A stretch of 35,628 nucleotides of DNA from Oscillospiraceae bacterium (GTDB lineage Bacteria; Bacillota; Clostridia; Oscillospirales; JAGBHD01). The notes beneath the pieces were generated by a model, which was given only the letters and a program-made list of their open reading frames with translations, did no database searches and was not told the DNA's origin. The stretch is from contig JAGBHD010000062.1 of the NCBI GenBank assembly GCA_018110785.1, positions 1 through 35,628 of the forward strand. Reading direction: 5' to 3'. This document shows, in pieces, positions 1 to 35,628 of the stretch. Numbering within the stretch: position 1 is the first letter of the stretch; the number at the start of each line of letters is the position of its first letter. The position numbers were made by a program, and so were the translations under genes.

Positions 1-494
1 ACGGTTTTATTCATTTCGGGCAAGAATATAAGCGGGTCGTACCCGAAGCCGCCGTTACCTTTTGGGGAATACATAACCTCGCCGAGCATATAGCCTTCGG
101 CTTCTGTAGTTTTGCCGTCGGGCGAGGCAAGGACGATAGCCGCGGTATAATGGGCTTTGCGGTTTTTTTCGTTTTCCATATTTTTTAAGAGCAAAAGATT
201 ATTTTCCTCATCGTTTCCATGCTCTCCCGAATATCTTGCCGAATATACTCCCGGAGCGCCACCGAGGGCATCGACACAAAGTCCGCTGTCGTCGGCTATG
301 GCATACTCTCCCGAAATTTCCGCAATTTCCAGAGCTTTTTTACGGGCGTTTTCTATAAAAGTTTCGCCGTCTTCTATAGTTTCATGGGAAATTCCCGCCT
401 CACTTAAGGAGAGGATTTCCGAGAATTTATCGGATAAAATCTCTTTGATTTCTCTTATTTTGTTTTTGTTATTTGAAGCAATAATCAGTTTCAT
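1..494 (-). CDS. rdgB: XTP/dITP pyrophosphatase (RdgB/HAM1), 3' end cut by the window edge
   Basis: This enzyme hydrolyses non-canonical purine triphosphates (XTP, dITP) to monophosphates, so they are not incorporated into nucleic acids. The reverse strand reads MKLIIASNNKNKIREIKEIL at the N-terminus, which carries the SxNxxK substrate-binding motif of the family. An ADDSGL motif with the catalytic/metal aspartates and a GGFGYDP motif follow. About 164 residues are visible of the usual ~200, so only the C-terminal part is missing. The ATG at 494 is preceded by a good Shine-Dalgarno (GGAGAAAG). An extended -10 element (TGC-TATAAT read on the minus strand, + strand 545-550) could serve as promoter; no convincing -35 is seen. 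It is divergent from the RNA gene and the mra cluster. Family assignment is firm. Confidence 0.95.
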   Translation of the reverse strand, partial: MKLIIASNNKNKIREIKEILSDKFSEILSLSEAGISHETIEDGETFIENARKKALEIAEISGEYAIADDSGLCVDALGGAPGVYSARYSGEHGNDEENNLLLLKNMENEKNRKAHYTAAIVLASPDGKTTEAEGYMLGEVMYSPKGNGGFGYDPLIFLPEMNKT

Positions 495-611
495 ATGTCT
501 TTCTCCATAAAAATAAAGGTGCAAAAAACACCCCACTAAATTTTATTATAGCATACTTTTTATGAAAGGTGGTAGTAAAAATTTCAGAGAAAATTTTGGT
601 TAGTATGCCAA

Positions 612-640
612 TTTACAGAACATTCGCTATATGGTATTAT
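612..640 (+). promoter_or_regulatory. Promoter of the candidate ncRNA
   Basis: TTTACA (612-617) and TATTAT (635-640) are separated by exactly 17 bases, and a TG lies just upstream of the -10 (extended -10). Transcription would begin near 647. No protein gene follows before the strong terminator at 865-897, so the transcript is a stand-alone RNA. Confidence 0.75.
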
Positions 641-687
641 AAAGACGAAGAAAAGAACTAAACCTAAAGGGAAGGAGAATTAGTCCA

Positions 688-723
688 ATGAAGCTGGAAC
701 CACCGGAATACTCAAAGAAATAA
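688..723 (+). CDS. Possible 11-residue leader peptide inside the ncRNA
   Basis: ATG at 688 opens the frame MKLEPPEYSKK and ends at TAA 721-723. AAGGAG at 672-677 is ten bases upstream, slightly far but usable. There is no homology to recognise. It may be a chance frame within a structured RNA, or may make the RNA dual-function. Low confidence. Confidence 0.2.
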   Translation: MKLEPPEYSKK

Positions 724-864
724 ACGAAAGGGGTGAGTCCAAAACAGAGGTCAAATTAATTCTCAAAATTTGTTAAGAAAAAAATAAACACATTGATTTT
801 TAGAGCGAGGACGGTCCAATGTACAGGTAAATCTTGAACTCAAAAATTAATATATAGATTTTAA

Positions 865-897
865 GGCTCTGTGTCAAATCTGACACAGAGCCTTTTT
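865..897 (+). terminator. Intrinsic terminator of the ncRNA
   Basis: A perfect 12-bp stem, GGCTCTGTGTCA (865-876) with TGACACAGAGCC (881-892), has an AATC loop and is followed by TTTTT. It isolates the RNA gene from the mra operon downstream. Confidence 0.92.
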
Positions 898-992
898 GCG
901 CGTTTGGGAGGGGCTGGGAAAAAGAGGGCAAAAAAGCTCAAAAAAGGGCAAAAAATTCCTCTCATTTTTCACAATTTTTTTTGAATTTGCTA

Positions 993-1021
993 TTGATTTT
1001 TATATTGTTAGGGTTTATAAT
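993..1021 (+). promoter_or_regulatory. mraZ operon promoter
   Basis: TTGATT (993-998) and TATAAT (1016-1021) are 17 bases apart. The predicted start is near 1028, immediately upstream of the tandem MraZ-box-like repeats. It is the only strong promoter seen before the long mra/dcw run. Confidence 0.75.
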
Positions 1022-1030
1022 AAGCTTGTA

Positions 1031-1070
1031 GTGGTGAAAAGTGGTGTTTTGTGGGTTAAAAGTGTAGAAA
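1031..1070 (+). promoter_or_regulatory. MraZ-box-like tandem repeats (operator)
   Basis: Consecutive 10-bp units begin GTGGTG (1031), GTGGTG (1041), GTGGGT (1051) and AGTGTA (1061), each followed by an A- or T-rich half. MraZ is known to bind direct repeats with a GTG/TGGG core placed one helical turn apart in its own leader. Their position just after the predicted transcription start suggests autorepression of the operon by blocking RNA polymerase. The repeats are directly visible; the role is inferred from the family. Confidence 0.75.
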
Positions 1071-1084
1071 AGAGGTGAGAACAT

Positions 1085-1510
1085 ATGCTGACTGGTGAAT
1101 ACAGCCATACGATTGATGACAAGGGCAGATTTAACTTCCCTGCGAAGTTTCGCGAGGAGCTTGGCGAGAGCTTTTTCGTTACCAAAGGTTTCGATAGCAA
1201 CGGCTGTCTTTTTGTTTATTCTAAATCAGAATGGAATATACTTGCAGACAAGATATTGTCGCTTCCGTTTTCAAAGTCGCGCAATATTCAGCGGTTTATG
1301 TTCTCAAGCGCGGTTGAGGTAACACCTGACAAACAGGGAAGAATTTTGATACCTCAGAATTTAAGAGATTATGCAGGACTTACAAAAGACATTTTAGTTA
1401 TCGGGGTGCAGAACAGAGCAGAAATATGGAACAGCGCAGCATGGAAAGCTGTTTGCGAGGATATAACTCCTGAGAGTGTTCTCGATGCTATGGAGCAGCT
1501 TGATTTTTAG
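1085..1510 (+). CDS. mraZ: Transcriptional regulator MraZ
   Basis: MraZ is an AbrB-fold DNA-binding protein that controls the division and cell wall cluster. The 141-residue length is normal. It carries the two DxxGR signatures of the duplicated swapped-hairpin domain, DDKGR (near residue 13) and DKQGR (near residue 80). The ATG has an AGAGGTGA ribosome site seven bases upstream. It is first gene of the cluster, 27 bases before rsmH. The leader contains direct repeats fitting MraZ boxes, so autoregulation is likely. Confidence 0.97.
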   Translation: MLTGEYSHTIDDKGRFNFPAKFREELGESFFVTKGFDSNGCLFVYSKSEWNILADKILSLPFSKSRNIQRFMFSSAVEVTPDKQGRILIPQNLRDYAGLTKDILVIGVQNRAEIWNSAAWKAVCEDITPESVLDAMEQLDF

Positions 1511-1537
1511 TTCCCCGAATTTGGAGAAGACAGAATA

Positions 1538-2464
1538 ATGAATTTTCAACACAAGCCGATTATGCTGAAAGAATGCATAGACGGATTATCCATAAACCCT
1601 AACGGAATTTATGTTGACGGTACCGTTGGCGGGGCGGGGCATTCTTTTGAGATAGCCTCTCTTCTTTCCGCAAAGGGAAAGCTTATAGGTTTTGATAAAG
1701 ACCCCGATGCCGTTATGACGGCTTCGGAACGACTTAAAGATTTTAAAAACGCAAGAGTGTTTTTATCCGATTATTCCGATGCAGCTAATGTACTTCGCGG
1801 AATGTCGGTTGATGGTATAAACGGTGTACTTTTGGATTTAGGAGTTTCTTCCTATCAGCTTGATACTCCCGAAAGAGGCTTTTCTTATAGAGTTGATGCA
1901 CCTCTCGATATGAGAATGAGCCAGACGGGAAAAAGCGCGGCTGATGTTGTTAACACATATTCAAAAGAAGACTTAGAGCGAATTATCAGAGAAAATTCCG
2001 AAGAGAGATTTGCTTACCGTATAGCCGACCTTATTGTTAAGGAAAGGGAGAAAAAACCGATCGAAACGACCGGAGAGCTCAGCGAAATTATTTCGCGAGC
2101 TGTTCCCGCCTTTTCAAAAAGAGAGAAAAACCCGAGCAAAAGAACCTTTCAGGCAATAAGAATGGAGGTTAACGAGGAGCTTCAGCATTTATCGGACAGC
2201 TTAGACAGCCTATTCGATATACTGCTTCCAGGCGGACGATTTGCCGTTATAACCTTTCATTCGCTTGAAGACAGAATGGTTAAAGAGCGGTTTAATACAT
2301 TTTCTACAGGTTGTACCTGTCCGCCCGATTTTCCGATTTGTGTTTGCGGCAAAAAACCAAGAGGAAGGCTGATAAACCGCAAGCCAATAACAGCAGACGA
2401 AGAAGAATTAGAAAGAAACCCAAGAGCTAAAAGCGCAAAGCTCAGGATTATAGAAAAGCTTTAA
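1538..2464 (+). CDS. rsmH: 16S rRNA (cytosine(1402)-N4)-methyltransferase RsmH (MraW)
   Basis: The enzyme methylates N4 of C1402 in 16S rRNA using S-adenosylmethionine. The 308-residue length is typical. Seen motifs: HKPIML at the N-terminus, the SAM-binding GTVGGAGHS near residue 29, LLDLGVSSYQ near residue 100, and the late VITFHSLEDR segment. The C-terminal CxCP...CVCG cysteines are also typical of Gram-positive RsmH. It follows mraZ in the conserved order and is transcribed with it. Confidence 0.98.
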   Translation: MNFQHKPIMLKECIDGLSINPNGIYVDGTVGGAGHSFEIASLLSAKGKLIGFDKDPDAVMTASERLKDFKNARVFLSDYSDAANVLRGMSVDGINGVLLDLGVSSYQLDTPERGFSYRVDAPLDMRMSQTGKSAADVVNTYSKEDLERIIRENSEERFAYRIADLIVKEREKKPIETTGELSEIISRAVPAFSKREKNPSKRTFQAIRMEVNEELQHLSDSLDSLFDILLPGGRFAVITFHSLEDRMVKERFNTFSTGCTCPPDFPICVCGKKPRGRLINRKPITADEEELERNPRAKSAKLRIIEKL

Positions 2465-2494
2465 GGATTTTTAAAAATTAGGAGGTGAGGCAAG

Positions 2495-2974
2495 ATGGAA
2501 AGAAACGGCGCAGCATACGATCTTTCGCTTTTTGAATCGAGAGAGCGGAGAAAAGCAGAGCCTACGGCAGAAAAGGAAATTAAGGTTGTTCGCTCAAAGG
2601 CAAAAAAGCGCAATCCCATCTACAGCGCCTCAATCTTCTGCGTTTTTGTAGCGCTTATTGCAACGCTTATTTACAGCAAGGTAATGCTTACTGAGATAAA
2701 CGACCAGATTTTAGATGAACAGAGCACGCTCTCAGAGCTTCAGGGAGAGGCAACTCGCCTCTCTTTGGAGCTGGAAGGTAAGACCTCGTTTGGAACTATC
2801 GAAGAGTATGCTACGGAATATTTAGGCCTTTCAAAGGTTACCGCGTCCCAAATAGAATATATCGACCTTTCCGACGGAAACAAGGTTGAGGCGTTAGGTT
2901 CTTTCGGGTTAGCTTCGGTATTTAATAAGCTGAAGGGCTTCCTTACGGGCTTTGTGGAATACATAGGTTTCTAA
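2495..2974 (+). CDS. ftsL: FtsL-like division protein
   Basis: This is a single-pass membrane protein expected to join the FtsL-DivIC-DivIB divisome subcomplex. The 159 residues show a basic cytoplasmic N-terminus, one membrane helix around residues 47-65 (SASIFCVFVALIATLIYS), and then an acidic, heptad-like segment rich in L and E that fits a coiled coil. Sequence conservation in this family is low; the call rests on topology and the invariant position between rsmH and the class B PBP gene. The ATG has a near-perfect AGGAGGTGA ribosome site. The C-terminal ~50 residues have no obvious counterpart in short FtsL proteins. Confidence 0.8.
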   Translation: MERNGAAYDLSLFESRERRKAEPTAEKEIKVVRSKAKKRNPIYSASIFCVFVALIATLIYSKVMLTEINDQILDEQSTLSELQGEATRLSLELEGKTSFGTIEEYATEYLGLSKVTASQIEYIDLSDGNKVEALGSFGLASVFNKLKGFLTGFVEYIGF

Positions 2975-2993
2975 AATAATATATTAATTTCTG

Positions 2994-3020
2994 AAGGGTT
3001 AAGATTTTCTCTTAACCCTT
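2994..3020 (+). other. Intercistronic hairpin between ftsL and the PBP gene
   Basis: AAGGGTTAAGA (2994-3004) pairs perfectly over 11 bp with TCTTAACCCTT (3010-3020) around a 5-base loop. It is followed by AAATTTAAAT rather than a T-run, so it is not a standard terminator. It may act as an mRNA stability or processing element within the operon. Confidence 0.55.
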
Positions 3021-3062
3021 AAATTTAAATAATGGGATACATTTTTAGATAGGAGGAGAAGA

Positions 3063-5255
3063 ATGGGACCGAATAAAATGATGCGAAAAAGAATGGTTTG
3101 GGCGGTTTGCATTATAACCATTTTATGCTTCGGTGTTGTTAGCGTTGCTCTCTTTAAAGAGCAGGTTATCGACTATGAATTTTATTCGATGAAGGCGGAA
3201 GCTCAGCAGATGTCGGACACCGCAATTACCGCTAACAGAGGTACGATATACGACTGCGATATGAAGGTGTTGGCGCAGAGCGCTACCGTTTACAATGTTG
3301 TTGTTTCTCCTGCTGATACTACCGATGAGAAAAAAGAGATAATAGCTTCGGGACTTTCTGAGATTTTGGGAATAGAAAGAGATGTTTTAGAAAGCAAGCT
3401 CGCAAAGCAAAACTCCTATTACGAGCTTATTCAGAAAAAGGTTGACAAAGCGACAGCCGATAAGATACGCGCCTTTGTTTCTGAGAAAAAAATAACGACG
3501 ATTTATCTTTACGAGGATTCAAAAAGATATTACACATACGGAAACTTTGCCTCTCATATATTAGGCTTTACGGGAAGCGATAATCAGGGGCTTGAAGGAA
3601 TAGAAAGCTATTATGACAGCTTTATGACGGGAACTCCCGGACGCATAATTTCTGCTAAAAATGCGCTCGGAAACAATATGCCCTATGATTACGACCAGAT
3701 TTATGAGCCGACTGACGGCTACAGCTTGGTTTTAACCTTAAACGAGGTTATTCAACACTATCTTGAAAAGCATTTGGCTGTTGCTGTTAGAGAGCATAAT
3801 ATTCAAAACAGAGCAGTTGGACTCGTTATGGATGTTAATACGGGGGCTGTTTTAGGAATGGCTACAAAAAGCGATTATAACCCTAACGACCCTTTTACGA
3901 TTTATAATCCGACTACCGAAGAGGCAGCCGATATGCTAAGCGGTCAGACCGAAACTCCGACACTTGCCGAGGCGCAGCAGGCTCAATGGCGAAATAAGGC
4001 TATAAGCGATGTTTACGAGCCGGGCTCGGTATTTAAAATTGTAACTGCATCGGCGGCATTGGAGGAGCAGGTTGTTTCTCTTTCCGACGGATTTACCTGT
4101 AACGGACATTTTACTGTTTCGGGAACGCATTTTAATTGCCACGATACAGCAGGACACGGAAATCAGACCTTCTTGCAGGCTATTGCCAATTCCTGCAACC
4201 CTGCATTTATTATGGTAGGTCAGCGGCTTGGAGCTAATAAGTTTTACAAATACTTTAATGCATTCGGTTTAAGCCGAAAAACGGGAATAGACCTCCCCGG
4301 AGAGGCGGCTCCCATTTATTACAAGGAAAATCAACTAGGACCTGTTCAGTTGGCTTCGGTTTCTTTCGGACAGTCGAGCGCAATTACGGCTATTCAGATG
4401 ATAACGGCGGTTTCAGCGGCGGTTAACGGAGGAACGCTTTATCAGCCTTATTTAGTAAGCAAGGTGCTTGATAATTCGGGAAATGTTTATGAAAGCTTTG
4501 AGCCTAAGGCTATCAGGCAGGTAATAAGCGAGGAGAGCAGCGAACTTATTGCACAGGCTTTGGAGGAAACTGTTTTAACGGGCGGCGGAAGAAACGCTTA
4601 CATAAAGGGATACAGAATTGGCGGAAAATCGGGAACAGCGGAGAAGCTCAGCGGCGACAAGGATGCGCGCGTTGCTTCCTTTGTTGCGGTAGCGCCTGCA
4701 GATGATCCTCAGGTAGCAGTTTTAGTTATACTTGACGAGCCTAAAAGCTATTCTTCTTACGGAGGAACTATTGCGGCACCCGTTGTTGCGGGAGTTTTGC
4801 AGGATATTTTACCCTATGTTGGAATTGAAAGACAATACAGCGAGGAAGAGCTTCAGAATTTGGAGGTTACGGTTTCAAACGTTATCGGAAAAACTCCTCA
4901 CGCAGCTCAGACAACGCTTAACCAATACGGACTTAATTCTACCATTATAGGCTCGGGCGAAACTGTTATTAAGCAGGTGCCATCGGGCGGCTCTACCATA
5001 AACCGCGGAGGAAATGTTCTTTTATATACGACGGAGGATACATCTTCGCATATGGTTACAGTTCCCGACCTTACAGGACTTACTGTTTCGGAGGCTAATA
5101 TGAGGCTTTTGAATGCGGGACTTAACATAAAGATTATAGCTCCTGCGAACTCAGGCGGTGCGGTAGCTTATAAGCAAAGCATTGAATACGGAACAGAGGT
5201 TGTTAAAGGTACGGTTATAACGGTTGAATTTATTGACAGAAGCGGAACAGACTAA
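3063..5255 (+). CDS. Class B penicillin-binding protein with two PASTA domains (FtsI/PBP2B/SpoVD type)
   Basis: This is a septal transpeptidase that crosslinks peptidoglycan together with FtsW. An N-terminal signal anchor (residues ~11-31) is followed by the dimerisation domain with ANRGTIYD near residue 57. The transpeptidase domain shows S322-V-F-K325 (active-site serine), S377-C-N379 and K522-S-G-T525. Two PASTA domains occupy about residues 602-662 and 664-727. The 730-residue length and two PASTA repeats resemble Bacillus PBP2B more than SpoVD (one PASTA). Since this is a sporeformer and the cluster holds only one such gene, it may serve vegetative division or spore cortex synthesis; the sequence alone does not decide. 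The ribosome site is AGGAGGAGA. Confidence 0.95.
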   Translation: MGPNKMMRKRMVWAVCIITILCFGVVSVALFKEQVIDYEFYSMKAEAQQMSDTAITANRGTIYDCDMKVLAQSATVYNVVVSPADTTDEKKEIIASGLSEILGIERDVLESKLAKQNSYYELIQKKVDKATADKIRAFVSEKKITTIYLYEDSKRYYTYGNFASHILGFTGSDNQGLEGIESYYDSFMTGTPGRIISAKNALGNNMPYDYDQIYEPTDGYSLVLTLNEVIQHYLEKHLAVAVREHNIQNRAVGLVMDVNTGAVLGMATKSDYNPNDPFTIYNPTTEEAADMLSGQTETPTLAEAQQAQWRNKAISDVYEPGSVFKIVTASAALEEQVVSLSDGFTCNGHFTVSGTHFNCHDTAGHGNQTFLQAIANSCNPAFIMVGQRLGANKFYKYFNAFGLSRKTGIDLPGEAAPIYYKENQLGPVQLASVSFGQSSAITAIQMITAVSAAVNGGTLYQPYLVSKVLDNSGNVYESFEPKAIRQVISEESSELIAQALEETVLTGGGRNAYIKGYRIGGKSGTAEKLSGDKDARVASFVAVAPADDPQVAVLVILDEPKSYSSYGGTIAAPVVAGVLQDILPYVGIERQYSEEELQNLEVTVSNVIGKTPHAAQTTLNQYGLNSTIIGSGETVIKQVPSGGSTINRGGNVLLYTTEDTSSHMVTVPDLTGLTVSEANMRLLNAGLNIKIIAPANSGGAVAYKQSIEYGTEVVKGTVITVEFIDRSGTD

Positions 5256-5288
5256 TTACATAAATACGAATATTTGAAAGGAACAGAT

Positions 5289-6749
5289 ATGATCTTATCA
5301 GAGGTGCTTCGGGGGATAGAGCATTTTTCAAGCATTCCGAACTGTGAGGTTACGGGGATTTGCTGTGATTCAAGGAAGTTTGAAAAGGGAAATATCTTCG
5401 TTTGCATCAAGGGGTTGACAAACGATTCACACGATTTGGTAACAGAGGAGCTGTCTTCGGCTGCCTCTGCTATCATATGTCAGCGCGACTTAAAGGTTAA
5501 AAATCAGATAATTGTTTCGGACACAAGAGCAGCTTTAGCTATACTTGCCGCTAACTTTTACGGCAACAGAAAAGATAAACTAAAGCTTATTGCGGTTACA
5601 GGGACTAACGGAAAAACTACCGTTTCCACGCTTATAAAACAGGTTTTGGAAAGCGTTGGTAAAAAAGCGGGACTTATAGGAACAGTTCGCTATGAGATGA
5701 ACGATTATTCTCTCCCAGCAAGATATACAACACCCGATCCTTTAGAGCTTCATCAGTTATTCGATAAAATGTATCGAATGGGGATAGAATATGTTGTTAT
5801 GGAGGCTTCTTCTCAGGCGCTAAGTCAGATGAGGCTTTTCGGTGTTGAATTTGAATTGGCTCTTTTCACCAATCTCACTCAGGACCATTTAGACTATCAC
5901 GGCAATATGGAAAATTATTATCTCGCTAAAAAAGCGCTCTTTTCGCAGAGCAAAAAGACGATAGTTAATATTGACGATGATTATGGTTTAAGGCTTTTAA
6001 AAGAGCTTAGAGAAGAAAATAAAAAGGTTGTTACCTGCTCTGCCTTTAAAGACGAGGCAGATTATGTTGGAAAGAATATTCGTTCCGACAGAACGGGGGT
6101 TTCCTTTGAGGTTGTAACGATCGGGGCTATCGGAAGAATTTTTATGAATACACCCGGAATGTTTTCTGTTTCAAACGGACTTATGGCGGCAGCGGCTTTA
6201 ACCGAGCTTTCAGTACCGCTGGGAGATACCATCAAAGCGCTTGGCGAGAGCGCAGGAGTTAAAGGCAGAAGCGAGATAATAGCTGTTCACCCCGACTTTA
6301 CCGTTATAAGCGACTATGCTCATACACCCGATTCTTTAGAGAAGATATTTTCGTCGGTTAAGGATTATGCGCCCAAAAGGGTTGTTGCTCTTTTTGGCGC
6401 GGCAGGAATGAGAGATAGCAAAAAACGCGCTATGATGGGAAAAAAGGCTGCGGAATTTGCCGATTACATTATTATAACCAGTGATAATCCAAGAAGCGAA
6501 GATGCCGAAAAGATTGCAAAAGAGGTTGAAGAGGGCGTTATAGAAAGCGGAAAGCCTTATAAAATAATTGTTGACAGATATGATGCTATTTTCTATGCTA
6601 TAGAACACGCCCAGAAAGACGATATTATCGTTCTTGCGGGAAAAGGACACGAGGATTATCAGGTTTTAGACGGAATATCTATTTATTTTGATGAACGGGA
6701 AATTGTAAAAAAAGCCATTGATAAGTTTTACGGAACCGAGGGGAAATAA
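5289..6749 (+). CDS. murE: UDP-MurNAc-L-Ala-D-Glu:meso-DAP ligase MurE
   Basis: MurE adds the third residue of the stem peptide. Motifs seen: TGTNGKTT ATP-binding loop, YTTPDPLELH, the MEASSQAL segment, SDYAHTPDSL, and the DNPR motif that marks meso-diaminopimelate specificity. Lysine-adding enzymes differ there, so this organism probably makes A1-gamma (DAP) peptidoglycan. I place the start at ATG 5289, giving 486 residues, because AAAGGA lies six bases upstream; the frame is open further up to a TTG at 5274 but without its own ribosome site. It is followed after one base by the murF start. Confidence 0.97.
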   Translation: MILSEVLRGIEHFSSIPNCEVTGICCDSRKFEKGNIFVCIKGLTNDSHDLVTEELSSAASAIICQRDLKVKNQIIVSDTRAALAILAANFYGNRKDKLKLIAVTGTNGKTTVSTLIKQVLESVGKKAGLIGTVRYEMNDYSLPARYTTPDPLELHQLFDKMYRMGIEYVVMEASSQALSQMRLFGVEFELALFTNLTQDHLDYHGNMENYYLAKKALFSQSKKTIVNIDDDYGLRLLKELREENKKVVTCSAFKDEADYVGKNIRSDRTGVSFEVVTIGAIGRIFMNTPGMFSVSNGLMAAAALTELSVPLGDTIKALGESAGVKGRSEIIAVHPDFTVISDYAHTPDSLEKIFSSVKDYAPKRVVALFGAAGMRDSKKRAMMGKKAAEFADYIIITSDNPRSEDAEKIAKEVEEGVIESGKPYKIIVDRYDAIFYAIEHAQKDDIIVLAGKGHEDYQVLDGISIYFDEREIVKKAIDKFYGTEGK

Positions 6750-6750
6750 A

Positions 6751-8109
6751 TTGAAGAGCTTAAACTTTAAAGATGTTGCGAAAGCCTTAAATTGCTCTTA
6801 CGAGGGCGAAGATTTTCCTATAACGGGTGTTTCTACCGATACAAGAACGATAGAAAAAGGAAATCTCTTTATTCCGATAATCGGAGAGAGAATGGACGGA
6901 CACGATTATATAGATAAGGCGATAGAAAACGGTGCGGCGGCGGTTTTAGCATCTAAAGAGATAAAAGAGGAAATTCCGACAATATATGTTGAAAACACAT
7001 TAGATGCTTTGATAAATCTATCTGCTTATTACCGCTCTCTTTTTTCTCCGAAGGTAGTCGGAGTTACGGGGTCGGTAGGAAAAACATCTACTAAAGAGAT
7101 GATATATGCAGCCCTTTCGGAAAGCCTTAACACTATTAAGACAATAGGCAACCGCAATAATGAAATAGGCCTTCCCCACACCCTTTTTACAATAACGCCT
7201 GAAACCGAAGCGGCTGTTATCGAGATGGGAATGGTCAACCGAGGGGAAATTGATGTTTTAACAAGGGCGGTTTGTCCCGATGTTGCCGTTATAACCAACA
7301 TAGGGGTTTCTCACATAGAAAACCTTAAAACAAGAGAAAATATCCTTTTGGCAAAATTGGAAATTGAAAACGGACTTGTCGCAGACGGTGTTATGGTGCT
7401 TTGCGCTGATAATGATTTGCTTCATTCTGTTAAAGGAAAGTTAAAGCATAAGACGATATATTATGGTATTCGTCAAAAGGCTGATATTTATGCCGACGAA
7501 ATAGAATACGGCGACAATGAAACGAGCTTTATTATTCACGACGGTGATAAAAGCTATCCCGCAAAAATTCCGACGGTTGGAGAACATAATGTTTTAAACG
7601 CTTTAGCGGCTTTTGCAGTTTGCAAGAGCTTTGGGCTAAATCCAGAGGCTTCGGTTAGAGGGCTTAAAAATTTTGAAAGCTCGGGCAGCCGACAGAAAAT
7701 ATATAAACATAACGGAGTTACAATTATTGAAGACTGCTATAATGCAAGTCCTGATTCGATGAAGGCGGCATTATGGGTACTGAAAAACATAAAAGCCGAA
7801 AGGAAAATCGCGGTTTTGGGAGATATGCTGGAGTTAGGCGAGATTTCCGAAGAAAGCCACAGAGCGGTAGGAAAAACTGCGGCGGAGAATGCTGACATAG
7901 TTTTCACTTTCGGGCCATTATCGAAGATTACGGCTAAATCAGCCGAAGAGCAGAAGGTACCCTCTTTTCATTTCGAGGATAAAAAGGCTTTAGTTTCGCT
8001 TCTTTTAGAAACAATAAAAAAAGGCGATGCAATACTTTTCAAAGGCAGCCGCGGAATGAAATTAGAGGAAGTTATAGAAGGACTACTACAGGGGGATAAA
8101 AATCAATGA
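6751..8109 (+). CDS. murF: UDP-MurNAc-tripeptide:D-Ala-D-Ala ligase MurF
   Basis: MurF attaches D-Ala-D-Ala to the tripeptide precursor. The protein shows the ATP-binding GSVGKTS motif near residue 110, GNRNNEIGLP, the EMGM segment, and EDCYNASPDSM, all typical of MurF. The likely start is TTG 6751, one base after the murE stop, with GAGGGG upstream, giving 452 residues; the frame is open further upstream but only through unlikely start codons. Its TGA stop overlaps the mraY ATG (ATGA), indicating translational coupling. Confidence 0.96.
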   Translation: MKSLNFKDVAKALNCSYEGEDFPITGVSTDTRTIEKGNLFIPIIGERMDGHDYIDKAIENGAAAVLASKEIKEEIPTIYVENTLDALINLSAYYRSLFSPKVVGVTGSVGKTSTKEMIYAALSESLNTIKTIGNRNNEIGLPHTLFTITPETEAAVIEMGMVNRGEIDVLTRAVCPDVAVITNIGVSHIENLKTRENILLAKLEIENGLVADGVMVLCADNDLLHSVKGKLKHKTIYYGIRQKADIYADEIEYGDNETSFIIHDGDKSYPAKIPTVGEHNVLNALAAFAVCKSFGLNPEASVRGLKNFESSGSRQKIYKHNGVTIIEDCYNASPDSMKAALWVLKNIKAERKIAVLGDMLELGEISEESHRAVGKTAAENADIVFTFGPLSKITAKSAEEQKVPSFHFEDKKALVSLLLETIKKGDAILFKGSRGMKLEEVIEGLLQGDKNQ

Positions 8110-9110
8110 GTATGATGACTTTAATTTGCGCGATTATTTCCTTTTGTATTACTGTTTTTTCAGGAAAATACATTATAAAAAAGCTACAGCTTCTTAATTT
8201 CGGACAGACGATCTATGAAGAGGGTCCCTCTTGGCATAAGGGTAAAAACGGAACGCCTACAATGGGCGGAATAATGTTTATTTTGGGAATAGTTTTATCC
8301 TCTTTGGTAGTTATAATTTTTTATGCTGTAAGATACGGCGGATTTTCTGCCGGAGCTGATTTAGTTCCGATAATAGCAGGAATTTTAACGGCTTTGGGAT
8401 TTTCGCTTATAGGCTTTATCGACGACTACATAAAGGTAGTTAAAAAAAGAAATCTCGGACTTACCGCTATTCAGAAATTGATATTTCAATTTTTAATCGC
8501 AGGTGTTTTTATTTACACACTAGAGTTTTCGGGTGTAATAGATACTTCGGAAATCTTACTTCCGTTTTTCGGAGAGGTTAATCTTGGTTGGGTTTATTAT
8601 CCGATAGCGGCAGTTTCTATTGTATTTATAGTTAATGCAGTTAATTTAACCGATGGATTAGACGGACTTGCCGCATCGGTTACATCGGTTTGCTCTATTG
8701 GATACCTTGTTATCGCAGTTTTGCTTGAAAAAACTCTGACTGCATCTGTTTCAGCGGCGCTTTTAGGCGGAGTTTTGGGATTTTTGGTTTACAACAGATA
8801 TCCCGCCAAGGTATTTATGGGAGATACAGGCTCTATGTTTTTAGGCGGAATGGTTGTTGTTTTAGCATTTACCATGCGCTATCCCGGACTTATATTCTTA
8901 ATGGGCGGACTTTATATTATAGAAGCCTTATCGGTATGCTTACAGGTTTTCTGGTATAAACTAACCAAAACAAGAATTTTCTTGATGTCCCCCATACATC
9001 ATCATTATGAGAAAAAGGGATATTCCGAAAACAAGATAGTAAAGCTGTTTTCAGCAATTGAGCTGATTTTTGTTATTGTTGCTGTTTTGGGAACTGTTAT
9101 TAGAATTTAA
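8106..9110 (+). CDS. mraY: Phospho-MurNAc-pentapeptide transferase MraY
   Basis: MraY is an integral membrane enzyme that transfers phospho-MurNAc-pentapeptide to undecaprenyl phosphate, giving lipid I. The 334 residues carry the catalytic-aspartate motifs DDYIKV (near 105), NLTDGLDGLA (near 180) and FMGDTGS (near 240), plus the late PIHHHYEKKG. About ten membrane helices are evident. The start overlaps the murF stop by 4 bases. murD, which usually follows or sits near mraY, is absent here. Confidence 0.98.
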   Translation: MSMMTLICAIISFCITVFSGKYIIKKLQLLNFGQTIYEEGPSWHKGKNGTPTMGGIMFILGIVLSSLVVIIFYAVRYGGFSAGADLVPIIAGILTALGFSLIGFIDDYIKVVKKRNLGLTAIQKLIFQFLIAGVFIYTLEFSGVIDTSEILLPFFGEVNLGWVYYPIAAVSIVFIVNAVNLTDGLDGLAASVTSVCSIGYLVIAVLLEKTLTASVSAALLGGVLGFLVYNRYPAKVFMGDTGSMFLGGMVVVLAFTMRYPGLIFLMGGLYIIEALSVCLQVFWYKLTKTRIFLMSPIHHHYEKKGYSENKIVKLFSAIELIFVIVAVLGTVIRI

Positions 9111-9124
9111 AGGAGAGAGAAACT

Positions 9125-10258
9125 GTGCAGAAGAAGAAAAAGGGGTTTAAAGAGCTTATTTTTGGTAAGGGCGATATGGATACCGTGTTTTTCGTTATCC
9201 TTCTCGTTATTATTACCTTTGGTCTTGTTATGCTCTTTTCTGCAAGTTTTGCCAATGCGCATTATTACAAAAACGACTCTCTCTATTTTATAAAGCGTCA
9301 GGCGGGATTTGCTATTATAGGAGTTGCCGCGATGCTGATAATCTCTAAAATAGATTATCATTTGCTCCATAAATTAGCCCTTCCTTTATATGCCGTATCG
9401 CTTCTTTTATTGGTAATAGTTCTTTTCTGTCCCCCATCTAACGGAGCAAGGCGCTGGATTCCATACCCTATAAACTTCCAGCCCTCAGAGATTGCGAAAT
9501 TTGCGGTTATTTTGCTATTTGCGCATTTAATATCATTGGAGCCAGAGAAGATGAAAACCTTTAAATACGGGTTTTTAAGATTTGTTCTTTTGCTTTTGCC
9601 TGTTGTAGGTCTGCTTTTATTGGAGCCGCACCTTTCGGGAACGATAATTATGCTTGTTATCGGCTGCGCGATGATGTTTATCGGCGGAACACAGCTTCGT
9701 TGGTTCGGAGCCGTAGGCGGAGTTGGAGTTTTAGGCCTTGGGGCGATAGTTTTAAGCGGAAAGATTGAATATGCAATGAGTCGACTTCAGGGCTGGATTG
9801 ATCCCTTTTCAGATGTTCAGGGAGATACCTATCAAACAGTTCAGTCTTTAATTGCTATCGGGTCGGGCGGAATTTTCGGAAAAGGACTCGGCAATTCAAG
9901 ACAGAAATATTTATTCTTGCCTGAGCCTCAGAACGACTTTGTTTTTGCAATTATCTGCGAGGAATTAGGACTTATCGGCGCTATTGCCGTTATAGTTTTA
10001 TTTGCGGTTTTGATCTGGAGAGGCTTGCAGATTTCCCTTAAGGCTCCAGATAAGTTCGGCGCCTTGCTTTCTGCAGGACTTATCATACAGATAGGCGTTC
10101 AGGTTGCTCTTAATATTGCGGTTGTAACAAATACGCTTCCCAATACCGGAATAAGCCTGCCGTTTTTCTCATACGGAGGAACATCGCTTTTGATGCTTAT
10201 GGCGCAGATGGGCATAGTTCTTTCGGTTTCCAGACATTCGAAAATCAAAAAGGCATAA
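9125..10258 (+). CDS. ftsW: FtsW/SpoVE-type SEDS peptidoglycan glycosyltransferase
   Basis: This SEDS-family polymerase assembles glycan strands at the septum in partnership with a class B PBP. The 377 residues start with GTG 9125 behind AAAGGAGAG and contain about ten membrane helices. Characteristic stretches are RRWIPY..FQPSEIAK, LLEPHLSGT, the extracellular loop with SDVQGDTYQTVQSLIAIGSGG, and the C-terminal LPFFSYGGTS. Location between mraY and murG fits FtsW or the sporulation paralog SpoVE; sequence by eye does not separate them. Confidence 0.95.
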   Translation: MQKKKKGFKELIFGKGDMDTVFFVILLVIITFGLVMLFSASFANAHYYKNDSLYFIKRQAGFAIIGVAAMLIISKIDYHLLHKLALPLYAVSLLLLVIVLFCPPSNGARRWIPYPINFQPSEIAKFAVILLFAHLISLEPEKMKTFKYGFLRFVLLLLPVVGLLLLEPHLSGTIIMLVIGCAMMFIGGTQLRWFGAVGGVGVLGLGAIVLSGKIEYAMSRLQGWIDPFSDVQGDTYQTVQSLIAIGSGGIFGKGLGNSRQKYLFLPEPQNDFVFAIICEELGLIGAIAVIVLFAVLIWRGLQISLKAPDKFGALLSAGLIIQIGVQVALNIAVVTNTLPNTGISLPFFSYGGTSLLMLMAQMGIVLSVSRHSKIKKA

Positions 10259-10270
10259 AAAGGAGAAGAT

Positions 10271-11377
10271 ATGAGAGTTCTTTTAGCCGGCGGCGGAACG
10301 GGCGGACATATAAATCCCGCACTCGCTATTGCCAATGAGATTAAAAAAAATGAGCCTGACAGCGAGATTTTATTCGCAGGTACCCCTAAGGGTATGGAGG
10401 CAAAGCTCGTTCCTCAGGCAGGATATAATTTTACAACCATAAAGGTTGCAGGTTTTCAGAGAAAGCTTACTCCTTATAATATTTACAGAAACATTAAAGC
10501 GCTGTGGTATTTAGTTTTTTCGGGAGCAAGGGCAGCGAGAATAATTAAAAGCTTTAAGCCCGATATTGTTATCGGAACGGGCGGATATGTAAGCGGACCG
10601 ATAGTTAAAAAGGCTCAGAATTTAGGGATTAAAACTGCTATTCATGAGCAGAATGCTTTCCCCGGTGTTACAACCAAGCTTTTAGCCCCCGCGGCAGATG
10701 CGGTTATGCTTGCATTTCCTAAAGCAAAAGAATTTTTACCCGAAAGCTGCAAATTTCATATAACGGGAAACCCCATAAGGGAATCAATTTTATTGGCAAG
10801 AAAAGATAAAAGCAGAAAGGCTTTAGGTCTTGATGATAGATTTTGTCTTCTCTCTTTCGGCGGGAGCTTAGGGGCTGAAACTATTAACAGAGTAGCCTCA
10901 GAGGTTATCGCTTTAAACATCGGAGAGTTTAACCATATCCACGCGACAGGAAAATACGGAACAGAGCTTGTTCCTGAGCTTTTAAAGAAAAAGGGTATAG
11001 AAAATCTGCCATCGGGAACTATTGTCAGAGAATATATTGATAATATGGACGAATGCTTAGCGGCGGCAGACTTAGTTGTTTGCAGAGCGGGTGCGATAAC
11101 CTTATCAGAGCTTGCGGCAGCAGGCAAGCCTGCTGTTTTAATTCCCTCGCCGAATGTTGCGGAAAATCATCAGTTTAAAAACGCAAAGGCGGTTGAAGAA
11201 AACGGAGCAGCTTTGGTTTATGAAGATAAAAATATAGATTATGAAGCTGTAGCTAAGGATATTGTTTCCTTGATAAATGATAAAAACAAGGTTAAAACTT
11301 TAGAAAAAAATGCGTCAGCTAATGCAATCGTTGATGCGAATGAGCGCATTTATAAGATAATTAAGGGCCTCTTTTAG
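10271..11377 (+). CDS. murG: Lipid II synthase MurG
   Basis: MurG transfers GlcNAc from UDP-GlcNAc to lipid I on the inner face of the membrane. The 368 residues contain the glycine-rich GGGTGGHINPAL near the N-terminus, GTGGYVSGP, HEQNAFPG, the SFGGSLGAETIN nucleotide loop and a C-domain CRAGAITLSELAAAGKP motif. The ATG is preceded by AAAAAGGAG and lies 12 bases after ftsW. Confidence 0.98.
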   Translation: MRVLLAGGGTGGHINPALAIANEIKKNEPDSEILFAGTPKGMEAKLVPQAGYNFTTIKVAGFQRKLTPYNIYRNIKALWYLVFSGARAARIIKSFKPDIVIGTGGYVSGPIVKKAQNLGIKTAIHEQNAFPGVTTKLLAPAADAVMLAFPKAKEFLPESCKFHITGNPIRESILLARKDKSRKALGLDDRFCLLSFGGSLGAETINRVASEVIALNIGEFNHIHATGKYGTELVPELLKKKGIENLPSGTIVREYIDNMDECLAAADLVVCRAGAITLSELAAAGKPAVLIPSPNVAENHQFKNAKAVEENGAALVYEDKNIDYEAVAKDIVSLINDKNKVKTLEKNASANAIVDANERIYKIIKGLF

Positions 11378-11391
11378 ATTGTCAAAAACTT

Positions 11392-11421
11392 ACTTCTTTG
11401 CATAGTATTTAGCAAAGGAGT
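11392..11421 (+). promoter_or_regulatory. Hairpin covering the murA ribosome binding site
   Basis: ACTTCTTTGC (11392-11401) can pair with GCAAAGGAGT (11412-11421) over ten base pairs with one G-U, around a 10-base loop. The right arm is the murA Shine-Dalgarno (AAAGGAGT). This could lower murA translation until opened by a ribosome, protein or RNA. Pairing is visible; regulation is inferred. Confidence 0.5.
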
Positions 11422-11430
11422 GGATTTCAT

Positions 11431-12681
11431 TTGGCAAGGTTTATAATTGAAGGAGGGCGGGCACTGAAAGGCGAAATCCGCGCCCAGGGTGCAAAAAACA
11501 GCGCCCTTCCTATTTTAACGGCATCTTTATTATGCTCAGGCAAGGTTGTAATACATAATTGTCCTAATCTTTCGGATGTTCGGGCTGTTTTCAAAATTTT
11601 AAGGCATCTTGGCGCTTCGGTTGAATTTTCAGATTCCACCGCTGTAATAGACACGGCAGGGGTAAACCGCTATGATATTCCCGATGATTTAATGCGGGAG
11701 ATGCGCTCATCGGCTTTATTTTTAGGAGCCTTGGCAGGGCGGATGGGAAAGGCGGTTATGTCCTTTCCGGGGGGCTGCGAGTTAGGTCCCAGACCTATTG
11801 ATTTACATACTTCTGCGCTTTGCAGATTGGGTTTTTCCATATGCGAGGAATACGGCGAGCTTAAGTTGGAGCGCTCGTCTATGAGAGCGGCAACCATAGA
11901 TTTAGGATTTCCGAGCGTTGGAGCAACCGAGAATATTTTATTGGCGGCGGCAATCTCAGAGGGTGAAACCATTATCACCGGAAGCGCAAGAGAGCCTGAG
12001 ATTATTGATCTTGCCGCTTTTTTGAATTCTGCAGGCGCTGATATAAAGGGTGCAGGCGAAAGCACAATTTTAATAAAGGGTGTTAAAAGGCTTTACGGAA
12101 CAGAATACGGCGTTATGAGCGACAGAATAGAAACGGCTACATATATGTCCTTCGCGGGGCTTACGGGCGGAGAAATTTTTATAAAGGGAGCAGATCCATC
12201 TGCCTTATCGGCTGTAATACCTGTTGTTGAAGCGGCGGGACCGAGGGTTTATCCCGTTCCCGGAGGAATTTACATAAACGGGCGGGGAACAATTTATTCT
12301 GTTCCGCCTATAAGAACGATGCCCTATCCCGGATTTCCTACAGATGCTCAAGCACCGATAATGGCGATGCTTTCTATTGCCAGAGGAACAACTATTTTTA
12401 TTGAAAATATTTTTGAAAGCCGATACAAGCATGTTGACGAGCTTAACAGAATGGGCGCCGATATTCGGACTGAGGGGCGAACGGCTGTTGTGAGCGGAGT
12501 CCCCAAATTATACGGAGCTAAAGTAGTTGCTAAAGATTTAAGAGGCGGAGCGGCGCTTGTAGGCGCGGCGCTTTGCGCAGAGGGCAGAAGCGAAATAAAG
12601 GGAATTTGCCATATTGACAGAGGATATCAAAGCTTGGATACTACACTTAAAAGCTTAGGTGCAGATATAATTAGGAAGTGA
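11431..12681 (+). CDS. murA: UDP-GlcNAc 1-carboxyvinyltransferase MurA
   Basis: MurA transfers enolpyruvate from PEP to UDP-GlcNAc, the first committed step of peptidoglycan synthesis and the fosfomycin target. Motifs seen: GAKNSALPIL with the catalytic lysine, FPGGCELGPRP with the PEP-binding cysteine retained (so fosfomycin sensitivity is expected at this site), and PYPGFPTDAQAP. The 416-residue length is normal. The start is TTG 11431 with a strong AAAGGAGTGG site that lies in a hairpin. Its stop overlaps the open frame of the next gene. Whether a second murA exists elsewhere cannot be seen. Confidence 0.97.
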   Translation: MARFIIEGGRALKGEIRAQGAKNSALPILTASLLCSGKVVIHNCPNLSDVRAVFKILRHLGASVEFSDSTAVIDTAGVNRYDIPDDLMREMRSSALFLGALAGRMGKAVMSFPGGCELGPRPIDLHTSALCRLGFSICEEYGELKLERSSMRAATIDLGFPSVGATENILLAAAISEGETIITGSAREPEIIDLAAFLNSAGADIKGAGESTILIKGVKRLYGTEYGVMSDRIETATYMSFAGLTGGEIFIKGADPSALSAVIPVVEAAGPRVYPVPGGIYINGRGTIYSVPPIRTMPYPGFPTDAQAPIMAMLSIARGTTIFIENIFESRYKHVDELNRMGADIRTEGRTAVVSGVPKLYGAKVVAKDLRGGAALVGAALCAEGRSEIKGICHIDRGYQSLDTTLKSLGADIIRK

Positions 12682-12689
12682 AAAATCTT

Positions 12690-13484
12690 ATGAAAGACGT
12701 TAAAAAAGAGAGTATTCAGAGAGAAAGCGCTATAAAGAAGAATACGGCTAAGCACAAAAAGAGAAGAAAAAGAAATTTATCTCTTTATTATTTTCTTATG
12801 GGGCTTTTAACTGTCAGCGTTCTTATTGTGCTTTCTCTTACTGTTTTCTTTAAGATCACAGAGGTTACGCTAAGCGGGGAGAGTCAGTATTCAGAGAGCG
12901 AAATTTTATCTTCAGCCGCTATATCTATCGGAAGCAATCTCATAATGCTCGATACCGAGAAGATTGAGAATAAGCTGTTGGATGATTTTCTTCTTATTGA
13001 CAGCGTTGACGTTAAAAAGCAGCTTCCGTCAAGGGTTGAAATTTTGATAAGTCCGGCGGTTAATTTTTTTCAGATAATGGCAGATGACGGGCGCTATATG
13101 ACGGTTTCCTCAAACTACAAGGTTTTAGCTCTTTCTATAGAAAAAGATGAATCCTTAATGCTTATAGAAGGGATTTCACCTGCTTCCTTAAGAGAGGGAA
13201 GTATGATTGGCGACAGTATGCAGGGCAAAGAAGCCTTGGTTAAATCTATTTTTTCTTCCTTTTCCTCATACGGCATAACCGACATTAGAGGGATAAACTT
13301 TATTTCGGCGGCAGATATTCGCGTTAATATAGAGGGCAGACTTCAGGTTAAGCTTGGCTCTGAATCGAAGATGGATTATAAAATTCAGCTTGTAAGCGCG
13401 GTTATAAACGAAAAAATTGGCGAAAATGAAAGCGGAATTATTGATGCAACTGTTGAAGGTACGGCAGGATTTATTGCCTCTTAA
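12690..13484 (+). CDS. ftsQ: Cell division protein FtsQ/DivIB
   Basis: This is a bitopic divisome protein. A very basic cytoplasmic tail (many K/R) precedes a membrane helix around residues 30-52, then a POTRA domain (ITEVTLSGESQYSESEIL) and the conserved LPSRVEILI stretch. I prefer ATG 12690 (264 residues) because AGGAAGTGA lies upstream; a GTG at 12678 in the same frame overlaps the murA stop but has no ribosome site. It sits between murA and ftsZ, the usual Firmicutes place. Confidence 0.88.
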   Translation: MKDVKKESIQRESAIKKNTAKHKKRRKRNLSLYYFLMGLLTVSVLIVLSLTVFFKITEVTLSGESQYSESEILSSAAISIGSNLIMLDTEKIENKLLDDFLLIDSVDVKKQLPSRVEILISPAVNFFQIMADDGRYMTVSSNYKVLALSIEKDESLMLIEGISPASLREGSMIGDSMQGKEALVKSIFSSFSSYGITDIRGINFISAADIRVNIEGRLQVKLGSESKMDYKIQLVSAVINEKIGENESGIIDATVEGTAGFIAS

Positions 13485-13502
13485 AATAATTTCATAAAAC
13501 CC

Positions 13503-13531
13503 TTGCAAAGCGAGAATATTTCCTATATAAT
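13503..13531 (+). promoter_or_regulatory. ftsZ promoter
   Basis: TTGCAA (13503-13508) and TATAAT (13526-13531) are spaced by 17 bases in the 102-base ftsQ-ftsZ gap. This gives ftsZ a supply independent of the long upstream operon. Confidence 0.72.
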
Positions 13532-13586
13532 AAATATGTATAGGTGCATAATGAATGCATAGAAAAGAAAGCCGGAGGAATTTAAA

Positions 13587-14690
13587 ATGAGTTTTGTTCT
13601 CGATAACGATGATTACGAACAGGTCGTTTCTATAAAGGTTGTAGGAGTTGGCGGCGGCGGCGGAAACGCTGTTAACCGTATGATTGATTCGGGTGTTACC
13701 AGCGTTGATTTTATTGCTGTTAATTCGGACAAGCAGGCGCTTAATTTCTCGAAAGCTCCTAATAAGATTCAGATCGGCGATAAATTAACAAAAGGAAGAG
13801 GCGCGGGCGGATTCCCTGAAATCGGAAGAAAATGCGCTGAGGAAAGCCGCGATGAAATCGCAGCAGCTTTAAAAGGAACTCAGATGGTATTTATAACAGC
13901 AGGAATGGGCGGCGGAACAGGAACAGGTGCAGCTCCCGTTGTTGCTGAGGTTGCAAAAGAGCTTGGTATTTTAACCGTTGGCATTGTTACAAAGCCTTTT
14001 GGTTTTGAAGGAAGAAGAAAGGCAGAGCAGGCTGAAGAGGGAATTCAAAACCTCAAAGAGCATGTTGATTCCCTTATTATCATTCCTAACGACAGATTAA
14101 AGCTCGTAAGAGAAGAGAGAATAACCCTTGCTAATGCTTTCGAAATTGCTGATAGTGTATTGAAACAGGGTGTTGCAAGTATTTCTGATATTATCAATAT
14201 CCCAGGTCTTGTTAACCTTGACTTCCAGGATATTACAACAATTATGAAGGATGCGGGCTATGCTCATATGGGCATAGGAAACGCGAAGGGCGAGAACAAG
14301 GCTGCAGAGGCTGCAAATATGGCAATAAGCAGTCCGCTCTTAGAAACCTCTATAAAGGGCGCAAAGAGAGTTATTCTCAATATTACCTCTTCGCCTGATA
14401 TCGGTCTTGATGAGGTTGAGCTTGCTTCTTCTATGATTACAGACGCGGCTTCTCCTGATGCTAATGTTATCTGGGGTGCGGCATTTGATGATAAGTTAGT
14501 TGATGAGATGCAGATTACACTTATTGCAACAGGCTTCGGTGATACTGCTAAATTTGCGCTTGATGATCCTTTTGCAGATCTCCCTGAAAGCGTTTTCAGC
14601 GATAATACTGTTAAAACAAATCAGGAAAATCCTTTAGACGATTCTTTCAGAGAAGCAATGAGAATTCTCAACAGAAGAGAAAAAGAATAA
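13587..14690 (+). CDS. ftsZ: Cell division GTPase FtsZ
   Basis: FtsZ is the tubulin-like protein that forms the division ring. Seen: [13 protein letters not shown] near residue 21, the tubulin signature [12 protein letters not shown] near 107, and the T7-loop NLDFQD near 207 that completes the GTPase site of the neighbouring subunit. The 367-residue length is normal, with a short linker ending in [11 protein letters not shown], a plausible but degenerate version of the C-terminal peptide that binds membrane anchors. No ftsA is adjacent, so another anchor such as SepF would be needed locally. The ribosome site is CCGGAGGAA. Confidence 0.98.
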
Positions 14691-14701
14691 CATAAAAAGC
14701 G

Positions 14702-14730
14702 AAACCCCGAGGAAACCTCGGGGTTTAATT
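14702..14730. terminator. Terminator between convergent ftsZ and yqgF
   Basis: AAACCCCGAGG (14702-14712) pairs perfectly with CCTCGGGGTTT (14716-14726), with an AAA loop. The T-rich stretch TTTAATTTATTT follows on the plus strand, and a less clean T-rich stretch on the minus strand, so it may serve both genes. Confidence 0.85.
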
Positions 14731-15149
14731 TATTTATTGTTCTTGCGATAGGCTAAATAGCTTTCCAAAATAAGGGTTGCGGCAACGGCATCAACAACGT
14801 CCTTGTGCTGCTTTTCTTTTTTATTGTTAGCATGGAGAATGTTATGGGCTTGAACGGTAGTTTGACGCTCATCCCATAAGACAACGGGGATATTAACAAG
14901 GGTTTTCAGTTTTTCTGCGGCCTTTTCGCATTTCTCGGCTCTCGGTCCCTTAGAGCCGTCCATATTCAAAGGATGTCCCATAACTATCATTCCCGCCTCT
15001 ATTTCTTCGGCGGCTGCTGCAATACGGGAGATAACCCTATCCTCATTCCACTCGCTTATAACGCAAAGGGGAGAGGCTAAAAATTCGGTTCTATCGCAGG
15101 CGGCAAGACCTGTTCTGGCATCGCCTAAATCAACGGCTAATATTTTCAA
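14730..15149 (-). CDS. yqgF: Putative pre-16S rRNA nuclease YqgF (RuvX)
   Basis: This RNase H-fold nuclease is involved in maturing the 5' end of 16S rRNA (once proposed as a Holliday junction resolvase). The N-terminus ILAVDLGDARTGLAACD holds the first catalytic aspartate with the DxGxxRxG pattern; GHPLNMDGSKGPRA and WDERQTT follow; VVDAVAA supplies the late aspartate. I choose TTG 15149 (139 residues), one base after the pyrR stop, with GAAAGG upstream; the frame is open 9 bases further to an ATT. It is last in the rnf-like/pyrR operon. Confidence 0.93.
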   Translation of the reverse strand: MKILAVDLGDARTGLAACDRTEFLASPLCVISEWNEDRVISRIAAAAEEIEAGMIVMGHPLNMDGSKGPRAEKCEKAAEKLKTLVNIPVVLWDERQTTVQAHNILHANNKKEKQHKDVVDAVAATLILESYLAYRKNNK

Positions 15150-15150
15150 G

Positions 15151-15687
15151 CTAATCAACCTTTCCTAAAATTGCAACAAATTCTGCACCGTCGACCTCTT
15201 TCAGGTTAACCTTTACGATTTCTGATTTAGAGGTAGGAACATTTATTCCTACATAATCCGCCCTCAAAGGCAGTTCTCTATGACCACGGTCGATAAGAAC
15301 TGCGAGTTCGATTTTGCGGGGTCTGCCGCGGCTCATAATGCCATCTATTGCGGCTCGGGTAGAACGGCCTGTAAAGATAACATCATCAATCAAAACGACC
15401 TTTTTGCCCGCTATATCAAAGGGAATAAAGGTTTCGCCTTTTGATATTGCAGATTTATTTGTATCATCGCGATAAGGGGTTATATCTATAAACCCTATAG
15501 GCACCGAAATACCCTCGTTTTCGCTGATTTTCTTGCCTATTCTTTCGGCGAGATATCTTCCGCGGGTTAAAATTCCTATTATGCAGAGGTTTTCGGCACC
15601 TTTATTTTTTTCTATTATTTCATATGAAATTCGGGTTATAGCGCGGTTTATTGCGCTTTCATCGAATATAACTGCTTTTTTTTCCAA
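15151..15687 (-). CDS. pyrR: Bifunctional PyrR: pyr operon regulator / uracil phosphoribosyltransferase
   Basis: PyrR binds pyr mRNA in response to UMP to promote attenuation and has weak UPRTase activity. The PRPP-binding signature [17 protein letters not shown] is intact near residue 95, and the RNA-binding basic stretch [21 protein letters not shown] is also present. The 178-residue length is normal. TTG start with GAGGT upstream. No pyrimidine gene is adjacent in this window; it is embedded between a glycoside-hydrolase-like gene and yqgF. Confidence 0.97.
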
Positions 15688-15699
15688 AATTTTACCTCG

Positions 15700-16776
15700 T
15701 TAACCTATCAGAAGCTTGAATACGCCTTTTTCTTTAAGAAAAGCTATATCCTCTTCGCTGAAAGAGGGGGCGCAAACGATTATTTCGCGCTCGCCTTTCT
15801 GAGCTATAGCGGACTTAAGCTCTTCGCTTAAAGAGGCTGCTTTTATATTTATTTCGCCCTCGAAAAGGGAAGTGCCATATTTATTTTCATCAAGTACGAT
15901 ATAATCTTCTGCGCTTACTTCGAATGAGACGGAGACGGAGATTTCTGCAGGAACAGCCTCTTTTAAAGCAGCGGAGAAGCTGGTTAGAAGAGCTGATTTA
16001 TCAATAGCGGTATCATCATCTGAGAAAGCGGCGTTTGAGTTATCAACAAACCAGAAGCTTTTAAAGATTATTTCATCAACACCTGTTTTAGCGGCATCTG
16101 CGGCCAAGGAAGACAAATAATCCTTTGTTTTATCCGATGCGGGGGAAAGCCAGGTTATTCTGTCTGTTCCGTCTAACATTAAATAAGATGTATCGTTTTT
16201 AAAGCGAACTGCCATAGATATATTTTCTGTTCCGTAAACCAATCGGGGAAGCTTATCGTCTTTAAAGGTTTCAAACGTTCCGATAGTCTTTATTTCTGCG
16301 GCTTTGAGCTTTGATATTAAAACATCGGCAGATTGGGAAACAGCCTTTGTACGAATGGCGAGTTCGTTTTCAGTTGAAAAATAAATTCCTTCAGCTGTTT
16401 TTAAAGGTACTGCTGCGGCAGAAAATCCGTCAGTCTTGATTTTTTCTACCAATGCATCATAGCTATCTATAGCTAAAATTTCTTCCTCTGTTATATAACG
16501 AATATTATAGGATATGGTTTCTACAGGGGTTACAGGCGGAACTACTTCGTCTGACGGCGCTGCAGAGCTATTATCTACCGCGGGCAGAGAGGGAGCATCG
16601 GGGGTTGTTACCTTGTTATAGAGCATATCTGTAAGCGGGCCTAGAACCGCAAAAGAAATTGCAAAAACTACTACACATCCTAACACAATTAGAGCAATTT
16701 TTATCAATTTTTTGTTGTTTTTTCGATGGTAAGGTGAGCGAAAGTGCTTTACCTTATATACTTTTTTTCGCGCCAT
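15700..16776 (-). CDS. Membrane-anchored protein resembling glycoside hydrolase-like (DUF4015-type) barrels
   Basis: The 358-residue protein has a very basic N-terminus, one membrane helix about residues 25-48, a proline/serine-rich linker, then an extracytoplasmic domain. That domain resembles the TIM-barrel DUF4015 putative glycoside hydrolases. The order is a strand plus GIYF segment (GFSAAAVPLKTAEGIYF), an LISKLKAAEIKTIG helix-strand, a TWLSPAS stretch near residue 200 and GVDEIIFKSFWF near 225, where the family has lGFDEIqfDYvRFP. The acidic pair usually seen there is partly lost, so activity is doubtful. AGGAGG precedes the ATG; it lies 15 bases after the rnfA-like gene and 12 before pyrR. 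The homology call is by eye and tentative. Confidence 0.5.
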   Translation of the reverse strand: MARKKVYKVKHFRSPYHRKNNKKLIKIALIVLGCVVVFAISFAVLGPLTDMLYNKVTTPDAPSLPAVDNSSAAPSDEVVPPVTPVETISYNIRYITEEEILAIDSYDALVEKIKTDGFSAAAVPLKTAEGIYFSTENELAIRTKAVSQSADVLISKLKAAEIKTIGTFETFKDDKLPRLVYGTENISMAVRFKNDTSYLMLDGTDRITWLSPASDKTKDYLSSLAADAAKTGVDEIIFKSFWFVDNSNAAFSDDDTAIDKSALLTSFSAALKEAVPAEISVSVSFEVSAEDYIVLDENKYGTSLFEGEINIKAASLSEELKSAIAQKGEREIIVCAPSFSEEDIAFLKEKGVFKLLIG

Positions 16777-16791
16777 TTAACTTATGACCTC

Positions 16792-17391
16792 CTAAAATGA
16801 GAGATTATGACCGGAAAGACCGTAAAACGCTAATGACATTAAACCAATGAAAAGAATTTTAATTGGAGTTCCTCTAAAGGGTTTTAGAATTTTATTGCTT
16901 TCAAGATATTCGGCGGAATAAGACATTAAGAAGGTTGCCAAAAGAAAGCCGATAACGCTTCCTATAGAAAGAATTATGCATTGAGGCAGAGATAGGTTTT
17001 GTCTGCCTTGGAGCATAAGAATTCCAACTGTTATATAAGAATAAACGGAGGAGGGAACCATTGAAAGAAGCTCATTTTTAAGGTCTTCTTTTTTTATGAA
17101 GGAAACGCCTACTCCTGAGAGAAAATAAAAAACAGTTACAACAATAATAGAGATTGCGGGGAATATGATGTTTTTTGTGTTTTGATGGAGAACTAAAAAT
17201 TGACCTTCTACAAAATAGCAAACGAGCGAGGACGGGAGCAGAATAACTAGTAGCGCGGCGGAATAGATAAGAAGCTCTTTCTTATCTTTCATATATCTGA
17301 AGGATTTACTTGAGCCGAGTCCGCGCGCGAAAACAACATTTTCGGTAAAAGCTACTAAGAGGAAATAGGAGAAGATTTCAGAAAATGACAT
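16792..17391 (-). CDS. RnfA/NqrE-like membrane protein lacking the iron-sulfur cysteines
   Basis: The 199-residue protein has six predicted membrane helices and clear RnfA/NqrE homology: ENVVFARGLG near residue 17 and KPFRGTPI...GLMSLAF near residues 170-189. In RnfA/NqrE, one cysteine in the FLGxC motif and one in ITVNC bind a membrane [2Fe-2S] cluster. Here the first motif is GLGSS (Ser28) and the second ITVGI (Ile124). The two cysteines present (58 and 138) lie elsewhere. So electron transfer through this subunit appears lost, while the fold is retained. Its ATG overlaps the rnfE-like stop (TAATG), and its ribosome site AAAAGGAGG lies inside that gene. Confidence 0.88.
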   Translation of the reverse strand: MSFSEIFSYFLLVAFTENVVFARGLGSSKSFRYMKDKKELLIYSAALLVILLPSSLVCYFVEGQFLVLHQNTKNIIFPAISIIVVTVFYFLSGVGVSFIKKEDLKNELLSMVPSSVYSYITVGILMLQGRQNLSLPQCIILSIGSVIGFLLATFLMSYSAEYLESNKILKPFRGTPIKILFIGLMSLAFYGLSGHNLSF

Positions 17392-17984
17392 TATTTATCC
17401 CTCCTTTTAATAATTGCGGAGATAGCCTTGATAATGGCTCCGATGAAGGCAACGATAAAATATCCAAAGAAAGGGAACAAGGCCCCAGGGATAGTAGCTG
17501 AATGAATTTCATTTCCAAAAACAGTACCGCTGCCGATAAATTCTCTTATTATAGAAACTACAAAAACAACTAAAACGAATCAAAGAACTCCGATAAATGC
17601 ATTTCGCACAACCGAGAGGTAATTTTTTCTGCTTCCGGATAAAGAGTTTACAAGCAATATAGAGTTTACTGAAAGAATGGGGAGATAAATTCCTAAGCTT
17701 TCGAAAGCAACCGAGTCCATCTTAATTATTGCAATACTTGCAAGGATTCCCATAAATGAAGCGAGCAGGAATATAGATGGAACCTTATAAAAATCGGGCA
17801 GTTTTTCAAACAAAAGATGCGAAAGAAGAATTGTAGGAATGGTTACGATAAGCATAACTATCGATAATAAAAGCGCATTTTTAAAGGAAATTCCTGCGAC
17901 AACGATAGGAGCTAAGGCGGAAGCGTTGAAAACAACGGGATTTCGGGTTAAAAGGTCGGAAAGAAATGCGACAACTTTTTTCAT
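17391..17984 (-). pseudogene. RnfE/NqrD-like gene interrupted by an in-frame TGA
   Basis: From ATG 17984 the frame runs 134 codons to TGA (17582-17580), then continues open for 62 codons with unmistakable RnfE sequence (SIIREFIGSGTVFG) to TAA 17393-17391, overlapping the rnfA-like ATG. The TGA falls where RnfE/NqrD has a conserved glycine ahead of the REx(I/F)G motif, so one GGA to TGA change explains it. The Fe-S cysteines are also missing: NPVVFNASALAP has Ala25 where the family has GLCP, and LPILSVNS has Ser108 where it has VNC. Either a recent nonsense mutation, a sequencing error, or a truncated but functional product. Confidence 0.85.
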
Positions 17985-19000
17985 ATTGCCTTTTTCTCCT
18001 TTCTTTTAATTATCTTGTCGAGAAATTGTTTTACATATTTTACAAGCTTTAAAGAAAGCTTTAAGGCATCAGGGGAAATTTGGTTAAAGAAAGGTATCAT
18101 AATTGATGTTAATAAAAGAGCAAAGCAGAAGCTTTCCTCAAAGCCGCCGAAGAAGCGGAAGAAAACCGAGAAAATACCTGTTGCTAATGAGAAGAGAATA
18201 CCGGCGGTTTTATTTTCTAAAAAGCGCCCGAATCGAGGGACCATAAAAACTGCTCCGAAGGCAACAGAGCCTGACAGAAGCTCAAATATTGAAGCGGTTA
18301 AGGGATTTATTGTTGTACGGTTGAAGATAAGCGATAGAATAAAGAAGGTTATTAAGGTTGTAGCGGTCATATAGGTTCCGTTTTTTTTGCGCTGAATGAA
18401 AACTATAAATGCCGCAAGAATTAAGAATATGCAGGTTGTTCCCATAGCGCCCGGTACTGCTCCAAGAAGCATTTCCCATATGCTATATATAGGTTTTCCG
18501 CCCATCATAAGGGCTTTTGCCGGAGAGGTTGTTAAAAGGGCAGGATCTATAGATTTAAAGGCGGGAAGGGTTGTAAACGGAACGGGGAAGCGGAATATTT
18601 CTGCTGACCAGCTTATAGCGCAGAAGCAAAATGCTGCGGCAACCGAGCTGATATGGCAGTTTTTCTCGCCGCCGAAGGGCAGGAGAACTATAAACTGCGC
18701 AAACAGCGCTCCGAATATGACCATCCAATATGAGGCTGATGGCGGAAGCAAGCATACAAAAAGAGCGCCTATAACTGCCGGCTCTAAGTTAGCTATGCGG
18801 ATAATTCTGCCGCTGAGCTTTTCGCATATCCAGTTTCCTATAAAAGAAACGACAATGGAGGTTAAAAATAAGAGTATAACTCGGATACCGTAATAAAAAG
18901 CAGAGCCAATCTCCAGGCAGATAAGGCAGATCAAGAAAATAAAATCGTCCTTAAGCTTTTGACGCATATCTTCGCTGAGAAGAGCGCGGCTTCTTGCCAT
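17981..19000 (-). CDS. RnfD/NqrB-like membrane protein without the flavinylation motif
   Basis: The 339 residues form about nine membrane helices with RnfD/NqrB features: VIGALFVCLLPPSASYW near residue 77, the FGG...SSVAAAF segment, and LLGAVPGAMGTT near 178, which matches the family's FLGxxxGxxGETS. Canonical RnfD has an (S/T)GAT motif whose threonine carries covalent FMN; at that place (about residues 152-161) this protein reads DPALLTTSPA, so the motif is not recognisable. First gene of the operon; its last 4 bases overlap the rnfE-like start. The ribosome site is AAAGGA, ten bases before the ATG. Homology is clear; loss of flavin attachment is inferred. Confidence 0.85.
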   Translation of the reverse strand: MARSRALLSEDMRQKLKDDFIFLICLICLEIGSAFYYGIRVILLFLTSIVVSFIGNWICEKLSGRIIRIANLEPAVIGALFVCLLPPSASYWMVIFGALFAQFIVLLPFGGEKNCHISSVAAAFCFCAISWSAEIFRFPVPFTTLPAFKSIDPALLTTSPAKALMMGGKPIYSIWEMLLGAVPGAMGTTCIFLILAAFIVFIQRKKNGTYMTATTLITFFILSLIFNRTTINPLTASIFELLSGSVAFGAVFMVPRFGRFLENKTAGILFSLATGIFSVFFRFFGGFEESFCFALLLTSIMIPFFNQISPDALKLSLKLVKYVKQFLDKIIKRKEKKAI

Positions 19001-19070
19001 ATATCATCAATCCTTTCTTAGTAGCATTTATGAAAAATCCTCATCTAATAGAATATAGGGAGGGATATAT

Positions 19071-19604
19071 TTGTTTTTACAAAGACTTAACAGCAATCAG
19101 ATTAAGATAAATATGACAGCTGCCGAGCTTAAAAAGATAGGCGTTTTTACGAAGAAAAAATTCAGCGATAGCGATGCGCGGAAAATTATAGGCTTTCTTA
19201 TGACCAAAAGCGCGGTTTTTATACCTGAGGGTAATTTTAATTTAAACTTTAAGGGAACTCGCAAGGGCGGCATGGAAATTATGATTACAAAGACTCAAAA
19301 TAAGATTACAGGCGGAATAGGGAAACCGCTTATTTTTCGCTTTGAAGACGATAAAGCGCTATCGAGAGCCGCTGCGGAAATTTCTCGCCGCCACGGACAT
19401 AAAATTTTATCCAGCGATTTATATTTATATAAGGATAATTATTATCTTATAATATATCCTTTGATAGGATTATCTGTTGACTTTTTTATTTTATTGGGAG
19501 AGTTTTCCTTTTTCTATGGATATGGAAGAGAAAAGGTTTCTTCCATATCGGAGCACAGCCGCCTTTTGGAAAAGGGGCGAGCGATAGAAAAATTATGCCT
19601 TTAG
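19071..19604 (+). CDS. MecA-like adaptor protein
   Basis: MecA proteins deliver substrates to the ClpC unfoldase. The 177-residue protein has the bipartite MecA pattern. The N-terminal LQRLNSNQIKINMTAAEL corresponds to the substrate-binding region. The C-terminal half has FRFEDDKALSRAAAEI, SDLYLYKDNYYLII and a last stretch with LGEFSFFYG...LLEKGRAIEKL, matching the ClpC-binding domain. Length is a little below the Bacillus protein. Start TTG 19071 behind GGGAGG. It is divergent from the rnf-like operon and overlaps the 3' end of rpe by 12 bases tail to tail. Confidence 0.75.
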   Translation: MFLQRLNSNQIKINMTAAELKKIGVFTKKKFSDSDARKIIGFLMTKSAVFIPEGNFNLNFKGTRKGGMEIMITKTQNKITGGIGKPLIFRFEDDKALSRAAAEISRRHGHKILSSDLYLYKDNYYLIIYPLIGLSVDFFILLGEFSFFYGYGREKVSSISEHSRLLEKGRAIEKLCL

Positions 19605-20225
19605 GATTTTAACTGCCTCTGATTTATCTTGAGCTTTGAAAAAGTAGGAGCCTGCAACTAATGTATCGGCGCCTGCTTTTTTAGCTAAAGGGGCGGTTTT
19701 ATCATCAATTCCTCCGTCAACTGAAAGGAGAATATCGGGCTTCCAAGCGCGTATCTTTTCGATTTTGGGAAGGACCTCTGGCATAAAGCTTTGTCCGCCA
19801 AAGCCCGGCTCTACCGACATTACCAAAACAGAATCTATTTTATCAAGATAGGGAAGCAGGGCTTCTGCTTCGGTTTTAGGCTTTATTGATATGCCGCATT
19901 TTTTATTTTCTTTTTTTATAGCGGCTATGGTTTCATCAATATCGCTGTTGCATTCAAGATGAAAGGTTATCATATCGCTTCCTGCATCGGAAAATGCCTT
20001 GATATAGCTAAGCGGGTCAATTATCATTAAATGAGTATCGAAAAAGAGGTCGCTTTTTGCTCTCAGACTTTTTATAACGGGAATGCCGAAAGAAATATTA
20101 TTAACGAAAAGCCCGTCCATAACGTCGAGATGGATAAACTCTGCGCCGCTTTCTTTAACGGCTGAAAGCTCCTTTTCTAAATTTCCAAAATCTGCTGCTA
20201 AAAGCGAAGGAGAAACCTTTATCAC
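19593..20225 (-). CDS. rpe: Ribulose-phosphate 3-epimerase
   Basis: Rpe interconverts ribulose 5-phosphate and xylulose 5-phosphate in the pentose phosphate pathway. The 210-residue TIM barrel starts SPSLLAADFGNLEKE, with HLDVMDGLFVNN (metal ligands), DTHLMI, MSVEPGFGGQSF and SVDGGID, all family signatures. Start GTG 20225 with GGAG ten bases upstream. It is a lone gene between mecA-like and tRNA-Gln, with its own promoter. Confidence 0.97.
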   Translation of the reverse strand: MIKVSPSLLAADFGNLEKELSAVKESGAEFIHLDVMDGLFVNNISFGIPVIKSLRAKSDLFFDTHLMIIDPLSYIKAFSDAGSDMITFHLECNSDIDETIAAIKKENKKCGISIKPKTEAEALLPYLDKIDSVLVMSVEPGFGGQSFMPEVLPKIEKIRAWKPDILLSVDGGIDDKTAPLAKKAGADTLVAGSYFFKAQDKSEAVKILKA

Positions 20226-20258
20226 GGCATACCAACTCCAAAATAATATATATATAAA

Positions 20259-20287
20259 ATTTTACTATATTTTTCGTTTAAAATCAA
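20259..20287 (-). promoter_or_regulatory. rpe promoter
   Basis: Read on the minus strand, TTGATT and TAAAAT are separated by 17 bases, about 34 bases upstream of the rpe start codon. Confidence 0.6.
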
Positions 20288-20326
20288 GTATAAAATCTAT
20301 TCGGGAGAATGCATAAAAAGTTTTAG

Positions 20327-20369
20327 AATAAGTGCGAAAGGTTTTTAAGACCTAAGGCACTTATTTTTT
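20327..20369 (+). terminator. Plus-strand intrinsic terminator beyond rpe
   Basis: AATAAGTGC (20327-20335) pairs with GCACTTATT (20357-20365), with an inner AGGT/ACCT hairpin, and a run of T follows only on the plus strand. The nearest plus-strand gene upstream is mecA-like, so its mRNA may extend antisense across rpe to this point. Confidence 0.65.
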
Positions 20370-20423
20370 ATAGCTTTTGCTTATAACGAGGATAGAGCAA
20401 CGCAGAGGTACGCTTCCTTACAG

Positions 20424-20452
20424 CAAAACAAAAAACCACCCCAGAGGGTGGC
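20424..20452 (-). terminator. Terminator of tRNA-Gln
   Basis: On the minus strand CCACCC and GGGTGG form a stem with a TCTG loop, followed by TTTTTTGTTTTG, just downstream of the tRNA 3' end. Confidence 0.88.
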
Positions 20453-20462
20453 TTTCTTGTTT

Positions 20463-20536
20463 TGGTTGCGGAACTAGGATTCGAACCCAGACAAACAGAG
20501 TCAGAGTCTGCCGTGCTACCGTTACACAATTCCGCA
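20463..20536 (-). tRNA. tRNA-Gln, anticodon CTG, CCA encoded
   Basis: The minus strand folds into a full cloverleaf. The acceptor stem is TGCGGAA/TTCCGCA, the D stem GTG/CAC, and the anticodon stem GCAGA/TCTGT with loop CTCTGAC (anticodon CTG, reading CAG). The T stem CTGGG/CCTAG has loop TTCGAAT. Discriminator A and an encoded CCA complete it. It has its own promoter and terminator, so it is a monocistronic tRNA gene. Confidence 0.96.
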
Positions 20537-20548
20537 ACGACACAGAGA

Positions 20549-20577
20549 ATTATACACAAAAACTTCCTTTAAGTCAA
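20549..20577 (-). promoter_or_regulatory. tRNA-Gln promoter
   Basis: On the minus strand TTGACT and TATAAT are separated by 17 bases; the -10 ends 13 bases from the tRNA 5' end. It overlaps the last codons of the small gene ending at 20574. Confidence 0.85.
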
Positions 20578-20891
20578 GAGCTTTGAGAGAAATTTTTGAA
20601 AAATTCTCCAAGGAAGCGAAATATAAGGTCATAAGCATTCGAAACTATTCGAATGACGGGGGAAATAAAGCCGTTTTCATAAACAGAAGAAAGCTCGGGA
20701 AGAAGAGAAATCTTATGAGTTTTTCCATCAGAGCTGAGAGAAAACCCGTTATCTGCTTCTAAGACTACCGAAAGATGCTCGCTTTCTGAGAAAACGCTTT
20801 GACTGTTACGATAGACAAAATATGCGGCGCAGAAAAAAACGCCGCACATTATAACGCAGAAGAAGGAAAGAAAAAACAAGCGGAATTTCAT
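20574..20891 (-). CDS. Small membrane-anchored protein of unknown function downstream of spoIIP
   Basis: The 105-residue protein has one strongly hydrophobic N-terminal segment (residues ~5-27, with three cysteines), then a polar extracytoplasmic part. I do not recognise the family. AAAGGA precedes the ATG, and the gene begins three bases after the spoIIP stop, so it is cotranscribed with gpr and spoIIP and may act in sporulation. Its 3' end overlaps the tRNA-Gln promoter. Confidence 0.7.
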   Translation of the reverse strand: MKFRLFFLSFFCVIMCGVFFCAAYFVYRNSQSVFSESEHLSVVLEADNGFSLSSDGKTHKISLLPELSSVYENGFISPVIRIVSNAYDLIFRFLGEFFKNFSQSS

Positions 20892-20894
20892 ATA

Positions 20895-22001
20895 TCATCC
20901 TTTTAATTCACATAAAGCCTCATATATAGGTTTTGCAATAAGGGAGGCGGTATATTCTGCTTCCTTTAGAGTATTGGCATGGGAGCCGATTTCAATAAGG
21001 GTAGCTCCGGTTGAAAGGTTTTGATTATATTTTGAATAGTTGAAGAAAACGGGCTTGGTAAGTCCCGGATAAGAGGTTTCGATATGACTTTCCAAAAGAG
21101 CATTAAGACGAAGATTTTCAGCCCAATCGGGAAAGTTCATATTTCCGTTATCACAGCCCGACAAAATCATAATCTGAGCCGCCTTTTTGCCGTTTATTAT
21201 AGCGGTAGGCTTAACTCTTGTATTGGCATCGGGCTCTATAGCGTCGCGATGCAGATCGATAATTATTTTAATATCGGGGTACTTTTCGGTATATTCTGCG
21301 ACAGAGGCGGCCTCTCTTGTATAGGCACCGTTGAAGGTTACATCATGCTGAGTAGTACAATGGACTACGCCGATGCCGAGCTTCTGAAGCTCGCTTGTAA
21401 GCACCGCGCCTACGCGCACCATATTATTTTCGTTATCGGAATTTCTTGAGGGTATTGTTTTATCGAAAACGCCGCTGTCGTAAGGATTGTAACACTCAGT
21501 TGCGTGGGTATGGAGGATCAATACCTCAATCGTACCGTCGCATTTAAGAGAGATGTTAGGTTTTTGAGAGATTATATTTAAAACATCTTCGTTTGAATGT
21601 GTTGTGGAATTTTTTATATATCCGCCGCCATGAGAAAGGATATTTCCGCCTGCAGAAAAAAGATACTGAACTTCATTTATAACACCTTTATTTTCTTCTG
21701 AGACCTTTTGAGTTTCTGTTGGAACACCGAGCACCATTTGGGCTGTTTCTTCTTGAGGCTTAGATGAGCTTTCGCTTTTATGAAAAACCTCGTATGAAAT
21801 TTTTTCGGAAAAATTTTCGCCGCCTGAACTGAAAATTGTTTGAAGTCCTCCCGGAACAAAAAGCCCTGCGCTGAAAAGAGAAATGCCGCCTGAAACCTCA
21901 GGCAGAGAGGTTATAATGCTCGAAAAAGCAGATAGAAATAGGCAAAAACCACAAGCGAAGGAGATAAAACGATATTTATGATTTTTTATAAAATGTTTCA
22001 T
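20895..22001 (-). CDS. spoIIP: Stage II sporulation protein P
   Basis: SpoIIP is a peptidoglycan amidase/endopeptidase that, with SpoIID and SpoIIM, drives engulfment of the forespore. After an N-terminal membrane segment (residues ~13-35) the catalytic domain shows VLILHTHATECYNPY with the zinc-binding histidine, IDLHRDAI, and the late GATLIEIGSHANTLKEAE. I take ATG 22001 (368 residues) because GAGGTGTG lies upstream; the frame is open to 22049, overlapping gpr, without a ribosome site. The gpr-spoIIP order is the classical one. Confidence 0.96.
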   Translation of the reverse strand: MKHFIKNHKYRFISFACGFCLFLSAFSSIITSLPEVSGGISLFSAGLFVPGGLQTIFSSGGENFSEKISYEVFHKSESSSKPQEETAQMVLGVPTETQKVSEENKGVINEVQYLFSAGGNILSHGGGYIKNSTTHSNEDVLNIISQKPNISLKCDGTIEVLILHTHATECYNPYDSGVFDKTIPSRNSDNENNMVRVGAVLTSELQKLGIGVVHCTTQHDVTFNGAYTREAASVAEYTEKYPDIKIIIDLHRDAIEPDANTRVKPTAIINGKKAAQIMILSGCDNGNMNFPDWAENLRLNALLESHIETSYPGLTKPVFFNYSKYNQNLSTGATLIEIGSHANTLKEAEYTASLIAKPIYEALCELKG

Positions 22002-22048
22002 TTTCACACCTCGGTTAAATATATGCTTACCGAGGGACCATAATTCCA

Positions 22049-22912
22049 TCAGAGGACAAGATAATCGAGATCTTCCTTAGAAATTTTGGGAAACAAGGCG
22101 CGGTTTAATGAAGAAGAAATAAGCTTGGCGGTTTTTGCAATCAGCCGATCAACATCTTTCGGGGTTACAACCATATTTTCGGATATGCTATTTCCGCCGC
22201 CATCCCTTATAATAGAATCGGCATCGGTAACGGTGGGAATGCCTACCGCTATAACGGGAATGCCGCCTAAGGAGTCTTTGGAGATTTTTTTGCGGCGATT
22301 TTGAACTCTGCTTCCCGGAGATATGCCCGTATCGGTTATTTGAACGGTATTGAAAAGTCGGGTTATGCTTGAAGCGGCAAGGGCATCTATAACGATAACT
22401 GCCGCAGCAGAAACCGAGTTTGCAACAACGCGGACGGTTTCTTCACTTTCTATTCCTGTTTGCCCTAAAACTCCGACAGGCAGGGCGCATACATTTCTTA
22501 GTCCTAAAAGCCCTGTTTCTTCTGCCACTTCCTTTGGAATATGACGGGTTGTGAAAATTTTTCCTACCGCCATAGGACCTAAGGCATCGGGGGTTATTTC
22601 AGAATTCCCGAGTCCTGCTATAAGGATTGTACCAAAAGAAGGGAGAAGAGATCCAAATATGTCCGACAGAGCGTTTTCTGCAGCGGTTTCGCTTTCGGGG
22701 TCGGAGATAAAGTTGGGGATATTAACGGTTATATAGCGCCCTTTATCCTTTCCTAAGGTTTCGGCGGCAGAATCGGTTAATACATTTATATCGGTACATT
22801 TGCAACCGAATTTTTCATACTCATTTTTTTCGATGCCCTCTATCTCTTTATCTTTGGGTTTGGCGGTAATATTTTCAAAATGCTCTATTGCGAGGTCAGT
22901 TCTTCCTCTCAT
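22049..22912 (-). CDS. gpr: Germination protease GPR
   Basis: GPR degrades small acid-soluble spore proteins at germination. The 287 residues begin MRGRTDLAIEHFE, where the RTDLAxE sequence resembles the propeptide/SASP cleavage signature. They continue with ILIAGLGNSEITPDALGP, ALPVGVLGQTGIES and VIVIDALAA, typical of the family. Length is somewhat shorter than the ~370 residues of Bacillus GPR, common in Clostridia. AAAGGAG precedes the ATG. It is divergent from rpsT, a common arrangement. Confidence 0.96.
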   Translation of the reverse strand: MRGRTDLAIEHFENITAKPKDKEIEGIEKNEYEKFGCKCTDINVLTDSAAETLGKDKGRYITVNIPNFISDPESETAAENALSDIFGSLLPSFGTILIAGLGNSEITPDALGPMAVGKIFTTRHIPKEVAEETGLLGLRNVCALPVGVLGQTGIESEETVRVVANSVSAAAVIVIDALAASSITRLFNTVQITDTGISPGSRVQNRRKKISKDSLGGIPVIAVGIPTVTDADSIIRDGGGNSISENMVVTPKDVDRLIAKTAKLISSSLNRALFPKISKEDLDYLVL

Positions 22913-22946
22913 TTGAAACTCCTTTTAATATTTTTTAAAAAAACAC

Positions 22947-22975
22947 TTGCATTCTTAATAAATAAATGTTATTAT
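22947..22975 (+). promoter_or_regulatory. rpsT promoter
   Basis: TTGCAT (22947-22952) and TATTAT (22970-22975) are spaced by 17 bases, in the divergent gap between gpr and rpsT. Confidence 0.7.
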
Positions 22976-23019
22976 AAGGTGTAATTTGAAGTATAGGAAA
23001 GCGGCAAGGAGGTGTTCTG

Positions 23020-23271
23020 ATGCCTAATATTAAATCAGCTAAGAAGAGAGTTTTAGTTGCTGAAACCAAAACAATGCAGAACAAAATGCTTAAATCTAAT
23101 ATGAATACTATGATTAAAAAAGCAAACGCTGCAATTGATTCTGATTCCGCAGACAAAGCTGAAGCAGTAAAAGTAGCAGTTAAAACTGTTGATAAATGCG
23201 TAGCTAAGGGAATTATCTCTAAAAATGCTGCAGCAAGAAAAAAATCTCATTTAGCAAAGGCTGCAAAATAA
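23020..23271 (+). CDS. rpsT: 30S ribosomal protein S20
   Basis: S20 is a small, lysine- and alanine-rich 16S rRNA-binding protein. The 83 residues begin MPNIKSAKKRVLV, the family N-terminus, and end with NAAARKKSHLAKA. AAGGAGGTG is a very strong ribosome site. Monocistronic with its own promoter and terminator. Confidence 0.98.
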   Translation: MPNIKSAKKRVLVAETKTMQNKMLKSNMNTMIKKANAAIDSDSADKAEAVKVAVKTVDKCVAKGIISKNAAARKKSHLAKAAK

Positions 23272-23319
23272 AACAGGACTTTTAGCGACGCTGTATTTTT
23301 CGGCGTCGTTCTGTTTTTT
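23272..23319 (+). terminator. rpsT terminator
   Basis: An inner stem CGACGC/GCGTCG and an outer AACAG/CTGTT pairing are followed by TTTTTT. The hairpin lies directly after the S20 stop codon. Confidence 0.8.
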
Positions 23320-23350
23320 ACGAATATTTTTACTAGGAGGAATCTGCCAT

Positions 23351-23482
23351 ATGAAAAAAGCAGGTAAGGTTATTTTATGGGTTGTATCGATAATTTTACT
23401 TTCAGCAACCGTTGCTTGTGTTGTAAGCGAATATTTAAATAAGCGCCGCTTCTTTGAAGTTGATTCCTTTGAAGAGGAATAA
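23351..23482 (+). CDS. 43-residue single-pass membrane protein
   Basis: ATG 23351 follows TAGGAGGAA, an excellent ribosome site. The product starts MKKAGKVILWVVSIILLSAT: a basic start and a membrane helix (residues ~7-26), followed by NKRR and an acidic tail ending FEEE. It lies between the rpsT terminator and its own strong terminator, so it looks like a real small gene, perhaps reached by rpsT readthrough since I see no clear promoter of its own. The family is not recognised. Confidence 0.7.
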   Translation: MKKAGKVILWVVSIILLSATVACVVSEYLNKRRFFEVDSFEEE

Positions 23483-23487
23483 GCGAT

Positions 23488-23518
23488 AGCTGCTCTTTTA
23501 AGAGCAGCTTATTTTTTT
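23488..23518 (+). terminator. Terminator after the 43-residue gene
   Basis: AGCTGCTCTT (23488-23497) pairs with AAGAGCAGCT (23500-23509) and is followed by TATTTTTTTT. It abuts the convergent spoVAE stop. Confidence 0.88.
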
Positions 23519-23877
23519 TCTTTGGATTTACTTACTAAGGCTATAAGAAAACCGAAGAAAACAGCGGCGGCTATTCCTGCCGAGGTAGCTGTAAGTCCGC
23601 CTGTTAAAGCGCCGAGAAGTCCTTTTTCCTCAACCGCTGTTTTAACTCCTTTGGAAAGAAGATATCCGAATCCCGAAAGGGGAACAGAGGCTCCCGCTCC
23701 CGCGAATTCCAAAAACGGCTCATAAACCCCGATTGCCCCTAAAAATACACCTAAAACAACAAGACCTACCAATATGCGGGCGGGGGTAAGCTTGGTTTTA
23801 TCTATCAAAAGCTGAACGGCGGCGCAGATAAAGCCGCCTATTAAAAATGCGGGGAGAATTCCCTCGAAATAGGTCAT
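23509..23877 (-). CDS. spoVAE: Stage V sporulation protein AE
   Basis: SpoVAE is an inner spore membrane protein of the SpoVA channel, needed for uptake of dipicolinic acid during sporulation and its release on germination. The 122 residues are almost entirely hydrophobic (three to four helices), with LPAFLIGGFICAAVQLLID at the start and GAGASVPLSGFGY in the middle, as in SpoVAE (SpoVAEb). Its start overlaps the spoVAD stop by one base (TAATG). Confidence 0.92.
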   Translation of the reverse strand: MTYFEGILPAFLIGGFICAAVQLLIDKTKLTPARILVGLVVLGVFLGAIGVYEPFLEFAGAGASVPLSGFGYLLSKGVKTAVEEKGLLGALTGGLTATSAGIAAAVFFGFLIALVSKSKEKK

Positions 23878-24905
23878 TATTTTCCCTCCTTTCGGGAAAT
23901 TCTAACAAGGTGGGCGATGCTTGGGATAGTTTCGCTTTGCTGATTGGAAACTGTACTCATAAGGGCTCCTGTTGCTATAAAGAGGATATCATTATATATC
24001 CCATTTTCCATAGATTTTAAAATATATGAGCATAAAACAGATGCGCTGCAACCGCAACCTGAGCCGCCTGAATGGGTGTCCTGTCGCTTTCGGTCGAAGA
24101 TTAAAAGGCCGCAATCTTTGTGTTTGTTTTTTAATGATATGCCCTTTTCTTCCATAAGAGTATTTAATAAATTGCTTCCTATCGCTCCTAAATCGCCTGT
24201 TACAATTAAATCATAGTTTTCGGGAGAGGTATTTGTATCTGAAAAGTAGGCTTCTAAGGTATCGGCGGCGGCAGGAGCCATAGCGGCTCCCATATTATTG
24301 ATATCGGTAATTCCGAGGTCGATAATTTTGCCAAAGGTTACCGATTCGATTTTTAAAGGCAGACAGGTTTTTGTATCATTTGAGAGGATTATCGCTCCCG
24401 AGCCTGTTACTGTCCATTGGGAGGTTGGAGGACGCTGGCCACCGTATTCGAGAGGGTATCTGAATTGGCGCTCGCTTGAGCAAAAATGAGATGAGGTTAA
24501 AGAAAGGGCAATATTTGCCGCCCCTGATTCGCAAAGCAGAGAGGAAAGCCCCAAGCCCTCAGCCATAGTTGAGCAGGCTCCGTAAAGCCCTAAAAAAGAA
24601 ATAGGAAAATCTCTTAAACCGTAAGCCGAGCCGATACATTGGTTTAAAAGGTCGCCCGCGAACATACAGTCGATATCATTTTCGCGAAGCCTCGCTTTTT
24701 CGATGCAGATATTGGCGGCGTTTTTTTGCAAAATACTTTCTGCCTTTTCCCAGCTATCTTGTCCGAACATCATATCGAGATTTATTTTATCAAAATAATC
24801 CTTTAAAGGACCCTCGCCCTCTTTTTTGGAAACTACAGAGGCATATCCTTTAATACACACCTCATTATCAAGCATAATAGTTTGTTTTCCTACTCTGTGC
24901 GCCAT
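23877..24905 (-). CDS. spoVAD: Stage V sporulation protein AD
   Basis: SpoVAD is a thiolase-fold protein of the SpoVA complex that binds dipicolinic acid. Beginning at ATG 24905 (342 residues; AAAGGAG upstream) it reads MAHRVGKQTIMLDN. It contains FLGLYGACSTMAEGL (thiolase-like nucleophile-region motif), SQWTVTGSGAIIL and SGGSGCGCSASVL near the C-terminus. The open frame extends 60 bases further without a ribosome site. The usual upstream partner spoVAC is not here: the next gene upstream is a divergent XRE regulator. Confidence 0.95.
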   Translation of the reverse strand: MAHRVGKQTIMLDNEVCIKGYASVVSKKEGEGPLKDYFDKINLDMMFGQDSWEKAESILQKNAANICIEKARLRENDIDCMFAGDLLNQCIGSAYGLRDFPISFLGLYGACSTMAEGLGLSSLLCESGAANIALSLTSSHFCSSERQFRYPLEYGGQRPPTSQWTVTGSGAIILSNDTKTCLPLKIESVTFGKIIDLGITDINNMGAAMAPAAADTLEAYFSDTNTSPENYDLIVTGDLGAIGSNLLNTLMEEKGISLKNKHKDCGLLIFDRKRQDTHSGGSGCGCSASVLCSYILKSMENGIYNDILFIATGALMSTVSNQQSETIPSIAHLVRISRKEGK

Positions 24906-24996
24906 AGAAAGCTCCTTTAAATTAAATTCATTATATTGTTTCCTTTTAAAAGAAAAGATATGCAAAATATATTGTTTGATAATTTATCACAAGTTA

Positions 24997-25025
24997 TTGA
25001 ATTTATGTATTCTAATAGGTATAAT
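24997..25025 (+). promoter_or_regulatory. Promoter of the two XRE regulators
   Basis: TTGAAT (24997-25002) and TATAAT (25020-25025) are spaced by 17 bases, 17 bases upstream of the chosen start codon at 25043. Confidence 0.72.
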
Positions 25026-25042
25026 GATATTGGGTGAAGATA

Positions 25043-25273
25043 ATGAATGCAAAACAATATAATAAATACAAATGCTTAGGCTTGAATATTGCTTATTATC
25101 GCAAGGAAAGAGGGATTTCTCAAATGCGCCTTGCAGAACTAATAAATATCAGCCGTACTCATATGAGCCGAATTGAAACCGCAGAATGTGCTGTTTCGTT
25201 AGATGTTGTTTTTGAGATTTGCGATGTTTTAAGGGTTAGCCCCGATAAGATTTTTAATTTCAGAATGGATTGA
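25043..25273 (+). CDS. XRE-family HTH protein (first of a tandem pair)
   Basis: The 76-residue protein is a single Cro/CI-type helix-turn-helix domain (LGLNIAYYRKERGISQMRLAEL, then ISRTHMSRIETAE as the recognition-helix region). Start ATG 25043 with GGGTGA upstream; a GTG at 25034 is also in frame. Its TGA overlaps the TTG start of the next gene, implying coupled translation. The target is unknown. Confidence 0.88.
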   Translation: MNAKQYNKYKCLGLNIAYYRKERGISQMRLAELINISRTHMSRIETAECAVSLDVVFEICDVLRVSPDKIFNFRMD

Positions 25274-25530
25274 TTAAAATAAAAGTAAGAGAAATAATAG
25301 CTAATAATATAGTGTATTTCAGAGTTAAGAATGGTTGGTCGCAGGAATATTTGGCAGAGCTTTTAGGGACAAGTTCTGCATATGTATCAGAAATGGAACA
25401 TGGAAAGAGGAATATATCAAGCGATTATATAGACCACATAGCGAATATTTTTAAAATGGAGCTTTATGAATTATTAGTTAATCGGGAGCCTGTTATTTCA
25501 AGAAGAATAAGAAAGAAGAAAAATAAATAA
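25270..25530 (+). CDS. XRE-family HTH protein (second of a tandem pair)
   Basis: The 86 residues hold one Cro/CI-type HTH domain (IIANNIVYFRVKNGWSQEYLAELLG, SSAYVSEMEHGKRN) and a very basic tail (RRIRKKKNK). The start is TTG, overlapping the TGA of the first regulator (TTGA). The two proteins differ in sequence and could form a heterodimer or act in sequence. A 19-bp hairpin terminator follows directly. Confidence 0.85.
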   Translation: MIKIKVREIIANNIVYFRVKNGWSQEYLAELLGTSSAYVSEMEHGKRNISSDYIDHIANIFKMELYELLVNREPVISRRIRKKKNK

Positions 25531-25570
25531 AAGCAAAAGCCGCGGAAAGTTTTTCCGCGGCTTTTGCTTT
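25530..25570. terminator. Bidirectional terminator
   Basis: A perfect 19-bp stem (25530-25548 with 25552-25570) has a 3-base loop, GC-rich core CCGCGG and A-rich/T-rich flanks. It lies between the second XRE gene and the convergent symporter gene. Confidence 0.88.
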
Positions 25571-25605
25571 GTGCGGCGAGGTGAGCCGCAAGAGATGAAA
25601 AAGAC

Positions 25606-27003
25606 TTATTTTTTAGATAATTTTTCTTTTTTTCGCATATCGGTATAATCTTTAAGAGAGGCAATAGCCTTTGAGGATAAGGGGAATAGAGCTATCATAT
25701 TAAATACGGTCATAAGAGCTATGCCGATATCTCCAATATCCCAAACGAGGGAATAGGCGGCAAGTCCGCCTATAAAGAGCATAATAAGCGCTAATATTTT
25801 ATAAAGGGTTTGGCTTGTCCAGTTATCTCCGAAAAGATAGGACACATTGCCCCGCGCATAATATAAAACTCCTATAAAGGTTGAGAAGCAGAATAAGAAG
25901 AGGGTTAATGCTGTAAAAAGACTGCCTACAGCGCCGAAATGATAATTCATCGCCGCCTGCAAAAGCTCCATGCCTTGAAGGTCTGTTAATATTTCGCTTG
26001 GCGCTAAAAGCATTATCATAGCGGTACAGGTGCAGATAACGATAGTATCTATAATAACGCCGAAGGCTTGAAACAGTCCCGCTTTAGCGGGATGGGAAAC
26101 ATCGGAAGCTGCTGCTGCGCAAGGGGCGCTTCCTGAGCCTGCTTCATTAGAAAAAAGACCGCGCTTAACACCGTTCATAAGAGCGGCGCCGAATCCTCCC
26201 GCAACCATTTGGCGAAGTCCAAAGGCCTCGCTGAATATACGGGAAAATACTTCGGGAAGCTTATTAATATTCATTATAATAACAACGATTGTTATTATAA
26301 AATAGAATACAGCCATTACAGGGACAATTAAATCGAGAACCTTAACGGTTGTGTTTTTTCTGAGAACTATAAATGCGGCAAGGACAACTAAAACTGTCGT
26401 TGAAACAATAGGCGGAATATTAAAGGTAAAGTTTAAAGCGGAAGAGACCGAATTGCTTATTACCTGACTTACACCACACCAACATATAAGCGAGGATATG
26501 GCGAAGAGAATTGCTATTATAGAGCGCTTTTTCGCTTTTCCTTTATTAAAGAGAGCGTGTATATAATAAGCGGGGCCTCCGCGGTATCCGCCGTAGAGCG
26601 GGTCGGGCTCTTTATAAAGCTGGGCGAGGGTTGATTCTATAAAGGCTGTTGAAGCTCCGATAAGCGCCATTACCCACATCCAGAAAACGGCTCCTGCGCC
26701 ACCTGCAGATATAGCGGCAACAACGCCTACCATATTTCCCATGCCAACGCGCGTTGCAGTTGAAACAATAAGTCCCTGAACTCCCGAAAGAGCCGATTTT
26801 TCTTTCGAATCTTTTTTAACCGTTATGCGGAGCATTTCAGGGAAAAGCCGAAAGGGCAAAAATTTTGTTCGGATAGTAGAATAAATTCCTGCGGGGACAA
26901 GAATTAAAACCAAAAGAGATATTCCAACCTCGCCGCCGCCGGGGAGCGGAATTTTAAAAATGTCGCCCCAAAAAAGATTGTAAATAAAGGTTATAATTTG
27001 CAT
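25606..27003 (-). CDS. Alanine/glycine:cation symporter (AGCS family)
   Basis: This is a sodium-coupled amino acid importer of the AlsT/AgcS/DagA type. The 465 residues form about 10-11 membrane helices. Family signatures are GLIVSTATRVGMGNMVGV near residue 85, GGYRGGPAYYI near 140 and LFSNEAGSGSAPCAAAAS near 285. A minus-strand promoter lies upstream and AAAGGA precedes the ATG. The divergent LysR regulator next to it may control it. Confidence 0.95.
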   Translation of the reverse strand: MQIITFIYNLFWGDIFKIPLPGGGEVGISLLVLILVPAGIYSTIRTKFLPFRLFPEMLRITVKKDSKEKSALSGVQGLIVSTATRVGMGNMVGVVAAISAGGAGAVFWMWVMALIGASTAFIESTLAQLYKEPDPLYGGYRGGPAYYIHALFNKGKAKKRSIIAILFAISSLICWCGVSQVISNSVSSALNFTFNIPPIVSTTVLVVLAAFIVLRKNTTVKVLDLIVPVMAVFYFIITIVVIIMNINKLPEVFSRIFSEAFGLRQMVAGGFGAALMNGVKRGLFSNEAGSGSAPCAAAASDVSHPAKAGLFQAFGVIIDTIVICTCTAMIMLLAPSEILTDLQGMELLQAAMNYHFGAVGSLFTALTLFLFCFSTFIGVLYYARGNVSYLFGDNWTSQTLYKILALIMLFIGGLAAYSLVWDIGDIGIALMTVFNMIALFPLSSKAIASLKDYTDMRKKEKLSKK

Positions 27004-27045
27004 AAAGAATCCTTTATATTTTTAATTTGATTTTCCTTTTCTTTT

Positions 27046-27074
27046 ATTGTATAATACGATTGTTCATTTGTAAA
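27046..27074 (-). promoter_or_regulatory. Promoter of the AGCS symporter
   Basis: On the minus strand TTTACA and TACAAT are separated by 17 bases. It lies in the 119-base divergent gap with the LysR gene, the usual site for a LysR-type operator; no clear T-N11-A box was singled out. Confidence 0.6.
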
Positions 27075-27122
27075 ATTGATGATTTTTATAACTGATATTT
27101 AAATTTTTTATGGAGAGTTTAT

Positions 27123-28004
27123 ATGGATTTAAGAGCTTTAAACACCTTTATACATGTTGCGGAGTTAGGCAGCTTTTCCCGAGCGGCGGACAAACTTGGA
27201 TATTCTCAGCCGACCATATCTTTTCAAATAAAACAGCTTGAAAACGAACTTGGGATAAAGCTTTTCGACAGAGTTTCGCATACAATAACCCTTACAGAGG
27301 GAGGCAGAAAAGCTTTGGCTTACGCGCAAAAAATCTGCCGAATGACAGAAGAAATGACCGCGGAAGAGAAAGATACTGAGCCAGAGGGGGTTATTCGTCT
27401 TGCGATGGCGGATTCTTTATGCGCGCCGCTTGTATTAGAGAAGTTTTCGAAATTTAATAAGAGATACCCTAAGATAGGAATAAAAATTACAACAGCGGGG
27501 ACAGATGAGCTTTTTAGACTCCTTGACCACAATGAGGTTGATATTGTTTGCACCCTTGACAAGCACATATACGATACCTCTTATATTATTTCAGAAGAGG
27601 AAAAAATAGGAGTTCATTTTGTATGCTCTTCGGACAATCCCTTAGCAGGTAAAGAGGTTGATATAAACGGTTTATTAAAAGAGCCGTTTTTACTTACCGA
27701 AAAGGGAATGAGCTACCGCCGACTTTTAGATGAGGAGTTGGCTAAAGCATCAGTAGAGATAAAGCCTGTTTTAGAGATGGGAAGCGCGGATATAATATGC
27801 AGGCTTTTAAAGGAAAATACGGGGATTTCGTTTCTGCCCGATTATGTAACCGAAAAGGCGGTAGGAGAGGGGGCTTTGAAGAGAATTTCGGTTAAGGGCT
27901 TTGAGGTTGAGCTTTGGAAGCAGCTTTTATACCATAGGGATAAATGGGTTTCTCCTACGATGAAAATAGTTTTAGATTATCTTTCCAAGATATCTTTACA
28001 ATAA
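27123..28004 (+). CDS. LysR-family transcriptional regulator
   Basis: The 293 residues have the LysR winged HTH at the N-terminus (MDLRALNTFIHVAELGSFSR, then AADKLGYSQPTISFQIKQLE) and a periplasmic-binding-protein-like effector domain (about residues 90-290). GGAGAG lies upstream of the ATG. Being divergent from the amino acid symporter, it probably regulates it. The effector is unknown. Confidence 0.95.
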   Translation: MDLRALNTFIHVAELGSFSRAADKLGYSQPTISFQIKQLENELGIKLFDRVSHTITLTEGGRKALAYAQKICRMTEEMTAEEKDTEPEGVIRLAMADSLCAPLVLEKFSKFNKRYPKIGIKITTAGTDELFRLLDHNEVDIVCTLDKHIYDTSYIISEEEKIGVHFVCSSDNPLAGKEVDINGLLKEPFLLTEKGMSYRRLLDEELAKASVEIKPVLEMGSADIICRLLKENTGISFLPDYVTEKAVGEGALKRISVKGFEVELWKQLLYHRDKWVSPTMKIVLDYLSKISLQ

Positions 28005-28008
28005 AAAA

Positions 28009-28041
28009 CGCCGCTCGGAGGCTTCCGAGCGGCGAGATTTT
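28009..28041. terminator. Bidirectional terminator between the LysR and CofE-like genes
   Basis: CGCCGCTCGGA (28009-28019) pairs with TCCGAGCGGCG (28024-28034); a T-rich run follows on the plus strand and TTTTTT on the minus strand. Confidence 0.88.
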
Positions 28042-28046
28042 ATTAT

Positions 28047-29246
28047 TTAGTTGGTATAGTTATCGAAATAGCCCTGAACTAAAACAACGGGGGTTCCTTT
28101 ATCACCCGAGCCGCTTGTTAAATCGCATAAAGAGCCGATAAGGTCGGTAAGCTGGCGGGGGGTTGTTCCCTGAGATGCCATATTTCCTACTAAGTTATCA
28201 TTTTTAGCTTTGATGCTTTCGGATATAGCCTTTTTAAGCTCTTCACCCGAAAGATTTTTAAAATCATTATCTGCGAGATATTTAAGCTTAAGCTCGTTAG
28301 GAGTTCCGATAAGACCATCGGTAAATGCGGGGGAAACTACCGGATCGGCAAGTTCCCAGATTTTTCCCTGAGGATCCTTAAAGGCGCCATCGCCATAAAC
28401 CATAACCTCAACATGCTTGCCTGTTTTATCTGCAATGATTTTTTGAATGTCGAGAACGAGGCTTTTGCATTCGCGGGGGAATAGCTTGATTTTATCTTCG
28501 GTTGCTTTATTGGAGCCGAGAAGACCATATTTTTCATTGCAACCGCTTCCGTTTATGGGAGAGGTCATAATATCGTCAAGACTGCAAACCATTTTAGCGC
28601 CTGCTGCTTTAAGAATTCTCTTTGTACGGGCGCGGGTATGGATATCGCAGGTAAGGACACAATCGGTATAATCAAGGATAGTTTTTGCCTGATTAGCAAA
28701 GATTATTTCAACCTCGGCACCTGCTTCTTTGATTACATTTCCATAGTATTCAACATAATCAATGCCTGTAAACTCATGCTTATTTTCACCAAAAAGCTCT
28801 CTATAGCGCTCTAAGGAAAGAACATCGGAATAAGGGTTTATGCCTGCTTCATCAAGCTTGTCCAAGGAAACAAGACAGTTTCCAACCTCGTCCGACGGAT
28901 AGCTTAGCATTAAAACTATCTTTTTTGCTCCTTTTGCAATACCTTTGAGGCAGATTGCAAAACGGTTTCTTGAAAGAATCGGGAAAATTACACCGATAGT
29001 TTCTCCGCCGAGCTTTGCGCGAACATCTTCTGCAATATTATCAACAGATACATAGTTTCCCTGAGCACGAGCAACGATAGACTCTGTTAAAGAGATAACA
29101 TCGCGATCTCTTAAAGAAAAACCCTCGCTTTCGGCAGCTTCGAGCACGCTATCGGATACGATTTTCGCTAAATCATCGCCCTCGCGAATAATGGGGCAAC
29201 GGATACCTCTTGAAACTGTACCCACTTTTCTTTCGCCATTTGCCAT
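28047..29246 (-). CDS. CofE-like (F420-0:gamma-glutamyl ligase type) protein
   Basis: The N-terminal ~250 residues resemble the CofE/FbiB glutamate ligases of coenzyme F420 synthesis: VGTVSRGIRCPIIREGDDLA at the start, DVISLTESIVARAQGNYV with the metal/GTP-region residues, and LSRNRF. The protein is 399 residues (start ATG 29246, AAGGG upstream), much longer than archaeal CofE (~250), with extra segments such as VMVYGDGAFKDPQGKIWEL and a C-terminal SQGTTPRQLTDLIGSLCDL. This long version is known to me from Clostridia, where F420 itself is not generally found, so the true glutamyl acceptor is uncertain. Confidence 0.75.
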   Translation of the reverse strand: MANGERKVGTVSRGIRCPIIREGDDLAKIVSDSVLEAAESEGFSLRDRDVISLTESIVARAQGNYVSVDNIAEDVRAKLGGETIGVIFPILSRNRFAICLKGIAKGAKKIVLMLSYPSDEVGNCLVSLDKLDEAGINPYSDVLSLERYRELFGENKHEFTGIDYVEYYGNVIKEAGAEVEIIFANQAKTILDYTDCVLTCDIHTRARTKRILKAAGAKMVCSLDDIMTSPINGSGCNEKYGLLGSNKATEDKIKLFPRECKSLVLDIQKIIADKTGKHVEVMVYGDGAFKDPQGKIWELADPVVSPAFTDGLIGTPNELKLKYLADNDFKNLSGEELKKAISESIKAKNDNLVGNMASQGTTPRQLTDLIGSLCDLTSGSGDKGTPVVLVQGYFDNYTN

Positions 29247-29468
29247 AGATAACCCTTCTTTTTTTAAAAATTTGGTTTGCAAAACTTTTACAACAGCATA
29301 CATTTTATCATAGTTTTTGTCTATTGACAAGATTTTAAAACAAAAAAATTACACGAAAACAAAATTTTTATTTTTTTTACATAACAAAACTTGAATAGCC
29401 TTTATTATTTGTTTAAATTTTATTATGGTAAAACGACAAAAATGGAGGATTTTTCTTGTGAATTCGAA

Positions 29469-29497
29469 TTGACAAAATTAAGATGTTGATATATAAT
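29469..29497 (+). promoter_or_regulatory. Consensus promoter of pflB-pflA
   Basis: TTGACA (29469-29474) and TATAAT (29492-29497), both perfect consensus, are separated by 17 bases. Transcription would start near 29504, just before the riboswitch aptamer. Confidence 0.9.
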
Positions 29498-29508
29498 TAA
29501 ATTACAAT

Positions 29509-29580
29509 TTACACGACTGACGGATTATGCGGAATACCGCAGGGGAGTGTAGATATATTAAGATGCCGACCGTCTGGGCG
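29509..29580 (+). promoter_or_regulatory. ZTP riboswitch (pfl motif) aptamer
   Basis: The leader matches the ZTP/ZMP aptamer: P1 ACAC/GTGT, the conserved ACTGACGG strand, P2 TGCGG/CCGCA with an AATA loop, the invariant GGGGAG, and a 3' domain CCGTCTGGGC. GACGG in the first domain can pair with CCGTC in the second, the known pseudoknot. The ligand is ZTP or ZMP (AICAR ribotide), which build up when 10-formyl-tetrahydrofolate is short. The aptamer directly precedes a terminator that overlaps its last bases. Confidence 0.92.
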
Positions 29581-29616
29581 ATTCAGTTATGTTTTAACTG
29601 ATTTGCCCTTTTGTTA
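29576..29616 (+). terminator. Riboswitch-controlled terminator upstream of pflB
   Basis: GGGC (29576-29579, part of the aptamer's CTGGGC) pairs with GCCC (29605-29608), and TCAGTTA pairs with TAACTGA inside; TTTTGTT follows. Because the 5' arm belongs to the aptamer core, ligand binding should prevent the terminator from forming, making this an ON switch. Confidence 0.85.
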
Positions 29617-29643
29617 TATAAATGGGCAGGAAGGAGAGAAAAT

Positions 29644-31875
29644 ATGAAACACAATAATTGGTTAGGATTTAAAGAGAATCTTTGGCAAGACGAGATCAAT
29701 GTTCGTGATTTTATTCAGTCGAACTATAAAGAGTATATTGGAGATGCTGAATTTCTTTCAGGGGCTACGGAGAGAACCCGTTCTCTTATGGATAAATTAA
29801 ACAGCCTTTTCAAAGAAGAGCGCAAAAAAGGCGGAGTTTTGGATATTGATACCAATACGGTTTCTTCTCTTACCAGCTATGCTCCGGGTTACATAGATAA
29901 AGAAAACGAAATTATTGTTGGTATGCAAACGGATAGTCCCTTAAAAAGAGGGGTTAACCCGTTTGGCGGAATAAGAATGGCGCGGCAGGCTTGCGAGGCT
30001 TATGGATACAAGCTTGGGGATAACATAGAGAAAGAGTTTTTATACAGAACAACGCATAACGACGGTGTTTTCCGCGCTTATACGGAAGAGATGCGTCTTG
30101 CGAGAAGATGCCATGTTATAACAGGTTTGCCTGATGCTTACGGCAGAGGACGAATAATAGGCGACTACAGAAGAGTTGCCCTTTATGGTGTTGATAGGCT
30201 TATAGAAGAGAAAAAAGCGGATAAAGCCCATTTAACAGAGGGCGATTTTACAACTGAGCAGATCCGCTTAAGCGAAGAGCTTTTCAGACAGATAACATTT
30301 TTAGGTTATCTTAAGGATATGGCGGCAATGTATGGCTTTGATATAAGTCGGCCTGCGGCTAATGCAAAAGAGGCTATTCAATGGACCTATTTTGCATATC
30401 TTGCTGCGATTAAGGAGCAAAACGGAGCGGCTATGTCGCTTGGAAGAGTTAGTACGTTTTTTGATATTTACATCGAGCGCGATATTGAAAACGGCATACT
30501 TACAGAAGAGGGCGCACAAGAGCTTATCGACGATTTTGTTATGAAGCTCCGTATCGCAAGACATTTGCGCACCCCCGAATATAACGAGCTTTTCGGCGGA
30601 GACCCGATGTGGATAACAGAGGCTGTAGGCGGTATGGGTAAGGATGGAAGAACTCTTGTTACAAAGAGCAGTTTCAGAATACTTAATACCCTTTATACGC
30701 TCGGCTCTTCTCCCGAGCCTAATCTTACAATTCTTTGGTCAACTGAGTTGCCTGAGAATTTTAAAAGATTTTGCGCTCAGGTTTCTAAGGATACCGATTC
30801 TATTCAATATGAAAACGATGATATTATGCGTCCGCTTCATGGCGATGATTATGCTATTGCATGTTGCGTTTCGGCTATGGAAATCGGCAAGCAGATGCAA
30901 TTTTTCGGCGCAAGATGCAACCTTGCTAAGCTTTTGCTTATTGCAATAAACGGCGGCTATGATACTATGAGCGGAATACATATCGGTCCGCAGATGCCGG
31001 TTATGAATGGCGAAAAGTTGGATTTTGACGAGGTTATGGAGCGATATAAGATTTACATAGCTTGGATGTCCCATCTCTATGTAAATACTATGAATATCAT
31101 TCATTATATGCATGATAAATATGCATATGAGAAAATTCAGATGGCGCTTCATGATACAAATGTTCAGCGGCTTATGGCTTTCGGAATAGCGGGACTTTCT
31201 GTAGTTGCAGATTCGCTTAGCGCAATAAAATTTGCCAATGTTCGCCCCATAAAGGATGGAAACGGCTTTATTATAGGCTTTGATACAACAGGAGAATTTC
31301 CGAAATACGGTAATGATGATGACAGGGTTGATTTAATAGCTAAGGATATGACTCATCTTTTTATAACCGAGCTTCGCAAAACCCCTGCTTACAGAAATGC
31401 TATACATACCCTTTCCGTTCTTACCATAACCTCTAATGTTATGTATGGCAAACATACCGGAGCAACTCCCGACGGAAGAAAGGATGCAGAGCCTTTTGCT
31501 CCCGGAGCTAATCCTATGCACAATCGCGAGGAAAACGGCGCTTTGGCATCGCTTAATTCTGTTGCGAAGTTAAGTTATGATGATTGCCGCGACGGTATCT
31601 CAAATACATTCTCGATTACCCCCGAAGCTTTGGGCAAAACAGAGGACGAGAGAATTACTAATTTGGTTTCGATTCTCGATGGTTATTTTGCTAAAAAAGC
31701 CCATCACATAAATATAAATGTATTAAATCGCGAAACCCTTATAAAGGCATATGAGGATCCTGAAGCATTCCCAAACCTTACAATCAGAGTTTCGGGTTAC
31801 GCTGTAAACTTCCATAAGCTCTCCCGCGAGCAACAGCGCGAGGTTATCAGTCGAACCTTCCATACAGCAATATGA
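29644..31875 (+). CDS. pflB: Pyruvate formate-lyase (formate C-acetyltransferase)
   Basis: PFL is a glycyl radical enzyme that converts pyruvate and CoA to acetyl-CoA and formate. The 743 residues carry the adjacent catalytic cysteines in [17 protein letters not shown] and the radical glycine in the C-terminal RVSGYAV, both intact. Start ATG 29644 follows AAGGAGAG. It is controlled by the upstream ZTP riboswitch, which fits formate supply to tetrahydrofolate one-carbon units for purine synthesis. The stop overlaps the pflA ATG. Confidence 0.98.
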
Positions 31876-32591
31876 GCGTGGGTGCTTTAGTAGGCAGAGT
31901 TCATTCAATTCAAAGCCTTGGAACTGTTGATGGACCTGGGGTGCGGTTTGTGGTTTTTATGCAGGGCTGTAATCTCAGATGCAAATGCTGTCATAACCCC
32001 GACACATGGAGATTAGCAGAGGGCAAGGAATATTCTGCTGAAGAGATAGTTAAAAAAGCCTTGCGATATAAGGAATATTTCGGGGAAAAAGGCGGAATAA
32101 CCCTTTCGGGCGGCGAGCCGCTTTTACAAGCCGATTTTGCGCGAGAGGTATTTTCTCTTTGCAAAAAAGAGAGAATAGGGACCTGTCTTGATACGTCGGG
32201 AAATATACTTAACGAGTCGGTAAAGGCTCTTTTAGAGCATACCGACAGAGTTCTTTTAGATTTGAAATATACAGAAGACGCTCTTTATCGGGAAAATGTC
32301 GGCTGCGAAATGGGTGCTGTTTTGAATTTTCTTTCATATTTAAATGAAAAAAACATCCCGACTACCTTGCGGCAGGTTATTATTCCAGGCATAAACGATA
32401 ATGAGAAAAATATTTTAAAATTAAAAGAAATAGCCAAAAAGCACACCGTTGTTGATAAAATAGAACTGCTTCCTTTCAGAAAAATTTGTCAGACAAAATA
32501 TGATGAAATGCAGATAGATTTTCCTTTTAAAGATATCCCTGAGCCTGAAAACAAAGCAATGGATAGTTTAAATAAAATGCTTTCAGAATAA
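31872..32591 (+). CDS. pflA: Pyruvate formate-lyase activating enzyme
   Basis: This radical SAM enzyme makes the glycyl radical on PflB. The 239 residues contain the CxxxCxxC cluster motif (CNLRCKCC, with one extra cysteine between the second and third), HNPDTW, and the SAM-binding SGGEPLLQ. The ATG overlaps the pflB TGA. A perfect hairpin terminator begins within the stop codon region. Confidence 0.97.
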
Positions 32592-32625
32592 CAAAAGCTC
32601 CCGTTAAACGGGAGCTTTTGTTATT
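32590..32625. terminator. pflA terminator
   Basis: AACAAAAGCTCCCGTT and its exact complement AACGGGAGCTTTTGTT form a 16-bp stem with an AA loop. The T-run side of the stem is itself part of the repeat. It also contains the stop codon of the minus-strand fragment beginning at 32604. Confidence 0.88.
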
Positions 32626-32683
32626 CTGGCTACTATGGCGAGAGCAAATTCTTTTGCTGCTGTCAAGTTAGGCCCTAGTGTTT
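32604..32683 (-). repeat. Membrane-protein 3' fragment, copy A (island left edge)
   Basis: On the minus strand the frame reads P-N-L-T-A-A-K-E-F and ends LAIVARITKAPV with TAA at 32606-32604. It shares the TTGACAGCAGCA junction sequence and the P-x-L-T-A-A start with copy B but then diverges. There is no start codon, so it is a gene remnant, not a gene. It marks the start of the cassette array. Confidence 0.55.
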
Positions 32684-32718
32684 GTATTATAGATAATTAT
32701 TCTTCTACTTTATCTGCC

Positions 32719-32747
32719 TTTACAAACCAAAGAATATTTGTTATACT
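32719..32747 (+). promoter_or_regulatory. Retron promoter
   Basis: TTTACA (32719-32724) and TATACT (32742-32747) are spaced by 17 bases. The predicted start (about 32753) coincides with the first base of the a1 arm of the retron RNA. Confidence 0.78.
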
Positions 32748-32753
32748 AACAAT

Positions 32754-32935
32754 ACCAGTTAAGCATTAGCGTTAATTCAACGTTGTTGAATCGATAGCGA
32801 GTCGTTATCGTCTAACTAAACTATTATGCATTCGCATACTCAAGAAAATTGCTTGATGTGTTTCAGCATATTTCATATGCAACAAAAACACATCTGCGCA
32901 ATTTCCTATACTCATAGTTTTGTTTAACTGGTTTA
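32754..32935 (+). ncRNA. Retron msr-msd noncoding RNA
   Basis: Arms a1 ACCAGTTAAGCA (32754-32765) and a2 TGTTTAACTGGT (32921-32932) pair over 12 bp with one G-U. Next to a1 is TTAGCG, the context of the branching guanosine in known retrons (here G32769). The msr part has two hairpins: ATTCAAC/GTTGAAT (32775-32791) and CGATAGCG/CGTTATCG (32792-32810). The msd part has TATGC/GCATA (32825-32838). Its long stem is built of AAACTAT/ATAGTTT, AAATTGC/GCAATTT and GATGTGTTT/AAACACATC. A GCATAT/ATATGC hairpin (866-880 of the 32 kb block) caps it. The whole element precedes the RT by 25 bases. Reverse transcription would yield msDNA of roughly 80-100 nt. Confidence 0.88.
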
Positions 32936-32960
32936 ATTTATAAAACGCGGGAGTGCTCCG

Positions 32961-33872
32961 ATGATTATATATAAAGAGATCTCCTCAATTGAACAAGATC
33001 TAGGATATGATATTAAAACTCTGTATTCTATCAGTTACTCATTACACAGACATTACATCTCGATTAAGATGCCTAAAAAACAGGGGGGATACCGTATTCT
33101 GTCCATACCGGACGCTCCTCTTAAATGCATTCAAAAAAGAATTGCCGAGGTACTGCTGTCACAGATCAATATCTCGCCCTATGCTATAGCGTACCGATAT
33201 GGCGGAAGTACTCTCAGAAATGCCGCGCCGCACATCAACAAAGATATTGTTCTAAAACTTGATATACACGATTTTTTTAACAATATACTCTATTCCACCG
33301 TAAAAGAAAAAGCGTTTCCCAAAGAAAAATATTCGGAAAATATACGGATTTTGCTTTCGGTACTTTGCTATTATAATGACACTCTTCCTCAAGGGGCACC
33401 GACATCGCCCGCAATCTCCAATATCATAATGTGTGATTTTGATAACACCATCGGCTCTTGGTGTAAAAAACATAGTATTGCATATACCCGTTATTGTGAT
33501 GATATGACGTTTTCCGGTAGTTTTGATCCCAAAGAAGTTATAAAATGTGTAGAATCCGAACTAAAGAAAATGAGGTTGTTTTTAAACAAGAAAAAAACTA
33601 TCGTTGCACGTAAATCAAACAAGCAAATCGTTACAGGAATTGTAGTAAACGAGAAGCTTAACATTCCTCGGCAATACAAAAAAGATATTCGTCAAGCACT
33701 GTACTACTGCAGAAAATTCGGTGTGGAAAACCATATGGCAGATGCTAATATAAACGATACTAACGAACATTATATATTGAAGTTGTTGGGAAAGGTAAAC
33801 TACGTGTTATCAGTATGTCCGAACGACAAGGAATTTATTAACTATCGAGATTTTTTGAAGGGTTTGATATGA
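32961..33872 (+). CDS. Retron reverse transcriptase
   Basis: The RT copies the msd part of the retron RNA into branched msDNA. The 303 residues carry the retron-specific NAxxH motif (N87-A-A-P-H91), catalytic D101 in LKLDIHDFF, PQGAPTSP (143-150), the active-site Y178-C-D-D181 (most retrons have YADD) and the VTG motif (224-226) of the RNA-recognition region. No extra domain is fused. The ATG is preceded by GGGAG. A 20-bp hairpin terminator overlaps its stop, so no effector is cotranscribed. Retrons act in phage defence with an effector; which protein that is here is unknown. Confidence 0.95.
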   Translation: MIIYKEISSIEQDLGYDIKTLYSISYSLHRHYISIKMPKKQGGYRILSIPDAPLKCIQKRIAEVLLSQINISPYAIAYRYGGSTLRNAAPHINKDIVLKLDIHDFFNNILYSTVKEKAFPKEKYSENIRILLSVLCYYNDTLPQGAPTSPAISNIIMCDFDNTIGSWCKKHSIAYTRYCDDMTFSGSFDPKEVIKCVESELKKMRLFLNKKKTIVARKSNKQIVTGIVVNEKLNIPRQYKKDIRQALYYCRKFGVENHMADANINDTNEHYILKLLGKVNYVLSVCPNDKEFINYRDFLKGLI

Positions 33873-33911
33873 TAAAAACGGCACCAGGAATTGGTGCCGT
33901 TTTTATCATAT
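33867..33911. terminator. Retron terminator
   Basis: A perfect 20-bp inverted repeat (33867-33886 with 33892-33911) has a 5-base loop and a run of five T in the descending arm. It begins in the last RT codons, and its right arm contains the stop codon of the minus-strand fragment copy B. Confidence 0.9.
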
Positions 33912-34050
33912 CACTTGCAATATCCAATACACAACCCCATAAATCACGCTGGCTACTGTGCCGAAGACTATTACGGGGCCTGAGATGATGAACATTTTGG
34001 CTGCCATACCGAGGATAAAGCCCTCTGCTGCTGTCAATATAGGACACAGT
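33906..34050 (-). repeat. Membrane-protein 3' fragment, copy B
   Basis: The minus-strand frame reads P-I-L-T-A-A-E-G-F-I-L-G, then MAAKMFIISGPVIVFGTVAS, and ends VYWILQVI with TGA. Compared with copy D the substitutions are conservative (F/Y, I/V), which supports this as the true coding frame. No start codon and no N-terminal part. The junction TGCTGCTGTCAATATAGGAC borders the next cassette. Confidence 0.7.
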
Positions 34051-34065
34051 AAATTGCAATAAATA

Positions 34066-34094
34066 TTTACATTAAATTGGCGGTGTGGTACAAT
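34066..34094 (+). promoter_or_regulatory. Cassette leader promoter 1
   Basis: TTTACA (34066-34071) and TACAAT (34089-34094) are spaced by 17 bases. The spacer with GGCGGTGTGG and the downstream AATAAAATAAA-GAGGTG are almost identical to the leader of the next cassette. Confidence 0.72.
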
Positions 34095-34115
34095 AAAATA
34101 AAATGAGGTGCGGTT

Positions 34116-34637
34116 ATGAGAAAAACAATATTATCAATTATGGCTATAATGCTAATCTACGCTTTATGCGGCTGCAATAGATTAGTAGGAGGAGATCTTC
34201 TGGAGATGACAGGAATGGAATTTGATTCGCAAATAGAAATGATAGAAGAATGTTTATCCATTGATCTCGAAGATTTAACTGACAATTTTATAGAAACAAT
34301 ATATTCAGAAACAGACCCGAACGGAAATAGTGTAAGTATTCAGTTTATTTCGCTTGAAGGTGCCGGAGATGTCGTTGAATCAAAAATCAAAAAATCCAAC
34401 AGATGGTCAGCATTACCGCTAAATGATGCTGTTAATAATGTATTATCATCAAATGGTGTATACGATCAATTTGATTTTGAAGACACAAACGGGTATTTTA
34501 CTATAAGCGGTGTCTTGCCGAATGGAGAAGGCTTTGATTTTGATCAAAGCAATATGGATAAATGGGAAGTTTATGAGATAGGAATTTGGGATTCCTTTGA
34601 CGAAACACTTTATTACATTTCAATAACAAAACAATAA
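34116..34637 (+). CDS. Putative lipoprotein of unknown function in a cassette
   Basis: The 173 residues begin with a lipoprotein signal: a basic MRKT, a hydrophobic core, and a LCGC lipobox near residue 19, so it is probably anchored outside the membrane. The mature part is acidic (many D, E) and I do not recognise a family. GAGGTG precedes the ATG. It has its own promoter and sits alone between two copies of the minus-strand fragment. A weak AT-rich hairpin (TTCTTTATTCTT/AAGAATAAAGAA, about 34688-34714) may be its terminator. Confidence 0.75.
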   Translation: MRKTILSIMAIMLIYALCGCNRLVGGDLLEMTGMEFDSQIEMIEECLSIDLEDLTDNFIETIYSETDPNGNSVSIQFISLEGAGDVVESKIKKSNRWSALPLNDAVNNVLSSNGVYDQFDFEDTNGYFTISGVLPNGEGFDFDQSNMDKWEVYEIGIWDSFDETLYYISITKQ

Positions 34638-34687
34638 GTTCAATCGGTCAAGCCTTCCGTTTTTATTCTTTATGCTTTCTTATTTTT

Positions 34688-34716
34688 TCTTTATTCTTTG
34701 AAAGAATAAAGAATAC
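34688..34716 (+). terminator. Possible AT-only hairpin terminator after the lipoprotein gene
   Basis: TTCTTTATTCTT pairs with AAGAATAAAGAA over 12 bp, with a short loop. No GC core and no good T-run, so termination is doubtful. Confidence 0.35.
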
Positions 34717-34751
34717 TGAATAAAGAAGAAATAATAAATCAGAACAAGGTC

Positions 34752-34882
34752 GTGATCCAATAAATCACCCCTACATCACACTTGCCAACGTGCCGTAGGC
34801 AATAACCGGCCCTGCGATTTGGAAGATCTTTGCGCCGAGGCCGAGGATCCAGCCCTCTGCTTGTGGTCAAGTAGGACCCACT
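34752..34882 (-). repeat. Membrane-protein 3' fragment, copy C (decayed)
   Basis: On the minus strand it reads AEGWILGLGAKIFQIAGPVI and then A-Y-G-T-L-A-S-V-M, followed by TAG. One base is missing relative to copy D before the TTTATTGG segment. It is therefore a more diverged, broken copy of the same C-terminal membrane segment. The junction TGTGGTCAAGTAGGACCCAC borders the next cassette. Confidence 0.65.
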
Positions 34883-34897
34883 AGTTTTTGAAAAATA

Positions 34898-34926
34898 TTT
34901 ACTTTAAATCGGCGGTGTGGTATAAT
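34898..34926 (+). promoter_or_regulatory. Cassette leader promoter 2
   Basis: TTTACT (34898-34903) and TATAAT (34921-34926) are spaced by 17 bases, with the same GGCGGTGTGG spacer end as promoter 1. Confidence 0.75.
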
Positions 34927-34947
34927 AAAATAAAGCGAGGTGTTTTT

Positions 34948-35361
34948 ATGAGCAAAAAAGGAATAGAAGCTGCTGCGAAAAAGCTTGAGGAATATTATGC
35001 ACAGTTTCCGGATTGGTATTGGAAATATGGACTACACGACGCTGTAATACTATCCGTTTCCGAATTACAATTAGTTCCTGATTATAAAGAAAAGAAACCA
35101 AAAATTAATTGTTTGGAAATTCAATTAGACAGTAAAAACGCTATATATGAACGGGATATTAAAGCAATTCGCCTATACAACTACAAAATAAAAACACCTG
35201 ATATTGATATAAACAGTATAGATAAACCCTGGTGGATAGGTGATACCATTAAGAAATTGGATAACAACCGATATTTGCTTGAAATTGAAATCGAATCAGC
35301 AAAAGGCAGTCGAAAGCATTTTATTGTAGAATTTGAAATTCCCGAAATAGAAAGAAAATAA
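34948..35361 (+). CDS. 137-residue cytosolic protein of unknown function in a cassette
   Basis: Start ATG 34948 with GCGAGGTG upstream; the frame is open to 34888, but the promoter lies inside that extension, so the short form is right. No signal peptide or membrane helix. The N-terminus is a lysine/alanine-rich helix, followed by aromatic YYAQFPDWYWKYGLHDAVI and then alternating charged beta-like segments (CLEIQLDSKN, RYLLEIEIES, HFIVEFEIPE). The WxxKxGLHDA feature and small all-beta look recall small immunity-type proteins of polymorphic toxin loci, but this is a guess. Confidence 0.75.
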   Translation: MSKKGIEAAAKKLEEYYAQFPDWYWKYGLHDAVILSVSELQLVPDYKEKKPKINCLEIQLDSKNAIYERDIKAIRLYNYKIKTPDIDINSIDKPWWIGDTIKKLDNNRYLLEIEIESAKGSRKHFIVEFEIPEIERK

Positions 35362-35367
35362 AAATTG

Positions 35368-35397
35368 AACAGGCGGTCATTGACCGCCTGTTTTTTA
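35368..35397 (+). terminator. Terminator of the 137-residue gene
   Basis: AACAGGCGGTC (35368-35378) pairs with GACCGCCTGTT (35382-35392) with an ATT loop, followed by TTTTTT. Confidence 0.9.
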
Positions 35398-35540
35398 CAT
35401 TATGGTAGTTATCCAATAAATAATCCCATACACCACACTCGCGACTGTGCCGTAGACGATGACGGGGCCTGAGATGACGAACATTTTGGCTGCCATACCG
35501 AGGATAAAGCCCTCTGCTTGTGGTCAAGTAGGACCCATTA
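35395..35540 (-). repeat. Membrane-protein 3' fragment, copy D
   Basis: The minus-strand frame reads AEGFILGMAAKMFVISGPVI and continues V-Y-G-T-V-A-S-V-V-Y-G to YWITTIM and TAA 35397-35395. It is roughly 85% identical in DNA to copy B by eye. Upstream in this frame a TGA occurs within the junction (TGTGGTCAAGTAGGACCCAT), so it is a fragment. The last ~90 bases of the window beyond it are AT-rich with no gene I can support. Confidence 0.65.
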
Positions 35541-35628
35541 ATTTTTTGCAAAAATTTCGGATTTTTTTATGATTTAGACCGAAATCAGTCGAATTTTCAC
35601 TTTTTTAAGGCAACTCCCAAATTCATCC

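Follow-up and report, generated by a model that had tools for sequence, protein, structure and literature searches.

A membrane trio in an Oscillospirales genome that may be a stripped, non-redox remnant of an rnf operon

In anaerobes, Rnf counts as a marker of energy conservation. Standard annotation gives the names RnfD, RnfE and RnfA to genes such as the three described here. The question this locus raises is what such membrane proteins do when the residues that hold the redox cofactors are gone. The window, by which we mean the whole 35,628-nt stretch that was analysed, corresponds to contig C22; the draft genome is 1.40 Mb in size and 97.5% complete. A preliminary description had proposed that the trio (here D', E' and A') kept the membrane fold of Rnf, lost electron transfer and became a repurposed complex.

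All three proteins scored above the Pfam cut-offs (Table 1). They missed the NCBIfam cut-offs for rnfD, rnfE and rnfA (79.5 versus 207 bits for D', 36 versus 213 for E' and 46 versus 229 for A'). Profile matches to PDB entries also support the homology. Judged by these profiles, D', E' and A' clearly belong, as had been claimed, to the RnfD/NqrB and RnfA/E-NqrD/E families, of which they are true but distant homologues, and the gene set and its extent (16792-19000) also stood.

Table 1. Coordinates of the trio, of its neighbours in the window and of the operons of genus g38
Feature	Coordinates	Strand	Evidence
D', RnfD/NqrB-like membrane protein, 339 aa	17981..19000	-	PF03116, 140.8 bits (E 8e-41)
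E', RnfE/NqrD-like membrane protein, one in-frame TGA	17391..17984	-	PF02508, 58.9 bits
A', RnfA/NqrE-like membrane protein, 199 aa	16792..17391	-	PF02508, 55.6 bits
DUF4015 TIM-barrel gene, conserved operon partner of the trio	15700..16776	-	PF13200, 55 bits
MecA-like gene, divergent neighbour, locus marker	19071..19604	+	PF05389, 29 bits
rpe (ribulose-phosphate 3-epimerase), locus-marking flank	19593..20225	-	homologue in relatives
g38 rnfCDGEAB-DUF4015 operon	L062:874-7004
g38 rnfCDGEAB-DUF4015 operon	L150:524-6536
g38 rnfCDGEAB-DUF4015 operon	L151:3616-9011

The predicted structures point the same way. The AlphaFold model of D' (pLDDT 87) matched RnfD in Foldseek (9eri_D, E 6e-13), with TM scores to RnfD of 0.76-0.84. 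For A' (pLDDT 84), VIA-align gave Z scores of 14.2-15.4 to RnfA/NqrE versus 7.3 for the best unrelated chain; the weak matches, which included MgtE and ABC transporters, had Z scores of 7.3 or less. The models of D' and A' therefore support the view that the membrane fold has been kept.

The trio lies on the minus strand, with rpe and the divergent MecA-like gene on one side and the DUF4015 gene on the other. In the loci of relatives that carry the same module (the variant loci), the MecA-like gene has the same position, and so has the rpe homologue in nearly all of them; rpe also adjoins one canonical operon (L166). Adjoining the trio's operon, the window holds genes that resemble a dcw-type cell-division and cell-wall cluster with ftsZ at its end (1538-14690). 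By eye, positions 20895-22049 encode a SpoIIP-like sporulation protein, in a genome of 1.4 Mb.

We aligned the cofactor positions against 23 canonical operons, using A. woodii numbering for the riboflavin and ion-site residues (PMC11889175). The canonical controls had four of four [2Fe-2S] cluster cysteines in 23 of 23 cases, and the FMN-threonine was present in all. In the window trio none of the four cysteines is left: C25 and C113 of RnfA correspond to Ser28 and Tyr119 in A', and C25 and C108 of RnfE to Ala25 and Ser108 in E', which contains no cysteine at all. The FMN-threonine motif is missing from D', where the region reads TTSPA, and both riboflavin residues are replaced in addition (N123 by Ser, D249 by Arg). 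The preliminary description had named the same RnfE-like and RnfD-like sites; for A' it was right about Ser28, and its second site, Ile124, was off by five residues. It had also allowed that other cysteines of A' might occupy the cluster site. We rejected the two that A' has as substitute ligands because their positions differ from the aligned cluster sites.

The subunits that would feed such cofactors are missing too. As had been stated, RnfB, RnfC and RnfG are not nearby: none was found within the window. Beside the trio we found no NqrF, NqrA or NqrC partner, the NqrD/E cysteines are absent as well, and the Pfam match of D' is to PF03116 alone, with no fused NqrF-type NAD-binding domain (PF00175). 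In A. woodii, Rnf mutants that lack these cysteines or N123/D249 no longer carry out ferredoxin-dependent NAD+ reduction (PMC11889175). Taken together, the loss of ligands in the trio and their essentiality in A. woodii mean that electron transfer along the Rnf path by the trio is not credible. A complete canonical operon, for which the preliminary description had suggested looking, is present elsewhere in the genome: contig C30 has rnfC-D-G-E-A-B with its full set of ligands. No DUF4015 gene is among the ORFs listed beside it. A recent duplication of this operon as the source of the trio was rejected by an AU test (p 0.021) and by synteny.

The window copy has a further peculiarity, an in-frame TGA in E' at 17580-17582, which leaves an uninterrupted ORF of 17580-17984. 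Beyond the TGA, 62 more codons stay in frame and include conserved motifs (REFIGSGTVFG...), the closing stop overlaps the start of A', and a PF02508 match of 60 bits spans the TGA (17439-17969). The affected column is Gly in 23 of 23 canonical and 24 of 25 other variant sequences. We rejected a reading of TGA as Trp, because TGA ends 8 other genes of the window including D'; for selenocysteine, a search for SelB gave nothing above the cut-off. The window copy has also lost residues that relatives keep: the Arg-Glu pair of RnfE is Lys/Leu, N112 of RnfA is Ser, and N123 and D249 are gone. Its branch is the longest in the tree (2.2-2.4 changes per column), and no other copy is as degenerate. D' and A' are nevertheless open over 339 and 199 codons, even though about 4% of all single-base substitutions in them (122/3051 and 78/1791) lead to a stop codon. 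The stop in E' is either recent, an error of the draft genome, or the onset of decay in this copy. The window's family is represented in the sample by this one genome, and a contig scan with D' gave 17 loci, all of them Rnf or Rnf/Nqr-type operons of other groups and none a close relative of the window.

We looked for the module with A' and with a profile of the A' family in 295 genomes sampled from the order, and verified the matches by gene neighbourhood. It is present in at least 35 of them with the window genome counted (at least 34 others), in five families, so the same trio with the same neighbour does recur in many genomes of the order, a point that the preliminary description had proposed to check. 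In 391 genomes of the class, no match from beyond the order scored higher than 137 bits, and the ones that ranked in the top 30 were of the canonical type, although a more divergent module could hide below the canonical scores.

In these relatives the electron ligands are lost as well. Among 26 aligned variants (the window and 25 relatives), 16 loci have no cluster cysteine and 10 have one, which answers the objection that relatives might keep the canonical residues and that the trio is merely a decaying pseudo-operon; for the family this does not hold, and the window copy itself may be decaying. RnfB and RnfG were not found in the annotated variant loci. An RnfC-like protein (C') is kept in 11 examined loci, and the six that we read all have both four-cysteine ferredoxin motifs, for two [4Fe-4S] clusters, and have lost the glycine-rich NADH/FMN motif. 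Residues of the riboflavin site persist in most of 26 relatives (D249 in 19, with Glu in 5 more, and N123 in 17). The earlier statement that all redox centres are lost is thus right for the window and too strong for most relatives, where riboflavin residues remain and some loci keep the RnfC-like protein.

The ion site shows a different pattern. Among the same 26 relatives, all 26 have RnfA N112, 23 have RnfE R67 and 19 have RnfE E115; a second set, richer in f23 genomes, has E115 in 14 of 25. Most have lost RnfA R154, the residue facing RnfB, and RnfA E88, the third member of the ion-pair network, which is gone nearly everywhere. We computed dN/dS for pairs of relatives: the closest pair (L042/L044) gave 0.04-0.06 for D, E and A, more distant pairs 0.07-0.39, and a canonical control pair 0.07-0.14. 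These low values indicate that purifying selection maintains the module in the relatives. Some f23 genomes have a C-terminal extension of E' of about 150-210 residues with no Pfam match (L059:3726-4928, L065:4167-5225, L066:4153-5232), and in one of them a CAP-domain gene (L059:2919-3692) lies between D' and E'.

Where the module came from can be read in part from trees and in part from synteny. In two trees the variants form one clade apart from canonical Rnf (support 100/100 and 98/95), the placement of which is affected by long branches. The AU test did not reject a grouping of the variants with DUF4015-linked operons (p 0.205) and rejected one with unlinked canonical operons (p 0.021). This agrees with synteny, and together they favour descent from a DUF4015-linked canonical operon. 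Such operons exist in many families: a DUF4015 gene follows canonical rnfCDGEAB at L152, L154, L162-L166, L168-L170, L173, L177 and L178, and some canonical operons lie beside rpe (L166) or a MecA-like gene (L168, L173). We found no report in the literature of this association in the order.

At the rpe/mecA-DUF4015 locus, present-day genomes form a graded series: canonical CDGEAB, cysteine-poor CDGEAB, C'D'E'A', D'E'A', and no rnf genes. The cysteine-poor state is seen in genus g38 of family f3 (Table 1), which keeps RnfG, the FMN-threonine and the riboflavin residues and has one of four cluster cysteines; RnfB was not found at one of its loci (L151). The tree places g38 inside the canonical operons of f3, so cysteines were lost at least twice, and the g38 operon is an independent, partly dismantled Rnf. 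Another locus (L167) reads rpe, mecA, C, D, E, A, DUF4015, with the FMN-threonine, the riboflavin residues and one cysteine kept and RnfG and RnfB absent. The C'D'E'A' arrangement occurs in four families, and D'E'A' in the window and many f26 genomes. At the end of the series, two f9 loci (L174:5452-8416 and L176:2-2698) have rpe, the mecA-like gene and DUF4015 without rnf genes between them; the genome of the first (G008) is a single contig without any RnfA match. The series is one of states of present-day genomes and is not proof of one line of descent.

The preliminary description had suggested a possible tie between the trio and its operon partner, a glycoside-hydrolase-like surface protein. 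The neighbour is indeed conserved: at 26 of 35 variant loci a DUF4015 gene lies no more than 6 kb away, and the 9 exceptions all belong to one family. The tie is not specific, since DUF4015 also adjoins canonical rnfCDGEAB and persists without rnf. From the f23 loci without DUF4015 and the f9 loci with DUF4015 and no rnf genes, we conclude that neither strictly depends on the other. DUF4015 domains are found fused to YkyA domains, as with polysaccharide deacetylases (PMC12700454).

Our preferred reading, to which we give a probability of about one half, is that the trio is a stripped remnant of an rpe/mecA-linked rnf operon, now non-redox and probably an ion-linked membrane complex. The ancestor would have been an rpe/mecA-linked rnfCDGEAB followed by a DUF4015 gene. 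It would have lost, step by step, the [2Fe-2S] cysteines, RnfB, RnfG and the FMN-threonine, the NADH-binding motif of RnfC and then RnfC itself, and in the window genome the riboflavin residues too, with energy-conserving electron transfer left to the second, complete rnfCDGEAB. What would be under selection in the relatives is RnfD and the alternating-access core of RnfA/E (the half-helix Asn and the Arg67-Glu115 pair of RnfE). Na+ has been seen beside the R67-E115 pair in A. woodii (PMC11889175), and a review notes that the half-helix architecture of RnfA-E recalls ion and solute symporters with alternating access (PMC12174285). The complex would still switch between inward-open and outward-open states, and would pass an ion or small solute, or pass ion-driven motion to the extracellular DUF4015 protein. 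That the fold and the ion-site residues are kept while the electron ligands are lost is our main ground for proposing an ion-linked non-redox function of the family. We infer the assembly of the complex, its ion link and its joint work with DUF4015. The more specific idea that the RnfA/E core is an ion-gradient-driven machine that powers an extracellular glycan-acting TIM-barrel protein, or that moves a cell-wall-related solute, is quite unlikely to be right as it stands.

By sequence, the ion-linked reading fits the relatives better than the window copy, because the latter lacks the Arg-Glu pair, N112 and the riboflavin residues, and its E' frame is broken by a stop. The claim of a repurposed complex is thus partly supported: the fold is kept, the ligands are lost and the trio is conserved, but the window copy may be decaying. 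A relic in the window genome, with selection relaxed, E' broken and the module used by relatives alone, is somewhat unlikely in our judgement. The TGA at a near-invariant Gly column, its status as an ordinary stop here, the long branch and the loss of N112, N123, D249, R67 and E115, which all or most relatives keep, speak for it, but D' and A' are still open over their full length, the reading frame and motifs of E' continue past the TGA, the operon has stayed intact, the folds were predicted with confidence and the single stop may be a draft-genome error. The trio could instead be a scaffold that anchors or positions the glycan-related DUF4015 protein in the membrane and moves nothing. We regard this as unlikely: it would suit the frequent proximity of DUF4015 and its fusions to YkyA, but DUF4015 already has its own membrane anchor, f23 mostly has the module without DUF4015 and f9 genomes the reverse, and a scaffold gives no reason why the buried Asn and the Arg-Glu pair have been kept. 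Where C' is present, electrons might also pass between its two [4Fe-4S] clusters and the riboflavin of D', in keeping with the ferredoxin motifs of C' and with N123 and D249 in most relatives. Such a shortened redox device is improbable, given that RnfB, RnfG, the FMN-threonine and the [2Fe-2S] cluster are all absent, that C' has lost its NADH/FMN motif and is absent at many loci and in the window, and that the window D' has neither riboflavin residue. Homology and the standard annotation would suggest a second working Rnf ferredoxin:NAD+ oxidoreductase, which is how rnfDEA of Faecalibacterium duncaniae was read (PMC10781979); with all four cluster ligands and the electron-input and shuttle subunits missing, and the same cysteines essential in A. 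woodii (PMC11889175), we give this almost no credence.

Compared with known systems, the trio is closest to Rnf itself (A. woodii 9eri, C. tetanomorphum 7zc6), with which it shares homologous D, E and A in the same order, predicted folds, and locus and neighbours; unlike Rnf, it has no RnfB, RnfG, [2Fe-2S] cysteines or FMN-threonine, and in the window no RnfC or riboflavin residues. Na+-NQR has a homologous membrane core (NqrB, NqrD, NqrE) and derives from Rnf, having lost RnfB and gained NqrF (PMC4014512), so partial dismantling of Rnf has a precedent, but NQR still has all its membrane cofactors, whereas the trio has no replacement for RnfB. The Nqr/Rnf-like flavinylation clusters (PMC8238504) are also partial derivatives built on an NqrB/RnfD homologue; these redox systems include an NqrF-type NAD-binding domain as well as a subunit that binds FMN, while the trio has neither and keeps A and E. 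Our literature search found no description of a cysteine-less or cofactor-less Rnf paralogue, and the sole similar gene set was rnfDEA of F. duncaniae A2-165 (CG447_09840-830), which was interpreted as belonging to an NADH:ferredoxin oxidoreductase (PMC10781979). It has the same three genes in a genome that also has rnfCDGEAB, and from this gene content it probably belongs to the same family as the trio.

If our preferred reading is true, the "second rnf operons" of this order would not encode electron pumps, and metabolic schemes that include them, as in F. duncaniae, would need correction. A cysteine-less core would make it possible to test directly if RnfA/E still moves ions when the cluster is gone. 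It is rare to see, at one locus, a series of grades between a full Rnf and none, and these suggest that a redox machine was dismantled step by step and then kept for another job.
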